Shown one piece after another: positions 1 to 64,000 of a DNA stretch of 64,000 nucleotides. The DNA comes from Candidatus Rokuibacteriota bacterium (GTDB lineage: Bacteria > Methylomirabilota > Methylomirabilia > Rokubacteriales > CSP1-6), in assembly GCA_003220225.1 (NCBI GenBank), contig QHRU01000075.1, positions 1-64,000 of the forward strand, written 5' to 3'. Position numbers and translations under genes: made by a program. Within the stretch, counting starts at the first letter, position 1; each line of letters starts with the position of its first letter. Under the pieces are notes generated by a model. It searched no databases and was not told the origin of the DNA. It worked only from the letters and a program-made list of their open reading frames with translations.

Positions 1-382
1 GACGGGCGGGTGTGATAGTCCGGTGTGAAGCTTCAGTGTGAAGGGTCGGCATTCTGCCGAGTCAGGGGCGGAGGGTGAGACGCTGCAGAGGATGGTCGAC
101 GGGGAGCGCAGGGCGATCCTTCTCGGGTTCCTGCCAGGGCCCCGGACGAGCCGTCGTGGCAGCTCGTACTTCGAGAGAAGATTTCGGATGGTGCCTCGGC
201 GCGGTGGCAGAGGCTCGCCGCCTCTCGCACGGTACACCAGCGCTCGACGCCGCCGGGGAGCTGGGTGATCACTCTAATTGGTTGTGGTAGACGGCATTTC
301 CCGTGCCACAGATCGAGGTCAACGCACGCGAGGATTTAGGAAGACAAGCCGTACGCGCGGATTGCACACTCTGTTAAACAGA

Positions 383-442
383 TTGCAGATGGGTGGGTAG
401 CCAGATGGACAGCTTGCAGATGGGTGGGTAGCCAGATGGACA
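383..442. repeat. Two-copy 29-bp tandem repeat
   Basis: Two identical 29-bp copies lie at 383-411 and 414-442 with a period of 31 bp. Each contains the core GATGGGTGGGTAGCCAGATG. The copies lie just left of the IS3 remnant. Their perfect identity suggests recent duplication. Confidence 0.85.
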
Positions 443-502
443 TCCCAAACGCGGCCGCCCCCGGCTCGGGCCCCACGATGCGGTCCACGTCGTCGCCGCG
501 CG

Positions 503-578
503 ACGGCATTGTAGTCGAGGCGCCAGGTTTCGAGCGTCTGGCGGGCAAACGACAGCTCGTGAACCAGTGCTCGTTGAC
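503..578 (-). mobile_element. IS3-family transposase remnant (OrfB C-terminus)
   Basis: The minus strand encodes VNEHWFTS (578 downward) and, one frame over, ARQTLETWRLDYNAV ending near 503. IS3-type OrfB transposases carry these in sequence as NEHWF...DAR..E.WR.DYN..RPH just before their C-terminus. The frame changes between the two pieces, a stop lies just upstream, and the RPHS tail is lost, so this is a dead fragment. No inverted repeats or target duplications were identified. Confidence 0.65.
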
Positions 579-807
579 CGTCTATCGGCTCATCGGTGGG
601 GATGCGATCGTCGGGACAAATAACACGCCTGTAAGTGGTGGCCCCAACGAGACTTGATCGAACTTGCATAATTCAAGTGCATGATTTCATTGCCCGCTAC
701 CGTCGCGGTCCGGTACACGACGGCTCTTGTGAAGCTAAATTGCCTTAAGCGTCAGTCTTCGAAGCCATCCTCAACGTGGGCCACGCCCCTTTCACCCCGG
801 CAATCAG

Positions 808-2019
808 TCAGCGAACAATTAGGCCCTGAGGCTCAGTTCCTGCCCTGATCCGGCTCGCCAGCGCCAGCTTCTCGATGTCGATCACGGCGACGTCGTTCGT
901 ACCGCGCACCGCAATGAAGGCCGTCTTGCCGTCCCTACTGAACCCAATGTTGGAGCCGCCCTGACCGATCGTCAGGCGCTTCACTTCCTTGAAGGTCCGC
1001 GCATCGAAGATTTGGGCGAAGGTGTCCTGGCCATTGGTAACGACCGCGTAGCGCCGATCGCGGGTCCACGCGTTGGTTACCGGTTGCTTTCCGGTCGGCT
1101 GCGTTGAAAGCACCGCCAGGTCGGAGGCGTCGAGAACCACGTTCGTGTTCGCATCGGCGGTCTGCACCCACACTTCCTTCCCATCGGGAGACACGCGCAA
1201 CATGTGCGGCTTGCTGCGAGCAGGGAACGAAACTGTCTTGACCAGTCTTCGGCTCGTCATGTCGATTTTCGAGACCGTGTCCGCCTCGCGTTCCGGTGTG
1301 AAGCCGAACCGACCGTCCGGCGTCAGGTGAAGGTCTCAGGGGAATGCGCCGGTCTGCAGCGTGGAGTCCACGCTGCCGTGCTCGAGGTCGAGGAACGCGA
1401 TGAGATTGTCGCCCGCGACGTTGACCGCGGCCTTCCTCTTATCGGGCAGCACGACCAGACTGTGGCCGGGCCCCTTGCCGAGCCCGGCGATCGTCTTGGT
1501 GATGGCCACCTGCCTTGGATCGATAGCGATTGCCTGGACCTGATCGTTGGGAAAATCGTAGGTCCAGATACGTGCCCCGTCCCAGTACGTCTGCTCGTTG
1601 GACAACCAGCGCACCGAGGCGCCGAGCGGTCGAGTCTCGCGCACCTGGCGATTGGCGGCGTCGATCAGCGTGACATCCTTCGACCCGACGTTGAAGACGT
1701 AGACTGTTTCGCGGGTTTTTGCGGCGCCGGCTGCCGCCGCCGGTCGCACGGGGGCCGTACTCGTCTCCGACGCACTCTCGCCTCTGCCCGCGGAAGGAGA
1801 CGTGGTAAGGCTGGATGATCCGCAGGCCGAAGCGAGTAGTCCGAGCGCTGCGCTGCTCGCCCCCTTGAGGACCGTGCGACGGTCGACACTCGCGGATAGG
1901 AACCAATCCGTGCCGTCGACAAACACGCCCTTTGCCTCGTCACGCGAGGCGCAGTCTTCGGGCGCTCAGTGTGAGGGCGGCTTGGCCGCTGAGAGAGGGT
2001 TGATTATCGCGTTCGACAT
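808..2019 (-). pseudogene. Tat-exported YVTN-type beta-propeller protein, interrupted by two TGA codons
   Basis: The gene starts at ATG 2019, preceded by a strong GGAGGAGAG ribosome site. After 17 codons it meets an in-frame TGA (1966-1968). It then continues through a Tat signal (VDRRTVLKGASSAALGLLAS), a Ser-rich linker and propeller repeats such as LTPDGRFGF, VSPDGKEVW and FSRDGKTAFIAV. A second in-frame TGA lies at 1336-1338, between GAFP and DLHLTPDG. Frame and repeat spacing are otherwise intact to the stop at 808. Both TGAs could be single-base changes from TGG (Trp). TGA is the normal stop elsewhere in this window, so the likely readings are recent pseudogenisation or sequence error. 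Such proteins are usually periplasmic with unknown ligands. Confidence 0.7.
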
Positions 2020-2066
2020 CGTATCTCTCCTCCGAGGTCGGGGCGATCGCCTGTTGGCCGACTGTG

Positions 2067-2095
2067 ATCGTAATGGGCAACAAAGGCACCGTCAA
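2067..2095 (-). promoter_or_regulatory. Sigma-70 promoter for the propeller pseudogene
   Basis: On the minus strand, -35 TTGACG (2095-2090) and -10 TACGAT (2072-2067) are separated by 17 bp. This places the transcript start near 2060, about 40 nt before ATG 2019. A well-formed promoter and ribosome site argue that the gene was lost recently, or that its stops are errors. The rest of 2020-2251 shows no gene. Confidence 0.6.
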
Positions 2096-2251
2096 ACGAG
2101 CCGGCGCGCGCACCGGAGCCGCAACAAACCGATTCTGCTCCTCGACCCTTACCTTCGATTTCCGACTGAACTACTGACTTTTCAAGCCGACTCAGAATTC
2201 GAACCCGTGTTTCAGGCAGGGCTGCGCTTTCGCTTCCGATCGCAGCCGAGC

Positions 2252-2992
2252 TCACGACGCCTCCAGGTCGAGCCCCATGTACACGCGCTGCAGCATCTCG
2301 TTTCCGAGCAGCTCGGCGCTCGTCCCGCTCAGGACGAGGCGGCCGGACTCCAGGATGTAGCCGCGATGCGAGGTGATGAGGGACTGGTGGATGGCCTGCT
2401 CGGTGAAGAGCACGGTCATGCCGTCGGCGTTGAGGCGCAGGATCGTCTCCGCCACCTCGGCCACGAGGCGCGGCGACAGGCCGAGGAACGGCTCGTCGAG
2501 CATCAGGAAGCGCGGGGTGCTCATCAGGGCGCGCGCGATGGCGACCATCTGCTGCTCGCCGCCCGACAGGGTGTGGGCGAGCTGCTGGCGCCGGGCGCGC
2601 AGCTCCGGGAACGTCCGAAAGACCTGCTCGAGCGCCTCGCCGCGGCGCGCGCGGGCGGCGGGGAGATAGCTGCCGAGCAGGAGGTTCTCGAGCACGGTCA
2701 TGTACGGGAAGAGGCGGCGGCGCTCCAGGACGTGGGCGAGGCCGAGGCCCAGCCGGCGGTACGTCGGCACGTCGGTGAGCGAGCGTCCCTCGAAGACGAC
2801 CGTGCCCGCGGCGGGGCGGACGAGGCCGGAGACGGCGTTGAGCAGCGAGCTCTTGCCCGAGCCGTTGGCGCCCATGAGGCAGACGATCTCGCCCGTGCGC
2901 ACCTCGAGCGACACGCCGGAGAGGGCGACGTAGCCGCCGTAGTCCACGGCGAGGTTCTCAACCGCGAGCAACCGTCGCTCCGACGTAAACAT
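2252..2992 (-). CDS. livF: Branched-chain-type ABC importer ATP-binding protein LivF (importer 1)
   Basis: This 246-residue ATPase energises the HAAT-family permease encoded just upstream. Walker A is GANGSGKSS (about residues 40-48), the signature is LSGGEQQMVAIA, and Walker B is RFLMLDEP. Length and motifs match LivF. The ATG at 2992 lies 35 bp inside the end of the upstream livMG gene, implying translational coupling. It is the last gene of the order livK-livH-livMG-livF. The substrate cannot be read from the sequence; HAAT systems carry branched-chain amino acids, amides, urea or aromatic acids. Confidence 0.93.
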   Translation of the reverse strand: MFTSERRLLAVENLAVDYGGYVALSGVSLEVRTGEIVCLMGANGSGKSSLLNAVSGLVRPAAGTVVFEGRSLTDVPTYRRLGLGLAHVLERRRLFPYMTVLENLLLGSYLPAARARRGEALEQVFRTFPELRARRQQLAHTLSGGEQQMVAIARALMSTPRFLMLDEPFLGLSPRLVAEVAETILRLNADGMTVLFTEQAIHQSLITSHRGYILESGRLVLSGTSAELLGNEMLQRVYMGLDLEAS

Positions 2993-4745
2993 CCACGACG
3001 GCGGGATCGGTCACCACCGCCTGCGGCGGGCCCTCGCGGATCTTCTCGCCGAGGTGCAGGACGACGAGACGGTCGGCGAGCGCCGTCACCACGCGCAGGT
3101 TGTGCTCGATGACGAGCAGCGTGAGGCCCTCCGCGCGGATCCCCTGCATGAGGCGCACGAGACCAGGAAGGCTGCGCTGGTCCACGCCGCCCGTCACCTC
3201 GTCCAGGAGCAAGAGCCGCGGCCGGGTCGCGAGCGCGCGCGCCAGCTCCAGACGCTTGCGCTCGCCCGTGCTCAGCCCGCTCGCGATGACGCCGGCGCGA
3301 TGCGCGAGGCCGGCGAAAGCCAGCCAGCGCCCCGCCTCCCGGCGCGCCTCCGCGACGCTGGCGGCGCGCGGCAGCGCGGCGACCATCACGTTTTCGAGCG
3401 CGGTGAGGCCGATGAACGGGCGCACGATCTGGAACGTCCGCGCGATCCCCAGACGGCTGCGCGCGTCGGGAGTCTCGCGACCGAGCCGACGGCCGGCGAA
3501 CCAGACGTCGCCGCCGTCGGCGGCGAGCGCCCCCGTGATCAGGTTGAACACGGTCGTCTTGCCGGCGCCGTTGGCGCCGATGATGCCGACGACCTCGCCG
3601 GGCGCCACCTCGAAGGCGAGGTCGCGCACGCCCACGGCGCCGCCAAAGCTGCGGCTCAGGCCGTCCACGCGGAGCAGCGCCTCGCCGCCGTCCGGCGACG
3701 CGCGCGCCGCAACGACCGGAGCATCCGCGAGGGCCGGCTGCGCGGCGACCGGCGTTTCTCGGCGGCGTGCGACGAGACCACGGAGCCATGGATCGATGCC
3801 CTGCGGCCACTTGAGGATGACGAGCATGAGCAGGGCGCCGTAGATGATCAGGTGCACGCCCTGCAGGCTCCCGCCCCACAGCGCGCGCGTCACCTCGCCG
3901 ATCGGCACCAGCACGAGGGCGCCCCACAGCGGGCCGAGCACGGTGCCGATGCCGCCGAGCACCGGCATCACCACCATCTGCACGGAGAAGTCCAGGCTCA
4001 TCGTCCGCGTGGGCGTGATGAAGCCGATCAGCTGCGCGTAGAACGTGCCGCCGACGGCGGTGAAGAAGCTGCTCAGCACCATGGCCAGCAGCTTGGCGCG
4101 CGCGGGGTGAACGCCGAGGGCGGCGGCGGCGTCCTCGTCGTCGCGGATCGCGGCCAGGTAGTAGCCGAGGCGCGAGCGCTTCACGAGCCAGCCGACGGTG
4201 AGGATGATCACCAGCAGGCCGAGCATCACGTAGTAGTAGCCGCGCTTGCCCACGAACTGGAAGTCGGCGGGACGGCTCCCGGCCACGGGCAGCAGGAACC
4301 CGCGCACGCCGTTGATGGGCAGGCCGAACAGCGAGTCGGTCAGCTCGGTGCCCACGCGCAGCATCTCCGCGAAGGCGATGGTCACCAGCGAGAAGAAGGC
4401 GCCGCGCAGCCGGAAGCACGGATAGCCGATCGCGCCGCCCACGACGGCGGCGAGGCATCCGCCCGCCAGCATGCCCAGCCACGGACTGACGCCCGCGTGG
4501 ACGTAGAGCAGCGACGAGGTGTAGGCGCCGATGCCGAGCAATCCGGCGTGGCCGATCGAGTACTGGCCCCCGAAGCCGCCGATCAGGTTCCACGCCGCGC
4601 TGAGGTAGGCGAAGAACATCACCCAGATCAACACCTGGAGCCAGTAGTCGTCGTCGCCGATGAGCGCGCGCGTCGCGACGGGAACGAGCGCGGCGCCGAC
4701 GATGGACAGGAGCGCGAGCCCCACGGACGCCGAGAGCCGTGTCAC
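2958..4745 (-). CDS. LivM-LivG fusion: ABC importer permease joined to its ATPase (importer 1)
   Basis: One 595-residue protein carries both functions. Residues about 1-320 are a multi-span LivM permease (QYSIGHAGLLGIGAY near the N-terminus, the conserved loop AAIRDDEDAAAALGV). An Ala/Pro-rich linker follows (about 325-355). Residues about 356-595 form a LivG ATPase with Walker A GANGAGKTT, signature LSTGERKRLELA and Walker B LLLLDEV. LivM and LivG are separate proteins in the classical system and in the other two importers here. The GTG start at 4745 overlaps the livH stop as GTGA. Confidence 0.92.
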   Translation of the reverse strand: MTRLSASVGLALLSIVGAALVPVATRALIGDDDYWLQVLIWVMFFAYLSAAWNLIGGFGGQYSIGHAGLLGIGAYTSSLLYVHAGVSPWLGMLAGGCLAAVVGGAIGYPCFRLRGAFFSLVTIAFAEMLRVGTELTDSLFGLPINGVRGFLLPVAGSRPADFQFVGKRGYYYVMLGLLVIILTVGWLVKRSRLGYYLAAIRDDEDAAAALGVHPARAKLLAMVLSSFFTAVGGTFYAQLIGFITPTRTMSLDFSVQMVVMPVLGGIGTVLGPLWGALVLVPIGEVTRALWGGSLQGVHLIIYGALLMLVILKWPQGIDPWLRGLVARRRETPVAAQPALADAPVVAARASPDGGEALLRVDGLSRSFGGAVGVRDLAFEVAPGEVVGIIGANGAGKTTVFNLITGALAADGGDVWFAGRRLGRETPDARSRLGIARTFQIVRPFIGLTALENVMVAALPRAASVAEARREAGRWLAFAGLAHRAGVIASGLSTGERKRLELARALATRPRLLLLDEVTGGVDQRSLPGLVRLMQGIRAEGLTLLVIEHNLRVVTALADRLVVLHLGEKIREGPPQAVVTDPAVVDVYVGATVARG

Positions 4746-5620
4746 CGGCGCTCCACCCCCAGCAATCCCGCGGGACGGACGAACAGGATGGCCACGAAGA
4801 CCGCGAAGAGGACGATCTGCGCGACGGCGGCCTGCACCCAGAGGGCCACCGCGCCCTCGATCACGCCGACGAGCAGGCCGCCGAGGGCCGCGCCGGGCAT
4901 GCTGCCCAGGCCGCCGAGCACCACGATGACGAAGGCCTTGAGGAGAAACGACGTGCCCACGCCGGGGTGGATGTAGAAGAACGGCACCAGGACGGCGGCG
5001 GCGATGCCCATCATGGCCGCGCTCAGCCCGTAGGCGACCCCGTAGATGCGGAAGTCGTTGATGCCCATGAGGCGCGCCACTTCGCGGTCCTGGCCCGTGG
5101 CGCGCACGGCGCGGCCGAGATCGGTGTGCATGAAGAAGAGATAGAGGACGAGGCTCGTGGCGACCATGGCGCCCAGGCCCACGAGCCGCGGCACGCTCAC
5201 GATCAGCCCGGCGATCTTGAACGTCTGCATCGAGACGTCGGTGGTGACGGTCTTGAAGTCAGCGCTGAAGAAGAGGAGCGCGACGTTCTCCAGCACGAGG
5301 GCGAGGCCGAGCGTGAGGAGAAGAACGCTCATGGGCTCGCGCGCCCGCTCGCGGGCGAGGAGCGGCGAGACGAAGAGATGCTGGACGGCGAACCCGAGCC
5401 CGAAGAGGAGCGGCGCCGTCACCAGCGGCGATATATAAGGATGCACGCCGCCCAGCTCCCACAGCCAGTAGGTCATGAACATCCCGGCCATGAGGAGCGT
5501 CCCCTGCGCGAAGTTGACGACGCGCATGGTGCCGAACACGATGTTCAGCCCCAGCGCGATCAACCCGTAGACCGCGCCGATGAGCAGGCCGCTGGTGACT
5601 GCCTGAGCCAGCCCCCTCAA
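4742..5620 (-). CDS. livH: Branched-chain-type ABC importer permease LivH (importer 1)
   Basis: This 292-residue inner-membrane permease has about eight predicted hydrophobic spans. It has the LivH N-terminal pattern (GLLIGAVYGLIALGLNIVFG) and the conserved LGGLGSMPGAALGGLLVG near the C-terminus. It pairs with the LivM part of the downstream fusion. The start is taken as TTG 5620 because no upstream ATG or GTG is in frame after the livK stop; this is the least certain boundary. The spacing of 16 nt to livK indicates one operon. Confidence 0.9.
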   Translation of the reverse strand: MRGLAQAVTSGLLIGAVYGLIALGLNIVFGTMRVVNFAQGTLLMAGMFMTYWLWELGGVHPYISPLVTAPLLFGLGFAVQHLFVSPLLARERAREPMSVLLLTLGLALVLENVALLFFSADFKTVTTDVSMQTFKIAGLIVSVPRLVGLGAMVATSLVLYLFFMHTDLGRAVRATGQDREVARLMGINDFRIYGVAYGLSAAMMGIAAAVLVPFFYIHPGVGTSFLLKAFVIVVLGGLGSMPGAALGGLLVGVIEGAVALWVQAAVAQIVLFAVFVAILFVRPAGLLGVERR

Positions 5621-5636
5621 GCGCCCGCGCGCGCGC

Positions 5637-6884
5637 TCACCGCGTGGTGGCCAGGTACGGCCACACGACCCTGGCGTCGGGCTCGGCGATGCTCTCCGGG
5701 TAGAGCAGACGGAACTTGCCGCCCTGGATCTGCACGACCATCGCCGTCGCGAACGGGTTCTGCCCGGTGTCGTCGAAGCGGAGGGCCTTGTAGGGCAGGA
5801 ACATCACCTTGTGGTTCACGTCGGTGATGCTGGTGGCGGCGATCGCGTCACGCAGCTCCCTGGCCGACGTCGTCTTCGCGCGCTCGAGCGCGTCCACGAT
5901 GATCTGGAACGCCTGGTAGTAGCCCGCCGAGTCCTCCGTGAACGGCGCGCCGAACTTCGCCACGTGGCGCTCGTTCTCCTTCGCGATCCACGGCACCGCC
6001 TTGCCGACCGCGGCATCCCACATGGTGGCGGCCAGGATGCCGTCCGACAGCTTCGCCATGTTCTTGAGGAAGTCCGGCTGCACGTGGCCGCCGCCGCCGG
6101 CCGCGTAGGCGACGGGACGCAGCTCCTGCTCGTGCATCTGCCGGGTGATGAGCAGCGCGTCGCCCAGGTAGGAGTCGGCCACGACGAGATCGGGCTTCAC
6201 ACCCTTGGCCTTGACGATGAGCGACGTGAGGTCGGGCGCGGCGTACGGGTAGTTCTCCACGAAGTGGACCTTCACGCCCGCCCTCTCGAGAAAGCCGCGC
6301 TGCTTGTCGCTCACCGACTTGCCCCACTCGGTGTTCTCCGCGAGGATCACCGCGCTCCCGATGGGCGGGGACGCGCGCTTGCCCAGCGCCACCAGGCCCT
6401 CGATCAGCGTGCGCGCCTTGATGGTGTCGTTGGCGTGGGCGCGGAAGACGTACTTGAAGCCGCGCTCGGTGATCTTGTCGAATGTCCCGAACGTCAGCCA
6501 CGGCACCTGGTGCCGCTCGGCCATCGCCGAGGACGGGAAGCCCACCCCGCTCTGGAAGGCGCCGATGAGCGCGTGGACCTTCTCGCGCGTGATGAGCCGC
6601 TCCGTCTCGGTGACCCCGGTGTCGGCCTCGCCGCGGGTGTCGCCGAAGACGAGCTTGATCTTGGCGCCGCCCAGCGACTTGATCCCGCCCGCGGCGTTGA
6701 CGTCGTCCGCGGCCATGGTGAGCGCGTTCTTCTGCGCCTGGCCGAACTTGGCGGTGGGACCGGTCATCGGCGACACGACGCCGATGCGCACCTCGTCGGC
6801 GGCGCCTACGGGCGCGGGGTTCCACATGGTGGCGAGGCCGACGAGGCCGAGGACGGTGGCGATACGGAGCATTCCGTGTCTCAT
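5637..6884 (-). CDS. Periplasmic solute-binding protein of Liv importer 1
   Basis: This type I periplasmic binding protein has 415 residues and delivers ligand to LivH/LivMG. It begins with a Sec signal peptide (LRIATVLGLVGLATMW...GAADE). The mature start EVRIGVVSPMTGPTAKFG is typical of LivJ/K-like proteins. ATG 6884 was chosen over in-frame codons further upstream because it follows a GGGGGAGC ribosome site and is followed at once by the signal peptide. It is the first gene of a four-gene operon with a clear promoter at 6960-6989. The ligand is unknown. Confidence 0.92.
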   Translation of the reverse strand: MRHGMLRIATVLGLVGLATMWNPAPVGAADEVRIGVVSPMTGPTAKFGQAQKNALTMAADDVNAAGGIKSLGGAKIKLVFGDTRGEADTGVTETERLITREKVHALIGAFQSGVGFPSSAMAERHQVPWLTFGTFDKITERGFKYVFRAHANDTIKARTLIEGLVALGKRASPPIGSAVILAENTEWGKSVSDKQRGFLERAGVKVHFVENYPYAAPDLTSLIVKAKGVKPDLVVADSYLGDALLITRQMHEQELRPVAYAAGGGGHVQPDFLKNMAKLSDGILAATMWDAAVGKAVPWIAKENERHVAKFGAPFTEDSAGYYQAFQIIVDALERAKTTSARELRDAIAATSITDVNHKVMFLPYKALRFDDTGQNPFATAMVVQIQGGKFRLLYPESIAEPDARVVWPYLATTR

Positions 6885-6959
6885 GACGTGCTCCCCCTGC
6901 CTGCCGCGCCCTGGTCTGCGCGGCGAGCCATGCATCGCCGCCGGCGCGAGCGTGGGCGG

Positions 6960-6989
6960 ACTGTATGCCGCCCGCCGGAGGTGTGTCAA
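6960..6989 (-). promoter_or_regulatory. Sigma-70 promoter of Liv operon 1
   Basis: On the minus strand, -35 TTGACA (6989-6984) and -10 TACAGT (6965-6960) have an 18-bp spacer. The predicted transcript starts near 6953, about 65-70 nt upstream of ATG 6884. The region GCGGCATACAGTCCG and flanking bases recur almost unchanged in the promoter at 9199-9228. Confidence 0.7.
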
Positions 6990-7224
6990 CCGCGGACGTC
7001 TGTCGCAACGATCTGTCCTTTGGCGTCCAACCGCCTTCGCAGAGGTCTCCCGGATGGCGACGCGCCCGTCGTATTCGTTCGAGTCAGGCTGACACTCCTC
7101 AGCGACCTGGATGCCACGGCGTCATCGCGCGGGCCAACGCAACGTATGGTGAGACCGGCGATTCGTGTCGGAGCGGTGACAGGTGGGGTCTCGGCACTGT
7201 CTTTGCGGTCGGCACTTCAGAGCC

Positions 7225-7836
7225 ATGTCGACTCGGGCAATCGTTTTGGCCGCCGGGCTTTGCAGCTTGTCACTGGTCGTCGTGGGATGTCGCTCGACCG
7301 GTGAGCCGAGTCCAACGGCGCCCATCGTCCCTGCCGCTCAGCCCGCATTCTCCGCGCCGCGAAACACCGAAGTGGGCGCGCCGGCCCGGACGCCACGCGG
7401 TCAGCAACAGCCCAACAGCAAGGTCAGCGAGAACGAGCGCCGGTCGGTCGGGAGGGCGTCGCGGGTGGTGCCTTTGGCGTTGGCGCTGGTCGGCGCACCG
7501 TATCGCTGGGGCGGTGCCGATCCTCGAGGCTTCGACTGCTCCGGTTTCGTGATGTACGTGTACGGCCGCGCGGGCGTGTCACTCCCTCATGGCACGGCGA
7601 AGCAGTACAGGCTCGGGACACCGGTGGCGCGTAAGGAGCTCGCGCCGGGCGACATAGTCTTCTTCGACCGCCTCAATCACAGCGGCATCTATATCGGCGA
7701 TGGCCGGTTCGTGCACGCAAGCAAGAGCGGCGACGCCGTGAAGGTCGCGCGGCTAGATGAAGCATGGTTCGAGCGCCGCTGGGTGGGTGCACGCCGCCTG
7801 CCGGTCACCGATCGTCAATCGCGGAGCGACGACTGA
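7225..7836 (+). CDS. NlpC/P60-family cell-wall peptidase lipoprotein
   Basis: This 203-residue exported protein probably hydrolyses peptide bonds in peptidoglycan stem peptides (gamma-D-Glu-diaminopimelate type). A lipoprotein signal (AIVLAAGLCSLSLVVVGC) is followed by a low-complexity linker and a C-terminal NlpC/P60 domain. The catalytic Cys lies in GFDCSGFVMYVYG, the His in NHSGIYIGDG, and a third polar residue, His, in FVHAS. The start at 7225 places the signal peptide at the N-terminus; an upstream in-frame ATG at 7183 would add an unlikely extension. It converges on the aminotransferase gene with only about 20 bp between stops. Confidence 0.9.
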   Translation: MSTRAIVLAAGLCSLSLVVVGCRSTGEPSPTAPIVPAAQPAFSAPRNTEVGAPARTPRGQQQPNSKVSENERRSVGRASRVVPLALALVGAPYRWGGADPRGFDCSGFVMYVYGRAGVSLPHGTAKQYRLGTPVARKELAPGDIVFFDRLNHSGIYIGDGRFVHASKSGDAVKVARLDEAWFERRWVGARRLPVTDRQSRSDD

Positions 7837-7857
7837 TGCTCCTCTGCGTGCCGCGCG

Positions 7858-9183
7858 TCAGCGCGCGCGGCGAAGCTGCCAGAGCGCCTGGTCGAAGGCC
7901 TGCACGATCTCCGCGAGCTCGGCGTCGCCCATCGGCGTGCTGAGGCAGGCGAGACCGTTGGTGTTCACGAGGACGCCCGCGTCGAGCAGGTGCATGAACA
8001 GGCGTCCCATCCGCTCGCTCGCCGCCGGCTCCACGGTGTCGCGGTAGGTCCGCGGCGGCTTCGACGTCATCACGAAGCGGAACAGCGAGGCGTCCCCGGT
8101 GATGTGTCCGTCGACGCCGTGCTCGCGCAGCCTCTCGCCGAGCCGCGCGCGGAGATCGGCGCCCATGCGCTCGAGCCGCTCGTATGTCGCGGCGTCGAGC
8201 GCGCGCAGCGTGGCGAGGCCGGCCACCATCGACACCGGGTTGGCGGTGAAGGTGCCGCCGGAGGCGATCGCGTTGGATGAGCCGGGATCGAAGACGGCCA
8301 TGACCTCCGCCTTGCCGCCGGTGGCGCCGACGGGGAAGCCGCCGCCGATGATCTTGCCGAACGCGGTCAGATCGGGATCGCCGCCGTAGCGCGACTGCGC
8401 GCCGCCCGCCGCCACGCGGAAGGAGATCACCTCGTCGAAGATGACGAGGATGCCGAGCGCGCGGGTCACGCGGCGAACGTGGTCGAGGAAGCCCGGCGCG
8501 GGGGGAATGAATCCCATGCGATTGCTGAGCGGATCCACCACGACGGCGGCGATCTCCGGCGCGTGGCGCGTGAGCAGCCGCTCGACGGCGTCGCGGTCGT
8601 TCCACGGCAACACCAGCGTCTCCGCCACGCGGTGCTTCGGCACGCCGCGGCTCGACGGAACGCTGGTGGGCTCGTGCTCCGGGCCCCAGTCCGCCGGCCC
8701 CGAGCTGAACGACACCTGCACGTCGTCGTAGTAGCCGTGGTAGGCGCCCTCGAACTTGGCGATGCGGTCGCGCCCCGTGTAGGCGCGCGCCGCCTTGATC
8801 GCCATCATCACGCCCTCCGTCCCCGAGTTGGCGAAGCGGATGCGCTCCACGCCGGGCACGCGCTCCACGAGCAGCTGCGCCAGGTCCACCTCCTCGCGCG
8901 TGGAGGCCGCGAAGGCACTGCCGCGCGCGACCTGCTCGGTCACGGCCTGCACGACAGGTGGGAACGCATGACCGTGGACGAGCGCGGTGAAGTTGTTGAT
9001 GGCGTCGAGGCGCTCGACGCCGTCGAGGTCGGTGATGCGACAGCCGCGCCCGGAGGCGACGTAGAACGGGTGCGGCTTCACGTTGAAGTTCGCCTTCGAG
9101 GTGCCGCCGGGGATCAGGCGCTGCGCCTGCGCGAAGAGCCGCGCGGATGCGGAGGACGGATCGAGGAAGCGGTTCGCGCTCAT
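7858..9183 (-). CDS. Class III PLP-dependent aminotransferase, glutamate-1-semialdehyde aminomutase-like
   Basis: This 441-residue PLP enzyme resembles glutamate-1-semialdehyde 2,1-aminomutase (HemL) in layout: PGGTSKANFNVKPHPFY near the N-terminus, GTEGVMMAIKAARAYTGR, and the PLP lysine in FGKIIGGGFPVGATGG. No other haem genes are nearby, and many such paralogues act on other amines or beta-amino acids, so a true HemL role is not supported. The start is the ATG at 9183, about nine nt after the transcript start predicted from the promoter at 9199-9228. The gene appears monocistronic. Confidence 0.88.
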   Translation of the reverse strand: MSANRFLDPSSASARLFAQAQRLIPGGTSKANFNVKPHPFYVASGRGCRITDLDGVERLDAINNFTALVHGHAFPPVVQAVTEQVARGSAFAASTREEVDLAQLLVERVPGVERIRFANSGTEGVMMAIKAARAYTGRDRIAKFEGAYHGYYDDVQVSFSSGPADWGPEHEPTSVPSSRGVPKHRVAETLVLPWNDRDAVERLLTRHAPEIAAVVVDPLSNRMGFIPPAPGFLDHVRRVTRALGILVIFDEVISFRVAAGGAQSRYGGDPDLTAFGKIIGGGFPVGATGGKAEVMAVFDPGSSNAIASGGTFTANPVSMVAGLATLRALDAATYERLERMGADLRARLGERLREHGVDGHITGDASLFRFVMTSKPPRTYRDTVEPAASERMGRLFMHLLDAGVLVNTNGLACLSTPMGDAELAEIVQAFDQALWQLRRAR

Positions 9184-9198
9184 GTCCGGTGTGGACGG

Positions 9199-9228
9199 AC
9201 TGTATGCCGCGCGCGGCGGCGGTGTCAA
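9199..9228 (-). promoter_or_regulatory. Sigma-70 promoter of the aminotransferase gene
   Basis: The minus strand carries -35 TTGACA (9228-9223), an 18-bp spacer and -10 TACAGT (9204-9199). The predicted start, near 9192, leaves a leader of only about nine nt before ATG 9183. The element shares spacer length, -10 and flanks with the promoter at 6960-6989, so the two may be co-regulated or duplicated. Confidence 0.7.
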
Positions 9229-9236
9229 CCGAAGGA

Positions 9237-10083
9237 TCACCCCGAGGGCTTGCCCGGGAGCCTCCAGATCTCGACGCCGTAGCTCAGGTTTCCGCCCGCC
9301 AGGTCCGACGTGATGGCCGCGAAGCCGGTGGCGTCGTCGGTGATCGCGACGGCATGGTACGCCTTCCCTCCCGACGCGACGATCCGTGACGACTTCCGCG
9401 ACACGTCGAAGAGGCGCATGCCGCGCCGGTCCCCGGTCGGCGCGAGCAATCGACCGTCGCCGGCGAACCGCAGCGAGCCCGCCGGCGGTCCGCTGGCCTC
9501 GGCATGGGCGTCGACGATCAGCTCGGCGCCCGTCGCCACGTCCCACACGTAGACGGTCCCCTCGATGGTGACTGCGGCGGCGCGCGAGCCATCGGGCGAG
9601 AGCGCCACCACGACCGCCCACACCTCTGGTGGCGGGACGCCGGGAGGCGGCCGCGGCCCCGGGCGGCGCGAGCGACTGACCGAGATGCGGCGGATCGGCG
9701 CCAGCGTCACCGCGTCCCAGAATGCTACCTCGCCCTCGTGCCCGGCGGTCAGCAGCCGCGTTCCATTCGCGGCCAGATCGAACGCGGTCAGGTTCTCGGG
9801 ATGGGGATTCGGCACCCGCGCCGTCTCCAGTCGCGTTGCGACGTCGAGGAGCAGCACCTCGCGCTCGCACATGACGGCGAGACGCGTACCCGAGCCGTCG
9901 AAGCGGAGCGCGAGACAGCGGCCCATGGGCACGGAGGCCAAGAAATCCACCGGGCGTGTTCACCTCGGCGACATCCGCGACCTTGGCGGCCATCACGGGA
10001 GCGAGCGCTGGTGGCGCCTCGCGGCCGCAGCCGATGACGAGCGTGGCCGTGGCGACGATCACCGGCAGAAGCCCGGTTTTCAC
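9237..10083 (-). pseudogene. WD40-like beta-propeller lipoprotein with a frameshift
   Basis: GTG 10083 overlaps the anti-sigma stop as GTGA and opens a lipoprotein signal (TGLLPVIVATATLVIGC) plus about 25 residues, ending at ...AEVNTP. The propeller continues one frame over as VDFLASVPMGRCLALRFDGS and runs to the stop at 9237 with repeats such as ALSPDGSRAAAV and VYVWDVATGAEL. A one-base difference near 9950-9957 (CCCGGTGG) would restore a single protein of about 280 residues. It is either a recent frameshift or a sequence error. Its place after the sigma/anti-sigma pair suggests an envelope protein of the same regulon. Confidence 0.72.
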
Positions 10084-10850
10084 TTCGACGCGAGGACGAT
10101 CGGGCCCGTCGGCGCCGGCGTGCCGCCCTCGGGCTCCAGCGTGACGGCGAAGACCCCGACCGCGCCGCGGGCGACCTCTGGCGCGATGCGGTGGGCGCTC
10201 CGGCCGCTCGCGTCGACGCCGAAGAGCCCGGCCGCGCGCGGGGTGCCGCCGCTGATCGTCCACAGCGCGTAGGTCTTGCCGGCGGGCGCGGGCGGCAGGC
10301 CGGCCACGAAGAGATGCCCGCCGCCGGCGTCGTTCCAGATCATCCGCCCGCTCGCGCTCGCGGCCGTGCCCTGGCCGCGCAGATCCACGACCCGGGTGGC
10401 CGGATCGCGCAAGAGCTCGACGGCGCCGCGATAGAGCGCGACCTGCTCCTGCAGCGCCGCCTCGTTGCGGGCGAGGCGCTCCTTGACGGCTGCCGTCTCG
10501 CGCGCCATCTGGCCGAGCCGCGCCTCGTAGCGCACGGCCACCCAGGTGGCGGTGAATCCCGCGGCCACCGCGGCGACGACCGCCGTGGCCGCCGCCCACG
10601 TGAGCCAGGCGCGGCGGCCGGCGCCGCGCGTGCGTTCCACGCGGCGCACGAGCGCCTCGCGCACGGCGGGAAGCGGAGTCTGAGGGCGCGCCGACAGCAT
10701 CGCGCGCGCGAGCGTGTCCTGCGCCTCCCGGACGGCGGCCTGGCACTCCGCGCAGCCCGGCAGGTGAGCCTCGAACTGCGCGAGGTCATCGCCGTCCAGC
10801 GCACCGGCCGCGTAGACCGCGGCCAGGGTCTCGAAGGGTTCGTGGCTCAC
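10080..10850 (-). CDS. Membrane anti-sigma factor, zinc-finger plus RskA-like domain
   Basis: This 256-residue protein probably holds the adjacent ECF sigma factor at the membrane. The N-terminus has a zinc-finger anti-sigma motif (HLPGCAECQ, an H-x3-C-x2-C pattern, about residues 27-35). One membrane span follows (WLTWAAATAVVAAVAAGFTA, about 83-105), then a short coiled stretch. The C-terminal RskA-type domain has KTYALWTISGGTPRAAGLFGVD. Start GTG 10850 overlaps the sigma stop (GTGA), giving coupled synthesis. Release would need proteolysis by factors not encoded here. Confidence 0.85.
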   Translation of the reverse strand: MSHEPFETLAAVYAAGALDGDDLAQFEAHLPGCAECQAAVREAQDTLARAMLSARPQTPLPAVREALVRRVERTRGAGRRAWLTWAAATAVVAAVAAGFTATWVAVRYEARLGQMARETAAVKERLARNEAALQEQVALYRGAVELLRDPATRVVDLRGQGTAASASGRMIWNDAGGGHLFVAGLPPAPAGKTYALWTISGGTPRAAGLFGVDASGRSAHRIAPEVARGAVGVFAVTLEPEGGTPAPTGPIVLASK

Positions 10851-11395
10851 GTGGGCGTCACCGCCTCGCGCAGCCGCGCCAGCGCCAGGCGGATGCGCGT
10901 CTTGACGGTGCCGAGCGGCTGCTCGAGCCGCTCGGCGATCTCCCGTTGTGTGAGGCCGGAATAATACGCGAGCTCGATGATCTCGCGCTGCGCCTGGGAG
11001 AGCTGCGCGAGAGCGCTCGCGACGAGCTGCCGCTCCTCCGCGCGCACCGCGGCGTCGCCGCCGGGCGGTGTGGGGGCGCCGACCGTGGCCTCGTCGACGG
11101 GTGCCACGAACGTCTCGCCACGCCGACGCACGGCGCGCACGCGGTCGATGGCGCGTGTCCGCGCGCGCGTGATGATCCAGGCCTCCGGCGTGCCGCGCGC
11201 CGAATCGTAGGCGGCGGCGCCGCGCCACGCTTCCCAGAAGACGTCCTGGAGCACGTCGGCCGCGTCGGCACGATCGCGCACGATGCGGAGCACGAAGGGA
11301 AAGACGAGCGGCGCATAGCGGTCGTAGAAGCGTGCGAACGCATCGCGGTCGCCTGCCGCCATGACCCTGATGAGGTCGCCCCCCGGCGTGCCCAT
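10847..11395 (-). CDS. ECF-type RNA polymerase sigma factor
   Basis: This 182-residue protein contains only regions 2 and 4. Region 2 (about 10-80) has FARFYDRYAPLVFPFVLRIV and DAADVLQDVFWEAWR. Region 4 (about 118-178) has LSQAQREIIELAYYSGLTQREIAERL and LGTVKTRIRLALARLR. It resembles the SigK/RskA-linked ECF branch, consistent with the RskA-like anti-sigma that overlaps it downstream. The ATG at 11395 has a GAGGGA ribosome site. A possible self-recognised promoter lies just upstream. Confidence 0.92.
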   Translation of the reverse strand: MGTPGGDLIRVMAAGDRDAFARFYDRYAPLVFPFVLRIVRDRADAADVLQDVFWEAWRGAAAYDSARGTPEAWIITRARTRAIDRVRAVRRRGETFVAPVDEATVGAPTPPGGDAAVRAEERQLVASALAQLSQAQREIIELAYYSGLTQREIAERLEQPLGTVKTRIRLALARLREAVTPT

Positions 11396-11429
11396 AGCCG
11401 TCCCTCAGTATCGCCGGTCTCGCTCTCTC

Positions 11430-11455
11430 TACGAATGGCCCGGCCTCGCCGGTTC
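11430..11455 (-). promoter_or_regulatory. Possible autoregulated ECF promoter
   Basis: On the minus strand, GAAC (11455-11452) and CGTA (11433-11430) are 18 bp apart. This resembles the GAAC...CGTC/CGTA form of many ECF promoters, and no convincing sigma-70 promoter lies in the gap. The spacing is slightly long, so support is modest. Confidence 0.3.
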
Positions 11456-11467
11456 ACCCGGTGATGC

Positions 11468-11473
11468 TATTCT
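11468..11473 (+). promoter_or_regulatory. Possible -10 element giving a leaderless ATP-grasp transcript
   Basis: TATTCT ends seven nt before GTG 11481, so a transcript from it would begin at or next to the start codon. No Shine-Dalgarno precedes that GTG. No good -35 hexamer is visible. Confidence 0.3.
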
Positions 11474-11480
11474 CTCGGCC

Positions 11481-12923
11481 GTGAAGTGGGTGTGCGACGG
11501 CGGTGCCGCGTTCGACGAGGCCTTCGATCGCGACGGCGATGCGCGTGCCCACTATCGCGGCATCGTGGGCGTGCTGGAGTCCTTCACGCAGGGCGAGGTC
11601 AGCCGGCGCGAGCGGCTGCAGAAGCTGGCGCTCATGGACCAGGGCATCACGTTCACGGTCTACGGCGAGAAGGAAGGGCTCGAGCGGATCTTCCCCTTCG
11701 ACTTCGTGCCGCGCGTCGTCACCGCGCGCGAGTGGGAACGGCTCGAGGCAGGGCTCGTCCAGCGCGTCACCGCGCTCAACCTCTTCATCGCCGACGTCTA
11801 CGGCGAGCAGAAGTGCCTCAAGGACAACGTGCTGCCGCCCGCGCTCCTGCTCTCGCGCAAGGAGTACAAGCGCGAGCTGCTCAACGTGCGGCCGCCGCGC
11901 GGCGTCTACACGCACGTCGTCGGCACCGACATCATCCGCGATGACCGCGGCGAGTTCCTGGTGCTGGAGGACAACTGCCGCTGCCCGAGCGGCGTCTCCT
12001 ACGTGCTCGAGAACCGCAACCTCATGACGCGCGTGTTCCCCGAGCTGTTCGGCCCCTACCCGGTGCGTCCGATCAAGGACTATCCGAACCTCCTGCTCGA
12101 CGCGCTGCTGCACGCGGCCCCGCGCACCGCCGAGAGCCCGGTGGCGGTCGTGCTCTCGCCCGGCATCCACAACTCGGCGTTCTTCGAGCACTCGTTCCTC
12201 GCGCGCGAGATGGGGACGACGCTCGTGGAGGGGCGCGACCTCCTCGTCGAGGACAACTACGTGTTCATGCGCACGACGCGCGGACGGCAGCGCGTGGACG
12301 TCGTCTACCGCCGCATCGACGAGGACTTCCTCGATCCGCTCGTGTTCCGGCGCGACAGCCTGCTCGGCGTGCCGGGCCTGCTCAACGCCTACCGGGCGGG
12401 CAACGTGGCCATCGCCAACGCTCCCGGCGCCGGCGTGGCCGACGACAAGTCCGTCTACGCCTTCATGCCGCAGCTCATCAAGTACTACCTCGGCGAGGAG
12501 GCGCGGCTCGGGCAGGTGCCGACGTACCTCGGCTTCCGGCGCGAGGACTTCGCCTTCATGCGCGAGCACGCGGCCGAGCTGGTGATCAAGACCACCGGCG
12601 ATTCCGGCGGCTACAACGTGCTCATGGGGCCGTTCGCGACGCGCACGGAGATCGACGCCTACGTCGCGCGCATGCGCAAGGAGCCGACGAACTACATCGC
12701 GCAGCCCCTCGTGGAGCTGTCCACCCACCCGACCTACGTCGACGGCCGCTTCGGGCCGCGGCGCATCGACCTGCGGCCCTTCATTCTCTTTGGCGACGGC
12801 GTGCGCGTCCTGCCCGGCGGTCTGACGCGGGTGGCGCTGCGCAAGGGCTCGTACGTCGTGAACTCCTCCCAGGGCGGCGGCAGCAAGGACACCTGGGTGC
12901 TCGCGCCCCGGCGCGGCGGCTGA
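11481..12923 (+). CDS. Circularly permuted ATP-grasp protein (DUF404/DUF407 type)
   Basis: This 480-residue cytoplasmic protein belongs to the circularly permuted ATP-grasp family, predicted to form amide or peptide bonds by an acyl-phosphate route. Visible marks are ERIFPFDFVPRV, the RPPRGVYTHVVGTDIIRDD segment, FLVLEDNCRCPSGVSYVLENR with acidic metal-binding residues, VIKTTGDSGGYNVLMGP, and RRIDLRPFILFGDGVRVLPGG at the C-terminus. The start at GTG 11481 matches where family similarity begins. Its stop overlaps the alpha-E start as TGATG. The ATP-grasp/alpha-E/transglutaminase trio is widespread, but its substrate is not established. Confidence 0.9.
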   Translation: MKWVCDGGAAFDEAFDRDGDARAHYRGIVGVLESFTQGEVSRRERLQKLALMDQGITFTVYGEKEGLERIFPFDFVPRVVTAREWERLEAGLVQRVTALNLFIADVYGEQKCLKDNVLPPALLLSRKEYKRELLNVRPPRGVYTHVVGTDIIRDDRGEFLVLEDNCRCPSGVSYVLENRNLMTRVFPELFGPYPVRPIKDYPNLLLDALLHAAPRTAESPVAVVLSPGIHNSAFFEHSFLAREMGTTLVEGRDLLVEDNYVFMRTTRGRQRVDVVYRRIDEDFLDPLVFRRDSLLGVPGLLNAYRAGNVAIANAPGAGVADDKSVYAFMPQLIKYYLGEEARLGQVPTYLGFRREDFAFMREHAAELVIKTTGDSGGYNVLMGPFATRTEIDAYVARMRKEPTNYIAQPLVELSTHPTYVDGRFGPRRIDLRPFILFGDGVRVLPGGLTRVALRKGSYVVNSSQGGGSKDTWVLAPRRGG

Positions 12924-13867
12924 TGCTCTCCCGCGTCGCCGACGCCGTCTACTGGATGGGGCGCTATCTCGAGCGCGCGGAGAACATCACGCGCCTGCTG
13001 CTCGTGACCGACGACTTCGCGACCGAGACGCAGGGCTTCGCGGAGGACCTCGCCCAGACGGCGTGGAAGGACGTCCTCGCCATCCTGCCCTCCGCCGAGC
13101 TGACGCGTCCGGTGTCCGCGTTCGCGCCGCTCTCCCTGCCATATCTGCAAGCCTTCTTCGTGGACGGCAAGAACCCGTACTCCGTCCACTACTCGCTGCG
13201 CAAGGCGCGCGAGAACGCGCGCGCGGTGCGGGAGGCGCTCACGGTCGAGGTGTTCATGTCCATCAACGAGACGTTTCGCGCGGTGGAGGCGCACGGCGAG
13301 CGCCGCCCCGACGCGACCGGCCTGCGCGACGCGCTCGCCTCGACGCACAAAGGCCTGTTCGGCATCATCGGCGCGATCGAGAGCACGTTCACCCGCGACG
13401 AGGCGTGGCACTTCTTCAAGCTCGGCGCGGCGCTCGAGCGGATCTACCGCACCGCGCTGATCCTGCGCGCCAAGCTGCCGGCCCTCACCGGCGGCGCGCG
13501 CCCCGACCAGCCCCTCTACTACACGCAGTGGCGGAGCCTGCTGCGCAGCGTCTCCTCGCTCGAGAACTACCGCCGGGCGCGCGGCGCGGGCATGGAGGGC
13601 GACCTCGTCGTCACCTTCCTGCTGTTCGACCCGTACTCGCCGCGCTCGCTGCGGGCAGCGAGCGCCGCCATCAAGGATTGCCTCGAGCGCATCGCCGTCG
13701 ACGGCGAGCTTTCGCCGGCGGCGCGGCTGGCCGGCAAGCTACACGCGGATCTCTCGTACGACGACGAGCGCTCGGCGCGACGCGCGTCGGCCGCCTTCCT
13801 CGACCGCGTGGTGGACACGGTGACGCGGACGCACGAGGCTCTCACCGCGCAGTACTTCGTGTCCTGA
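12923..13867 (+). CDS. Alpha-E domain protein (DUF403)
   Basis: This is a 314-residue, mostly helical protein. It has the family N-terminus SRVADAVYWMGRYLERAENI and the conserved VEVFMSINETFRAVE and DEAWHFFKLGAALERIYRTA segments with regularly spaced acidic and Arg residues. The biochemical role is unknown. It almost always sits beside the permuted ATP-grasp and transglutaminase genes, as here, and is inferred to be a partner in the same modification. The ATG overlaps the upstream stop. Confidence 0.9.
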   Translation: MLSRVADAVYWMGRYLERAENITRLLLVTDDFATETQGFAEDLAQTAWKDVLAILPSAELTRPVSAFAPLSLPYLQAFFVDGKNPYSVHYSLRKARENARAVREALTVEVFMSINETFRAVEAHGERRPDATGLRDALASTHKGLFGIIGAIESTFTRDEAWHFFKLGAALERIYRTALILRAKLPALTGGARPDQPLYYTQWRSLLRSVSSLENYRRARGAGMEGDLVVTFLLFDPYSPRSLRAASAAIKDCLERIAVDGELSPAARLAGKLHADLSYDDERSARRASAAFLDRVVDTVTRTHEALTAQYFVS

Positions 13868-13869
13868 CC

Positions 13870-14838
13870 ATGCGACTGGAGGTCGAGCACGCCTTCGCGT
13901 TCGAGTACGACGGCTACATCAGCGAGTCGTTCCTCGAGCTGCGCGTGCAGCCGAAGACGACGCCGACGCAGACCGTCCTGTCGTTCACGCTCGCCGTCGG
14001 CCCCCGCGCGCGCGTCTACCGGTACGTCGATTGGAACGACAACGTCACCCACCACTTCACCATCACCAAGTTCCACGACCGCATCGAGGTGACGGCGACC
14101 TCGCTCGTCGAGACCCGGCCGGCGCCGGTGGCGCTCGCCGACCTCGGCCCACCGGCGGGAGCCGGCGAGGTGCCCTACCCGCTGCTCGACTACCTCGCCT
14201 TCGACGGGCCGGTGCGGCTGACGCCGGCGCTGCGCGCCGCCCACGGCGCGCTGGCGGTGCCGCGCGGGGCCCCGCTCGACGAGCAGGTCCTCGCCATGGG
14301 CCGGGCGCTGCGGGGTCGTTTCGAATACCAGAAGGACGTCACGCGCTACGACTCGACGACCGAGGACTTCCTCAAGCTCGGCCAGGGCGTGTGCCAGGAC
14401 TTCGCCCACCTGATGCTCGGCTGGCTGCGTCTGAGCGGCATCCCCTGCCGCTACGTCAGCGGCTACCTGCACGTGGACTACAGGAAGCGCGAGCCCTCGC
14501 AGAGCCACGCCTGGGTCGAGTTCCACGCGCCGTCGGCGGGCTGGGTGGCGTTCGATCCGACGCACGGCCGGCCCGTCGACGAGCGCTACGTCGTCGTCGG
14601 CCACGGCCGTCACTACGACGACGTGCCGCCGAACAAGGGCATCTATCGCGGGACGGCACGCGAGACGCTCGCGGCCGAGGTCTACACGCGGCTCGTCACC
14701 GGCACGGCGATCCCGCGCCTCAGCGAGGACGTGCGGGCGATCGATCTGAAGGTGTTCGCGGCGGCGCCCGCGCGGCGCCCCGCGCCGGCCGTGCCGTCGG
14801 CGGCCGAGGAGCAGGCGCAGCAGCAACAGCAGCAGTGA
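13870..14838 (+). CDS. Transglutaminase-like cysteine peptidase
   Basis: This 322-residue protein has an N-terminal beta domain (about 1-150) and a transglutaminase-like fold (about 155-270). The triad is visible: Cys in GQGVCQDFAHLMLGWLR, His in SQSHAWVEFHAP and Asp in VAFDPTHGRPVD. The family includes peptidases and amidases as well as cross-linking enzymes. In this gene trio it is thought to cleave what the ATP-grasp enzyme joins, or the reverse, by inference. The C-terminus ends in a run of glutamines. The start lies two nt after the alpha-E stop. No signal peptide is seen, so it is probably cytoplasmic. Confidence 0.9.
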   Translation: MRLEVEHAFAFEYDGYISESFLELRVQPKTTPTQTVLSFTLAVGPRARVYRYVDWNDNVTHHFTITKFHDRIEVTATSLVETRPAPVALADLGPPAGAGEVPYPLLDYLAFDGPVRLTPALRAAHGALAVPRGAPLDEQVLAMGRALRGRFEYQKDVTRYDSTTEDFLKLGQGVCQDFAHLMLGWLRLSGIPCRYVSGYLHVDYRKREPSQSHAWVEFHAPSAGWVAFDPTHGRPVDERYVVVGHGRHYDDVPPNKGIYRGTARETLAAEVYTRLVTGTAIPRLSEDVRAIDLKVFAAAPARRPAPAVPSAAEEQAQQQQQQ

Positions 14839-15329
14839 CCGCGCCTCTCACCGCAGACGACTGGATCGCGCGGCTCGGATTGATCCGCCATCCCGAGGGC
14901 GGCTGGTACCGCGAGACCTATCGCTCGTCCGAGCGGATCGAGCGCGCTGCCCTGCCGCCTCGCTTCGGCGGCCCCCGCGCCTTCAGCACGGCCATCTACT
15001 ATCTGCTGCGCGCCGGCGAGCGCTCCGCGCTCCACCGCATCAAGTCGGACGAGGTCTGGCACCACTACGCCGGCGATGCCGTCGAGCTGTGGTTGCTGGA
15101 GGAGCCGGGTGGAGCACGCCAGGTGCGGCTGGGCGGCGACGGCGAGCCGCAAGTCATCGTCCCCGCCGGCGTGTGGTACGGCGCGCGGGTCGTCGACGGC
15201 GGCGCCTACGCGCTGATGGGCGGCACCGTCGCGCCCGGCTTCGACTTCGCCGACTTCGAGCTGGCCGACCGCGCGGCGCTGATCGCGACGTGCCCAGGAG
15301 AGCGCGCGATCATCGAGACCCTGACATGA
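14835..15329 (+). CDS. Cupin-fold protein of the DUF985 family
   Basis: The product is a 164-residue single-domain cupin. Family marks are LGLIRHPEGGWYRETYRS, STAIYYLLRAGERSALHRIKSDE, WHHYAGDAVELWLL and AGVWYGARVVDGGAYALMGGTVAPGFDFADFE. The conserved His and Glu residues could hold a metal or a sugar-nucleotide-like ligand; no activity is firmly assigned to the family. GTG 14835 overlaps the transglutaminase stop (GTGA), placing it in the ATP-grasp operon. Confidence 0.88.
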   Translation: MTAPLTADDWIARLGLIRHPEGGWYRETYRSSERIERAALPPRFGGPRAFSTAIYYLLRAGERSALHRIKSDEVWHHYAGDAVELWLLEEPGGARQVRLGGDGEPQVIVPAGVWYGARVVDGGAYALMGGTVAPGFDFADFELADRAALIATCPGERAIIETLT

Positions 15330-15658
15330 GCAACCTCTTCGACGACGTGCCGCGGACACGGCCGGTGGAGAAGATCGACGTGCTGCTCGAGACGCCGGGC
15401 GTGAGGCTCGAGCGCATCGTCTCGACCGGCCACGTCACTCCGCCCGGTCAATGGTACGACCAGGGTCGCGACGAGTGGGTGGTGGTGCTGCGCGGCCGCG
15501 CGCGATTACGCTTCGAGGGCGAGCCGGAGCCGCGCGAGCTCGGCGTCGGCGATCACGTGCTCATCCCCGCCCACACCCGCCACCGCGTGGAGTGGACCGA
15601 TCCCACCACGCCGACCGTGTGGCTCGCCCTGTACTACCGGCCGTCCGATCGGGCGTGA
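15326..15658 (+). CDS. Small cupin 2 domain protein
   Basis: This is a 110-residue cupin with the barrel signature WVVVLRGRARLRFEGE...ELGVGDHVLIPAHTRHRVEWT, including the motif 2 PAHTRHRV histidines. ATG 15326 overlaps the preceding cupin stop as ATGA, so it is the fifth and last gene of the operon. The role is unknown; it could be an isomerase or a binding protein. Two consecutive unrelated cupins after the ATP-grasp trio are not a standard part of that cluster as I know it. Confidence 0.87.
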   Translation: MSNLFDDVPRTRPVEKIDVLLETPGVRLERIVSTGHVTPPGQWYDQGRDEWVVVLRGRARLRFEGEPEPRELGVGDHVLIPAHTRHRVEWTDPTTPTVWLALYYRPSDRA

Positions 15659-15714
15659 TATGGCGCCAGGGCGGTCGATCGCGCGCACGGTCCAATCGCA
15701 GCACATGATCGGTT

Positions 15715-17049
15715 TCATTGGGTGGAGGCGGCCAGCGGATGCAACACGTCGATCGCCCATCCGACGTCCAGACGTTCTCCCAGCCAGCCAGGCATCGCCG
15801 TTCGCGCGTGCAGGTGAAGCCCGTGCGCATCGTGCTGCGCTCGTAGCGCGTGGACGGGATCGCGGGGCACCGCCGCCGGAGGCGGAACTTCAGGCACGAG
15901 CCGGCCGTCCGGGCGCCGGAAGCTCAGCTCCCCGTCCGGTTGGCGGTCCATCTCGTAGCCCTCTTCGTGGACCGCGCGGTGGTGCCGACGGCAGAGCAGG
16001 GCGAGGTTCGAGAGCGTGGTAGGCCCGCCTTGCGCCCAATGCCGGATGTGATGCCCTTGGCCGAAAGGAAGCCCACAGCCCGGGAAGCGGCAGCCGCGAT
16101 CGCGATGGTCAAGCGCGCGTCGTAACGCCGGCGGAATCGTCCGCGTCCGCGCACCGACTTCCATGACCTGGCCATCCGGAGCGTGTCGCATCACCACGCG
16201 GGTCGCATCGCAGGCGAGGCGCTGAGCCGTTCCCGAGGAAACGTGCGCGCCGTCCTTGAGGACGGACTGGCCGGGCGCATCCGCGTCCGCCAGGACCGGG
16301 GCATCCACGTGGACCACCACCTGGTAGCGTTCTCCCGGTGCACCGGGATCGATGCCGTGGTGGAGCGCCGTCTCCGCGACGAGGGCCAAAGCGTCCGCCT
16401 GCTGCTGCGCCATGGTAGGCGTTTCCGCGAAGCCGTCCTCGGCGTCCATCGAGCGCGCCCGCTGGTACAACGTCTCGCGCGCCGCGGCCAGCGCCTGCAC
16501 GAGCACGGCGCCGACCTCCGGCGCCAGTCGCCCGCGGATGACGACCATACCGTCTTCGTCCTGATACACGTGCAGCGCCCGGATCGCGTGGCGCCGTGCG
16601 GTCTCCCGGGCTTCGGCCTGCCGGTCGACCAGGCGCCAGCCGCGGACGATGCGCTCCACGTGTTCGGCAGTGCCGGCCTTGCCAACCGCAAGCAGCCGCT
16701 CTTCCGTCTCAGGGGTGGCGACGCGCGTCAGCGCGCGGACCTTCGAGTACGACAGCTCACCGCGGGCGAGCGCCTGCGCCAGCCGCGGCAGCGTACCCAG
16801 CGCCCGCGCCACCCGGACGCGTTCGCGGGCGGCGCCCCGGTCGAGCCCGACGCGCCACGACAGCCAGGCAGCGCAGGAGAGGAACCCCGTGTTCCAGCCG
16901 CCGCGGGCGTCGAACTCGCGGATCAGATCGAGCAGGCGCGCGGTGGCCGCGTCGAGGTGGGCGCACAGCACGGCGATCTCGTCGCCCAGCCGCTCCACCT
17001 CGAGCACCGGCTCAGGAGTCGGAAGAAAGGCAGGAGTATCGATGTTCAT
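15715..17049 (-). CDS. DUF222 plus HNH endonuclease domain protein (13E12-repeat type)
   Basis: The protein has 444 residues. The N-terminal DUF222 region (about 10-250) includes SCAAWLSWRVGLDRGAARERV and ARGELSYSKVRALTRVATPE. The C-terminal HNH nuclease domain (about 325-375) has CRFPGCGLPFGQGHHIRHWA, then GGPTTLSNLALLCRRHHRAVHE, with paired Cys and metal-binding His. These proteins are best known as multicopy families in Actinobacteria but also occur in GC-rich soil bacteria. Their targets are unknown, and they are often viewed as mobile or selfish genes. GGAGG lies upstream of ATG 17049. It appears monocistronic. Confidence 0.9.
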   Translation of the reverse strand: MNIDTPAFLPTPEPVLEVERLGDEIAVLCAHLDAATARLLDLIREFDARGGWNTGFLSCAAWLSWRVGLDRGAARERVRVARALGTLPRLAQALARGELSYSKVRALTRVATPETEERLLAVGKAGTAEHVERIVRGWRLVDRQAEARETARRHAIRALHVYQDEDGMVVIRGRLAPEVGAVLVQALAAARETLYQRARSMDAEDGFAETPTMAQQQADALALVAETALHHGIDPGAPGERYQVVVHVDAPVLADADAPGQSVLKDGAHVSSGTAQRLACDATRVVMRHAPDGQVMEVGARTRTIPPALRRALDHRDRGCRFPGCGLPFGQGHHIRHWAQGGPTTLSNLALLCRRHHRAVHEEGYEMDRQPDGELSFRRPDGRLVPEVPPPAAVPRDPVHALRAQHDAHGLHLHARTAMPGWLGERLDVGWAIDVLHPLAASTQ

Positions 17050-17278
17050 CGGCGAGATCCTCCATGGCTCTGCGCCGAATCTACACCCTGATTTTCAGCG
17101 TCTCTGGCGCCTCCACGACCGGCGATTGCACGGCGATCATGATTTTTCGCTGGGACACAGCCGCACGAGCCTTGCGGCCTCGTTGCAGCCCGCTGGACGC
17201 GCTTCCGCCAAGCGTTGGCGACTTACCGCCAGCGGCGACGGTGAAGGCTGTCAAGCGAAATCGTCGCTGAAAAGTGAT

Positions 17279-17559
17279 CTAACCGGCGGTGGTGAGGCGG
17301 TCGATGAGGCGCAGCAGCCGATGCTGCGCGAACGCCGTCATCAGCAGCGCGACCCCGAGCGTCATCAGCGCGGACGAGACGAAGAAGCGGGCGATGAACA
17401 GCATGAACCGCGCGGTCGCGTCCGTCTGAAACGCGAGCGTCTCGCCTCATCCGCGGCCGGCGTGTTCACCAACCGATCGGCCGCCCAGACCCCGTAGAGC
17501 CCGCCGGCGAGCAGGAGCGCGGCGCCGACGACGAGCAACACGCGGTTCCACGCTCGCAC
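17279..17559 (-). pseudogene. Small two-span membrane protein, frameshifted
   Basis: From GTG 17559 the frame gives VRAWNRVLLVVGAALLLAGG with one membrane span and then RLVNTPAADEA. A second hydrophobic segment follows in another frame (TLAFQTDATARFMLFIARFF, then VSSALMTLGVALLMTAFAQH) down to the TAG at 17279. A TGA blocks that frame just before the junction, so a one-base change near 17445 is needed to join the halves into about 92 residues. The family is not recognised. It follows the PaaK-like gene by about 40 nt. Confidence 0.55.
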
Positions 17560-17597
17560 ACGCGCGATCCGCCCGGCGTCCGTCGGGCCGAGCACGG

Positions 17598-18878
17598 CTA
17601 GCGCCGCACGACCCGCCGCGCCTTCAGCTCGAAGCGCGGCAGGCTGCGCGGCGGCGCCTGGCTCACTTGCAGCCGGAGGCCGAGCCCGGCGCGCAGCGCC
17701 TCCTGCAGCGCCGCGCACACGCCCGCGCCGTCGCCCGCGCCGACTTCCACGAGGATGCGGGCCTCGTCCAGCTCGCCCGCGCGGAAGACCTCGACCTGGA
17801 ACTCCTCGACGGCCGCGAAGCGCCGCACGATGTCCTCGACGGCGGACGGAAAGACGTTCACGCCGCGCAGGATCAGCATGTCGTCGAGGCGGCCGAGGAT
17901 GCCGCCCTCGAGCCGCCGGAACGTCCGGCCGCACGCGCACGGGGCGTCGGCGAGGCGCACGCGGTCGCCGGTGCGGTAGCGGATCACCGGCGAGCCGAGG
18001 CGCCCGAGGTTCGTCAGCACCAGCTCGCCCTCGCGTGCCGGCGCGCCCGTCGTCGGATCCAGCACCTCGGCGATGAACTCCGACTCGTTGACGTGCAGGC
18101 CGGCCTGCGTCGCGCACTCGTAGCCGTAGGCGCCCATCTCCGTCATGCCCGCGTGGTCGAAGGCGCGCGCCCCCCAGTGCGCCTCGATGCGCGCGCGCAC
18201 GGCGGGAATGCCGGCCCCTGGCTCCCCGGCGTGCACGGTCGCGCGCACCGGCAGCGCGGCGATGTCGATGCCGCGCTCGCGGCCCGTCTCGGCGAGGTGG
18301 AGCGCGTAGGAGGGCGTGCACACGAGCGCGGTGGCACCGAGCGCCTGCATAGCCGCCAGCCGCGCCGGCGAGTCCGCGCCGCCGCCGGGAATGGCCAGCG
18401 CGCCCAGCGCCCGCGCGCCCTCGAAGCCCGCCCAGAAGCCGATGAAGAGCCCGAACGAGAACGGGAAGTAGATGCGATCAGCCGGCCCGAGCCCGGCGCC
18501 GGCGAGCACGAACCGCCAGCAGTGCGTCCACCAGTCCCACGAGGCCTGCGTGTCGAGCCAGCGCAACGGCGCGCCGGTGCTGCCCGAGGTCTGGTGCACA
18601 CGCACGTAGCGCTCGAGCGGATAGGTGAGGTTGCTGCCGAACGGCGGGTGCGCGACCTGGTCCTCGACGACGTCGCTCTTGCGCGAGAGCGGCAGGCGCT
18701 GGAAGTCGTCCCAGGTCTTCAGATCGCCGGGCGCGCTGACGCCGGCGCGCGCCCACGCCGCGCGCCAGAACGCGTTGCCCGGCGCGGCGTAGATCGCGTC
18801 GAGCAGCGCGCGGAGGCGGCGCCACTGGTGCTCGCGCAGGCGCGCGGGGTCCAGCGTCTCGAGCGCCCGGTCGAACAC
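17598..18878 (-). CDS. PaaK-like phenylacetate-CoA ligase family protein (AMP-forming)
   Basis: This 426-residue adenylating enzyme has the P-loop-like motif QTSGSTGAPLRW (about 96-107), DHAGMTEMGAYGYEC, RYRTGDRVRLADAPCACGRTFRRL and the C-terminal DDMLILRGVNVFPSAVEDIV. This is the phenylacetate/aryl-CoA ligase layout and length. The acid substrate is unknown; an aromatic acid would fit the neighbouring benzoate genes. GTG 18878 abuts the MtfA-like stop with no gap, so the two are coupled in the operon that starts with the benzoate-type ligase. Confidence 0.85.
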   Translation of the reverse strand: MFDRALETLDPARLREHQWRRLRALLDAIYAAPGNAFWRAAWARAGVSAPGDLKTWDDFQRLPLSRKSDVVEDQVAHPPFGSNLTYPLERYVRVHQTSGSTGAPLRWLDTQASWDWWTHCWRFVLAGAGLGPADRIYFPFSFGLFIGFWAGFEGARALGALAIPGGGADSPARLAAMQALGATALVCTPSYALHLAETGRERGIDIAALPVRATVHAGEPGAGIPAVRARIEAHWGARAFDHAGMTEMGAYGYECATQAGLHVNESEFIAEVLDPTTGAPAREGELVLTNLGRLGSPVIRYRTGDRVRLADAPCACGRTFRRLEGGILGRLDDMLILRGVNVFPSAVEDIVRRFAAVEEFQVEVFRAGELDEARILVEVGAGDGAGVCAALQEALRAGLGLRLQVSQAPPRSLPRFELKARRVVRR

Positions 18879-19700
18879 TCAGGGCCTCCCGGCCGGATCC
18901 TGGTTGAGATATTCGCGGAGGGCGTCGTACAGCTCGCCGTGCCGCGCGCGCAGGCGCCGCGGGTCCTTGAAGAACGACTCGACGGCGACGGCGAATAGCT
19001 CGACCTCGTTCGTTCGGGCGTACTCATCCAGCGCCGACTCGCCTCGCCGCGCCCGCACCAGCTCGCGCTCGATCAGGCGCTGCCACCGTCGGCGCGCCGG
19101 AAGCCCGAGCCCTCGCGGCACCCCGTCGAACTGTCCGTCCTCGAAGTCCACCACGTGCGCGAATTCGTGCAGTCCGACGTGAAAGGGCTCCTCGCGCCGG
19201 AAGCTCGACACGAGCGCCGGCCGGCTGAGCACGAGGGCGTTACGCGGCACCACCATGCCCGCGAACTCCGGGTGCGACGTGCAGCGAAAATCCTCGTCGA
19301 AGGGCTTCGGGTAGATCAGGATCTCGGGCAGGTCGGAGTACTCCCACGACGGTCGGCCGAAGACGAGCATCACCGCGCTGCTCGCCACCAGCACGCGCAC
19401 GTCGTCGGTCACCGTGGTGTTGACGCCGGTGATCTCCGCGTCGTCGATGAACACCGCGACGTCGCGCTCGAAGCGCGCCCGGTCCTCGGGCGACAGCACC
19501 ATGTAATACCGCACGTACCGCTCCAGCGCCCGCCGCCACGGCTCCGGGAACTCCCGGGCGGCGACGCGCCGCCGGCGCAGCGAGCGCCGCAGCAGCACCC
19601 AGCCGACGCCGGCACCGACCAGCGGCGCGAGCGCGACCGGCGCCACCGGGGGCGCTCCGATCTCCCACAGCAGGCTGAACGCCACCACGGCCGCCGCCAC
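18879..19700 (-). CDS. mtfA: MtfA-like zinc peptidase (M90 family)
   Basis: This protein of about 273 residues has an N-terminal hydrophobic segment and a metallopeptidase core: HVGLHEFAHVVDFEDG with the HExxH zinc motif (around residue 190), plus FRCTSHPEFAGMVVP. MtfA in enterobacteria binds the regulator Mlc and has aminopeptidase activity; whether that applies here is unknown. The start is uncertain because the frame stays open without ATG back to the ligase stop; GTG 19700 is the first standard start. The N-terminal span suggests membrane attachment, which is unusual for the soluble E. coli protein. Confidence 0.82.
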   Translation of the reverse strand: MAAAVVAFSLLWEIGAPPVAPVALAPLVGAGVGWVLLRRSLRRRRVAAREFPEPWRRALERYVRYYMVLSPEDRARFERDVAVFIDDAEITGVNTTVTDDVRVLVASSAVMLVFGRPSWEYSDLPEILIYPKPFDEDFRCTSHPEFAGMVVPRNALVLSRPALVSSFRREEPFHVGLHEFAHVVDFEDGQFDGVPRGLGLPARRRWQRLIERELVRARRGESALDEYARTNEVELFAVAVESFFKDPRRLRARHGELYDALREYLNQDPAGRP

Positions 19701-19744
19701 GGCGACGGCCGCCGCCAGTAACCCGTCGACACGGTTCCACGTGA

Positions 19745-21295
19745 TCAGGCGCGCAGCTTGAAGCGCTGGATCTTGCCGGTGGCCGTCTTCGGCAGCTCGG
19801 CGACGAACTCGACCCAGCGCGGATATTTGTAGGGCGCGATCTTGTCCTTCACGAAGGCCTTCAGCTCGTCGGCGAGGCCCGTGCCGGCGCGCGCCGGCTC
19901 CTTGAGGACGACGAAAGCCTTGGGCTTCACGAGCCGGTCGGTGTCCTCGTGGCCCACCACGGCCGCCTCGAGGACGGCCGGATGCTTGATCAGCGTCGCC
20001 TCGACCTCCACGGGCGAGACCCAGATGCCGCCGACCTTGAGCATGTCGTCGGCACGGCCCGCGAACCAGAAGAAGCCGTCGGCGTCCTGCCAGTACTTGT
20101 CGCCCGTCTGGATCCACGAGCCGTAGAGCGCCTCCTTCGTCTTCTCGTGCTTGTTCCAGTAGTAGGCCATCGTCGAGTCGCCCTTGACGCGCAGGTTGCC
20201 GATGTCACCTTGCTCGACGGGCCGGCCCTCGTCGTCCACGACGATCGCCTCGTACCCCGGCACCGGCAGCCCCGTGGAGCCGGGCCGCGATCGGCCGGGA
20301 CGGTTCGACAGGAAGATGTGCAGGATCTCGGTCGTCCCGATGCCGTCGATGACTTCCACGCCGAAGCGCTCGCGCCAGCGGTTGTAGAGCTCCTCTGGCA
20401 GCGCCTCGCCCGCCGAGACGCAGAGACGCAGGGAGGAGACGTCCCAGCGCTTCTCCGGCTCTTTCAGCGCGAGCATGGCCGCGTAGAGCGTCGGCACGCC
20501 GAAGAAGATCGTCGGCCGGTAGCGCGCGATGACCTCGAACACGCCGTCGGGCGTCGGCCGGTGCGGGTAGAGCACGCTCTGCGCCCCCGCGCCCATCGGG
20601 AAGTACCCGGCGTTGCCGAGCCCGTAGGCGAAGAAGAGCTTGGCCGCGGAGAACACCTTGTCGTCGGGGCGCAGCTTCAGTACTTGCGCGGCATACGTCT
20701 CGTAGCAGACGACCATGTCGTGGTGCAGGTGCACGGCGCCCTTGGGAAAGCCGGTGGACCCGGAGGAGTAGAGCCAGAACGCCGGATCGTCTTTCGAGGT
20801 CTCGGCCGCGGTCAGCGACGCCGACGCCTTGGCGATGCGGTCCTCGTACGACAGGTACGATCCGGGCTTGCCGCCGGCCACGAGCACGTGACGCAGGTGC
20901 GGCGCCTGTCCCAGCACCGGCCCCGCCTCGGCCAGCAGCGGCGCCGAGATCACCGCCGCCTTCGCGCGGCTGTCGCGCAGGAAGTAGAGATAGTCGGCGC
21001 CGCGCATGAGCGTGTTGACGGGAATCGGGATCGCGCCGATCTTGATCGCTCCCCAGAAGGCGCCGAGGAACTCGGGCGCGTCCAGGCAGAGGACGAGCAC
21101 CCGGTCCTCCATCTGCACGCCCAGCTCGCGCAGCGCGTTGCCGCTTCGGTTGGCGAGGTCCTGCACGTCGGCGTACGTGAGGATGCGGTCTTCGTAGTGG
21201 AACGCGGGCGCGGCGCCCCGGCCGTCGGCGACGTTGCGATCGACGAACCAGGTCGCGACGTTGAACTGCGCGGGCAGCGTTTCCCACGTGCTCAT
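19745..21295 (-). CDS. Benzoate-CoA ligase family protein
   Basis: This 516-residue AMP-forming ligase activates an aryl acid to its CoA thioester. Visible motifs are the P-loop LYSSGSTGFPKGAVHLHHD (about 180-198), the acyl-binding VIDGIGTTEILHIFLSN, YWQDADGFFWFAGRADDMLKVGG and the C-terminal lysine motif LPKTATGKIQRFKLR. The GIGTTE...HIFLSN pattern is characteristic of benzoate and hydroxybenzoate CoA ligases. ATG 21295 follows GGAGG. Lying beside hcr and box genes, it most likely makes benzoyl-CoA or 4-hydroxybenzoyl-CoA, feeding that pathway. Specificity cannot be settled from sequence. Confidence 0.9.
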   Translation of the reverse strand: MSTWETLPAQFNVATWFVDRNVADGRGAAPAFHYEDRILTYADVQDLANRSGNALRELGVQMEDRVLVLCLDAPEFLGAFWGAIKIGAIPIPVNTLMRGADYLYFLRDSRAKAAVISAPLLAEAGPVLGQAPHLRHVLVAGGKPGSYLSYEDRIAKASASLTAAETSKDDPAFWLYSSGSTGFPKGAVHLHHDMVVCYETYAAQVLKLRPDDKVFSAAKLFFAYGLGNAGYFPMGAGAQSVLYPHRPTPDGVFEVIARYRPTIFFGVPTLYAAMLALKEPEKRWDVSSLRLCVSAGEALPEELYNRWRERFGVEVIDGIGTTEILHIFLSNRPGRSRPGSTGLPVPGYEAIVVDDEGRPVEQGDIGNLRVKGDSTMAYYWNKHEKTKEALYGSWIQTGDKYWQDADGFFWFAGRADDMLKVGGIWVSPVEVEATLIKHPAVLEAAVVGHEDTDRLVKPKAFVVLKEPARAGTGLADELKAFVKDKIAPYKYPRWVEFVAELPKTATGKIQRFKLRA

Positions 21296-21368
21296 GCGAC
21301 GGCCCCTCCCGACCTCCGCCCTCTCAGTGGCACCAGCCTTGCTATCTGTCCCTCCGAGGAGGTGCGGT

Positions 21369-21770
21369 ATGAAATTCTTACACGCCGCTCTGCTGGGTGC
21401 GGCCCTGATCGCCGCGCCCGTCGCCGACGTGCTGGCCCAGGGCTCGTCTTCGTCCTCGAGCTTGCCGTCCGCTCCTGCGACGAAGGATCCGTCCCCAGCG
21501 CCCGCCCCCGGCACCAGCGCGTCCGGCACGATCACCACGCCCGGAGGCAGCGTGTCCGGCACCGTGAGCACCGATCGCTCGAGCTCCACCACCACGAAGA
21601 GCGACGACGGCGCCTCGGCGCTGCCGCGCTCCACGGTGGTCGAGCGCACGACCATCTTCGGGCTGTCCCCGACGGCGGCCGTGCTCATCGCCGCCGCGCT
21701 GCTGCTGGTCGTGATCCTCGCCATCGTGGCGATGACCCGCAGCAACGACACCTACATCGGACGACTATAG
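21369..21770 (+). CDS. Small exported Ser/Thr-rich protein with a C-terminal membrane span
   Basis: The product has 133 residues and no recognised family. A Sec signal peptide (KFLHAALLGAALIAAPVADVLAQ) is followed by a Ser/Thr/Pro/Gly-rich stretch (about 25-95). A C-terminal hydrophobic helix (AAVLIAAALLLVVILAIVAM) and a short polar tail follow. A near-perfect GAGGAGGTG precedes ATG 21369, so translation is well supported. It is divergent from the CoA ligase and converges on ridA, whose open frame ends right at its stop. It may be a cell-envelope anchor. Confidence 0.8.
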   Translation: MKFLHAALLGAALIAAPVADVLAQGSSSSSSLPSAPATKDPSPAPAPGTSASGTITTPGGSVSGTVSTDRSSSTTTKSDDGASALPRSTVVERTTIFGLSPTAAVLIAAALLLVVILAIVAMTRSNDTYIGRL

Positions 21771-22361
21771 AGATGGGGGGCCCCGAGATGGCCCCCCATA
21801 CCCCCCAACGTTCGGAGCGCCCCGGCAAAGCCGGGTCGCTCCTCTAAACCCCCCAACGTTCGGAGCGCCCCGGCAAAGCCGGGTCGCTCCTCTAACCCCC
21901 CCCCCGCGTTCGGAGCGCCCCGGGGTACCCGGGGCGCTCCTCTGTGTCACTCCCAGACCTTCGCACAGACCTTCGCAGCGCCGCTCCACCTCCACCCGCA
22001 GCTCCGGCCGCACCAGCCCGCTCACCACCAGCAACGTGTTCGGCGGATAGACGCCCGAGGGGAAATACTCGGGGAACGCCTCCTGGCGGGCCTTCATGAA
22101 GCCCGGGATGTCGTCGGCGCTCACGAGAAACGTCTGGAGCCGCACGACGTCGGCCATCGTGCAGCCGGCCGCCTCGACGATCGCGCGCACGTTCTCGAAC
22201 GCCTGCCGCGTCTGGCTGCCGACGTCGGGACCGGCGACGCCCTGCGGCCCGATCCCCACCTGCCCGGCCACGGTCACCAGATCGCCGCCGGAGGCGACCA
22301 TGCCGTGCGAGTACATCCCGAGCGGCGGGGGAAACCCCCTGGGCGTGATCGTCCTGGCCAC
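21765..22361 (-). CDS. RidA-family (YjgF/YER057c) protein with a repeat-encoded tail
   Basis: Residues 1 to about 138 are a normal RidA-family domain (VTVAGQVGIGPQG, NVRAIVEAAGCTMADVVRLQTFLV, PPNTLLVVSGLVRPELRVEVE, with the conserved Arg). RidA proteins deaminate reactive enamines or imines; members beside aromatic operons can serve other roles. The frame then runs on for about 58 residues through the hairpin repeats, producing GATRLCRGAPNVGG twice. GTG 22361 follows GGAGG and lies nine nt after boxB, so it is the last gene of the hcr-box operon. The tail is seen in the frame; whether it is made or tolerated is unknown. Confidence 0.85.
   Translation of the reverse strand: MARTITPRGFPPPLGMYSHGMVASGGDLVTVAGQVGIGPQGVAGPDVGSQTRQAFENVRAIVEAAGCTMADVVRLQTFLVSADDIPGFMKARQEAFPEYFPSGVYPPNTLLVVSGLVRPELRVEVERRCEGLCEGLGVTQRSAPGTPGRSERGGGVRGATRLCRGAPNVGGFRGATRLCRGAPNVGGYGGPSRGPPSL
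21773..21799. repeat. Hairpin element, copy 1 (GGCC-CCGAGAT-GGCC type)
   Basis: A perfect 10-bp stem (ATGGGGGGCC at 21773-21782 with its complement at 21790-21799) closes a 7-nt loop, CCGAGAT. The same design with loop CCGAAAT is at 26045-26065, and a looser form at 32272-32302. It sits between convergent genes and could act as a bidirectional terminator. Confidence 0.7.
21801..21942. repeat. Three tandem palindromic repeats, about 48-bp period
   Basis: Copies at 21801-21846 and 21849-21894 are identical. A third, diverged copy lies at about 21896-21942. Each holds a hairpin: GGAGCGCCCCGGC, then AAA, then GCCGGGTCGCTCC, with one mismatch in the stem. Copy 3 has changed on both sides of its stem together, to CCCCGGGGTACCCGGGGCGCT, so base pairing is kept. 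They lie in frame at the end of ridA and between convergent genes. Confidence 0.85.
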
Positions 22362-22370
22362 GGGCGCCTC

Positions 22371-23788
<1,418 letters not shown>

Positions 23789-23789
<1 letters not shown>

Positions 23790-25483
23790 CACACTCTCCT
23801 GCGGTCGAAGTCGCTCCGCTCGCCGGTGCCGTACACCTGGAGCGCGCCCTTCGGGCCGACCGCGTTCGGCCGCTGGAAGATCCAGTTCTGCCAGGCGGAG
23901 AGGCGGCCGAAGATCTTGGTCTCCAGCGTCTCCGGACCGCCGAAGCGCAGCGAGGCCTCCATCCCGGTCAGCGCGTCGGGCGAGAACGCGGCGCGCGCCT
24001 CCAGCGCCTGCCGCACCTCGTCCTCCCAGTCGATGTCGTCGGGCGTGAACGTGACGAGCCCGGCCGCGGCCGCGGTGCCGGCGTCGAGGTCCTGGCCCAC
24101 GCGGCCCTTGAGATCGTCGACGCGGCCGGGCTCCTTGAGGAAGCGGGCGGCCAGCCGCGAGAGCCCGTTGATCATCGGGTAGGCGCCGAAGTTGGCCGCG
24201 GTCAGCCGCACCGTGGCGGGCGGCGTCGGCTCGCCGGGCCGGGTTCCGTCGAGCATATAGGACCGGTCGGCGGCCAGCGCCAGCTCCAGCAGCGTGCCGG
24301 CGAAGCACGAGCCCGGCTCGATCAGCGCGAACACCGAGCGCGAGGAAACCTCGAGGCGCTTGAACACGCGCTTGAGGTAGAGGCGCACCTCACGCAGAAA
24401 CCAGTCGCTCGGGTGGCCGAGCAGGAGCCGGTCGTACGCCTCCATGGTGTCGGCAACGCCCTCGGTCTTGAGCACCCAGACTCCGATCGCCTCTTCGTTG
24501 CTTCTCAGATGCAGGATGAGATCGTCCAGCTCGCGGGCGATGGCGAGCGGCCAGAACTCGTCGCCCTGCGCGACGGCCGCCGCCGGGCTCGCGGGCGGCG
24601 CCGCCACGGGGCCGAGGATGGTGATCTCCGCGAGCCCGCGACGGCGATCCACCTTGGCGGTGACGTGGTCGTAGCCGACGAGGCCGTTCTGCTGCTGGTG
24701 ATCGTCAGCGATGGTGCGCCGAAGGAGGCGCAGGGTGACCCCGCGCGCGTCACGCGGCCGGTCGGTCTTCGCCGCCAGCTCGCGCGCCCGCTGGGTCACG
24801 GTTTCGGCGAGCCGCGAGCGCGGCACGACCTCGTCCACGAGGCTCCACTCGACCGCGCGCTTGCCCTTGACGCCTTCCTCGGTCGTGCAGAAGAAGTCGG
24901 CGCGGTCGCGGCGGACTTTCCGCTTGTCCACCAACCGGGTGAGGCCGCCCGTGCCCGGAAGCACGGCGAGCAGCGGCACCTCGGGCAGCGACACGGCCGT
25001 GTTGCCGTCGTCGGCCATCACGATCCACTCGGTGGCCAGCGCCAATTCGTAGCCGCCGCCGGCGCACGCGCCGTTGACCGCGGTCAGCCAGACCTGCCGG
25101 GACTCCGCGGAGGCTTCCTCCATGGCGTTGCGCGTCTCGTTGGTGAACTTGCAGAAGTTCACCTTGAAGCCGTGGCTGGACTGGCCGAGCATGCGGATGT
25201 TGGCGCCCGCGCAGAAGACGCGCTCCTTGCCGGAGGTCAGGAGGACCGCGCCCACCTCCGGGTGCTCGAAGCGCAGCCGCTGGAGCGCGTCGTACAGCTC
25301 GATGTCCACGCCGAGGTCGTAGGAGTTGAGCTTCAGCTCGTAGCCGGGTCGCAGGCCGCCGTCCTCCTGCACGTCCATCGTGAGCGTCGCCACCGGCCCG
25401 TCGAAGGCGAGCCTCCAGTGCGTGTAGCGTGCGGGCTCGGTGCGGAAGTCCACCGCGGGCTGGTTCGTCGTCGTCTCAGCCAT
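23789..25483 (-). CDS. boxC: 2,3-epoxybenzoyl-CoA dihydrolase BoxC
   Basis: This 564-residue protein of the crotonase superfamily opens and hydrolyses the epoxide ring to 3,4-dehydroadipyl-CoA semialdehyde and formate. The N-terminal crotonase-like half shows GKERVFCAGANIRML and AVNGACAGGGYELALATEW; the second half has FALIEPGSCFAGTLLELALAADR. BoxC is a double-length crotonase and the length agrees. It begins three nt after the XRE regulator stop and overlaps boxB. The semialdehyde dehydrogenase BoxD is not present here. Confidence 0.95.
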
Positions 25484-25486
25484 GGT

Positions 25487-26035
25487 CTATCCCAGGATGA
25501 CCCAGAGGACCCGGGCCTTCTTCGTTCCGAGGTTTTCCCAGCCGTGAGGCGCGCCGCCGTCGAGCAGCGCGCTGTCGCCGCTCTCCAGCGTCTGCCGGTC
25601 GCCGTTGTAGTGCAGCGCCACCGAGCCGTCCAGCACGTAGAAGAGCTTCATCTGGCCGGGCTTGATGACGACGCTCTCCGTCGTCACGCCCTTGCTGCGC
25701 GCGTCGAGCGTTGCAACGACCGCGCGGATCTTGCCCTCGAAGAGCCCCGCGCCCAGCACGCTCCAGCGCTCCGAGGTGCCGTCGAAGGAGACGACCGCGT
25801 AGTCCTTCTTGCGGCTCACCTGGATGCGGCGCGCGGGCTGGCCGTCGAAGAGCGTCGCGATCGGCACGCCGAGGGCGGCCGCGATGCGGCCCAGCGTGTG
25901 CAGCGACGGCGTGAGCCGGCCCGACTCGATCTGCGACACCATGCTCGGGGTGAGGTCGGCCTTCTCCGCCAGCTGCCGTTGCTGCAGGTCGCGCTCGAGC
26001 CGCAGCGACTTGATCCGCTCGCCCAACGACGTCAT
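25487..26035 (-). CDS. XRE-family regulator with C-terminal cupin
   Basis: This 182-residue DNA-binding protein has an XRE helix-turn-helix at about 5-60 (GERIKSLRLERDLQQRQLAE, TPSMVSQIESGRLTPSL). A cupin ligand-binding domain spans about 110-180 (KPGQMKLFYVLDGSVALHYNG, PHGWENLG). Known Box-pathway regulators (BoxR/BzdR) pair an XRE domain with a shikimate-kinase-like domain, so this is a different architecture at the same locus. ATG 26035 overlaps the hcrB stop (ATGA). Being inside the operon, it probably regulates hcr-box transcription, perhaps sensing an aromatic acid or CoA ester. Confidence 0.88.
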   Translation of the reverse strand: MTSLGERIKSLRLERDLQQRQLAEKADLTPSMVSQIESGRLTPSLHTLGRIAAALGVPIATLFDGQPARRIQVSRKKDYAVVSFDGTSERWSVLGAGLFEGKIRAVVATLDARSKGVTTESVVIKPGQMKLFYVLDGSVALHYNGDRQTLESGDSALLDGGAPHGWENLGTKKARVLWVILG

Positions 26036-27162
26036 GTTGAAGGTGGGGGCCCCGAAATGGCCCCCTGATTGTTCAAGCGAGGGGGGCTACTCCCCCCTCG
26101 AACTCCCCCGGCCAACGCTCGGGGCTCCCCGGGGAACCCGGGCCGCCCCTCGAAACCGTCAAAGGACGAAGGTCCGGCGTCCAGGCCGGCCAGCCGCGCC
26201 AGCGCGCGCGCGACGTACACGCGCACGAGGCGCTTGCGGTACGGATGCGTGAAGTCCGTGTTGTCGAGCGGCTTCGCCGGCCCCGCGGCCGCCTCGGCCG
26301 CGCGCGTGATGCTCTCGGACGTCAGCCGTTGCCCGACAAGAGCCGTGGACGCCGCCGCCGCCTCGCGCGGCGTGGACGCGACGGCGCCCAGCACCACGCG
26401 TGCCTCGCGGACGACTTCGCCCTCGCGGCGCACCGCGACCGCCACCCCGAGCACCGGGAAGTCGAACGAGCCGCGGCGCCGCAATTTCAGATACACCGAA
26501 TCCCAGCCGTCGGCCGCCGGCAGCGCGAGCTCGGTGAGGATCTCGTCGGGCCGCTTGGCGAGATAGGCGATCCCGTCGTCCTGGTAGAGCGCGGACACGG
26601 GCAGCGTGCGCTCGCCCGCCGGTCCCGCCAGCCGCGCCGTGGCCCCGAGCGCCCACAGCACGGGCGCGGTGTCCGACGAGGACACCGCCCAGCAGCGCGA
26701 GCTGCCCGGCGCGACCAGACAGATGTCGCCGTCCTTCTTCATGCAGAAGCCGACGGCCTTCCGCCACTCGTAGGACTGGTTGTACCAGTTGCAGCGGGTG
26801 TCGACGCAGACGTTGCCGCCGAGGGTGGCGGCGTTGCGCAGCTGTGGGGACGACACGAGCCCGGCGGCGGTTGCGAGGGCCGGATAGCGGCGCGCGACCT
26901 CGGGATGCGCGGCCACCGCGCTGAGGGTCGTCGCGGCGCCGATGGTCAGCCCCGCCCGTCCGTCGCCGCTCACGCCGGACAACTCACGAATCCCGCGAAG
27001 TCCCACCAGGGCCTTGGGCTCGAACTGGCCGCGCTTCATGTTCGGGAAGAGATCGGTGCCGCCGGCGACGAGCATGGCGTCGGCGCCGCGATCGGCGAGG
27101 TACTTCACGGCGTCGCCGACGGTCCGCGGCGCCAGGTATTCGAACGCGGGCAGGCGGATCAT
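26032..27162 (-). CDS. hcrB: 4-hydroxybenzoyl-CoA reductase beta (FAD, 4Fe-4S) subunit-like
   Basis: This 376-residue FAD subunit of a xanthine-oxidase-family enzyme has the FAD motif LVAGGTDLFPNM (about 31-42) and the second motif TLGGNV (113-118). It also carries a cysteine loop absent from ordinary CoxM-type subunits: Cys at 124, 140, 148 and 157. Spacings of 16, 8 and 9 match the [4Fe-4S] ligands known in 4-hydroxybenzoyl-CoA reductase beta. The normal fold ends near residue 327; the last ~50 residues are encoded by the hairpin repeats at 26045-26100. ATG 27162 overlaps the hcrA stop, and its own stop overlaps the regulator start (ATGA both times). Confidence 0.85.
   Translation of the reverse strand: MIRLPAFEYLAPRTVGDAVKYLADRGADAMLVAGGTDLFPNMKRGQFEPKALVGLRGIRELSGVSGDGRAGLTIGAATTLSAVAAHPEVARRYPALATAAGLVSSPQLRNAATLGGNVCVDTRCNWYNQSYEWRKAVGFCMKKDGDICLVAPGSSRCWAVSSSDTAPVLWALGATARLAGPAGERTLPVSALYQDDGIAYLAKRPDEILTELALPAADGWDSVYLKLRRRGSFDFPVLGVAVAVRREGEVVREARVVLGAVASTPREAAAASTALVGQRLTSESITRAAEAAAGPAKPLDNTDFTHPYRKRLVRVYVARALARLAGLDAGPSSFDGFEGRPGFPGEPRALAGGVRGGSSPPRLNNQGAISGPPPST
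26045..26100. repeat. Hairpin element copy 2 plus a second GC hairpin, inside the hcrB 3' end
   Basis: Hairpin A pairs GGGGGCC (26045-26051) with GGCCCCC (26059-26065) across loop CCGAAAT, the same design as 21773-21799. Hairpin B pairs CGAGGGGGG (26078-26086) with CCCCCCTCG (26092-26100) across CTACT. Both sit between the hcrB core and the regulator, yet stay in frame with hcrB. They could stabilise upstream mRNA or reduce read-through into boxCB. Confidence 0.75.
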
Positions 27163-29618
27163 GACGGGGTGTCGCTGAAGGGCCGCACGGCGATCGCCTC
27201 CGCCGGCGCGCCGAACGCGGACTCGACGACGAGCGGCTGCTTGAAGGTGAAGAGCGGCACGCGATCGGGCCCGACGCGCGCGGCCTTGCCCTGACGTTTG
27301 AGCTCGAGGCCCTTCAGGACCTTCTCGGGCGTGATCGGGATCTCGTCCACGCGCACGCCGACCGCGTGATAGATCGCGTTGGCGATCGCCGGCATCACGG
27401 GCAGCAGCGGCCCCTGCCCCGCCTCCTTGGCGCCGAACGGGCCCTCGGGATCGTCGGTCTCCACGAGCATCGTGTGGATCTCGGGCGTCTCGAGTGTGGT
27501 CGGGCTCTTGTACTCGAGCATGGACGGCGCCTTGTGGACGTGCTTCCGGAAGACCTGCGCCTCCATCACCGCCTCGCCGATGCCCATGTAGACGGAGCCC
27601 TCGACCTGGCCCTCGACGAGCAGCGGGTTGAGCGCGCGGCCGATGTCGTGGCCGATCCACACGTCGTGCAATTCCACTTCGCCCGTGTCTTCATCGACCG
27701 ACAGCTCGACGACACATGCCGTGTACGAATAACAAGGCGACGGACCGACTCCACCTCCCTTGTATTTCCCCGCGCGCTTGGGGGGCGCGTACGAGCCGGC
27801 GAACGCGAGCACGCCGTGCATGGCCTCGCCGAGCTCCACGGCCCGCGCGAAGTCCACCGCCTTCTCCCAGTCGTCGGGGACGCCGACCTTTCGCTCGCGC
27901 ATTGCCAGCGCCCCCGCGTCCACGTCGAGCTTGGCGGCCACGGCCTTGAAGATCGCGGAGCGCAGGCGCTCGGCGGCCTGGATGGCCGCCTGGCCGCACA
28001 TCAGCGTCACGCGCGAGGAATAGGAGCCGAGGTCGACGGGCGTGAGGCTCGTGTCGGCCGGATGAACGTGCACGTCCTTCGGATCGAGGCCGAGCACCTC
28101 GGCCACGAGGTACGCGAGGATCGAGTCGGAGCCCTGCCCGATGTCGGTGGCGCCGCAGAGCACGGTGACGCCGCCGCTCCGGTCGGCGCGCAGCACCACG
28201 CCGGAGTGCGGCATGCTGTTCCAGTAGATCGCGGTGCCGGCGCCCGTCATGTACGACGAGCACGCGATCCCGACGCCGCGCCGGCGGCGCGGCTGCCAGA
28301 GCGGCTTGGGCGCGTCGACCTCCGCCGCCGCGCGATAGCGCGACACCTTGTCGCGCCAGCCCGAGGCCTCGACCACCTTGTCGATGCACTCGCCCAGCCC
28401 GATCGTCGTCACCGTGAGGTGGTTCGCGGTCTTGGTGAACGGCTCGACGAGGATGCGGCGGCGCATGTCGGCAGGATCGAGGCCGAGCTGCTCGGCCGCC
28501 TTGTCCAGCTGCACCTCGAGCGCGAAGCGCGGCTGCGGCGTGCCGTGCCCGCGCTTGGGGCCGCACGGCGGCTTGTTGGTGAAGATCCGCGCGCCCTCGA
28601 ACTTGTAGACCGGCATCTTGTAGGTGACCGGATTGATCACCCCCGTGTAGAACGTCGAGGCCACCCCGTAGGAGCCGTAGGCGCCGCCGTCGAGCCAGGT
28701 CTTCAGGTGGCAGCCGGTGATGTCGCCCGCCTTCGTGAAGCCCGTCTTGATCCACATCAGCACGGGATGGCGCCCGCGGTGGATGTAGAAGACCTCTTCA
28801 CGCGTGCACGCGATCTTCACGGGCCGGCCGATCAGCTGCGAGAGCCGGCACGCCGCGATCTCGTGGGCGAAAGGATCGAGCTTGCCGCCGAAGCCGCCGC
28901 CCACCGGCGCCGCGATCACCCGGATGTGCGCGGCCGGCATGTCGAGGATCCTGGCGAGAAGACGGTGGACGTAGTGCGGCGTCTGGGTCGAGGACCAGAG
29001 CGTGAGCTTGCCGTCGGCCGTGGCGTGCGCCACCGCGGCGTGCTGCTCCATCGGCAGGTGCGTGTTGCCCTCGTAGAAGAAGACGTCCTCGCGCACGAGG
29101 TCGGAGGCGGCGAAGGCCGCCTCCACGTCGCCGAATTGCAGCGCGACGTTCTTGTGCACGTTGGGCCCGTCGCCGTACTCGTGGATGCGCACCTCGGGGT
29201 GCGCGAGCGACTCCTGGATGGACATCAGCGCGGGCAGCGGCTCGTAGTCGACGTCGATGAGCCGGCACGCGCGGTCCGCCGTCTCCTCGTCCACCGCCGC
29301 CACCGCGGCCACGGCATCGCCGACCATCCGCACCTTCTCGGTGCAGAGCGCCTCTTCGTCCTGCGACACGGGCAGGATCCCGAACTTCACGCGCGGCAGA
29401 TCCGCGCCGGTGATGACCGCATACACGCCGGGGACCGTCTTCGCGCGCGCCGTGTCGATGGCCCGGACGCGTGCATGAGCGTGCGGACTGCGCAGCAGCT
29501 TGCCGAACGCCATGCGCGGCAGAACCATGTCGTCGGCGAACCGCGTGTCGCCGGTCACCTTGCCCCATGCGTCGATCTTGGGCAGCGGCTGGCCGACGAC
29601 CGTGAACCGCTTGCTCAT
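27159..29618 (-). CDS. hcrA: 4-hydroxybenzoyl-CoA reductase alpha (molybdenum) subunit-like
   Basis: This 819-residue molybdopterin subunit is slightly longer than characterised HcrA. Visible marks are VGQPLPKIDAWGKVTGDTRF at the N-terminus, APVGGGFGGKLDPFAHEIAA, the PPCGPKRGHGTPQPRF segment typical of HcrA, GATDIGQGSDSILA, and the C-terminal FGAKEAGQGPL with the expected active-site Glu. The predicted reaction is reductive removal of the phenolic OH of 4-hydroxybenzoyl-CoA. An oxidative hydroxylase on another substrate is the alternative; the HcrB cysteine loop and the adjacent box genes favour HCR. It overlaps hcrC and hcrB (ATGA). Confidence 0.85.
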   Translation of the reverse strand: MSKRFTVVGQPLPKIDAWGKVTGDTRFADDMVLPRMAFGKLLRSPHAHARVRAIDTARAKTVPGVYAVITGADLPRVKFGILPVSQDEEALCTEKVRMVGDAVAAVAAVDEETADRACRLIDVDYEPLPALMSIQESLAHPEVRIHEYGDGPNVHKNVALQFGDVEAAFAASDLVREDVFFYEGNTHLPMEQHAAVAHATADGKLTLWSSTQTPHYVHRLLARILDMPAAHIRVIAAPVGGGFGGKLDPFAHEIAACRLSQLIGRPVKIACTREEVFYIHRGRHPVLMWIKTGFTKAGDITGCHLKTWLDGGAYGSYGVASTFYTGVINPVTYKMPVYKFEGARIFTNKPPCGPKRGHGTPQPRFALEVQLDKAAEQLGLDPADMRRRILVEPFTKTANHLTVTTIGLGECIDKVVEASGWRDKVSRYRAAAEVDAPKPLWQPRRRRGVGIACSSYMTGAGTAIYWNSMPHSGVVLRADRSGGVTVLCGATDIGQGSDSILAYLVAEVLGLDPKDVHVHPADTSLTPVDLGSYSSRVTLMCGQAAIQAAERLRSAIFKAVAAKLDVDAGALAMRERKVGVPDDWEKAVDFARAVELGEAMHGVLAFAGSYAPPKRAGKYKGGGVGPSPCYSYTACVVELSVDEDTGEVELHDVWIGHDIGRALNPLLVEGQVEGSVYMGIGEAVMEAQVFRKHVHKAPSMLEYKSPTTLETPEIHTMLVETDDPEGPFGAKEAGQGPLLPVMPAIANAIYHAVGVRVDEIPITPEKVLKGLELKRQGKAARVGPDRVPLFTFKQPLVVESAFGAPAEAIAVRPFSDTPS

Positions 29619-30106
29619 GTCATGGCCCTGACCGGTCGTTGGCCCATTCTCAACGCCGCAAGCTCCACGGCATCGAGAATCTTCGTGTAGCCGGTGCAGC
29701 GGCAGAGGTTGCCGGCGAGCGCCTCGCGGATCCGCTGCCGCGTCGGCGTGGGATCGTCAGCGAGCAGCGCCTTCGCGGTCAGCAAGATGCCCGGCGTGCA
29801 GTAGCCGCACTGCGCGGCGCCCAGCTCTGCGAACGCCTGCTGCAACGGGTGCAGCCGGCTGCCGTCGGCCATGCCCTCGACGGTCGTGATGTCGGAATCT
29901 TGCAGATCGGCCGGCAGCGCGATGCACGACAGCACCGGCGCGCCGTCGACGAGGACGGTGCACGTGCCGCACTCACCGAGCTCGCAGCCGTGCTTGGTGC
30001 CGATGAGATCGAGGTCTTCGCGCAGCACTTCGAGGAGCGTCTTGTGGACGGGCACGAGCAGCTCGCGCGATTCGTCGTTGACCGTGAGGCTGAGGCGAAT
30101 GTTCAT
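29615..30106 (-). CDS. hcrC: 4-hydroxybenzoyl-CoA reductase gamma (2x[2Fe-2S]) subunit-like
   Basis: This 163-residue electron-transfer subunit has a plant-type [2Fe-2S] site (HGCELGECGTCTVLVDGAPV, about 41-60) and a C-terminal [2Fe-2S] site (CGYCTPGILLTAKALL and LAGNLCRCTGYTKILDAV). ATG 30106 with GCGAGGG upstream is preferred over ATG 30139, which would add 11 residues not usual in the family. It is the first gene of the hcr-box operon, driven by the promoter at 30173-30201. Confidence 0.9.
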   Translation of the reverse strand: MNIRLSLTVNDESRELLVPVHKTLLEVLREDLDLIGTKHGCELGECGTCTVLVDGAPVLSCIALPADLQDSDITTVEGMADGSRLHPLQQAFAELGAAQCGYCTPGILLTAKALLADDPTPTRQRIREALAGNLCRCTGYTKILDAVELAALRMGQRPVRAMT

Positions 30107-30172
30107 CGGCCCTCGCCCGTCTCTCCAGGAGAACGCCATCTCGATGGGTTAATCAGCAATGAAGACGACTTC

Positions 30173-30201
30173 AAAAATACTGAATCGACCCCGCCCCGTC
30201 A
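30173..30201 (-). promoter_or_regulatory. Sigma-70 promoter of the hcr-box operon
   Basis: On the minus strand, -35 TTGACG (30201-30196), 17-bp spacer, -10 TATTTT (30178-30173). The start would be near 30166, giving a leader of about 60 nt to ATG 30106. A partial direct repeat, CTTGACG/CTTGACG, spans the -35 (30196-30210) and could be part of an operator. Confidence 0.65.
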
Positions 30202-30281
30202 AGCGTCAAGCGGCCAGGTGTGGCCATGCTCTTGCACCCTTCACGCGGCGCTTCGACGGTTCTTCAAAAGGAGGTGACCGA

Positions 30282-30359
30282 GTGTTTCATATCATCGCGT
30301 GGTTGCTGGGCCCTCCGATCAGCCTCATCGTCCTCTTCCTGCTCCTGTCGACTCAGTGA
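30282..30359 (+). CDS. 25-residue hydrophobic membrane peptide
   Basis: A textbook AAGGAGGTGA (30267-30276) precedes GTG 30282. The peptide is MFHIIAWLLGPPISLIVLFL followed by LLSTQ and TGA at 30357-30359: one membrane span with a central Gly-Pro-Pro kink and almost no polar tail. The exact ribosome site, correct spacing and purely hydrophobic content make a real small protein likely. No family is recognised. It lies divergent from the hcr operon and upstream of the hydrolase. Confidence 0.6.
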   Translation: MFHIIAWLLGPPISLIVLFLLLSTQ

Positions 30360-30380
30360 CGCCTGTTCGCTGACGTTTTG

Positions 30381-30406
30381 GCATAAGATCCCGGCATAAG
30401 ATCCCG
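30381..30406 (+). promoter_or_regulatory. Tandem 13-bp repeat containing duplicated -10-like elements
   Basis: GCATAAGATCCCG occurs twice without a gap (30381-30393, 30394-30406). Each copy contains TAAGAT. The second ends seven nt before ATG 30410, which has no Shine-Dalgarno, so a leaderless hydrolase mRNA is possible. No good -35 is present at standard spacing; the repeat could instead bind a regulator. Confidence 0.4.
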
Positions 30407-30409
30407 GCC

Positions 30410-31273
30410 ATGGCCTATCTCCGCACCGACGACCACGTCCGCATCTATTACGAAGAGCATGGTCCTACCGAGCCCAAGGCCACCGGCTCGCCCCTCGTGC
30501 TCGCCTACGGCATCGGCGGCAACGCGGACCTGTGGGACGTCAACGTTCCCGCGCTCGCCGCGCGCCATCGGCTCGTGCTCTGGGAGCCGCGCGGCCATGC
30601 GCGCTCGGACAGCCCGGAGGACCCGGCGCGCTACTCCTTCACGCGCTGGGCGCTCGATCTCAAGGCCGTGCTCGATCACCTGCGTCTGCGCACCGCGCAC
30701 GTGGGCGGGCTCTCGCTCGGCGCCGGCATCGCCACGCGCTTCACGCTGGCCTTTCCCTCGCGCGTCCGCTCGCTGCTCGTCACCAACTCGTCGTCGGCGG
30801 CGGGGCTGCCGCTGTCGGTGGACAACATCGTCATGCGCGCGCGCTCGATCGAGGTCACGCTGACCCGCGGCATGGACGCCATGGCCGAGTTCGCGATGGC
30901 GTCGAACCCCAACGTGGCGGCGCGCCTGGCGCTGGACCCATCCTCCAAGGACGAGTTCTATGCCTACTACCGCCGGCTCACGCCGATCGGCTACGCCAAC
31001 GCGCTCCGCGCGCTGCTCGCGATGGACCACATCACCGAGCGTCTGTCGCAGATCCGCGTACCCGTGCTGCTGATCGGCGGCGATCGCGACCCGTCGCTCG
31101 GTCCCATGAAGGTGATGCAGGCGAAGGTCCGTGGCAGCCAGCTGATCGTGCTCTCGCCGGCCAGCCACTTCGCCAACCGAGACCAGCCGGAGGCGTGGAA
31201 CCGCGCGGCGCTCGAGTTCCTGGCGCGCTGCGACGCCGGCGCGCGCGGACGACACCGCGCGCGCCGGCGCTGA
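30410..31273 (+). CDS. Alpha/beta-fold hydrolase
   Basis: This 287-residue hydrolase has the nucleophile elbow GGLSLGAG (Ser about 103), the acid Asp in LLIGGDRDPS, and His in SPASHFANRDQP. The oxyanion region is YGIGGNADLWD. Its fold and size match esterases, 3-oxoadipate enol-lactonases and meta-cleavage hydrolases; an aromatic-pathway role is possible beside the hcr-box operon but not shown. No signal peptide is present, so it is cytoplasmic. It ends just before the convergent TRL-like gene. Confidence 0.87.
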   Translation: MAYLRTDDHVRIYYEEHGPTEPKATGSPLVLAYGIGGNADLWDVNVPALAARHRLVLWEPRGHARSDSPEDPARYSFTRWALDLKAVLDHLRLRTAHVGGLSLGAGIATRFTLAFPSRVRSLLVTNSSSAAGLPLSVDNIVMRARSIEVTLTRGMDAMAEFAMASNPNVAARLALDPSSKDEFYAYYRRLTPIGYANALRALLAMDHITERLSQIRVPVLLIGGDRDPSLGPMKVMQAKVRGSQLIVLSPASHFANRDQPEAWNRAALEFLARCDAGARGRHRARRR

Positions 31274-31297
31274 GATCAGGCGAAGCGGAGCGGCAGG

Positions 31298-31618
31298 TTA
31301 TTCGCCGTAGACGATGGTGGTGTACTTCGCGTACAGGCCGAGGATGCTGAAGGTTTCGTGGTCGACGTGATGGATCCGCGTGATCTTGCCGTTGCGCATG
31401 GCCGCGCTGATGCTCGCGTCGCCGGTGGCGTACACGAGGATGCCCCAGGCCTCGGCACGCCCAATCTTGGCGCTGCCCGCGGCCGGTCCGACCGCGACTG
31501 GACCTCTCTCGTCGAGGACGATGAGAGACGTCACAGGCGCGTGTCCCACCGTGGCGCATCCGGTGAGGAGACTGCCGCACACTGCCGCGAGACTGAGTCG
31601 CTGTGCGAGCTTCTTCAT
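31298..31618 (-). CDS. TRL-like lipoprotein
   Basis: The product has 106 residues. A lipoprotein signal (LSLAAVCGSLLTGC) precedes a compact domain with the TRL-family pattern: GPVAVGPAAGSAKIGRAEAW, ATGDASISAAMRNGKITRIH and LGLYAKYTTIVYGE at the very end. The family is named for a tRNA-associated locus in Helicobacter; function is unknown and no tRNA is nearby here. ATG 31618 follows AAAGGA at good spacing. Confidence 0.88.
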   Translation of the reverse strand: MKKLAQRLSLAAVCGSLLTGCATVGHAPVTSLIVLDERGPVAVGPAAGSAKIGRAEAWGILVYATGDASISAAMRNGKITRIHHVDHETFSILGLYAKYTTIVYGE

Positions 31619-31920
31619 GGCCGTCCTTTCTTGGTTGTGAAGAGCGCGCTTCACTTGACGCGTCGTCCACGTTAGCAGGCAACCGCACACCGCGACAACG
31701 GGAGTCCGCGCCCGTCGACTCCGGGCAGAATGACCGCGTTCTGGCGGCCGCCCGAGGGCGTCATGGTTGTTTCCCGACTCAACCGGTGGGCCGACTCCAC
31801 GCGCCGGCCGCTAACCTCGCGACATTACGTGGGCGCGTTGCAGCCGCGCGTCTGGCATTCTTGATGCTCTTCCCTCGCGCCGTGGAACATCCCGTGAGAC
31901 AGGAGCCATGGAGATGACCT
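31619..31920. other. Intergenic region with no feature seen
   Basis: About 300 bp between the TRL-like gene and the small membrane gene on the other strand. No open frame with a ribosome site, clear promoter or hairpin was recognised. Confidence 0.5.
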
Positions 31921-32211
31921 ATGACGCGTACGGGGCGGGCTCTGGTCATTGGTCCGGTCGTCGTGCTCGCGCTCTGGGTGACGGCGGTCGCCGCGGCCCC
32001 GGGCGAGCCGACGCCGGTCGTCGCGGATCCGATCGCCGCGCGCCCTCCCGCTTCGGCGGAAACCGCTAGGATGCTGACGCTGCCGGCCCTCGCCGACATC
32101 GTGGCGCCGGTCGTGCTCGCCGCGCTGTGCGGCGCCACGGTGGCGCTCTTCTCGGCAAGGCCGCGCAAGACGGCGCGGGCGCGCAGCGCACGGCGGCGCG
32201 GGCGGGGCTGA
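31921..32211 (+). CDS. Hypothetical small membrane protein
   Basis: The product has 96 residues. A signal-like or first membrane segment (ALVIGPVVVLALWVTAVAAA) is followed by a Pro/Ala-rich stretch, a second span (DIVAPVVLAALCGATVALF) and a very basic tail. The family is not recognised. Only a weak GGAG lies upstream, so the gene is plausible rather than certain. Confidence 0.45.
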   Translation: MTRTGRALVIGPVVVLALWVTAVAAAPGEPTPVVADPIAARPPASAETARMLTLPALADIVAPVVLAALCGATVALFSARPRKTARARSARRRGRG

Positions 32212-32271
32212 ACGGGCGGGCATCGAGGAGCGCCGCGGGAAACTCGCGGCGCCCCGAGGGTGTAAGGGGGT

Positions 32272-32302
32272 GGGGGCCATTTGCGGTCATTGGGGGCCCC
32301 CC
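32272..32302. repeat. Hairpin element, degenerate copy 3
   Basis: GGGGGCCATTTGCGG is followed by GTCATTGG and GGGCCCCCC. The outer GGGGGCC/GGCCCCC pairing and the CCATTT..CGG core match the elements at 21773 and 26045, but the loop is longer. It lies between the 3' ends of a plus-strand gene and Liv importer 2. Confidence 0.5.
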
Positions 32303-32308
32303 ACTCAG

Positions 32309-32334
32309 AGGGCGGCCGGTGATCCGGCCGCCCT
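32309..32334 (-). terminator. Hairpin terminator after Liv operon 2
   Basis: A perfect 11-bp stem (AGGGCGGCCGG, 32309-32319, with its complement 32324-32334) closes a TGAT loop about 20 bp beyond the stop of the last gene of Liv operon 2. No T-run follows, as is common in GC-rich genomes. Confidence 0.55.
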
Positions 32335-32354
32335 CGCTGTCTCTGGCCTCCCGT

Positions 32355-33566
32355 CTACCTTTTGGCCGCGTCGTACAGCTCGCCGAACAGCACCCAGCGC
32401 TCGCCGTCGAACCTGGCGAGCTGCTCCTGCTCGATCGGCGCAAAATCGGTCGCGCTCGTGTTGATCTTGATCCCGGGCAGCAGCAGCGGCAGCTCGAGGT
32501 TCTTGAGGCTGGCCGCCTGCTTCATGATGTTCTCGCGGCTGAGGTCGTTGCCGCACTGCTTGAGGACCTGCACCAGCGTCTGGGCCACCGAGTACGCGTA
32601 GGCGTTCGCCTGGTCGTCGAGCGCGCCCTCGGGGTAGTACTTCTTCATCCACGCGACCCAGTCCAGGTAACCCTTGTCGTTCTTCCACTGTGGGTCGGTG
32701 ATCTCCTTCATGTACAGCGCGGTGATGAGCCCCTTCGACGCTTCGAGGCCCGCCGGCTTCAGCGTCGTCCCGAGCGAGCTCGACACGTTGTTCAGCAGGT
32801 GCAGAGGCTTCCAGCCGATGTCGTGCGCCTTCTTGATGGCCTGCACCGCGAACTTCGGGATCGTGACGTTGAAGAAGACGTTGGCGCCGCTGTTCTTGAG
32901 GTTGACGATCTGCGAGTCGATCGTCGGATCGGTGACCTCGTACGTCTGCTCCATGACGATCATCTTCTTGGCGGCGGCCTCCCCGAGCCCGTCGTGCAGG
33001 CCCTTGCGGTAGTCCTTGCCGTAGTCGTCGTTCTGGTAGAGGATGCCGATCTTCGCGTCGGGGACGTTCTTCAGGATGTAGTTCGCGTAGATGCGACCCT
33101 CGGTCTGGTAGTTGGGCTGCCAGCCCATCGTCCACGCATGGTTCTTCGGGTCGTTCCACTTCGTCGCGCCGGTCGCCACGAAGATGTGCGGCACCTTCTG
33201 CTGGTTCATGTACTTGTGGATGGCCGTGTTGGTCGGCGTGCCCAGCGTCTGGAACAGCAGCGCGACCTGGTCCTGCTCGACGAGCTTGCGCACCATCTCG
33301 ACGGTCTTGGGCGGGGAATAGGCGTCGTCGTAGGTGACGTAGTTGATCTTGCGCCCGTTGATGCCGCCCTCCTCGTTGACCTTCTTGAAGTAGGCCCCGA
33401 GCGCCTTGCCGATCGTGCCATAGGCGGAGGCGGGGCCGCTGTACGGGTTGGTGTTGCCGATCTTGATCTCGGTCGCCGTGACGCCCGGCGTGTCCGCTGC
33501 CATCGTCACCGCCGGCGCCAGGGCCAGCGCCGCGAGCAGCGCGCTCAGTATCGTTCTCCTCAGCAT
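32355..33566 (-). CDS. Periplasmic solute-binding protein of Liv importer 2
   Basis: This 403-residue type I binding protein has a Sec signal (TILSALLAALALAPAVTMAA) and mature start GVTATEIKIGNTNPYSGPAS. The KIGILYQNDDYGKDYRKGL segment is typical of LivK-like receptors for aromatic or hydrophobic ligands. ATG 33566 follows AGGAGG. It is the last gene in the order livG-livF-livH-livM-SBP, unlike importers 1 and 3 where the receptor comes first. The ligand is unknown. Confidence 0.93.
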   Translation of the reverse strand: MLRRTILSALLAALALAPAVTMAADTPGVTATEIKIGNTNPYSGPASAYGTIGKALGAYFKKVNEEGGINGRKINYVTYDDAYSPPKTVEMVRKLVEQDQVALLFQTLGTPTNTAIHKYMNQQKVPHIFVATGATKWNDPKNHAWTMGWQPNYQTEGRIYANYILKNVPDAKIGILYQNDDYGKDYRKGLHDGLGEAAAKKMIVMEQTYEVTDPTIDSQIVNLKNSGANVFFNVTIPKFAVQAIKKAHDIGWKPLHLLNNVSSSLGTTLKPAGLEASKGLITALYMKEITDPQWKNDKGYLDWVAWMKKYYPEGALDDQANAYAYSVAQTLVQVLKQCGNDLSRENIMKQAASLKNLELPLLLPGIKINTSATDFAPIEQEQLARFDGERWVLFGELYDAAKR

Positions 33567-33634
33567 GATGTCCTCCTGTGGGGGCTCCCGGCGGCGCGGC
33601 CGGATGTGGGGACCAATCTTACTCCGGGCAACGG

Positions 33635-34597
33635 TCAGGCACGCGTGCCGGTTCCGCGGCGCCCGGCGCGCGCCAGGGCGAGGCGCAGGGCGCCGGCGAT
33701 GCCGCGCGGCATCACGTACATGAACAGGATCAGGAAGACGCCGTAGATCGCCCACGGCGCCGCCTTCGAAATGTCCTGGGCCCAGTTGGGCACGAACTGG
33801 ATGAACAGCGCGCCGAAGAGCGCGCCCGAGATGGAGGCGAGGCCGCCGATCACGATACCGACGAGGAGCGTGATCGACAGGAACACGTTGAACGCGTCGG
33901 GCGCCACGAAGGCGATGACCAGCGCGCTCAGCCCGCCGGCCACGCCCGTGTAGGCGGCGCTCACGCCGAACGTGAGCGACTTGTAGAGCGCGGTGTTCAC
34001 GCCCATGGCCTGGGCGGCGATGGGGTTGTCGCGGATGGCCACGATGGCGCGGCCGGTGCGGCCGGCGAGGAGATTGCGCGCCAGCACGAAGAGCGCGACG
34101 AGCACGCCGAGCGTGACGAAGTACAGCCACTGGTCGGGCGAGAGCTTGAGGCCCCACGGCGCGTTCGGCTTGGACAGCACGATGCCCTGGGAGCCGCCCG
34201 TCCAGTGCTCGAAGTATTTCAGGATCTGGGGAATCGCGAGGGCGAGCGCGAACGTCGCCAGCGCCAGGTAGAGGCCCTCGAGCCGCAGCGCCGGGATGCC
34301 GAAGAGAAAGCCCGCCACCAGGCACAGGACGCCGGCCGCGATGATGGTGAGCGGATACGGCACGTCCCAGCGGTCGATCATGATCGCCGTCGTGTAGGCG
34401 CCGAGCGCGTAGAAGGCGCCGTGGCCGAGCGAAATCTGGCCGTTGTAGCCGGTCAACACGTTCAGGCCGAGCAGCGCGATCGCGTAGACGCCGACCTGCG
34501 TGAACTGGAACAGCCGGAAGTTCGAGACGAAGAGCGGCAGGACGAGCGCCACCGCCAGCGCCGCCGCCACCCCGACCGCCCGCGCGCGGGGCGTCAC
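33635..34597 (-). CDS. livM: Branched-chain-type ABC importer permease LivM (importer 2)
   Basis: This 320-residue permease has about nine hydrophobic spans. LivM features are GYNGQISLGHGAFYALGAYT, the cytoplasmic EAA-like loop IVAIRDNPIAAQAMGVNTAL and LVGIVIGGLASISGALFGA. GTG 34597 overlaps the livH stop (GTGA). It forms a heterodimer with LivH and is powered by LivG/LivF of the same operon. Confidence 0.92.
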   Translation of the reverse strand: MTPRARAVGVAAALAVALVLPLFVSNFRLFQFTQVGVYAIALLGLNVLTGYNGQISLGHGAFYALGAYTTAIMIDRWDVPYPLTIIAAGVLCLVAGFLFGIPALRLEGLYLALATFALALAIPQILKYFEHWTGGSQGIVLSKPNAPWGLKLSPDQWLYFVTLGVLVALFVLARNLLAGRTGRAIVAIRDNPIAAQAMGVNTALYKSLTFGVSAAYTGVAGGLSALVIAFVAPDAFNVFLSITLLVGIVIGGLASISGALFGALFIQFVPNWAQDISKAAPWAIYGVFLILFMYVMPRGIAGALRLALARAGRRGTGTRA

Positions 34598-35475
34598 ACC
34601 CGGTGGATGGTGGCGCGGCCGAAGAGACCGCTGGGCTTGAAGACGAGCACGATCAGGATCAGCGCGAGCGCGACCGTCAGCTTCAGCTCGGTGCCGATGA
34701 AATGCACGTAGGTGCCGACGAGGTTCTCGATCACCCCCACGATGAGGCCGCCGACGACGGCGCCGCCCGGGCTCGTGAAGCCGCCGAGGGTGGCGGAGGC
34801 GAAGGCGTAGATGAGGATGCCGGCCATCATGTTGGGATCGAGGAAGACGATGGGCGCCACCATCATGCCGGCGACGGCGCCGACCATCGCGGCCAGGCCC
34901 CAGCCGATGGCCAGCATCCAGCCGACGCGGATGCCGCACAGCCGGCTCGAGACGGGGTTCTGGGCGGCCGCGCGCATGGCGAGGCCGAGCGTCGTGAAGC
35001 GGAAGAACGCGTAGAGGAGCGCCAGCACGACGAGGGTGACGCCGATGGCGCCGAGGTCGTGGGCGCCGAACACCACGGTGCCCAGCATGATCGGCTTCGG
35101 AGGGAACGGGCTCGGAAAGGGCTTCTGGATATAGGAGTAGATCCAGCCCGCCACGCTGTTGAGGATGACGAGGAGCCCGATACAGACGATCACGATGGTC
35201 AGGATCGGCGCGCTCTCGACGGGCCGGATGATCACCCGCTCGAGCAGCACGCCGCCCACGAACGAGATCACCAGCGTTCCGAAGAACGCCCACCAGTACG
35301 GGACGCCCGCGTTGATCAGCGTCCACGCGATGTACGTGCTGAACATCGCCATCTCGCCCTGGGCGTAGTTCACGACGTCGGTGGCCTGGTAGATCATCAC
35401 GAGGGCCAGGGCCACGCTGCCGTAGATGCCGCCCGTGGCCAGCCCCGACACGACCTGCTGGAAGAAGATCTCCAT
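34594..35475 (-). CDS. livH: Branched-chain-type ABC importer permease LivH (importer 2)
   Basis: This 293-residue multi-span permease has LATGGIYGSVALALVMIYQA and VNYAQGEMAMFSTYIAW near the N-terminus. The conserved ATLGGFTSPGGAVVGGLIVG loop and the VLVFKPSGLFGR end are also present. ATG 35475 lies three nt after livF ends; it overlaps livM downstream. Confidence 0.92.
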   Translation of the reverse strand: MEIFFQQVVSGLATGGIYGSVALALVMIYQATDVVNYAQGEMAMFSTYIAWTLINAGVPYWWAFFGTLVISFVGGVLLERVIIRPVESAPILTIVIVCIGLLVILNSVAGWIYSYIQKPFPSPFPPKPIMLGTVVFGAHDLGAIGVTLVVLALLYAFFRFTTLGLAMRAAAQNPVSSRLCGIRVGWMLAIGWGLAAMVGAVAGMMVAPIVFLDPNMMAGILIYAFASATLGGFTSPGGAVVGGLIVGVIENLVGTYVHFIGTELKLTVALALILIVLVFKPSGLFGRATIHRV

Positions 35476-35477
35476 CG

Positions 35478-36187
<710 letters not shown>

Positions 36188-36188
<1 letters not shown>

Positions 36189-36982
36189 CAGCGCGCCTGC
36201 ACCGGCTCGTCGACGCCGAGATAGGCGCGGATGACCTCGGGGTCACGCTGCACCTGGGCGGGCCGGCCCTCGGCGATCTTGCGTCCGAAGTCGAGAACGA
36301 CGACGTTGTCGGAGATCGGCATGACGAGCCCCATGTGGTGCTCGACGAGCAGGATGGTGACGCCGCGTCGCTCGCGGATCGTGCGCAGCAGCGCCGCCAG
36401 CACGGCGACCTCCTCGTGGTTCAGGCCGCCCGCCGGCTCGTCGACCAGGAGCAGCGCGGGTGCGCCGGCGAGGGCGCGCGCCAGCTCGACGCGCTTGAGC
36501 GTGCCGAACGGCAGCCCGGCGGCGGGGTGCGCGGCGACGGCCGTCAGGTCGAGGAACGCGAGCAGCTCGCGCGCGCGCTCGCGGATCTCCGCCTCCTCGC
36601 GCCCCACCCACGGCAGGCGCAGCGCGTTGCTGAGGAAGTCGCTGCGCGTGCGACTGTGGACGCCGATCATCACGTTCTGGAGCACGGTGAGCGTCGGGAA
36701 CAGCGCGAGGTTCTGGAAGGTGCGGCCGATGCCGAGGTCGGCGATGCGGTGCGGCGGCAGCGCCAGCAACGAGCGGTCGCGGAAGCGGACGTCCCCCCGC
36801 TGTGGCGTGTAGAGCCGGCTCAGGCAGTTGAACAGCGTCGTCTTGCCGGCGCCGTTGGGGCCGATGAGCCCGACGACCTGGCCCTCGGCCACGTCGAAGG
36901 AGACGCCGTCGAGCGCGACGATGCCCCCGAAGCGGACGGTGAGATCACGGACGGCGAGAATCGGCTGCCGCGACGCGGACAC
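36188..36982 (-). CDS. livG: ABC importer ATP-binding protein LivG (importer 2)
   Basis: This 264-residue ATPase has Walker A GPNGAGKTT, a GLPFGTLKRVELARALAG signature region and Walker B LLVDEPAGGLNHEE. The frame is open to 37018, but that stretch overlaps the promoter. GTG 36982, giving SASRQPILAVRDL, lies seven nt after the -10 and is the likely start on a leaderless message. It is the first gene of the five-gene Liv operon 2. Confidence 0.9.
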
Positions 36983-36989
36983 GCCCGCG

Positions 36990-37018
36990 CTTATACGGGC
37001 AGAGCCGGGCCTTGTCAA
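36990..37018 (-). promoter_or_regulatory. Strong sigma-70 promoter of Liv operon 2 (leaderless)
   Basis: On the minus strand, -35 TTGACA (37018-37013), 17-bp spacer and -10 TATAAG (36995-36990). The transcript start should fall at about 36983, practically on GTG 36982, and there is no Shine-Dalgarno. This rules out any livG start further upstream. Confidence 0.75.
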
Positions 37019-37049
37019 ACGCCGGGGCGGTCGTGCGCCGGCGCTCGCC

Positions 37050-37322
37050 CTACGTCGACAACCTCAACCTGACTGAAACAGCAGCCGGCTGATCCGGTGA
37101 TATTTCTGCGATCACGGTAGCCCGGATGCGCGCCTCGAGGCGCGCGAGGTCGAGGTCGGCGAACGACCAGGTGACGTCGTTGCGCGGGCCTTCGAAGTAA
37201 CGATACGCGCCGCCGCCGCGATAGATATGGCCGGAGACCAGCCCGTCGACCACGACCTCGACGCGCCAGGCGTCCGGGTTGTCGAGCTCGCGGAAGCCGA
37301 CGATCGCGATCTGCGGGGTCAT
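37050..37322 (-). CDS. Hypothetical protein
   Basis: This is a 90-residue soluble protein with no recognised family. It has a mixed alpha/beta look (TPQIAIVGFREL, DAWRVEVVVDGLVSGHIYRG, VTWSFADLDLARLEARIRAT). ATG 37322 overlaps the stop of a 33-codon frame upstream (ATGA), suggesting the two are translated together. Confidence 0.6.
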   Translation of the reverse strand: MTPQIAIVGFRELDNPDAWRVEVVVDGLVSGHIYRGGGAYRYFEGPRNDVTWSFADLDLARLEARIRATVIAEISPDQPAAVSVRLRLST

Positions 37323-37420
37323 GCGCACCGCCCGCCGAGCGCTTCGGTGAGAGCGCTCTTCAGGATCTCGGGCTCGTCATCCACGCTCAGGCTGCGAGGC
37401 CCTGGCTGCGGGGACGTCAT
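37319..37420 (-). CDS. Possible 33-residue leader protein
   Basis: ATG 37420, with GGGAG upstream, opens a short frame containing RSLSVDDEPEILKSALTEAL and ending with TGA over the next ATG. The overlap and ribosome site suggest it is translated. The VDDEPEILK string resembles the start of response-regulator receiver domains, but the rest of that domain is absent, so this may be a remnant or coincidence. Confidence 0.4.
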   Translation of the reverse strand: MTSPQPGPRSLSVDDEPEILKSALTEALGGRCA

Positions 37421-37651
37421 CGTGGCTCCCAGGAGGGTTGCGCCGGCCCTGGAATTGGTCAGGCCTTGGCCGGGAAAGGCTCTGCCATGGGTCTGTCACG
37501 CAACAACGGTGCCAAAGCGGGCGGTCGAACCTAAAAGGGTGAAAAGACACGTCGCGAGGACCGCGGGTCGTATCGGCGGCCGCGTGGATGTGGACCATTG
37601 TCACTCACTCGGCGGGTGCACCGCGGCAAGGAATCGATCAGAGACGTCGCG

Positions 37652-39322
37652 TCACGAGATCGACCGGACCTCGATCAGCGACACGCTCGGCAACGGGAGA
37701 GCGAGCCGAAGGGTCAGCGCCCCGTCGCGGGCCGATTCGGTCCGATCCGGCTCGAGCTGCTCGAGTCCCTGACGCTCCCTGATCGTGCGCAGCTCCGACT
37801 CGGACGGATCTCGTGGGGCGCCGAGGGCCCGCCATGCAGCGTGACTGTTGCTGTGGCCGGCGTCGATGCGGGTGTGGTGCACGCGGACATCGCCAGCGAA
37901 CGGCAGCCGGGCGATCTGGAGCGTGACGTCGGCCTCACGCGCAGCCGGCGCGTACTGGTCGTCGGCGTGCCTCCACACGAGCACGCTCACGCCGCCGCGG
38001 CCATCGGCGGTGGCGAGCGCGTCGACCTCCTCCGACATCCCCTCCGCGGCGTCGTCGAGCCGGTCGAGCGACCACGCGTGGCTCGACTCGACGGCCAGGC
38101 GCGCGTCGCCAAGGCGAGCCAGCATCCGGTAGGCGTTCAGCACGGGCTTCTCGACGGCCTCGGCGGTGAAGAGGCTGCGGGTCCCTTCGAAGAAGCGCTC
38201 GCCCTCGAAGTAGAAGCTCCACGTCGTCGCCTGATGGACGTGGGCACCGCTGCGGTCGTTGAGGTCGAGCAGCTTCTTCATCAGCTTGCACTGGAAGACG
38301 GCGAAGTACTCGGTGTTGCGGTACGCGAAGTTGGCGTTGTCGTAGACGCCCCAGTGCGCGGGCACCGACGCGTCGCACTCGTCCACGATGCAGGGAAGAT
38401 CGCGATACTGCGGGTGCGCGGCCACGGCATCCAGCGCCGCGCGAACCTCGCGCAGCATCTTGAGGCTGGAGGGGGACTGCCGCGTGGGCGCCGGACCGCC
38501 GAGCGGACCGTACACCCGCCAGGGTGTGAATCGCGCGCCCTTGGTGTGGAAGGACACGAAGTCCAGCGGGGCTCCGGTCCGGGCGCAGTGAGCGAGGAAG
38601 CCGCGGAGGAATTCGTTGCCTCGTCGGCCGGCGCCGAGGTCGCCCGTGGTGGCGGGACCGCCGACCGCGGCGTCGGGGAGCGCGGCCTTCACGGCGGCCG
38701 CCGTGACGTCGTACAGCGCGTGGAACTGCTCGGGCGTGCCGCGCCAGTAATAGATGTCGGGCTCGTTCCACAGCTCCCAGAGCCAGCCGCGCACGTGCTC
38801 GGCGCCGTAGCGCGCCACGCAGTGCTCGACCAGCGCGCGCACGAGGCCGCCCCACTTGCCGTAGTCCCTCGGCGGCGTCGCCCACAGCCCGGCCTCGTAG
38901 GGACTCCACTGGGTCGGGCTCGGCTCGAAGGCGAAGCGCTTCTCCGCGTCCTCGGCAACGAGGGCCCGCGGCGTGAACGCGAGCTCCACCAGCGGCCGGT
39001 GTCCCGCCCCGACGACCGCGTCGTAGACCTCGTCGGCGATGCTGAAGTCGTAGAAGGGACGGCCGGCCGCGTCCTCGTGATAGACGTTACCGGCTCCCCA
39101 GTGCGGCAGCGACCAGCCGATGCCGCTGTTGAAAATGTAGTGCGAGCGGACGTGGTAGGGGCGCTCGGCGAAGGCCCCGATGGTCCGGAGGTGTCGTTTG
39201 CCGGCGGGCCTCGACGTCCAGTTGATCTCGTCGAAGCCGAGACTGGTCCAGATGCGGCGCACGGGGCCCCGCGGCGCGCCGCAGTCCACGCGCACGGTCG
39301 CCGTGGCGATGCGGGCGCTCAT
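37652..39322 (-). CDS. Glycoside hydrolase family 39-like protein (beta-xylosidase/iduronidase type)
   Basis: The protein has 556 residues and no signal peptide. The catalytic acid/base Glu lies in LWELWNEPDIYYW (about residue 175) and the probable nucleophile Glu in CIVDECDAS. The N-terminal FDEINWTSRPAGK region and a C-terminal beta-sandwich are in the expected order for GH39. It probably removes xylose or a related sugar. It diverges from the family 5 binding protein gene, and a GH31 enzyme lies beyond that, suggesting glycoside scavenging. The start ATG 39322 is chosen over an upstream in-frame ATG because the family match begins there. Confidence 0.85.
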   Translation of the reverse strand: MSARIATATVRVDCGAPRGPVRRIWTSLGFDEINWTSRPAGKRHLRTIGAFAERPYHVRSHYIFNSGIGWSLPHWGAGNVYHEDAAGRPFYDFSIADEVYDAVVGAGHRPLVELAFTPRALVAEDAEKRFAFEPSPTQWSPYEAGLWATPPRDYGKWGGLVRALVEHCVARYGAEHVRGWLWELWNEPDIYYWRGTPEQFHALYDVTAAAVKAALPDAAVGGPATTGDLGAGRRGNEFLRGFLAHCARTGAPLDFVSFHTKGARFTPWRVYGPLGGPAPTRQSPSSLKMLREVRAALDAVAAHPQYRDLPCIVDECDASVPAHWGVYDNANFAYRNTEYFAVFQCKLMKKLLDLNDRSGAHVHQATTWSFYFEGERFFEGTRSLFTAEAVEKPVLNAYRMLARLGDARLAVESSHAWSLDRLDDAAEGMSEEVDALATADGRGGVSVLVWRHADDQYAPAAREADVTLQIARLPFAGDVRVHHTRIDAGHSNSHAAWRALGAPRDPSESELRTIRERQGLEQLEPDRTESARDGALTLRLALPLPSVSLIEVRSIS

Positions 39323-39351
39323 TGACACTGCGCAGATCCTACTGTTAGCGT
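39322..39351 (+). promoter_or_regulatory. Possible promoter of the family 5 binding protein gene
   Basis: TTGACA (39322-39327) with an 18-bp spacer to TAGCGT (39346-39351). The -35 is perfect but the -10 is weak. The -35 overlaps the start codon of the divergent GH39 gene. Confidence 0.4.
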
Positions 39352-39416
39352 GTGGCCCCTCACAAGAGCCTCGCGCGCGTTCCTCCACACTGCTCGAGCG
39401 GTGAAAGGACACATCC

Positions 39417-41495
39417 ATGAGCGACCACGATGGAGTGGAGCCGGTCCCGGAGACATCGAGCCATCAGGTCTCACGCCGCGGCGTGCTGCGCGCCGGGCTG
39501 GTCGCGCTCACGGCCGCGCAGCTACCCGACGGCCTCGTGTCGCGGGCGCTCGCGCAGGGCGCCAAGCCCGGCGCCAATCTCATCGGCAAGCTGGAGGGCG
39601 CCGAAGTCGTCACCGACCCCGCCCGCTATCCCAAGACGTTCAAGGAGGCCCCGCAGCTCGCCGAGCTGGTGAAAGCCGGCAAGCTCCCGCCCGTACAGGA
39701 GCGCATCGGCCAGGACCCGCTCGTCGTCAAGCCGCTGCGCGAGATCGGCAAGTACGGCGGGACCTGGCGGCGCGGCTTCACGGGGCCGTTCGACACCTCC
39801 AACGGCCACCGCGCCGCCCAGAACGACAAGCTGCTCTTCTTCGACTACACGGGCACCCGACTCGTGCCCAACATCGCCCGCGGCTGGGAGGTCAGCCCCG
39901 ACGGCAAAGTCACCACGGTGCACCTGCGCCGCGGCATGAAGTGGAGCGACGGCGCCCCGTTCACCGCCGACGACTTCGTGTTCTGGTTCGAGGACGTCTA
40001 CTCGAACAAGGAGATCGTGCCCACGCCGCTGTCGGTGATGAGCATCAACGGCAAGCCGATCGCCGTGAAGAAGGTCGACGCCAGCACCGTGCAGTTCGTC
40101 GCGCCGGATCCCTACTACGCGCTGCCCACGGTGCTCGCCTCGGTCTGGGGCATCGGCCACCACGCCCGCTTCGGGCGGGACGCGCTGGGCGGCTTCGCCC
40201 CCGCCCATTACCTCAAGCAGTTCCATCCGAAGTACGCCTCGAAAGACGACCTCGCAAAGAAGCTGGCCGACGCGAAGTTCGAGAACTGGGTCCTGCTCCT
40301 CAAGGGCCGCAACGACGCCTGCCGCAACCCCGACCTGCCGGTGGTGACGCCCTGGAAGACCGTGTCGCCGATCAACACGCCGACGTGGATCCTGGAGCGC
40401 AACCCCTACAGCGTCTGGGTGGACACGGAAGGCAACCAGCTCCCCTACATCGACCGCATCCGGATGACCCTCGGGGAGAACCTGGAGCTCATCAACCTGC
40501 GCGCGATCGCCGGCGAGTACGACTCGCAGGCTCGCCACATCGACATCAGCAAGCTGCCGGTGCTGCTGGAAAACCAGCAGCGGGGCAACTACCGCGTGCA
40601 CCTGGACCCGTCGGATCAGGGCGCCGACGTCGGGCTCTTCTGCAATCAGAGCTACGACAAGGACGCCGAGATCGCGAAATGGCTGAGCACGCGCAACTTC
40701 CGGATCGCGCTCTCCCACGGCATCGATCGTCAGCAGATCAACGAGGTGTTCGTGCTCGGCCTCGGCCAGACCGGCTCGGCGGCGCCGGGCGAGCGCACGC
40801 CATACTTCCCGGGGCCGGAGTACAAGACGCTGCACGCCGCGTACGACGTGAAGAAGGCCAACGAGATGCTCGACGCGCTCGGCCTGACGAAGCGGGACGC
40901 CGAGGGGTACCGCCTGCGCAACGACGGCGGCGGCCGCCTCCGGCTGGCGCTGACCACCTACCTCGGCTTTCTGCCCTTCACGCGCATCGCGGAGATGCTC
41001 GTCGAGCAGTGGAAGCAGATCGGCATCCGCGGCGAGGTGCAGGAGATGGAGCGCGGCCTGGCCACCGCGCGGTTACGGGCCAACGAGCACCAGATCTACT
41101 TCGAGACCCAGTGGGGAGCCGACAACATCTACGGCCACTTTCCCCTGATGTTCCCCGCTCAGGACCAGAGCCCGCTGGGACCGCTCTACGGCGTCTGGTT
41201 CTCCAGCGCGGGCGCCAAGGGCAAGCAGCCGCCGCCGCGCATGCGCGAGCTGATGGCCATCTACCGCCGCTCCTTCGGCGTCCCCGACGCCGAGCGCACG
41301 CGCCTGGCCAAGGAAGTGTGGAAGATCGCGCTGGACGAGCTGTGGCTCATCCCCGTCGTCTCGAACTCGCCCGCCTCGCAGGGCGTGCGCGTGATCAAGA
41401 ACACCATGGGCAACGTGCCCGAGCGGCTCTGGAACAGCGCCGTGAGCGACAACCCGCACATCGCCCACACGGAGACCTGGTACTTCAAGACTTGA
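39417..41495 (+). CDS. Extracellular solute-binding protein family 5, Tat-exported
   Basis: This 692-residue cluster C binding protein is of the type that delivers peptides, opines, nickel or oligosaccharides. A Tat signal (SRRGVLRAGLVALTAAQLPD) is followed by LVPNIARGWEVSPDGKVTTV, LRRGMKWSDGAPFTADDFVF and FRIALSHGIDRQQINEVFVL, all family 5 marks. It is longer than typical DppA/OppA (about 530), closer to the large carbohydrate-linked group. No cognate permease or ATPase adjoins it, so it is an orphan here. GAAAGGA precedes ATG 39417. Confidence 0.88.
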   Translation: MSDHDGVEPVPETSSHQVSRRGVLRAGLVALTAAQLPDGLVSRALAQGAKPGANLIGKLEGAEVVTDPARYPKTFKEAPQLAELVKAGKLPPVQERIGQDPLVVKPLREIGKYGGTWRRGFTGPFDTSNGHRAAQNDKLLFFDYTGTRLVPNIARGWEVSPDGKVTTVHLRRGMKWSDGAPFTADDFVFWFEDVYSNKEIVPTPLSVMSINGKPIAVKKVDASTVQFVAPDPYYALPTVLASVWGIGHHARFGRDALGGFAPAHYLKQFHPKYASKDDLAKKLADAKFENWVLLLKGRNDACRNPDLPVVTPWKTVSPINTPTWILERNPYSVWVDTEGNQLPYIDRIRMTLGENLELINLRAIAGEYDSQARHIDISKLPVLLENQQRGNYRVHLDPSDQGADVGLFCNQSYDKDAEIAKWLSTRNFRIALSHGIDRQQINEVFVLGLGQTGSAAPGERTPYFPGPEYKTLHAAYDVKKANEMLDALGLTKRDAEGYRLRNDGGGRLRLALTTYLGFLPFTRIAEMLVEQWKQIGIRGEVQEMERGLATARLRANEHQIYFETQWGADNIYGHFPLMFPAQDQSPLGPLYGVWFSSAGAKGKQPPPRMRELMAIYRRSFGVPDAERTRLAKEVWKIALDELWLIPVVSNSPASQGVRVIKNTMGNVPERLWNSAVSDNPHIAHTETWYFKT

Positions 41496-41500
41496 CTCGG

Positions 41501-41519
41501 AGGGGGGCTTCGCCCCCCT
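41501..41519 (+). terminator. Hairpin terminator after the family 5 binding protein
   Basis: A perfect 8-bp stem, AGGGGGGC/GCCCCCCT, with a TTC loop starts six nt after the stop. No T-run follows. Being symmetrical, it could also serve the convergent GH31 gene. Confidence 0.6.
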
Positions 41520-41578
41520 TCCGACGCTCGTCGCGCGCTTGAGGCGCGCTCCTCGCTGCCTCCCCCAACGACAGGATT

Positions 41579-41597
41579 GCGCGGGCAAAGCCCGCGC
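41579..41597. terminator. Second hairpin between convergent genes
   Basis: GCGCGGGC, AAA, GCCCGCGC: a perfect 8-bp stem with a three-base loop, about 30 bp from the GH31 stop. The GGCAAAGCC centre is the same as in the repeats at 21801-21894. Another weaker hairpin (CGCGC/GCGCG) lies near 41533-41547. Confidence 0.5.
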
Positions 41598-41625
41598 TCG
41601 AACGCGGTGTTTCGACACACCCCAG

Positions 41626-43965
41626 CTAGGAGTGCGCCGAGCTGATTACGATGGTCGCGGCGGGCTGAACGGGCGGACGGATGCAGAGGAAGCCCGTGTC
41701 GTCCATCCACCAGCCGGCGCGGTCGGCTTCGCCGCGCGTCTCCGGAAGATCGCCGACGCCTTCTAGCGCGACCGCGCGCGGGCGGCGATCGAGGCGGAGG
41801 CGGATCAGGTAGCGGCGGTTCGCCGGCACCAGCGAGCGGTCGCCCGTCGGCGCCTCGACGCCGACGGTGACCCGATCGGCCTGCGCGACGGACTCGATGC
41901 CGGTCAGCGCGTAGTGACCCCGGCGATAGGCGTTCGAGCGCCCGTCGTCCTCGTAGAGCTCGAAGCGCGACGTCCCCTCTGGATAGATCTGCAACGTCAG
42001 CTCGTCCAGCGGCCGCTCGCCCGTGTGTTGCACGACCGGCCCCAGCGGCAGGATCGCGCCACCGCGGACGAGCAGCGGCAGGCGCTCGAGCGGGGCGGCG
42101 AGCGTGACGCCGCCGGGTCCTTCGTAGCGCGAGCCCGTCCAGAAATCGAACCAGCGACCGCTTGGTAGATAGACGGGCCACGCGCTGGCGCCCTCGCGCG
42201 TCACCGGCGCCACCAGCAGGTCGTCGCCCCACAGGTACTCGTGGTCGAGCGCCCACGTCCGCGGATCGTTCGGGTAGTTCAGCACGAGCGGACGCATCAG
42301 CGGCAGTCCCAGCGTGTGCGCCTGCCAGGCCAGCGTGTACGTGTATGGCAGCAGCCGGTAGCGCAGCTCCGCGAAGCGCCGGCAGATTGCCTCCACCTCG
42401 GGACCGTGAGCCCACGGCACGTGCTCGCGCCAGACCCAGCCGTGCGAGCGAAAGATCGGGCTGAAGGCGCCGAGCTGGAACCAGCGCGCGTACAGCTCAC
42501 CGGTCTCCGGCACCGGATGAAAGAAGCCGCCCACGTCGGTCCCCCAGTACGGCACGCCCGACAGCCCGGTGCTCAGTCCGAGCGGGATCTGCGCCTCCAG
42601 CGTCGGAAAGTCGTTGTTCACGTCGCCCGACCAGCACGAGGCGCCGAACCGCTGCATCCCGGCGGCGCCCGAGCGGCAGAGCAGGAACACGCGGTGATCC
42701 GGCCGCGCGGCCGCCTCGCCCTCGGCGAATGCCTGGTGACGGAAGCGATCGTAGATGTTGTGCAGCCGCCGGCCGTCGCCCGCGGCCAGCTTGGCCGACG
42801 CCGGCGGTCCCTCGCCGCCGTCGAGCCACCAGCCGCCGACGCCGAGCGAGACGAGCCCGCGGTGCGCCGACCACCACCAGTCCCGCGCCGCCGGGTTGGA
42901 GAAGTCGAGGTGACGCTGCCCCTGGCGGTAGCTCGCGACGCCGCCGTCGGCGCGCTCGTATCCGGTCGCCAATAGATATCCGCGCGCCTCGGCCTCGGCG
43001 AACAGCGGCGACTCCTCGTGGAGCACCGGGTACTCGTGCGTCATGACCTCGAAGTGCTGTTGACGCATCTCCGCGAGCAGCGCCTCCGGGTCCGGCCACA
43101 GCGTGGGCTGGAACTCGAGGTGCCCGACGCCGCGGTTCCATCCCGTCGCTTCGCCGTACGTCGACAGAAAGATGAGCGCGTCGCAGGGAATCCGCCTCTC
43201 GCGGATCGTGCGCGGCAGCTGCCTGAGCTCGGCGGTGTTCTCGAAGTGGCGCGTGGATTGGAGGAAGCCGAGCGCCCAGCGTGGCGGCAGCGGCGGTCGC
43301 CCGAGCAGCTCCGCCACCACGCTCATGAGGGCTTTCAGATCTCGCGCGATCAGGAAGTACCACGTCAGGGGTCCGTTGTCGGACGTGTACTCGATCCGCA
43401 CGCCGTTGTCCGAGCGACCCACGGCGAGAACCGCATCGCTCGTATTGTCGAAGAACAGGCCGTAGCCGCGGCTCGAGACCAGCAGCGGCAGCCCGATGTC
43501 CGAGCCCGGTCCGTGGCCGAGGTGAGAGTTCCAGAGCTGGCGCGTCTGCCCGAGGCGATCGAGGCGCCCGCCGCCGTGGCCGAGCCCGTAGAAGTGCTGC
43601 TCGCCCGAGAAGGTGAAGCTCGCGCGGACGCGCCCGCCGCCGTCGGGGCCCGGCTCCGCGGCCATCCCGCTGTCCGCCGGCTCGCGCAAGAGCCAGGAGC
43701 CGGCGGCGTCCGCGAACGACAGTCGGAGCGGAGCCGTGGCCGCCTCGAGTCGGAGGGCCTCGGTCGTCAGGCGGACCCGCTCCTCGTCGACGACCTCGAA
43801 CGGCGTCTCGGGCCAGTCACGCGGCTCGACGAACGACGGCGCCTCCGGCCGCCCATCACCCCCGAGCGCGACGCGGACGAGGCCCGCGCGGCAGACGCTG
43901 ATGACGACCGGCCCGCTCTCGCCGGTGAAGCGCAGCGTGCTCCCGCGGCGCTCGAAGCGTGACAT
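41626..43965 (-). CDS. Glycoside hydrolase family 31 (alpha-glucosidase/alpha-xylosidase type)
   Basis: This 779-residue enzyme has no signal peptide. The nucleophile Asp is expected in GVGGWWLDGGEGPP and the acid/base Asp in ASCWSGDVNNDFPTL, followed by SGVPYWGTDVGGFF and FQLGAFSPIFRSHG, all in GH31 order. An N-terminal beta domain (about 1-200) and C-terminal beta domains (MRPLVLNYPNDPRTW onward) flank the barrel. ATG 43965 is preferred over an in-frame ATG at 44004, which overlaps the predicted -35. Alpha-glucoside or alpha-xyloside specificity cannot be decided. Confidence 0.9.
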   Translation of the reverse strand: MSRFERRGSTLRFTGESGPVVISVCRAGLVRVALGGDGRPEAPSFVEPRDWPETPFEVVDEERVRLTTEALRLEAATAPLRLSFADAAGSWLLREPADSGMAAEPGPDGGGRVRASFTFSGEQHFYGLGHGGGRLDRLGQTRQLWNSHLGHGPGSDIGLPLLVSSRGYGLFFDNTSDAVLAVGRSDNGVRIEYTSDNGPLTWYFLIARDLKALMSVVAELLGRPPLPPRWALGFLQSTRHFENTAELRQLPRTIRERRIPCDALIFLSTYGEATGWNRGVGHLEFQPTLWPDPEALLAEMRQQHFEVMTHEYPVLHEESPLFAEAEARGYLLATGYERADGGVASYRQGQRHLDFSNPAARDWWWSAHRGLVSLGVGGWWLDGGEGPPASAKLAAGDGRRLHNIYDRFRHQAFAEGEAAARPDHRVFLLCRSGAAGMQRFGASCWSGDVNNDFPTLEAQIPLGLSTGLSGVPYWGTDVGGFFHPVPETGELYARWFQLGAFSPIFRSHGWVWREHVPWAHGPEVEAICRRFAELRYRLLPYTYTLAWQAHTLGLPLMRPLVLNYPNDPRTWALDHEYLWGDDLLVAPVTREGASAWPVYLPSGRWFDFWTGSRYEGPGGVTLAAPLERLPLLVRGGAILPLGPVVQHTGERPLDELTLQIYPEGTSRFELYEDDGRSNAYRRGHYALTGIESVAQADRVTVGVEAPTGDRSLVPANRRYLIRLRLDRRPRAVALEGVGDLPETRGEADRAGWWMDDTGFLCIRPPVQPAATIVISSAHS

Positions 43966-43975
43966 CACCGCCGGC

Positions 43976-44004
43976 ACTCTATGCGCACCGCAGAGCCGCT
44001 GCAA
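43976..44004 (-). promoter_or_regulatory. Possible promoter of the GH31 gene
   Basis: On the minus strand, TTGCAG (44004-43999), 17-bp spacer, TAGAGT (43981-43976). The start would fall about four nt before ATG 43965, again a near-leaderless message. The -35 is weak. Confidence 0.4.
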
Positions 44005-44026
44005 GCGTCACATGGCTCTCCCGGGC

Positions 44027-44190
44027 TGCAAGGACTCCGAGCACCACGGGGCGAATCTGGGTTCCCGCCTGACGATCTGGGACCGCCTCTTCGGGACCTA
44101 CGTCGACCCCGAGGGCGTCGGGGAGATTTCGTTCGGGATCGAGGGCGCGCCCTCGCCGACCCGTCTCGCGCTCGGCATCCAGACACGTGG
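44027..44190 (+). pseudogene. Fatty-acid hydroxylase/sterol desaturase C-terminal remnant
   Basis: The plus strand reads KDSEHHGANLGSRLTIWDRL followed by FGTYVDPEGVGEISFGIEG. The LG..LTIWDRLFGTYV...GI block is the characteristic C-terminus of membrane fatty-acid hydroxylases (sterol desaturase family). The upstream membrane spans and three of the His clusters are missing, and no start precedes it. It is therefore the tail of a deleted gene whose front was lost where the GH31 gene now begins. Confidence 0.7.
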
Positions 44191-44220
44191 GGCGCTTACT
44201 CTGCGTCGACGCGCGCGACG

Positions 44221-44247
44221 TCTCGTGGCTCAGCCTGAGCCACGAGA
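44221..44247. repeat. Perfect 12-bp inverted repeat
   Basis: TCTCGTGGCTCA (44221-44232), spacer GCC, TGAGCCACGAGA (44236-44247). It lies past the stop of the minus-strand TIGR03118-like gene and after the hydroxylase remnant, so it may be a bidirectional terminator. No T-run is present. Confidence 0.6.
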
Positions 44248-44311
44248 CCTCGCACGGCGATAACGGCGAGCTACGTCATCTCGCGTCGCGGATGACGCTC
44301 TCGAGCTCGAA

Positions 44312-45367
44312 TCAGGGAGACGTGATCGAGCCGAAGAGGCCGTCCGATTCTTCGTTCGGGCCGGCCGTGAAGAACAACGTGTTGGTCGCGCCGTTGTTAG
44401 GCGCGCCGCGGCCGAACTGCAGGGCCCAGAGGCCGTCGATCGTGAGCGACTTTCCGTCGGCAGTACGCAACTCTCCGCGGTGCTCGAAGTGCCCGTTTGC
44501 CAGCTCCTCGTACGCGTTGATCTGCCCGTCACCGAAGTTTCCGACGAGGAGATCGCCGCTGAAGCTTCCGAAGTCCGACGGAGCGAGGGCGAGTCCCCAT
44601 GGCGCGTTCAGCTGACCGTGCTGCGCCACACGCACGAGCAGATTGCCGGCTGTGTCATAGGCGTCGACGAAGCCAAGGCTCTGTCCGGCGACTTCGTCAT
44701 GCGCAGCCTCGTCCTGCTTCGCGTACGTGACGAAGATGCGAGAGCCGATCGTCTGGATCCCGAACGGCGCGTAGCCGTCCGGAAGCTGCGAGTCGACAAA
44801 CTCTCCGGGATGCGAGACGAGGGTGAAGGTGCTGTCGAAGACGTCGACGTGCGCGTTGTGGAAGTCGGCGGCGTAGAACAGGTTGCCGGCTGGCGTCGAC
44901 GCGAACGCGAGCCCCTTGTAGATCGCGCCGAACCCCGAGCGATCGGCGAGGACGACGGTCTGGTTCCCCTGCGACGGATGCCAGCCGCGAATCTGCCCGG
45001 CCTCGGTGGCGAAGACGAAGATCGCCCGCGCGGTGGCGGACCAGAAGACGGCGCCGGTCGGACCGCCGGGGACCTGCACGACGAGCGATCTCGGCGTCCC
45101 GTCGGCCCCGTACAGTGTGGACAGGTCGGTGCCGTTGTCTGCGACCCACCAGGGCGACGTCGGTCCGGCGGTCAGGCCCCAAGCGTTGACGAGGTTTGGA
45201 TCCAAGTGCACCGCCGCGCCGGAAACGTTCGAGACGAGCGGGTGGACAGTATAGCTGTTGTCCGGCTCTGCAAACGCCGGCACGGCCGCCACGACGGCGG
45301 CGACCGCGAGAAGTACGACGAGCGAAGCGCGAAGCCTGGATGCGCGCGTTTCCATCTGCCCTTTCAT
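44312..45367 (-). CDS. TIGR03118-family exported beta-propeller-like protein
   Basis: The product has 351 residues. A Sec signal (RASLVVLLAVAAVVAAVPAFA) is followed by the family pattern HPLVSNVSGAAVHLDPNLVN, AWGLTAGPTSPWWVADNGTD, GFGAIYKGLAFASTPAGNLF and the end region LFFTAGPNEESDGLFGSI. The family is uncharacterised, predicted periplasmic or extracellular, with propeller-like repeats. GGAGG precedes ATG 45367. It lies about 185 bp downstream of an ECF sigma gene on the same strand and could be in its regulon. Confidence 0.87.
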   Translation of the reverse strand: MKGQMETRASRLRASLVVLLAVAAVVAAVPAFAEPDNSYTVHPLVSNVSGAAVHLDPNLVNAWGLTAGPTSPWWVADNGTDLSTLYGADGTPRSLVVQVPGGPTGAVFWSATARAIFVFATEAGQIRGWHPSQGNQTVVLADRSGFGAIYKGLAFASTPAGNLFYAADFHNAHVDVFDSTFTLVSHPGEFVDSQLPDGYAPFGIQTIGSRIFVTYAKQDEAAHDEVAGQSLGFVDAYDTAGNLLVRVAQHGQLNAPWGLALAPSDFGSFSGDLLVGNFGDGQINAYEELANGHFEHRGELRTADGKSLTIDGLWALQFGRGAPNNGATNTLFFTAGPNEESDGLFGSITSP

Positions 45368-45551
45368 GTGTCCTCCACTTCTACTTCGACTCTTCTTCTG
45401 TTCGATGGCTGGCGAAGTGGCCGGCGTTCCTGCGGCCCGCAGCGATCCACTTCGTCGGCGTTCCCGTCCTCGTCACCCCGCTTTCTGCGAACGAGACCGT
45501 TCGCTCCATCACGTCGGATGCCGCCGAGTCGCTCGATGCGCGAGAATCTGC

Positions 45552-46241
45552 TCAAAGAGCGCCGATGTCAAATGACTCTCGGGCCGCTGGAGGGCGAATG
45601 CCCGCACATACCGGCCCAGCCCGACGTCCTCGCCTGTCGTCGGTGCGGTCATGCGACGCAATGAAACGCGTGCCTCCGAACGGATCGCGCATGTAATCAG
45701 CGAGTCGCGCGCGAAGCGACAGCCGGGCGCGGTGGACCCGCGACTTCACGCTTGGAACGCTGAGCCCGAGGACCTCGCTGACCTTGACGTTTGACAGTCC
45801 GTCGACGTCGCGGAGAACAAACGCCGCACGGCAAGCCGGAGGAAGGCCGTCGATCGCGCCCCGGAGCACCACGCGTAGCTCGCTCTGAACTGCGGGGTCG
45901 TCCTCGTCACCGGAAGAAGCGCTGCCGTGCGGCGTGTCGCCGTCATCGTCGGCCAACGGAACTTCAAAGTGAGATCGGGGCCGCTTGCGGTGTTTATTGT
46001 ACGCAGCATTAGCCACAATGCGATAAAGCCAGGAGCTGAACGCGGACTGCCGACGGAAGGTGTCGATCTTTCGCACGATCGTGCAGAACGCGTCCTGTAC
46101 GACTTCCTCGGCGTCTCCGGCGCTTCGCGTGATCCGCAAGGCCAGGCGATAAGCCCGATCGCCGTAGGTGCCGAAAAGTTCTTCAGGCGCTCCCGGCTCT
46201 CTCGAGGAAAGCCCGTTCACCAGTTGACGGTCACGATCCAT
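45552..46241 (-). CDS. ECF-type RNA polymerase sigma factor (second)
   Basis: The protein has 229 residues. Region 2 includes DAEEVVQDAFCTIVRKIDTF and FSSWLYRIVANAAYNKHRKR; region 4 includes LPPACRAAFVLRDVDGLSNV and VPSVKSRVHRARLSLRARL. ATG 46241 follows GAGGAGGGA, preferred over ATG 46274. About 45 basic residues extend beyond region 4 and are not recognised. In another frame inside this 3' end, a 47-codon reading frame (45652-45509) could be a small partner, but no zinc-finger anti-sigma motif is visible. A matching ECF promoter lies upstream. Confidence 0.9.
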   Translation of the reverse strand: MDRDRQLVNGLSSREPGAPEELFGTYGDRAYRLALRITRSAGDAEEVVQDAFCTIVRKIDTFRRQSAFSSWLYRIVANAAYNKHRKRPRSHFEVPLADDDGDTPHGSASSGDEDDPAVQSELRVVLRGAIDGLPPACRAAFVLRDVDGLSNVKVSEVLGLSVPSVKSRVHRARLSLRARLADYMRDPFGGTRFIASHDRTDDRRGRRAGPVCAGIRPPAARESFDIGAL

Positions 46242-46280
46242 CCTTCCCTCCTCTTGATGATCGCCTTCTCTCAATGAGCG

Positions 46281-46306
46281 TAACGACCGCGTGGCGCACG
46301 CGTTCC
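46281..46306 (-). promoter_or_regulatory. ECF promoter, probably autoregulatory
   Basis: On the minus strand, GGAAC (46306-46302) and CGTTA (46285-46281) are 16 bp apart, close to the common ECF promoter form GGAAC-N16/17-CGT. It lies 40 bp before ATG 46241 and no sigma-70 hexamers are present, so the sigma factor probably transcribes its own gene. Confidence 0.55.
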
Positions 46307-46667
46307 ATGCTGTTTGTTGTGTCGGGCGCGCGTCACATCGAGATGCCGTTCACGACAAGGCCGCCAGCGGACGCTACTATCCGAACGCCGTGACCGACGA
46401 TTGGTTCCATTCGCGACAATTGCCAAGCGCCGCAACCAAGATGTGGGCGAATCCGGGAGATCGGCGCTGTTCAGCACTCTGTTCTTCGCGGTTACTTCAC
46501 TGGCGGGCACACGGCGGATGCCGAGAGAAACAGGATGGCCGATCACCGCGTGTGGACGGTCTACACGCGGCCCCCGCAGCCGGACCTACGGAAAGTTGTG
46601 AGCGTGTTCGACGAGGGGAGGTAAGCCGGCGGGATCAAAGTCCGCGGCGAAGCGCCCGCGGCGGCCC
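46307..46667. other. Intergenic region with no gene seen
   Basis: About 360 bp between the sigma gene's promoter and the 3' end of the cytochrome-like gene. A 91-codon minus frame crosses it, but it has no ribosome site and looks like GC-rich background. No hairpin was recognised. Confidence 0.5.
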
Positions 46668-48899
46668 TCAGTGGGCGAGTGGATCCGGACGCAGCTGGAA
46701 ATGCACGACGAGCGGGCTGGACAGAGTCTTGCCGGGCGCGCCGGGACTCGGCGCGTCGATGCCCTCGATGTGCATCGGCGTTCGGTTGCCAGAGGTTACC
46801 CACAATCCTCGGCCCTTCCAGCCGGTCTTCGGATCGTCGATGCGGCCGTCCACGCCTTTGGCGAAGAAGCCCATGGGATACGGAACGCGCAGCTGGACGA
46901 CCTTCCCGTACGTCAGCGCGTGGAGCGAATCCGAGAAATTGCCGGTGCCGATCGGCGTGTCTGCGCCCAGGCCGAGGATGTCGTGCTGATCGACCCAGGT
47001 GTAATACGGCCCCTCGGCGGCGCCGTCCCTGCCGGCGAACGCCGGGCCCGAGATCGGATAGAAGGTCCAGCCTTCGGGACAGAGGTTCCCCTCCGCCGCG
47101 CCCGGGCCATTGAGGCGTCCCTTGCACGTTCGCCGGTCGAAGCTCGCGATGTGACCGCTCGCCAGCGTCACCCATGCCCTTCCCTGGCGGTCGACGTCGA
47201 ACCCGCGCATGCCGTAGCCCGGCGGCGGGACCTTGTACACCTCGGCGAGCGCGGTCTCGGACGGATTCGATCCGAGCTGAATGCGAATGACCCAACCCGG
47301 ATGGCCGATGTTCGAGCCCCAGATGGAGCCGTCGGCGGGACTGTAGGCGATCCCGTAGAGACCGAGCCCGATCCGCCTGTCCTTCGTCGGATCGTCCGGC
47401 GCATTCGGCTCGACCCAGGTGTCCCGCTTGCCGTTGCCATTGGTGTCGACGATCAACGGCGTCCAGCCCTGCGACTTCGCCGCGTCGCGCGTCTCCCAGA
47501 ACATCTTCGTGTTGACCCAGCCGACGATGGCGAACTCGTTCTGGAGGTTGTTGCTCAGCCACAGGGTGTGGCTCGGGTCCTCGGCAAAATTCAGATGATG
47601 CGTGCCGAAGCACGTATCGATGAACGTGAACTGCTTCGTCTTCGGGTCGTACACCGTGACCTGACGGGAGTTCTGCACGAAGCCGTCCCGGACGTGCGCG
47701 AGCGGATAGATCCTGGCCGACGGATGGCCGGAAGCCGCCGCGCAATACGTCGGCGGATTCCTGGGCGAGCGGATCTGCGCGGTCCAGTAGACGCGCCCGT
47801 CCTGATCCATCATCGGGTTGTGCGCGTTGACCCGCGAATCCCAGACCTGCTCGGTGCCGAAGTACGGCGAGGGCGCCACCACCGGGTTCGCCAGCGCCGA
47901 GCTGGGCGCGTCCTGATCGCGGATCGGCACCTTCATGGTCGTCTTGGTGATCTTGATCGGATCCAGCACCGGCAGGTGATCGGTGCTCAGCTCGGCGGCG
48001 CCGTAGATCAGGCCGTAGGGGTTGACGGTGGGCTTCCGCCTGTCGGTGACGATCAGGTCGTGGATGTAGTACTTCGGGCTCAACCAGTCGTACACGGTCA
48101 CCACGAGATTGCGCTCGACGCCGTGCGGCCGCGGCGGCGCCGACGCCGGAAGCTCGCCGGCGCGGATGCGATCGGTCCACTCCGCCAGGCGCCGGAGGTG
48201 GCCCCCGTCGTTCGTGTTCATCAGGCCGATGAATCTCACCATCGAGCCGCCGCCCGGTCCGGACTGAAGGCGCCGCGTCCACGCCTCGACCGAGGAGGCC
48301 TTCGCGACGTCCAGGGCCGCGGGCATCTCGCGCGTGGCCTTGTCGCCGAGCTGGTGACAGTTGCCGCAGCCATTCAGCTGGACGGCGTTGAGCCACTGCT
48401 CCTGGGTCTTGTAGGCGACCGGCATGCCGTTGCCGTCGGGGCCGGTGCCGGGGAACAGGCTCCTGTCGGGAATCTTCAGCATCGAGAACCAGTAGATCGC
48501 CGGGTAGTATTCCGCCGCGGCCGCCGCATTCGGCGCCGGCACCGCGGTCAGGTTCAGGATCCGGCCGCGCGCGCTCTTGACCTTCGGCGAGTCGACCAGC
48601 CCGTAGCCGCGCACCCACACGCTGTACGTGGCCTGCGGCAGGTCGGGGATCACGTAGCGCCCGTGATCATCCGTGACCGCGATCCTGGCGAATCGGGTGC
48701 CGAGCTCGGTCGTTTCCGCGATCACCCAGACCCCGGCTTCCGGTCCATGCTTGCTGGTGACCACGCCGCCGATGTCGTCGCCATCGATCTGCACCGCGAC
48801 GGGTGAGGCGTGCTGCGCGGACGGTCGCGTCACCGGCCATGCGGCCAACAACGCGGCGAGACCGACCAGCGCGGTCGCCGAGTACAAGGCTCGCGACAT
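46668..48899 (-). CDS. Exported cytochrome c-like protein with carboxypeptidase-regulatory and propeller domains
   Basis: The product has 743 residues. A Sec signal (ALYSATALVGLAALLAAWPV) precedes a carboxypeptidase-regulatory-like beta domain (about 40-110: IGGVVTSKHGPEAGVWVIAE, YSVWVRGYGLV). A single haem c site follows (NGCGNCHQLGDKATREMP, CxxCH near residue 180). A long C-terminal propeller-like region contains ITKTTMKVPIRDQDAPS, GLYGIAYSPADGSIWGSNIG and MRGFDVDRQGRAWVTLASGH. The likely role is a periplasmic electron-transfer or sensor protein; the substrate is unknown. ATG 48899 lies downstream of a TTGACA at 48935-48930, so the in-frame ATG 48920 is less likely. Confidence 0.8.
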   Translation of the reverse strand: MSRALYSATALVGLAALLAAWPVTRPSAQHASPVAVQIDGDDIGGVVTSKHGPEAGVWVIAETTELGTRFARIAVTDDHGRYVIPDLPQATYSVWVRGYGLVDSPKVKSARGRILNLTAVPAPNAAAAAEYYPAIYWFSMLKIPDRSLFPGTGPDGNGMPVAYKTQEQWLNAVQLNGCGNCHQLGDKATREMPAALDVAKASSVEAWTRRLQSGPGGGSMVRFIGLMNTNDGGHLRRLAEWTDRIRAGELPASAPPRPHGVERNLVVTVYDWLSPKYYIHDLIVTDRRKPTVNPYGLIYGAAELSTDHLPVLDPIKITKTTMKVPIRDQDAPSSALANPVVAPSPYFGTEQVWDSRVNAHNPMMDQDGRVYWTAQIRSPRNPPTYCAAASGHPSARIYPLAHVRDGFVQNSRQVTVYDPKTKQFTFIDTCFGTHHLNFAEDPSHTLWLSNNLQNEFAIVGWVNTKMFWETRDAAKSQGWTPLIVDTNGNGKRDTWVEPNAPDDPTKDRRIGLGLYGIAYSPADGSIWGSNIGHPGWVIRIQLGSNPSETALAEVYKVPPPGYGMRGFDVDRQGRAWVTLASGHIASFDRRTCKGRLNGPGAAEGNLCPEGWTFYPISGPAFAGRDGAAEGPYYTWVDQHDILGLGADTPIGTGNFSDSLHALTYGKVVQLRVPYPMGFFAKGVDGRIDDPKTGWKGRGLWVTSGNRTPMHIEGIDAPSPGAPGKTLSSPLVVHFQLRPDPLAH

Positions 48900-48982
48900 G
48901 GGCGCTACGATCTGCCGCATCTCCCGGCTTGTCAACGCCGGTCGGCCATGGCACCGTAGCCGCCACCCCAGGGAGGCCAACG

Positions 48983-50233
48983 ATGTCCAAGCCCAAGAGC
49001 GTTCTCGTGCTCGCCGTGATCGTGACACTGCTGGCCGGGCTCGCGTCCAGCGCGACGCCCGCCGATCCCATCCGCATCGCCTACGTCGACCCGCTGTCGG
49101 GGCCCTTCGCGGCCACCGGCGAGAACGGGCTCAACCAGTTCAAGTACGCCACCGACGCCATCAACAAGGCGGGAGGCGTGCTCGGACGCCAGCTCGAGAT
49201 CGTGCCGCTCGACAACAAGGTGAGCCCGCAAGAGAGCCTGATCCAGCTCAAGAAGGTCATCGGCGACGGGATCCCGTTCGTGTTCCAGGGCAACAGCTCC
49301 GGCGTCGCCCACGCGATCTCCGACGCCGTGCAGAAGCACAACGAGCGCAACGCCGGCGACCGCGTCCTCTACCTGAATTACTCGGCGGTGGACCCGGCGC
49401 TGACGAACGAGAAGTGCCACTACTGGCACTTCCGCTTCGACGCCCACGCCGACATGAAGATGGCCGCGCTGACCGACGTGATCGCGACCAACAAGGGCAT
49501 CAAGAAGATGTACATCATCGGCCAGGACTACTCGTTCGGGAAGGCGGTGGCCGAGGCGGCCGTGGCCATGCTCGGCAAGAAGCGGCCGGACATCACGATC
49601 GTCGGCAACGAGCTGCACCCGATCGGCAAGGTAAAGGACTTCTCGCCGTACGTGCAGAAGATCGTGGCCGCCGGCGCCGACGCGGTGATCACCGGCAACT
49701 GGGGCGCCGACATGATCGCCCTCGCCAAGGCCGCCAACGACGGCGGCCTCAAGGTGCCCTTCTACACCTACTACGCGGCCTCCGACGGGGTGACGGCGGC
49801 CATCGGCGCCGCCGGCATCGACCGGATCCGCCTGGTGCACGAGAGCCATCCCGGCAACCCGAACGCGCCGAAGGCGCTCAGCGACTACATCATCGGATAC
49901 CGCAAGCTCCACCCGCAGAACGACGTCAACCAGCCGCGGATCCACACGGGGTTGAACATGCTCGCCCAGGCCATCAAGCGCGCGGGCACCACCGACGTCG
50001 ACAAGGTCGCGGCCGCCCTCGAGGGCGCGGAGTTCACCAACCTGTCCGGCGATCAGGTGGTGATGCGCCGCGAGGACCACCAGCTGCAGATGCCGATCTA
50101 CATCTCCGTGCACACCAACAAGAACATCAAGCACGACCTCGACGCCTCCGGCTTCGGGCTGTCGCTGGAGAGCAAGGTCGACCGCGACAAGGCCACGCAA
50201 CCCTCCACCTGCAAGATGCAGCGCCCGAGCTAG
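48983..50233 (+). CDS. Periplasmic solute-binding protein of Liv importer 3
   Basis: This 416-residue type I binding protein has a Sec signal (SVLVLAVIVTLLAGLASSAT), the start PIRIAYVDPLSGPFAATGEN, then KKMYIIGQDYSFGKAVAEAA and LDASGFGLSLESKV. The sequence style is that of LivK-like receptors for branched-chain amino acids or aromatics. ATG 48983 follows GGGAGG. It is first in the order SBP-livH-livM-livG-livF. The ligand is unknown. Confidence 0.93.
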   Translation: MSKPKSVLVLAVIVTLLAGLASSATPADPIRIAYVDPLSGPFAATGENGLNQFKYATDAINKAGGVLGRQLEIVPLDNKVSPQESLIQLKKVIGDGIPFVFQGNSSGVAHAISDAVQKHNERNAGDRVLYLNYSAVDPALTNEKCHYWHFRFDAHADMKMAALTDVIATNKGIKKMYIIGQDYSFGKAVAEAAVAMLGKKRPDITIVGNELHPIGKVKDFSPYVQKIVAAGADAVITGNWGADMIALAKAANDGGLKVPFYTYYAASDGVTAAIGAAGIDRIRLVHESHPGNPNAPKALSDYIIGYRKLHPQNDVNQPRIHTGLNMLAQAIKRAGTTDVDKVAAALEGAEFTNLSGDQVVMRREDHQLQMPIYISVHTNKNIKHDLDASGFGLSLESKVDRDKATQPSTCKMQRPS

Positions 50234-50281
50234 ACGGACAGACCGCGGGCGGCGTCGTTCGGCCCCGCCCGCGTCGATCCG

Positions 50282-51232
50282 ATGTTCCAGCTGATCTTCT
50301 TCTCGCTCCTGAACGGGCTCGTCTACGGCATGCTGCTCTTCATGCTGTCGAGCGGGCTCACGCTCATCTTCGGCATGATGGGCGTGCTCAACTTCGCCCA
50401 CGCCTCCTTCTACATGCTGGGCGCCTACTTCGCGTTCACGCTCGGGCTGCACATCGGCTTCTGGCCCGCGCTGGTGATCGCGCCGGTCCTGGTGGGGTTG
50501 CTGGGGGCGCTCGTCGAGCGCCAGGGATTGCGCCGGGTGCACGGCTTCGGCCACATCGCCGAGCTGATCTTCACGTTCGGCGTGGCCATCCTCATCGAGG
50601 AGGTGGTGCAGCTCGTGTGGGGCCGGCCCGCGAAGAGCTACCAGGTCCCCGTCCTGCTCGACTTCCCCCTCTTCCGCGTCATGTCATCGAGCTTCCCCGC
50701 CTACAAGGCCTTCATGCTCGTGGTGGCCGTCGCCATCTTCGCCTTCATCTTCGTGATCCTCACGCGCACGCGCGCGGGCCTCATCATTCAAGCCTCGCTC
50801 ACCCATCCGGGCATGGTCGCGATGCTCGGCCACAACGTGCCGCGCGTGTTCATGGTCGTCTTCGGCATCGGCTCGGCGCTGGCCGCGCTGGCCGGCGTGA
50901 TCGCGGGGCCGGTGCTCGGCACCTTCCCCGGCATGGCGCAGGTGCTCGGCAGCATCGTGTTCGTGGTCGTCGTCATCGGCGGCCTCGGCTCCCTCACCGG
51001 CGCCTTCGTCGCCTCGCTGCTGATCGGTATCGTGCAGACGTTCGCGGTCGCCATGGACGTCTCCGTCGGCGGCGCCCTCGCCGCCGTCGGCGTGCACGTG
51101 AACCCGGGCAGCGCCCTGCACGACCTCTGGAAGGTCACCATCGCTCAGGTGGCGCCCATCCTGCCCTACGTGCTGCTCGTGTTGATGCTGATCGTGCGTC
51201 CCACCGGGCTCTTCGGGACCCGCGAGACGTGA
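50282..51232 (+). CDS. livH: Branched-chain-type ABC importer permease LivH (importer 3)
   Basis: This 316-residue permease has LLNGLVYGMLLFMLSSGLTL, IFGMMGVLNFAHASFYMLGA and VVVIGGLGSLTGAFVASLLI. It begins 48 nt after the binding-protein gene and overlaps livM (GTGA). A polar insertion before the last spans (VSVGGALAAVGVHVNPGSAL) is longer than in the other two LivH proteins here. Confidence 0.92.
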   Translation: MFQLIFFSLLNGLVYGMLLFMLSSGLTLIFGMMGVLNFAHASFYMLGAYFAFTLGLHIGFWPALVIAPVLVGLLGALVERQGLRRVHGFGHIAELIFTFGVAILIEEVVQLVWGRPAKSYQVPVLLDFPLFRVMSSSFPAYKAFMLVVAVAIFAFIFVILTRTRAGLIIQASLTHPGMVAMLGHNVPRVFMVVFGIGSALAALAGVIAGPVLGTFPGMAQVLGSIVFVVVVIGGLGSLTGAFVASLLIGIVQTFAVAMDVSVGGALAAVGVHVNPGSALHDLWKVTIAQVAPILPYVLLVLMLIVRPTGLFGTRET

Positions 51233-52521
51233 GCACGGTCAGCACGCGGCCGATCGCCGTCGCCGGCGTCGCACGCGCCGCACGCGTCCGCCGCTACGGC
51301 ATCTGGCTCGCCGCCGCGGTCGTGCTGCTCGCCCTGCCGCAGCTGATCCGCACGGGCACGGCCATCGCCATCATGAATCAGATGGGCATCGCCGTCGTGT
51401 TCGCGCTGTCCTTCAACATGCTGCTCGGCCAGGGCGGCATGCTCTCGTTCGGCCACGCCGTCTACTTCGGCCTCGGCGGTTTCATCGCCGCTCACGTGCT
51501 GAACCTCGCAGGCCGGGGCACGCTCTGGATACCGGTGCCCGTGCTGCCGCTGGTCGGCGGCCTCGGCGGCCTCGCCTTCGCCATCCTCTTCGGCTCCTTC
51601 TCCACCCGGCGCGCGGGCACGGTGTTCGCGATGATCTCGCTCGGCGTGGCCGAGCTGATGGCCGCCTCCTCGCTGATCTTCGACCGCTTCTTCGGCGGCG
51701 AGGAGGGCATCACCACCAACCGCTCGAAGGCGCCGCTGCTGCTCGGGCTGGAATTCACGCGCGACCGGCAGGTGTACTACCTGATCGCCTTCTGGCTGTT
51801 CGTCTCCGCGATCGCGATGTACGCGTTCTCACGCACACCGGTCGGGCGCATGGCGAACGCCGTGCGCGACAACCCCGAGCGCGCGGAGTTCGTCGGCTAC
51901 AGCCAGAATCGCGTCCGCTTCGTCTCGTTCTGCGCGGCCGGCTTCTTCGCGGGCATCGCCGGCGGGCTCTTCGCCGTGAACTACGAGATCCTCACCGCCG
52001 AGAACATGGGCCTCAACGCGTCGGGCGCCGTGCTGCTCATGACCTACATCGGCGGCATCGGCTCTTTCGTGGGGCCGGTCATCGGCGCCGTCGTGTTCAC
52101 GTTCCTCCAGTCGATGCTCAGCGACTACACGGGCATGTGGCTCCTCTACCTCGGCATCCTGTTCCTGGCCACCGTGCTGTTCGTGCCGATGGGCCTGGCC
52201 GGCGTGCTCATGCTCCACGCGCCGGCGTGGCGCGCGCGGCGGATCGGCCGGCTCGTCGGGCCGTATCTGGTCACCGGCGCCCTCGCGCTCGTCGCCGCCG
52301 TCGGCATCATCGGGATCCTCGAGATGATCCACTTCGTCGTTGCCGCCGACACGACGCGCCCGACGCGGCGGCTCTTCTGGGTCGCCGTCGCGCCGCGCAC
52401 CCTCACGCCGTGGCTCGGCTTCGCGGCGCTGGTGGTCGCCGGCGCGCTCGGCGCGCGCTGGGCGGCGCCACGCGCGGCCGCCGCCTTCACCGAGGCCAGT
52501 CGCCCGGCCGCGACATCATGA
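51229..52521 (+). CDS. livM: Branched-chain-type ABC importer permease LivM (importer 3), extended
   Basis: This 430-residue permease has LLGQGGMLSFGHAVYFGLGG, the NAVRDNPERAEFVGYSQNRV loop and LLMTYIGGIGSFVGPVIGAV. It is about 100 residues longer than importer 2's LivM because of extra C-terminal hydrophobic segments (YLVTGALALVAAVGIIGILE and LTPWLGFAALVVAGALGARW). GTG 51229 overlaps livH; the stop overlaps livG (ATGA). Confidence 0.9.
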   Translation: MSTVSTRPIAVAGVARAARVRRYGIWLAAAVVLLALPQLIRTGTAIAIMNQMGIAVVFALSFNMLLGQGGMLSFGHAVYFGLGGFIAAHVLNLAGRGTLWIPVPVLPLVGGLGGLAFAILFGSFSTRRAGTVFAMISLGVAELMAASSLIFDRFFGGEEGITTNRSKAPLLLGLEFTRDRQVYYLIAFWLFVSAIAMYAFSRTPVGRMANAVRDNPERAEFVGYSQNRVRFVSFCAAGFFAGIAGGLFAVNYEILTAENMGLNASGAVLLMTYIGGIGSFVGPVIGAVVFTFLQSMLSDYTGMWLLYLGILFLATVLFVPMGLAGVLMLHAPAWRARRIGRLVGPYLVTGALALVAAVGIIGILEMIHFVVAADTTRPTRRLFWVAVAPRTLTPWLGFAALVVAGALGARWAAPRAAAAFTEASRPAATS

Positions 52522-53273
52522 CTCCCGCCGTCGAGCTCGTCGAGGTCCGCAAGTCGTTCGGCGCGACGCCGATCATCCGGGGCGTGAGCCTGGCCCTGGA
52601 GGCCGGCACGCGCCAGGCGCTGATCGGGCCGAATGGCGCCGGCAAGTCCACGCTCTTCAACCTCATCACGGGCAAGTACCGGGTCACCACGGGGAGGATC
52701 CGCGTCAAAGGCGAGGACGTCACGGATCTCACGCCCTACGAGATCAACCGCCGCGGGCTGTCTCGCTCGTTCCAGGTGACGAACATCTTCACGCGCATGA
52801 GCGTGTTCGAGAATCTCCGCTGCGCGGCTTTGTGGGGGGCCGGCTACCGCTACTCCTTCTGGCACCGCGTGAGCGCCGCCCGCGCCGTGAACGAGCGCGC
52901 CGAGACGGTGCTCGAGCAGCTCAACCTGACGGCGCGCCGCGACGTCCCGGCCGGCGTCCTGTCCTACGCCGAGCAGCGCGCGCTCGAGATCGGCATCACC
53001 ATCGCCGGCGGCGCCGACGTGGTCCTGCTCGACGAGCCGACGTCGGGGATGAGCCGGAGCGAGACCGAGCACGTCGTCGGGCTGATCCGCCAGGTCACGG
53101 CCGGCAAGACGCTGCTCATGGTCGAGCACGACATGAGCGTCGTGTTCGATCTCGCCGACCGCATCGCGGTGCTCGTCTACGGCGAGATCATCGCCCACGA
53201 CACGCCCGAGCGCATTCGCGCCAACGCCGCCGTGCAGGAGGCGTACCTCGGCGTCCCGCAGGGGGTGGCCTGA
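52518..53273 (+). CDS. livG: ABC importer ATP-binding protein LivG (importer 3)
   Basis: This 251-residue ATPase has Walker A GPNGAGKST (intact), a VLSYAEQRALEIGITIAGG signature and Walker B VVLLDEPTSGM. The signature YAEQR in place of SGGEQ is a known LivG-type variant. It overlaps livM (ATGA) and livF (TGATG). It may carry the working ATPase site if the partner LivF is impaired. Confidence 0.93.
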   Translation: MTPAVELVEVRKSFGATPIIRGVSLALEAGTRQALIGPNGAGKSTLFNLITGKYRVTTGRIRVKGEDVTDLTPYEINRRGLSRSFQVTNIFTRMSVFENLRCAALWGAGYRYSFWHRVSAARAVNERAETVLEQLNLTARRDVPAGVLSYAEQRALEIGITIAGGADVVLLDEPTSGMSRSETEHVVGLIRQVTAGKTLLMVEHDMSVVFDLADRIAVLVYGEIIAHDTPERIRANAAVQEAYLGVPQGVA

Positions 53274-53968
53274 TGCTCGCCGTGGCTGACCTGCACGCGT
53301 TCTACGGGAAGAGCCACATCCTGCACGGCGTGACGCTCATGGTGGGCGAGGGCGAGATCGTCAGCCTGCTCGGCCGCAACGGTGTCGGGCGCTCCACGAC
53401 CATCAAGGCCATCATGGGTGACGTCCACGCCGCCGGCTCCGTGCGCTTTCGCGACGAGGAGATCTGCGGGCTGCCGCCGTACGTGATCGCGCGCAAGGGG
53501 CTGGGCTACGTCCCCGAGAACCGCGACATCTTCCCCACCCTGACCGTGCGCCAGAACCTGCTCCTCGGCGTGAAGAACACCCGGCGGCCGGGGCGCTGGA
53601 CGATGGACGACATGTTCGAGATGTTTCCGGCGCTGCGGCAGCGCGCCGACAATCCCGGCGGCGTCCTCTCCGGGGGCGAGCAGCAGATGCTGACGATCTG
53701 CCGCACCCTCATGGGCGACCCGCATCTGATGATGATCGACGAGCCGACGGAGGGTCTGGCGCCGATGCTGGTGACGCAGGTGGCCGACCTGCTGGTTCGG
53801 ATCGCGGCGCGCGGGGTGTCGATCCTGATCGTCGAGCAGAAGCTTACCATCGCGCTGAACATCTCACGGCGCGTCTACGTGATGGGCCACGGGCGCGTGG
53901 TCTTCGAGGGCACGCCGGACGATCTCCGGCGCAGCGACGGCGTGCGGAAGGAGTGGCTGGAGGTCTAG
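53273..53968 (+). CDS. livF: ABC importer ATP-binding protein LivF (importer 3) with altered Walker A
   Basis: This 231-residue LivF homologue has signature VLSGGEQQMLTICRTLM and Walker B LMMIDEPTEGLAP, both intact. Walker A reads GRNGVGRSTT (about residues 33-42): the invariant Lys is Arg, encoded CGC. Lys to Arg normally cripples ATP hydrolysis in ABC proteins. The rest is well conserved and the gene is not otherwise degraded. Its stop (TAG) is shared with the convergent gene's TAG on the other strand. Confidence 0.9.
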   Translation: MLAVADLHAFYGKSHILHGVTLMVGEGEIVSLLGRNGVGRSTTIKAIMGDVHAAGSVRFRDEEICGLPPYVIARKGLGYVPENRDIFPTLTVRQNLLLGVKNTRRPGRWTMDDMFEMFPALRQRADNPGGVLSGGEQQMLTICRTLMGDPHLMMIDEPTEGLAPMLVTQVADLLVRIAARGVSILIVEQKLTIALNISRRVYVMGHGRVVFEGTPDDLRRSDGVRKEWLEV

Positions 53969-54249
53969 GTCCGCGCGCAGGTGGTCGACGTCAGCATCCC
54001 GGTCATCACCTTCGAGGCATCGGGCAGGACGGCGCCGTTCGCGAGCTCCTTGCGCCACTGGATCCGGTATGGCGTGGGCAGCGCCAGATCGAGTGAGTGG
54101 GCCACGTCGCACGCGTGCGCGACGAACTCGGCCGCCGTCTGGACGTCACCGCCCGGCTCGACGTACAGGAGAATCTCCATCGTGTCGTATCGGACGAGGA
54201 TACTCAACGCGAGCACCAGCATCTTCAACGCCGACCGACGACAGCTCAT
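53965..54249 (-). CDS. Hypothetical protein
   Basis: This is a frame of 94 residues with no recognised family: MSCRRSALKMLVLALSILVR, then MEILLYVEPGGDVQTAAEFV and LPTPYRIQWRKELANGAVLP. If translation begins at the later ATG 54180, a 71-residue soluble protein results without the hydrophobic segment. GGGGAAAG lies before ATG 54249. It is convergent with, and touches, the LivF stop. Confidence 0.5.
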   Translation of the reverse strand: MSCRRSALKMLVLALSILVRYDTMEILLYVEPGGDVQTAAEFVAHACDVAHSLDLALPTPYRIQWRKELANGAVLPDASKVMTGMLTSTTCART

Positions 54250-54419
54250 ACAGGCTTTCCCCTTGTTGATGCCCGCGGAGTGCCCGCGGTTACGGAACTT
54301 CCGTGCAAGGGGAATGCCGATGGTCAGACAGCAGCGCACGGTGGGAAGTTACTGAAACGTTTTGCTTAACGGGGCGGGTTCAACGGGGCGCGATGTCACT
54401 CCATGGATTTTCTCGCAGG

Positions 54420-54860
54420 TCAGTCTGTCGCGGTGACCGTGGCCTCGAACGGCGCGGCCTTGATATCGAGCCGCTCCCCGTTGGTGATGCTGAAACGGAA
54501 GACGCCGACGACGAGGTGAGCCCCGGCGGTCCTCGGAACGACTTCGACGCGAAACACAACGGCGCCATCCCTCACGGCGCCCCTGACGACCTTTCGTCCG
54601 ATCTCGACGCCGTCGTCGGTGGCCGACAGATTCACGATGCGATGGCGATAGGACTCGGTGATCCGGAAGCCTTCTGTCGCCGAAATGGTCGCGACGATCA
54701 CGGCCTTGGCGCCGAGCTTGACGGTCGGGCTGTCGATGCTCACGGCGAACGTGCCGCCAGAATAATCGGCTCGCGCCGCCGCCCCTGCCGTGGCGCCGGC
54801 AACGGCGACGGCCATGAGGGCCGCGATCATGGTGCTGATCCGACGAGCGATGATCAACAT
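54420..54860 (-). CDS. Small exported protein with predicted beta-sandwich domain
   Basis: The product has 146 residues. A signal peptide (RRISTMIAALMAVAVAGATA) is followed by a beta-rich domain (SGGTFAVSIDSPTVKLGAKA, GAVVFRVEVVPRTAGAHLVV, ITNGERLDIKAAPFEATVTA), possibly Ig-like. The family is not recognised. It is 66 bp downstream of the PQQ dehydrogenase on the same strand and may be cotranscribed as a periplasmic accessory protein. The start could also be ATG 54830. Confidence 0.6.
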   Translation of the reverse strand: MLIIARRISTMIAALMAVAVAGATAGAAARADYSGGTFAVSIDSPTVKLGAKAVIVATISATEGFRITESYRHRIVNLSATDDGVEIGRKVVRGAVRDGAVVFRVEVVPRTAGAHLVVGVFRFSITNGERLDIKAAPFEATVTATD

Positions 54861-54926
54861 GCGGTGGCAGCATCCCGGCGACCGGGGCCGATGAAGGCCA
54901 TCGGCCGCCGGGATGCGGTCATCCTT

Positions 54927-56651
54927 CTACTGCGCGACCGCGAACACCCAGACGACGCCACCCTGTGGCACGTCCTTCGGCCACCCGAGCAGGTCGGACA
55001 ACAGCCCCTGCTGGAACGCCGGGTCGACACCCCAGCCGGAGGCCACGCCGATGTACTGAACGCCGTCGACGGCGAACGAGACCGGCGGAGCGGTGATGCC
55101 GGAGTTCGTGCGGAACTGCCACAGGACTTCCCCTGTGCTCGCATCGAACGCGCGGAAGTACCGATCATTCGTGCCGCCATTGAAGACAAGGCCGCCGCCC
55201 GTCGTCATGACCGGGCCCCAGTTCATCGAATCGGGGAACAGGTGGCTCCAGACGCGCTTGTTACCGCTGACGTCCCAGGCCTGGACCTCGCCGAAGTGCC
55301 TGGCGGTCTTGTCGACGGCGAACCCGATATCGGGAATGTCGACGCCCGTCCACCACTTGCCGGCCTCATACTTCTGGACCTTCCCCTCCATGTAGCCGCA
55401 GTGGTTGTCGTTGGCGGGAATGTAGAGCATCGCGGTCTTCGGGTTGTAGGCCGCGAATGGCCAGTCCTTGCCTCCCCAGAGCGAGGGGCAAAAGTCTGCG
55501 CGCTTGCCCGTGCGCGGGATGCGGTCCTCGTTGTACGTAGGCCGGCCCGTCGTCGGGTCGATGCTCTTGAAGACGTTCTGCTTGACGTAGGGGGTCGCCG
55601 AGACGAACGAGATCTTGTCGGCGCTCCGCTCCAGCCGGTAGAGATACCCGTTGCGCGCCGGCTTGATGAGACCTTTCACGGTGCGCCCGTCCTTCGTGAA
55701 GTCGGCGACGATCGGCGCATCCGGCTCGTCCCAGTCCCACGATTCGTTCCACTGGTACTGGAAGTGCGCCGCGAGCTTGCCCGTGTCGGGATTGATGGCG
55801 ACCGTGGAGGACGTGTAGAGATTGTCACCCGGGCGCTGGTCGCCGAACCACGGCGACGCGTTGCCCGTACCCCAGTAGGTCAGGTTCAGCGCGGGATCGT
55901 ACGTCCCGGTGATCCAGACGGAGCCCCCGCCCTTCTTCCAGGTGTCCCCCGTCCAGGTCTCGCTGCCCTTCTCGCCCGGCGCGGGAACCGTGTACGTCTT
56001 CCACGTCGGCTGCCCGCTGTTGGCATCGAAGGCCGCGACGAAGCCGCGGACGCCGAACTCGCCGCCCGAGACGCCCACCATTACCTTGCCCTTCGCCACG
56101 AGCGGGGCGAGCGTCATGTAGTAGCCGGTCTTCCAGTCCTCGACCTTCCGCTCCCAGGCCACCTTGCCGGTCGTGGCGTCGAGCGCCACCAGCACGCAGT
56201 CATGCGTGGCGAGGTAGACCTTGTCGCCGTAGAGGGCGACCCCGCGGCTGGTGTTGTGAAGCACGCTCAGCCCCTCGGGCATTTCCTTCTTGTATCGCCA
56301 CAGCAACTTCCCGGTCTTGGCCTCGAGGGCAACGACCTGGTTGTATGGCGTCGCGACGAACATGATGCCGTTGTTGACGAGCAGCGGCGCCTGATGGCCG
56401 GAATCGACGCCGGTGGAGAATGCCCACACCGGGGCCAGCTTCTTCACGTTGTAGGTGTTGATCTGATCGAGCGGGCTGTACGACCAGCCCTGGTAGTTGC
56501 CGCGGGTCATCAACCAGTTGGCCGGTTCCGGCTCGGCGAGCCGTTGGTCGGTGACCGGCCGATAGCCCATCCGCTGGGCGTCGGCCAGCATCGGCACGAC
56601 AATGATCGCGAGTACCGCAACGACGATTACGAGCTTTCTTGCCATCCTCAT
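54927..56651 (-). CDS. PQQ-dependent alcohol dehydrogenase with lanthanide-type metal site
   Basis: This 574-residue periplasmic quinoprotein oxidises an alcohol. A Sec signal (KLVIVVAVLAIIVVPMLADA) is followed by eight-bladed propeller repeats with tryptophan motifs (LEAKTGKLLWRYKKE, LDATTGKVAWERKV, FDASTGEVLWQFRTN). Likely metal and catalytic residues are Glu198 (GGEFG), Asn264 (WGTGNASP) and Asp306 in WNESWDWDEPD. The residue two after the catalytic Asp is Asp308; that Asp marks lanthanide-dependent enzymes (XoxF, PedH), whereas calcium enzymes have Ala, Ser or Thr. No haem domain is fused. AGGAGG precedes ATG 56651. The vicinal Cys pair of MxaF was not seen. Confidence 0.88.
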   Translation of the reverse strand: MRMARKLVIVVAVLAIIVVPMLADAQRMGYRPVTDQRLAEPEPANWLMTRGNYQGWSYSPLDQINTYNVKKLAPVWAFSTGVDSGHQAPLLVNNGIMFVATPYNQVVALEAKTGKLLWRYKKEMPEGLSVLHNTSRGVALYGDKVYLATHDCVLVALDATTGKVAWERKVEDWKTGYYMTLAPLVAKGKVMVGVSGGEFGVRGFVAAFDANSGQPTWKTYTVPAPGEKGSETWTGDTWKKGGGSVWITGTYDPALNLTYWGTGNASPWFGDQRPGDNLYTSSTVAINPDTGKLAAHFQYQWNESWDWDEPDAPIVADFTKDGRTVKGLIKPARNGYLYRLERSADKISFVSATPYVKQNVFKSIDPTTGRPTYNEDRIPRTGKRADFCPSLWGGKDWPFAAYNPKTAMLYIPANDNHCGYMEGKVQKYEAGKWWTGVDIPDIGFAVDKTARHFGEVQAWDVSGNKRVWSHLFPDSMNWGPVMTTGGGLVFNGGTNDRYFRAFDASTGEVLWQFRTNSGITAPPVSFAVDGVQYIGVASGWGVDPAFQQGLLSDLLGWPKDVPQGGVVWVFAVAQ

Positions 56652-56711
56652 TCGCTGGTCCTCCTCATGGAAACGGCTCGCCTCTTGCGCCGCGCTGCGC
56701 GATCACCTCCT

Positions 56712-57302
56712 CTAGGTCGTTTGACGTCCGACACGTCCGGTGAACCCACCGGCGGCGACGATGCCACGATCGATCGGCCCGAGCGGCAGCATGGGGAGGC
56801 GTCTCGGGGCAGGACCGTCGACGACGCGCGCGCGGTCGGCCGGATCGAATCGAGACGCGTGGCACGCGCAGAAGAGCGTCTTGGAGTCCTTATGCCACAT
56901 CGAGATGGGACACCCTTCATGCGTGCACACGGCGGAGTATGCGACGACGCCTCCCGCCGCCTCCGTCCGGGTGTCCGCGCTGAGCTGCGCGGGATCGAGC
57001 CGGATCAGGGCAACCTGATTCAGCAGGGATCCGTCGCGGATGACCTTCGTCACCGGATCCATCGGGAAGGCCAGTTGCTGAGGACCGCCGAGCGGCAGAT
57101 CCTCCAGGGCGATCACTTGGCCGCCGCGCTCACCGTAGGCGAAGACGAAGCGATCGCCCTTTCGAGGCCGAGCGGTCTTGTCGTCCTCGGCGGCAAGGAC
57201 GTCGACCCTGCATAGCGTCGCACCGAGCCCGAGGCCGACAGCGGCCTTCAGGACGGTACGTCGGTCCAGACGCTCCCCGTTTCCACCACATGGTGGAAGC
57301 AT
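56712..57302 (-). CDS. Tat-exported Rieske [2Fe-2S] protein
   Basis: The product has 196 residues. A Tat signal/anchor (LDRRTVLKAAVGLGLGATLC) precedes a Rieske fold with cluster ligands in CTHEGCPISMW and CACHASRFD (two Cys, two His). It resembles Rieske subunits of cytochrome bc-type complexes, but no cytochrome b gene is adjacent. Between the PQQ dehydrogenase and the IorAB genes it may relay electrons in a periplasmic oxidation chain. ATG 57302 follows GGGAGG at 8 nt. It is read from the promoter at 57344-57372. Confidence 0.85.
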   Translation of the reverse strand: MLPPCGGNGERLDRRTVLKAAVGLGLGATLCRVDVLAAEDDKTARPRKGDRFVFAYGERGGQVIALEDLPLGGPQQLAFPMDPVTKVIRDGSLLNQVALIRLDPAQLSADTRTEAAGGVVAYSAVCTHEGCPISMWHKDSKTLFCACHASRFDPADRARVVDGPAPRRLPMLPLGPIDRGIVAAGGFTGRVGRQTT

Positions 57303-57343
57303 TCGCCCCACCTCCCTTGTATGCGCGTTCCAAGGGTGCCGGG

Positions 57344-57372
57344 ATTCTTCGCGGGCAGCGGCGCTTTGTCAA
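57344..57372 (-). promoter_or_regulatory. Sigma-70 promoter of the Rieske-PQQ dehydrogenase genes
   Basis: On the minus strand, -35 TTGACA (57372-57367), 17-bp spacer, -10 AAGAAT (57349-57344). The start would be near 57337, about 35 nt before ATG 57302. The gap of about 60 bp to the next gene suggests cotranscription of the Rieske and PQQ dehydrogenase genes. Confidence 0.6.
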
Positions 57373-57445
57373 GGGCGATCGAGTCAACGCCGCGCCCGCG
57401 CCGGGCAGGCAGCGGCCGTCCGCCGCTGCCCGCCCGACGACACGG

Positions 57446-59713
57446 TCAGACGCTGAGCTGCGACTTCGTGATGGGCAATTCTAGAATTCGCTTGCCCGTC
57501 GCCGCGAAGATCGCGTTGGTCAGGGCCGGCGCGAGGGGCGGTGTCCCGGGCTCACCCACGCCGCCGGGTGGAAACTCGTTGGCGTCCACGATGTGCACCC
57601 GGATCTCGCGCGGCGAATTGCCCATCCGCGCCATCGGGTAGTCGTTGAAATTGCTCTGCTTGATCCGGCCTTTCTCGGCCGTGATCTCGCTGAAGGCGGC
57701 CGCGGTCAGCCCGTAGATGGAGGCGCCCTCCATCTGCGACTTCACACGATCGGGATTGACGACACGGCCGGCGTCCACCGCCACATCGACGCGCGGGATG
57801 GCGACCTTGCCGTCGTTGCCGACCTTCACCTTGACCGCCGTGGCTACGTAGGTCGTGAAGCTGCGGTGCACGGCGAGGCCGATGCCTTCGCGCGGGCCGA
57901 GCTTCTGGCCATAGCCCGATTGCTCGGCGGCCACGCGCAGCACGCGCTTCAGCCGCTCGGTCATGATCGGGTACTCGTCGTACGTCTGGTCATAGTTCCA
58001 ATAGTCCGCCGTCGAGAGATCGACCACGCGGTCCGGCCCGATGAGCTCGAGCAGGAACTCGTACGGATCGCGCTTGGCGGCCACGGCCAGCATGTTCGCC
58101 ATCGTGTTCTGAGCGAACGCGTGCGGGATGTTGTTCACCGAGCGCAGCCAGCCGATGCGCACGTGGGACTTCGCCTGTCCGTTCTCGAGACAGATGTTCG
58201 GGATCGCGTAGGGGAGATCGAGGAAGCCGAGGCTCAGCTCGATCTTGTTGCCATACCCCGGATCGTCTTTCTCGAACGTCGACCAGATGGTCGGGAACAC
58301 CGAGCGGTGCTGCCAGGCCGTGACCTTGCCGTCTTTGAGCCCCGCCTTGATGTACTGCGCGGTGACGGTGTGGTAGTACGCGTGCTGGATGTCATCCTCG
58401 CGCGTCCAGGTGACGCGAACCGGAACGCCGAGCTGCCTGGACAGGATGGCCGCCTCCGCCGCGAAGTCGGGCTTCGACTTGCGCCCGAAGGCGCCGCCCA
58501 GCAGCGCCACGTTCGACGTCACGTTCGCTTCGTCCATGCCGATGGCGCCGGCGACGGTCGCGCGGGCGGCCTGTGGATCCTGGCACGACGACCACACCTC
58601 GCACTTGCCATCCTTGACATGCGCGATCGCGGCCGGCGGCTCCATGGTCGCGTGCGCGAAGTGCGGCACGTAGAAGGTCGCCTCGACCACCTTGTCCGCC
58701 GCCGCCAGGGCGGCCTTGACGTCACCTTCCTCGCGGACGATCTTGGCGTCGGCGCGCGCCGCCTGCTCGAGGTCCCTCCGGAAGGTCGCCGAGTCGTAGA
58801 CGACGTTCGGGCCGTAATCCCAGTCGATCTTCAGCTTCTTGCGGCCTTGCTCGGCCGACCACGTGTTGGTGGCGATGACCGCGATGCCGCCCAGGGTGTT
58901 GAACACGATCGGCGGCTGCGTCTGTGGGATCTCCACGACCTTTTCGACGCCGGGCACCTTCAGCGCCTCGCTGGGATCGAACGACTTCACCTTGCCGTAG
59001 GTGACCGGGCAGTGCTCGACCACGGCGTACTTCATGCCGGGCAGCCTGACGTCGATTCCGTACGTCGCCTTGCCCGTCACCATGTCCGGGAAGTCGACGC
59101 TGGTCATGGGCTTGCCGATGTAGCGGAAGTCCTTCGGGTCCTTGAGCGCGACGGCCATGACGTCCGGCACCGGGAGGGTGGCGGTCGTCTCCACCAGCTC
59201 GCCGTACCCGAACGAACGGCCCGTCGGCACGTGGACCACGCGATGGTTCTGCCCCTTGCACTCCGCCGAGTACACGCCCCACTTCTTCGCCGCCGCCTGC
59301 TCCAGCATCGTGCGCGCCACGGCGCCGAACTGGCGCATGCGGTCGTAGTTGTGGCGGATGCTCCGCGAGCCGTCGGTGTACTGGTTGCCGTACTTCTTGT
59401 CGCCGACCGCCTGCGCGATCTTGACTCGGCTCCAGTCCGCCTCGAGCTCGTCGGCGAGGATCATCGGGACGCTGGTGCGCACGCCCTGGCCCATCTCCGA
59501 GCGATGGGCGATGATCGTCACCGTTCCGGCGGTGTCGATGGAGACGAACAGGTTCGGACTCAGCGTGGGACCGACGGCGGCCGGAGCCTGAGCGACGGGC
59601 GCGAACGGGTTGAGTCGCGCGAGCGGATCGAGCTGGAGCGCGAGCGCGAAGGTTCCGGTGGCGGCCACGCCCTTGAGGAAGGTTCGGCGGCTGACGTTCT
59701 CAATGGCGTTCAT
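57446..59713 (-). CDS. iorB: Isoquinoline 1-oxidoreductase-type molybdenum subunit (IorB-like aldehyde oxidase)
   Basis: This 755-residue molybdopterin subunit has a Tat signal ([20 protein letters not shown]), so the complex is periplasmic. Marks are [60 protein letters not shown] and the C-terminal [20 protein letters not shown] with the active-site Glu. The IorB class oxidises aldehydes or N-heterocycles and passes electrons to cytochrome c. Beside the PQQ dehydrogenase, oxidation of an aldehyde product is the likely job. It overlaps the iorA stop (ATGA). Confidence 0.88.
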
Positions 59714-60165
59714 GACTTCACCCCCGCCGCGTCCTTGATGGCCGCGCGAATCCGGGTGTAGGTGCCGCAGCGGCAGATGTTGCCAGCCATCGCGGCATCG
59801 ATATCCGCGTCACTCGGCTTGGGATTTCTCGCGAGCAACGAGGCCGCCTGCATGATCTGGCCGCTCTGACAGTAGCCGCATTGGGGTACGTTGGCGGCGA
59901 TCCAGGCCTTCTGCAGGGGATGATTGCCCGATGCGCTGAGGCCCTCGATCGTCGTGACCGGCCCCTTCACCGCGCCCACCGGCAGCACGCACGAGCGTTG
60001 CGCGACACCGTTGACGTGCACGGTACAGGCCCCGCACAGAGCCATACCGCAGCCGAACTTCGTCCCGGTGAGTCCGACCACGTCGCGCAGGACCCAGAGC
60101 AAGGGCACCTGCGGCGGGACGTCCACCGAGTACGATTTACCGTTCACCGATAGTGATACCGCCAT
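59710..60165 (-). CDS. iorA: Isoquinoline 1-oxidoreductase-type [2Fe-2S] subunit (IorA-like)
   Basis: This 151-residue partner of IorB holds two [2Fe-2S] clusters: [20 protein letters not shown] (about 38-57) and [15 protein letters not shown] with [18 protein letters not shown]. The protein has no signal of its own and is expected to travel with Tat-exported IorB. ATG 60165 follows GGAGG; the upstream ATG 60186 would add a seven-residue extension. It is the first gene of iorAB. Confidence 0.92.
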
Positions 60166-60297
60166 GACCGCCTCCTTCCTCAGCACGTGACAGAAGGGCG
60201 CGACTTCGGATCAGTGGGATGGGGTCGGGTCGGGCCAGGCTGCTCTCACCTCCTTACGAGGGTCGTCCTCGCGGCGGTGCCCGTTGGTGGCGGCGAG

Positions 60298-60325
60298 ATT
60301 AAAGCATGATCCGCCCCCATTTCAA
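60298..60325 (-). promoter_or_regulatory. Sigma-70 promoter of iorAB
   Basis: On the minus strand, -35 TTGAAA (60325-60320), 16-bp spacer, -10 TTTAAT (60303-60298). The start near 60291 gives a leader of about 125 nt, containing CTCCT/AGGAG-rich sequence but no recognised riboswitch. The -35 lies just beyond the DUF35 stop codon. Confidence 0.55.
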
Positions 60326-60327
60326 AC

Positions 60328-60735
60328 TCACGCGGCAGTGAACTTCGGGATGCTGAACCCTTCCTTCACGTCGTCGAACGTCACGCGCACCGGCAGGCCG
60401 ACGGCGACCTTCGCCGGATCGACGGCGACGATGTTGCTCATGACCTGCACGCCCTCCTCCAGCTCGATCCACGCCAGCACGTAGGGCAGCTCGTCGCGAA
60501 AGCCGCGCGCCTGGGTGCGGTAGGTGACCGTGAAGGTGTAGACGCGTCCGCGGCCCGCGCTCGGCGTCCATTCGACGTCGGCGCTCCAGCAGGCTGCGCA
60601 GACGCCGCGCGGGTAGTACTGCACGGTGCCGCACGCGCGGCACTTCTGCACGAGGAGCTCGTGGCGCGCGCAGGCATCCCAGAACGGCTTGGACTCGGCG
60701 GTGATCTCCGGCAGCGGCTTGGCGTAGTCGGCCAT
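60328..60735 (-). CDS. DUF35 protein: zinc ribbon plus OB-fold
   Basis: The product has 135 residues. A zinc ribbon (CRACGTVQYYPRGVCAACWS, CxxC-x10-CxxC, about 32-51) is followed by an OB-fold (YTFTVTYRTQARGFRDELPY, KVAVGLPVRVTFDDVKEGFS). DUF35 proteins partner thiolase-like enzymes, binding acyl-CoA substrate (e.g. ChsH2 with Ltp2 in steroid side-chain cleavage). ATG 60735 overlaps the stop of the thiolase-like gene (TGATG), the expected partner. Confidence 0.9.
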   Translation of the reverse strand: MADYAKPLPEITAESKPFWDACARHELLVQKCRACGTVQYYPRGVCAACWSADVEWTPSAGRGRVYTFTVTYRTQARGFRDELPYVLAWIELEEGVQVMSNIVAVDPAKVAVGLPVRVTFDDVKEGFSIPKFTAA

Positions 60736-61880
60736 CACGACCTCCCCAGAATCAGCGTGGCGCCCGAGTGGCGGTTGCCGAGGGCGCCGCCGGTGCCGTG
60801 CACGAGCGCGACGCGGCAGTCCCTCACCTGCCGCTCGCCGCACTCGCCGCGCAATTGCTTGACGGCCTCGACGACCAGGAAGATCCCGCGCATCCCCGGA
60901 TGGTTGGACGACAGCCCGCCGCCGTCGGTGTTGATCGGCAATTCGCCGCCGAGCGCGATGCGGCCGCCGGAGACGAAGGCGCCGCCCTGGCCCTTCTTGC
61001 AGAAGCCGAGGTCCTCGAGGGTGACCAGCACGGTGATGGTGAACGAGTCGTAGATCATCGCCATGCTCACGTCGCGGGGCGAGAGCCCCGCCTCGGCCAG
61101 GGCGCGAGGGCCCGACTCGGCGGCGGCGGAGACGAGGAAGTCGCGGCGGCCGCCGGAGGTGTGGGCGATGGCCTCCGCGCTGCCGAGCAGCCGCACGGGC
61201 GGCTTCTTGAGATCGCGGGCGAGGTCCGGATGCACGACGACGAGGGCGCCGCCGCCGTCGGTGATCACGCAGCAGTCCAGCAGGTGCAGCGGCGCCGAGA
61301 TCATCGGCGAGGCCAGCACGTCCTTGACGCTGATCGGATCGCGGTAGAGCGCGAGCGGGTTCAGCGACGCGTGCGTGCGCGTGGCCACCGCGATCTCCGC
61401 CAGCTGTTCCGACGTCGTGCCGTACTCGTGCATGTGCCGCCGGGCCACCATCGCATAGAGGCCGACGGTGGAGGTGCCGTAGAGCGCCTCGAACTGGTCG
61501 AGGTAGTCGCCCGAGATCCGCTCGCGGGTGCCGACGGCGACGCCGGACGAGCGCGACGTGCTGCCGTACGTGATCAGCGCCACACGGCAGCGGCCCTCGG
61601 CGATGGCGGCCGCCGCGTGGTTGACGTGGGCGACGAACGACGAGCCGCCGATCGTGGTGCCGTCGATGTACTTCGGATTGAGGTTCAGGTAGTCGACGAT
61701 CGGCAGCGGCCCGATGCCGGGGTTGGCGGCGACGGTGAAGTAACCGTCGACGTCCTTCTTGCCGAGCCCGGCGTCCTCCAGCGCGGCGCGCGCGGACAAC
61801 GCCTGGATCTCGAGCATGCTCTTCGCCGTCTTGCGCTCGGGAAACTCGTGGACACCCGCGATCAGTGCCTGCGGCTTCAT
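60735..61880 (-). CDS. Thiolase-superfamily protein (SCP2/Ltp2-like), lacking the usual nucleophile Cys
   Basis: This 381-residue thiolase fold has LSARAALEDAGLGKKDVDGY, GRCRVALITYGSTSRSSGVA, VITDGGGALVVVHPDLARDL, and the C-terminal HGTGGALGNRHSGATLILGR. The expected nucleophile position reads IGGSSFVAHVNH (about 77-88) with Ser where condensing thiolases have Cys. Together with the DUF35 partner this suggests a lyase (retro-aldol, Ltp2-like) or a non-thiolytic acyl-CoA enzyme rather than a true thiolase. The gene overlaps pduO-like and DUF35 genes on either side. Confidence 0.85.
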   Translation of the reverse strand: MKPQALIAGVHEFPERKTAKSMLEIQALSARAALEDAGLGKKDVDGYFTVAANPGIGPLPIVDYLNLNPKYIDGTTIGGSSFVAHVNHAAAAIAEGRCRVALITYGSTSRSSGVAVGTRERISGDYLDQFEALYGTSTVGLYAMVARRHMHEYGTTSEQLAEIAVATRTHASLNPLALYRDPISVKDVLASPMISAPLHLLDCCVITDGGGALVVVHPDLARDLKKPPVRLLGSAEAIAHTSGGRRDFLVSAAAESGPRALAEAGLSPRDVSMAMIYDSFTITVLVTLEDLGFCKKGQGGAFVSGGRIALGGELPINTDGGGLSSNHPGMRGIFLVVEAVKQLRGECGERQVRDCRVALVHGTGGALGNRHSGATLILGRS

Positions 61881-62503
61881 TTGGCCCTCCGCCGGGCGTG
61901 CGACGACAGTCCACGCTCCCAGAGATATTCCGGCTCACCCATGTGCTTGCCCACCCAGCGGCCCAGCACGAAGAACAGATCGCTCAGCCGGTTGACGTAG
62001 CGCAACGGCCACTCGCCGATCTCCTCCACGCGCGACAGCGCCAGGACCTCGCGCTCCGCGCGCCGGCACACCGTGCGCGCCTGGTGCAGGAAGCCCTGGA
62101 TCCGGCCGCCACCCGGCAGCGTGAAGGATTTCAGGGGCGCCAGATCTTTCTGGCAGTGGTCCATGAGCTTCTCCAGCTCCGTGACCTCGCCCTCGCCCAT
62201 CCTGAACATACCCTCGTACGCGGCGTCCGGGGGCGTCGCCAGCTCGCTGCCGAGATCGAAGAGCTGGTTCTGGATCTTCTTCAACACCTCGTCCAGCCAG
62301 CGGTGGCGCTCGCGGCCGGCGCCGCGTCCCGCCATCCGCTCCGCGTTGAACACGCGCGCGAGCCCGACCGCCGCGTTGAGCTCGTCGATGGTGCCGTACG
62401 CCGCGATGCGCGGCGAGTCCTTCGGCACGCGCCGGCCGCCCACGAGCGCCGTCTCACCGCGGTCCCCCGTGCGCGTGTATACCCGCGTGATGCTGATCGG
62501 CAT
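61877..62503 (-). CDS. PduO-type cob(I)alamin adenosyltransferase
   Basis: The enzyme has 208 residues and makes adenosylcobalamin from ATP and reduced corrinoid. ATP-binding N-terminal motif TRTGDRGETALVGG and RIAAYGTIDELNAAVGLARV; C-terminal helix motif RRAEREVLAL and LRYVNRLSDLFFVLGRWVGK. All are PduO-class signatures. ATG 62503 heads an operon with the thiolase-like and DUF35 genes. Adenosylcobalamin would serve a mutase (e.g. methylmalonyl-CoA mutase) that is not in this window; the link suggests acyl-CoA side-chain breakdown to propionyl-CoA. Confidence 0.93.
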   Translation of the reverse strand: MPISITRVYTRTGDRGETALVGGRRVPKDSPRIAAYGTIDELNAAVGLARVFNAERMAGRGAGRERHRWLDEVLKKIQNQLFDLGSELATPPDAAYEGMFRMGEGEVTELEKLMDHCQKDLAPLKSFTLPGGGRIQGFLHQARTVCRRAEREVLALSRVEEIGEWPLRYVNRLSDLFFVLGRWVGKHMGEPEYLWERGLSSHARRRAK

Positions 62504-62569
62504 GGCTGCCTCCCGTGACTGGCGGTCATTCTACTTGAACGATGGGGCGGGCCCGGGGATGATCGGCCC

Positions 62570-63751
62570 GTGAAGACCCGACCCCGCGCGGTGCTCCTCG
62601 CCGCGTCCACCATCCACTTCCTGCATGACGGCTTCTCGGAGACGCTCTACGTCTTCCTGCCGCTGTGGGCGAGCGAGTTCGGCCTCTCGTTCTCGCAGGT
62701 CGGCCTCATCCGCTCCGCGTACACCGGCGGCATGTCGGCGTTCCAGATCCCGGCAGGCTTCCTCGCCGAGCGCATCGGTGAGCGGCGGATCCTGGCCCTC
62801 GGCACCGCGGTGACGGCGCTGGGCTTCGTCGCGGCGGGCTGGGCCGGCGGCTTTGCCTCGCTCCTCGTGCTGCTGCTGGGCGCCGGGCTCGGCTCGGGCG
62901 TCCAGCACCCGCTGTCGTCGTCGATCGTCAGCAAGGCGTACGAGGACGGCAACCGGCGCACCGCGCTCGGCACCTACAATTTTTCGGGCGACATCGGCAA
63001 GGCGGGGGTGGCCGCCGCCATCGGCCTCGCAGCCGGCCTCGTCGGCTGGCGCGCGGCCGGCGCCGCCTACGGCGTGCTCGGTCTCGCGGCGGCGTTCGCC
63101 ATCGTGCCGCTGCTGAGCCGCCTCAACGCCGGCGGCGCCGAGGCGCGCGACGCGGCCGATTCGTCGCCGGCCCCGGGCTGGGGCATCCGCGACGGGCGCG
63201 GCTTCGGGGCGCTCTGCGCGATCGGCATGATCGACAACGCCACGCGCACCGGCTTCCTCACCTTCATGCCGTTCATCCTGATGGCCAAAGGCCTGGGCGT
63301 GGGTGGCGTCGGGCTCGCGTTCGCGCTGGTGTTCGCGGGTGGCGCGACGGGCAAGTTCGTGTGCGGCGTCGTCGCCGATCGCGTCGGCGTGATCCGTACC
63401 GTCGTCATCACCGAGGCCGCGACCACGGTGCTGATCCTCACCGTGGTCGCCGCGCCGCTGCCGGTGGCGCTGGCGGTGCTCATTCCGCTCGGCATCGCGC
63501 TCAACGGCACGTCGTCCGTGCTCTACGGCACCGTGGCCGATCTCGTGTCCAGCGAGCGGCGCTCGCGCGCCTACGGGCTGTACTACACCACCACCATCGC
63601 CGCCTCCGCGCTGGCGCCGACCGTGTGGGGCCTCATCGGCGACCTCGGCGGCGTCCCGCTCACGCTCACCCTGGTGGGTCTCTTCGTCCTGGCGACGATT
63701 CCGCTCTGCCTCCTCCTGCGCCCCGCCGTCGCCGCGTCCGCGCGATCCTAG
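62570..63751 (+). CDS. MFS transporter
   Basis: This 393-residue, 12-span major facilitator has LPLWASEFGLSFSQVGLIRS and the loop 2-3 motif GFLAERIGERRIL. The repeat-half counterpart is GKFVCGVVADRVGVIRTVVI, and the conserved QHPLSSSIVSKAYEDGNRRT follows span 4. The substrate is unknown. GTG 62570 is used because no ATG with family similarity precedes it; no clear ribosome site is present. It diverges from the adenosyltransferase operon. Confidence 0.88.
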   Translation: MKTRPRAVLLAASTIHFLHDGFSETLYVFLPLWASEFGLSFSQVGLIRSAYTGGMSAFQIPAGFLAERIGERRILALGTAVTALGFVAAGWAGGFASLLVLLLGAGLGSGVQHPLSSSIVSKAYEDGNRRTALGTYNFSGDIGKAGVAAAIGLAAGLVGWRAAGAAYGVLGLAAAFAIVPLLSRLNAGGAEARDAADSSPAPGWGIRDGRGFGALCAIGMIDNATRTGFLTFMPFILMAKGLGVGGVGLAFALVFAGGATGKFVCGVVADRVGVIRTVVITEAATTVLILTVVAAPLPVALAVLIPLGIALNGTSSVLYGTVADLVSSERRSRAYGLYYTTTIAASALAPTVWGLIGDLGGVPLTLTLVGLFVLATIPLCLLLRPAVAASARS

Positions 63752-63777
63752 CCCTCGTGCTACGCTGCGAATTGGAG

Positions 63778-64000
63778 ATGACGCCTCCGACGGCGCCCGT
63801 ACCCGCCACGGTCGAGAAATGGATCTCGCGCTCGAAATATCTGCGCTGGGTCGACGCCGTCACGGCGTGGCTCGTCCTCTTCGGCGTCGCGATGACGCTG
63901 CTGCCCGAGCAATCAGACCGGACGATCGCGTTGATATCCGTCGCGCTCCTCGTGCTCGGCGTGATGCTCCGTCCGCTCCGGGTCCACTGGCGGCCGGTCA
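63778..64000 (+). CDS. Hypothetical membrane protein, truncated by window end
   Basis: ATG 63778 (TTGGAG just upstream) opens a frame that runs off the right edge after 74 codons. It starts TPPTAPVPATVEKWISRSKY and has two membrane spans (VDAVTAWLVLFGVAMTLL and TIALISVALLVLGVMLRPL). No family can be named from this part. Confidence 0.55.
   Translation, partial: MTPPTAPVPATVEKWISRSKYLRWVDAVTAWLVLFGVAMTLLPEQSDRTIALISVALLVLGVMLRPLRVHWRPV

Follow-up and report, generated by a model that had tools for sequence, protein, structure and literature searches.

A cysteine-less thiolase-fold protein encoded next to a DUF35 protein in a Rokubacterial genome: a proposed retro-aldol acyl-CoA lyase

Thiolases require a nucleophilic Cys for their reaction, and the roles of their nucleophile, NEAF/HDCF and GHP loops are established. 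What reaction might be expected of a thiolase-fold protein that lacks this Cys? The question is raised by a gene of a soil bacterium of Candidatus Rokuibacteriota located in the 64,000-nt stretch of contig QHRU01000075.1 analysed here (the window). A preliminary description of the window had pointed to three genes at 60328-62503 on the minus strand, and their frames, ends and families were confirmed. The first codes for a putative PduO-type cob(I)yrinic acid a,c-diamide adenosyltransferase (ATR; 61877..62503, 208 aa; Cob_adeno_trans, PduO_Nterm), the second for a thiolase-fold protein of the PRK08142 family, a proposed retro-aldolase (60735..61880, 381 aa), and the third for a DUF35 protein with a zinc ribbon and an OB fold, its proposed partner subunit (60328..60735, 135 aa from the ATG). 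The ATR and thiolase-fold genes overlap by four bases (ATGA), and the thiolase-fold and DUF35 genes by one (TGATG). A codon-usage gene caller returned the identical three frames and ends. The three-gene order is kept in another genome of the same genus (G002), which contains a 97%-identical copy. A gene for an MFS transporter (62570..63751, plus strand) lies divergent from that of ATR, and the contig ends at 64189, 189 bases beyond the window, leaving almost nothing more to the right of the trio. Just downstream (54927-60186) lie molybdenum hydroxylase and PQQ dehydrogenase genes, which were considered as members of the unit and rejected: no counterpart with more than 45% identity was present in the stretches read of the same-genus genomes G002 and G001. 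Two genes for the aerobic breakdown of benzoyl-CoA, boxB and boxC, also lie in the window (22371-25483).

The thiolase-fold protein scored 499.5 bits against the NCBIfam model PRK08142 (curated cut-off 462), whose name, 'thiolase domain-containing protein', gives no function. It also exceeded the cut-off of the sister model PRK06158 (446.8 bits; cut-off 421) and matched Pfam Thiolase_C_1. The DUF35 protein matched the Pfam families zf-ChsH2 and OB_ChsH2_C, both over cut-off (55.2 versus 23.2 bits and 76.2 versus 27.1 bits). The spacing of its zinc ribbon is C-x2-C-x10-C-x2-C, and among solved chains those nearest to it are the DUF35 portions of CtShy (9myr_B) and TcChsH2 (6ok1_B). The assignment of ATR as a putative PduO-type enzyme follows from its score of 178.1 bits against TIGR00636 (PduO_Nterm; cut-off 108.45).

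The GGSSF segment, already noticed in the preliminary description, corresponds to residues 78-82 of the thiolase-fold protein and places Gly79 where thiolases carry the nucleophilic Cys. The loop equivalent to NEAF/HDCF reads YDSF (Tyr277 and Ser279), that equivalent to GHP reads SNHPGM (with His327), and the last loop is GTGG (362-365). Relatives were collected in one scan of GTDB species genomes (E up to 1e-3), which gave at least 581 stretches, and the best 80 were examined. In these best 80 of at least 581 relatives, a Cys in the nucleophile loop was found in none, while YDSF was present in all 80, as in the window protein, and [HQ]GTGG in 77; His327 was kept in the 79 that include the corresponding stretch, the 80th being truncated at a contig end. 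YDSF was likewise found in 25 of 25 relatives in a separate tally. One row of that tally reads VGACR- in the first loop; it was taken to be L030, a split-gene fragment that does not cover the first loop. Another relative, L016, is truncated because its contig ends there. The tight conservation of the active site suggests that the thiolase-fold protein and its relatives are active enzymes and not relics. Among the matches listed, members of the family came from eight bacterial phyla and from a single haloarchaeon. The nearest named relatives of the window gene were from Candidatus Rokuibacteriota (L046, 82% identity; L052, 77%). A contig filed as Acidobacteria (L045) is nearly identical to the window.

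In an alignment with six paralogs from the same genome, the nucleophile column contains Cys in three of them (C117, C18 and C133) and Gly79 in the window protein; the paralog C14 likewise lacks the Cys. Both C14 and the Cys-less protein of structure 4yzo fall on the Cys-thiolase side of the trees described below. Loss of the Cys alone is thus insufficient to make an aldolase. The first tree, unrooted and built from 61 rows, had a branch with 100/99 support: on one side lay the Cys thiolases together with a partial BbsB and the two proteins without the Cys, 4yzo and C14, and on the other CtSal, TcLtp2 and the PRK08142-like clade. A second unrooted tree of 38 rows, which left out the shakiest rows of the first, including the partial BbsB, placed the window protein with TcLtp2 and CtSal, opposite five Cys thiolases, on a 100/100 branch. 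The preliminary description had stated in advance that a clear placement among Cys-containing thiolases would speak against its interpretation. That placement was rejected: forcing the window protein among the five Cys thiolases gave a tree 157 log units worse (p-AU 0.0003; the AU test presumes a group named beforehand, which is true of this preset comparison, though the first tree was already known). The term 'aldolase side' refers to one of the two sides of a branch and not to a proven clade; a clade containing the window protein and excluding TcLtp2 and CtSal had 100/98 support in both trees. The paralog C134 grouped with TcLtp2, a join that is less sure because both are long branches.

An AlphaFold model of the thiolase-fold protein (45 sequences; pLDDT 91.3, pTM 0.93) found its best match in CtSal (Z 53.5, rmsd 2.0, 369 residues aligned), followed by 4u4e (52.2), TcLtp2 (51.9), TbSLP (51.0) and the thiolases 6esq (50.5) and 7yvy (50.1). 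Foldseek ranked 4u4e, CtSal and TcLtp2 at the top. The structure modelling that had been proposed put CtSal first and TcLtp2 close, but thiolases scored nearly as high, and with aldolases and thiolases lying within about 3 Z these scores are too close to decide function. They leave some room for a true thiolase or acyltransferase, of the kind of SCP2 thiolase or PhlC, in which a different residue is the nucleophile; such an enzyme would also agree with the retained loop His (NHP, for GHP in thiolases) and with the database names, thiolase or acetyl-CoA acetyltransferase. However, Cys is absent from both the nucleophile loop and the last loop, the genome has in C117, C18 and C133 three separate Cys-bearing proteins of this fold, and the tree sets the window protein apart from them, which makes a true thiolase very improbable. 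The SCP2-type and archaeal thiolases (6esq, 7yvy, 6hsj) share the fold and, in 6esq, a DUF35 partner; they differ from the window protein in carrying an HDCF/HDAF loop and the first-loop nucleophilic Cys that defines SCP2-type thiolases, and are set apart by the trees.

TcLtp2-ChsH2(DUF35), a 17-hydroxysteroid side-chain aldolase (6ok1), has in common with the window pair the thiolase fold, the lack of a nucleophilic Cys, the Tyr of YDxF and a DUF35 partner with a C4 zinc finger. CtSal-CtShy(DUF35), a bile-acid C5 side-chain aldolase (9myr) and the best structural match (others within 2 of its Z), shares the GG loop without Cys, the Tyr of its YDCY motif and the DUF35 partner; its zinc finger is C3H1, according to an excerpt of PMC12329534, whereas that of the window DUF35 protein is C4. 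In the alignment, Tyr277 corresponds to TcLtp2 Tyr294, an essential base, and CtSal Tyr302, Ser279 to TcLtp2 His296 and the essential CtSal Cys304, and His327 to the acid Tyr344 of TcLtp2 and Gln352 of CtSal (residue numbering from the same excerpt). The two residues that define Ltp2, the second catalytic Tyr (Tyr344) and the His of YDHF, are therefore absent from the window protein, which is 35% identical to TcLtp2, does not group with it in the tree and is accompanied by a separate, short DUF35 protein. Of the Sal pair Tyr302 and Cys304 in YDCY, the Tyr is present and the Cys is not, the window protein reading YDSF. In the unrooted trees the window protein stands in a clade of its own, with the residue set Tyr/Ser/His versus Tyr/His/Tyr in Ltp2 and Tyr/Cys/Gln in Sal. 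The initial assignment to the Ltp2-ChsH2 type holds in so far as the protein is nearer to Ltp2 and Sal than to Cys thiolases in sequence and in the tree; but it is no Ltp2 ortholog, since it has its own clade and a different catalytic set, and it is another protein of the same genome, C134, that groups with TcLtp2. A closer counterpart is 4u4e, a 'putative thiolase' of Sphaerobacter thermophilus that belongs to the same large clade (51-54% identity) and contains GGSSF, YDSF, THPGM and GTGG, although in the tree its closer neighbour is C150, a paralog from the genome studied here, and not the window gene. Whole-word searches of open-licence papers for 4U4E or PRK08142 found nothing related, and no family member with an assayed activity was found in that literature.

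Cys loss, a Tyr and a His that are fully conserved wherever rows were examined, linkage to DUF35 and placement apart from Cys thiolases were all observed. From these we infer what the enzyme catalyses, what each residue does, that the two proteins associate and which products arise: the thiolase-fold and DUF35 proteins probably form one enzyme, a retro-aldol acyl-CoA lyase, although a good measure of doubt remains. The substrate would be a 3-hydroxyacyl-CoA with the bulk of the molecule on the hydroxyl-bearing carbon. Tyr277 would remove the proton of the 3-hydroxyl, the C2-C3 bond would break, and the CoA enolate, held by loop amides, would be protonated, most likely through His327, to give an aldehyde or ketone plus acetyl-CoA or propionyl-CoA. 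His327 is favoured as the acid because Ser279 sits at the position of CtSal Cys304, the acid in that enzyme, and the Cys304Ser variant is dead (excerpt of PMC12329534); Ser279 alone is thus unlikely to serve. The same scaffold might support other CoA chemistry, for example decarboxylation of malonyl- or 3-ketoacyl-CoA. TbSLP, which is structurally close to the model and has no thiolase Cys residues, slowly decarboxylates malonyl-CoA, and one relative (G027) has an acetoacetate-decarboxylase-like gene beside the unit. The rate of TbSLP is very low, however, and the CtSal authors suggest that it is an aldolase too (both in the excerpt of PMC12329534); in addition, Tyr277 is kept in 80 of the best 80 of at least 581 relatives. 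Such other chemistry therefore appears improbable.

The pairing with an overlapping DUF35 gene, the other half of the original proposal, was borne out. For the comparison of neighbourhoods, the best 80 of at least 581 loci were divided by hand, from identity and taxon, into 42 nearer and 37 farther loci, L080 being set aside. A DUF35 gene was found within 6 kb in 38/42 and 36/37 of them, respectively, and in three of the four nearer loci without one the contig ends within 112 bases of the gene. This adjacency in most relatives, together with the similarity of the DUF35 protein to those of known aldolases, argues for the lyase, as judged from sequence. In cholate side-chain removal by C. testosteroni, DUF35 is described as indispensable for aldolase activity (excerpt of PMC12502768), while it does not appear important for Ltp2-type activities according to an excerpt of PMC11321319; on the need for DUF35 these sources disagree.

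Gene calls in the relatives came from a simple codon-usage caller that may miss or mis-start genes, and several names were given by eye. The commonest operon among the best 80 of at least 581 loci (Pfam names) was alpha/beta hydrolase, thiolase-like, DUF35, PHP and two hot-dog (MaoC-type) proteins. The hydrolase occurred in 29/42 nearer loci, the PHP gene in 23/42 and the hot-dog pair in 22/42, and each in 0/37 farther loci. In the 22 loci with the pair, the Asp/His hydratase motif was missing from the first hot-dog protein in all 22, and the second kept the His in only one. A hydratase step in this operon is therefore doubtful on sequence grounds, and the missing motif speaks against its simply duplicating the hydratase-aldolase unit of steroid degradation. 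The presence of this operon in the genome studied here was considered and rejected, its PHP protein giving no match at E 1e-5 in a search that had no positive control and shows little. The arrangement in G019 is different: an SDR gene comes first, then the thiolase-like and DUF35 genes and a pair of genes for MaoC-type proteins. Of this pair, one protein carries the hydratase motif GDFNPIH and the other Tyr for His, like ChsH1-ChsH2 (pattern as given in the excerpt of PMC11321319), a further likeness to the TcLtp2-ChsH2 system. In G038 an acyl-CoA dehydrogenase gene follows DUF35. Both arrangements favour the lyase. Against it stand the nearly equal fold scores of thiolases, the Cys-less C14 and 4yzo on the thiolase side, the missing hydratase motif in the commonest operon, the best NCBIfam matches of the G019 pair, which are the HadB and HadA dehydratases (below cut-off), and the absence of any hydratase or acyl-CoA dehydrogenase gene from the window operon. 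A look elsewhere in the genome, as had been proposed, did find genes of these types, with 33 PF00441 and 17 PF13452 matches, too many to name partners.

Two further relatives link the unit to uptake genes. In G017 the thiolase-like gene is preceded by genes for a methylmalonyl-CoA-mutase (MCM)-family mutase, a luciferase-like protein (name from tblastn and inspection by eye) and a protein with ADP-forming acyl-CoA synthetase domains; further along lie an apparent B12-binding subunit and a Liv-type transporter (by eye). The G027 order is MFS (divergent), ATR, luciferase-like, acetoacetate-decarboxylase-like, thiolase-like, DUF35, LivG, LivF, LivH, LivM, LivJ and a PcaD-like hydrolase facing back. 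The window has counterparts of all of these save the luciferase-like and decarboxylase-like genes, 71-89% identical and with relative strands kept, but in two blocks (63751-60328 and 36982-30410) separated by 23 kb of other genes. The second block consists of a Liv-type ABC transporter operon on the minus strand (32355..36982; 82-89% identical to the L140 genes) and, at its far end as in G027, a PcaD-like alpha/beta hydrolase gene (30410..31273, plus strand; 79% identical). LivG (36188-36982) and the LivJ-type protein (32355-33566) were named by protein-family match, and LivF (35478-36188), LivH (34594-35475) and LivM (33635-34597) by order and sequence. DUF35 adjoins LivG in L046 as well. We infer that the unit formerly included the transporter for its substrate, probably a carboxylate; alternatively, G027 and L046 could have brought two units together. 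These neighbours also bear on the direction of the reaction. A mechanism of this kind would in principle be reversible, so the same C-C chemistry might be run forward, joining by aldol reaction for biosynthesis, but the catabolic-looking neighbours in several relatives (CoA ligases, acyl-CoA dehydrogenase and Liv-type uptake systems, partly named by eye) make this quite improbable.

The role of ATR is a separate matter. It had been suggested that its coupling to the other two genes hints at a pathway yielding propionyl-CoA, that is, that ATR is a dedicated part serving a B12-dependent mutase that takes up the propionyl-CoA or other acyl-CoA released by the lyase. This is compatible with the lyase reading, and the four-base overlap with the thiolase-fold gene is in its favour. 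The latter gene was found at 77% identity or more in eight of 60 relatives compared, and in five of these eight close relatives (G001, G002, G006, G034 and G027) ATR is its direct neighbour or lies no more than two genes away. The MCM-family gene of G017, whose closest PDB entry is 2-hydroxyisobutyryl-CoA mutase, lies in the same gene run and keeps a pathway link of ATR alive. There is also a parallel in IpfD-IpfE of ibuprofen degraders, likewise named thiolase and compared here by reaction: the literature presents the IpfDE step as retro-aldol cleavage to propionyl-CoA and 4-isobutylcatechol (excerpt of PMC9195938). However, ATR is the sole PF01923 match in this 97%-complete genome, while four PF01642 (MCM-family) mutase genes lie on other contigs (C3, C47, C94 and C18). 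No ATR turned up in the parts of G017, G019 and G038 that were searched (L142, L143, L144, L162). Within 6 kb on the same strand it was present in 2/42 nearer loci (L045 and the Rokuibacteriota locus L046) and 0/37 farther ones among the best 80 of at least 581, a search that covered at least 1.5 kb upstream in 74/80 loci and used the window's ATR as query, so that a very different ATR could escape; L080 has a convergent ATR. As a universal partner ATR was therefore rejected, same-strand copies being confined to these Rokubacteria-like loci. Moreover, an MFS gene (71-89% identical) is kept beside ATR in all four relatives readable on that side (L046, L140, L141 and L146). The suggested propionyl-CoA link thus proved weak, and a dedicated ATR seems unlikely. 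ATR is most likely the cell's general supplier of adenosylcobalamin, carried in a shared transcript and forming no pathway step; such a shared supply is the simpler reading.

Taken as a whole, the earlier interpretation was partly supported. It is possible, though we would not call it probable, that the family, filed as thiolase or acetyl-CoA acetyltransferase, represents a third, unrecognised type of retro-aldol C-C cleavage, in which the thiolase fold dispenses with Cys and uses a Tyr-His pair, and that the Rokubacterial members are part of an operon for the uptake and degradation of a carboxylic acid broken down via a B12-dependent mutase. The matched family models carry the name of a reaction that is not expected without the Cys. 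The Tyr-Ser-His site offers a clean, mutable test of the minimum change from thiolase to aldolase, for which 4u4e, the solved structure of a relative, is usable as a guide. If these proteins are lyases, the pathways drawn for many uncultured bacteria would need redrawing.

The genes for a PcaD-like hydrolase and Liv-type transporter (30410-36982) and those for the DUF35, thiolase-like, ATR and MFS proteins (60328-63751) form two blocks of the window separated by 23 kb. Together, they have as their counterpart a single unbroken gene run in the genome of a relative (G027), and the relative strands of the two blocks are the same as in that run. Elsewhere in the window, boxB and boxC (benzoyl-CoA 2,3-epoxidase subunit B and 2,3-epoxybenzoyl-CoA dihydrolase; 22371-25483) were identified by NCBIfam models with scores far over the cut-offs, and lie beside a gene for an XRE-type regulator (25487-26035).

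A GTDB species-genome scan yielded at least 581 stretches coding for a relative, and 42 nearer loci were selected by hand from the best 80 by identity and taxon. The order alpha/beta hydrolase, thiolase-like protein, DUF35, PHP and two hot-dog proteins recurred in 22 of these 42 (within L047-L108), in hosts titled in their records as Binatia, Deltaproteobacteria, Myxococcales, Acidimicrobiia and others. Most of the hot-dog proteins lack the usual hydratase residues. In another relative, G001, the thiolase-like gene is broken into two reading frames (L146, 4766-5766), which may reflect either a real loss or an assembly error.

Paralogs of the thiolase-like protein are encoded elsewhere in the window's own genome (G000). 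That on contig C134 (L148, 8594-9814) reads YDAF, has a Tyr close to the place of Ltp2 Tyr344, joins the steroid side-chain aldolase TcLtp2 in trees, and is followed by a DUF35 gene. The paralog on C150 (L147, 9540-10694) reads GGCSF, its Cys being offset by one residue from the thiolase nucleophile column in the alignment; in the tree it shares one branch with the solved Sphaerobacter thermophilus 'putative thiolase' 4u4e.

On contig C18 of the same genome (L150; C18:20100-39900), a cluster groups genes for a methylmalonyl-CoA mutase-family protein and a B12-binding small subunit, the latter named by eye, with those for a Cys-bearing thiolase-fold protein, an acyl-CoA dehydrogenase and one protein each of the DUF35 and MaoC types. 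This cluster is a better candidate than the window for encoding a thiolase-DUF35 pathway that supplies a B12 mutase.
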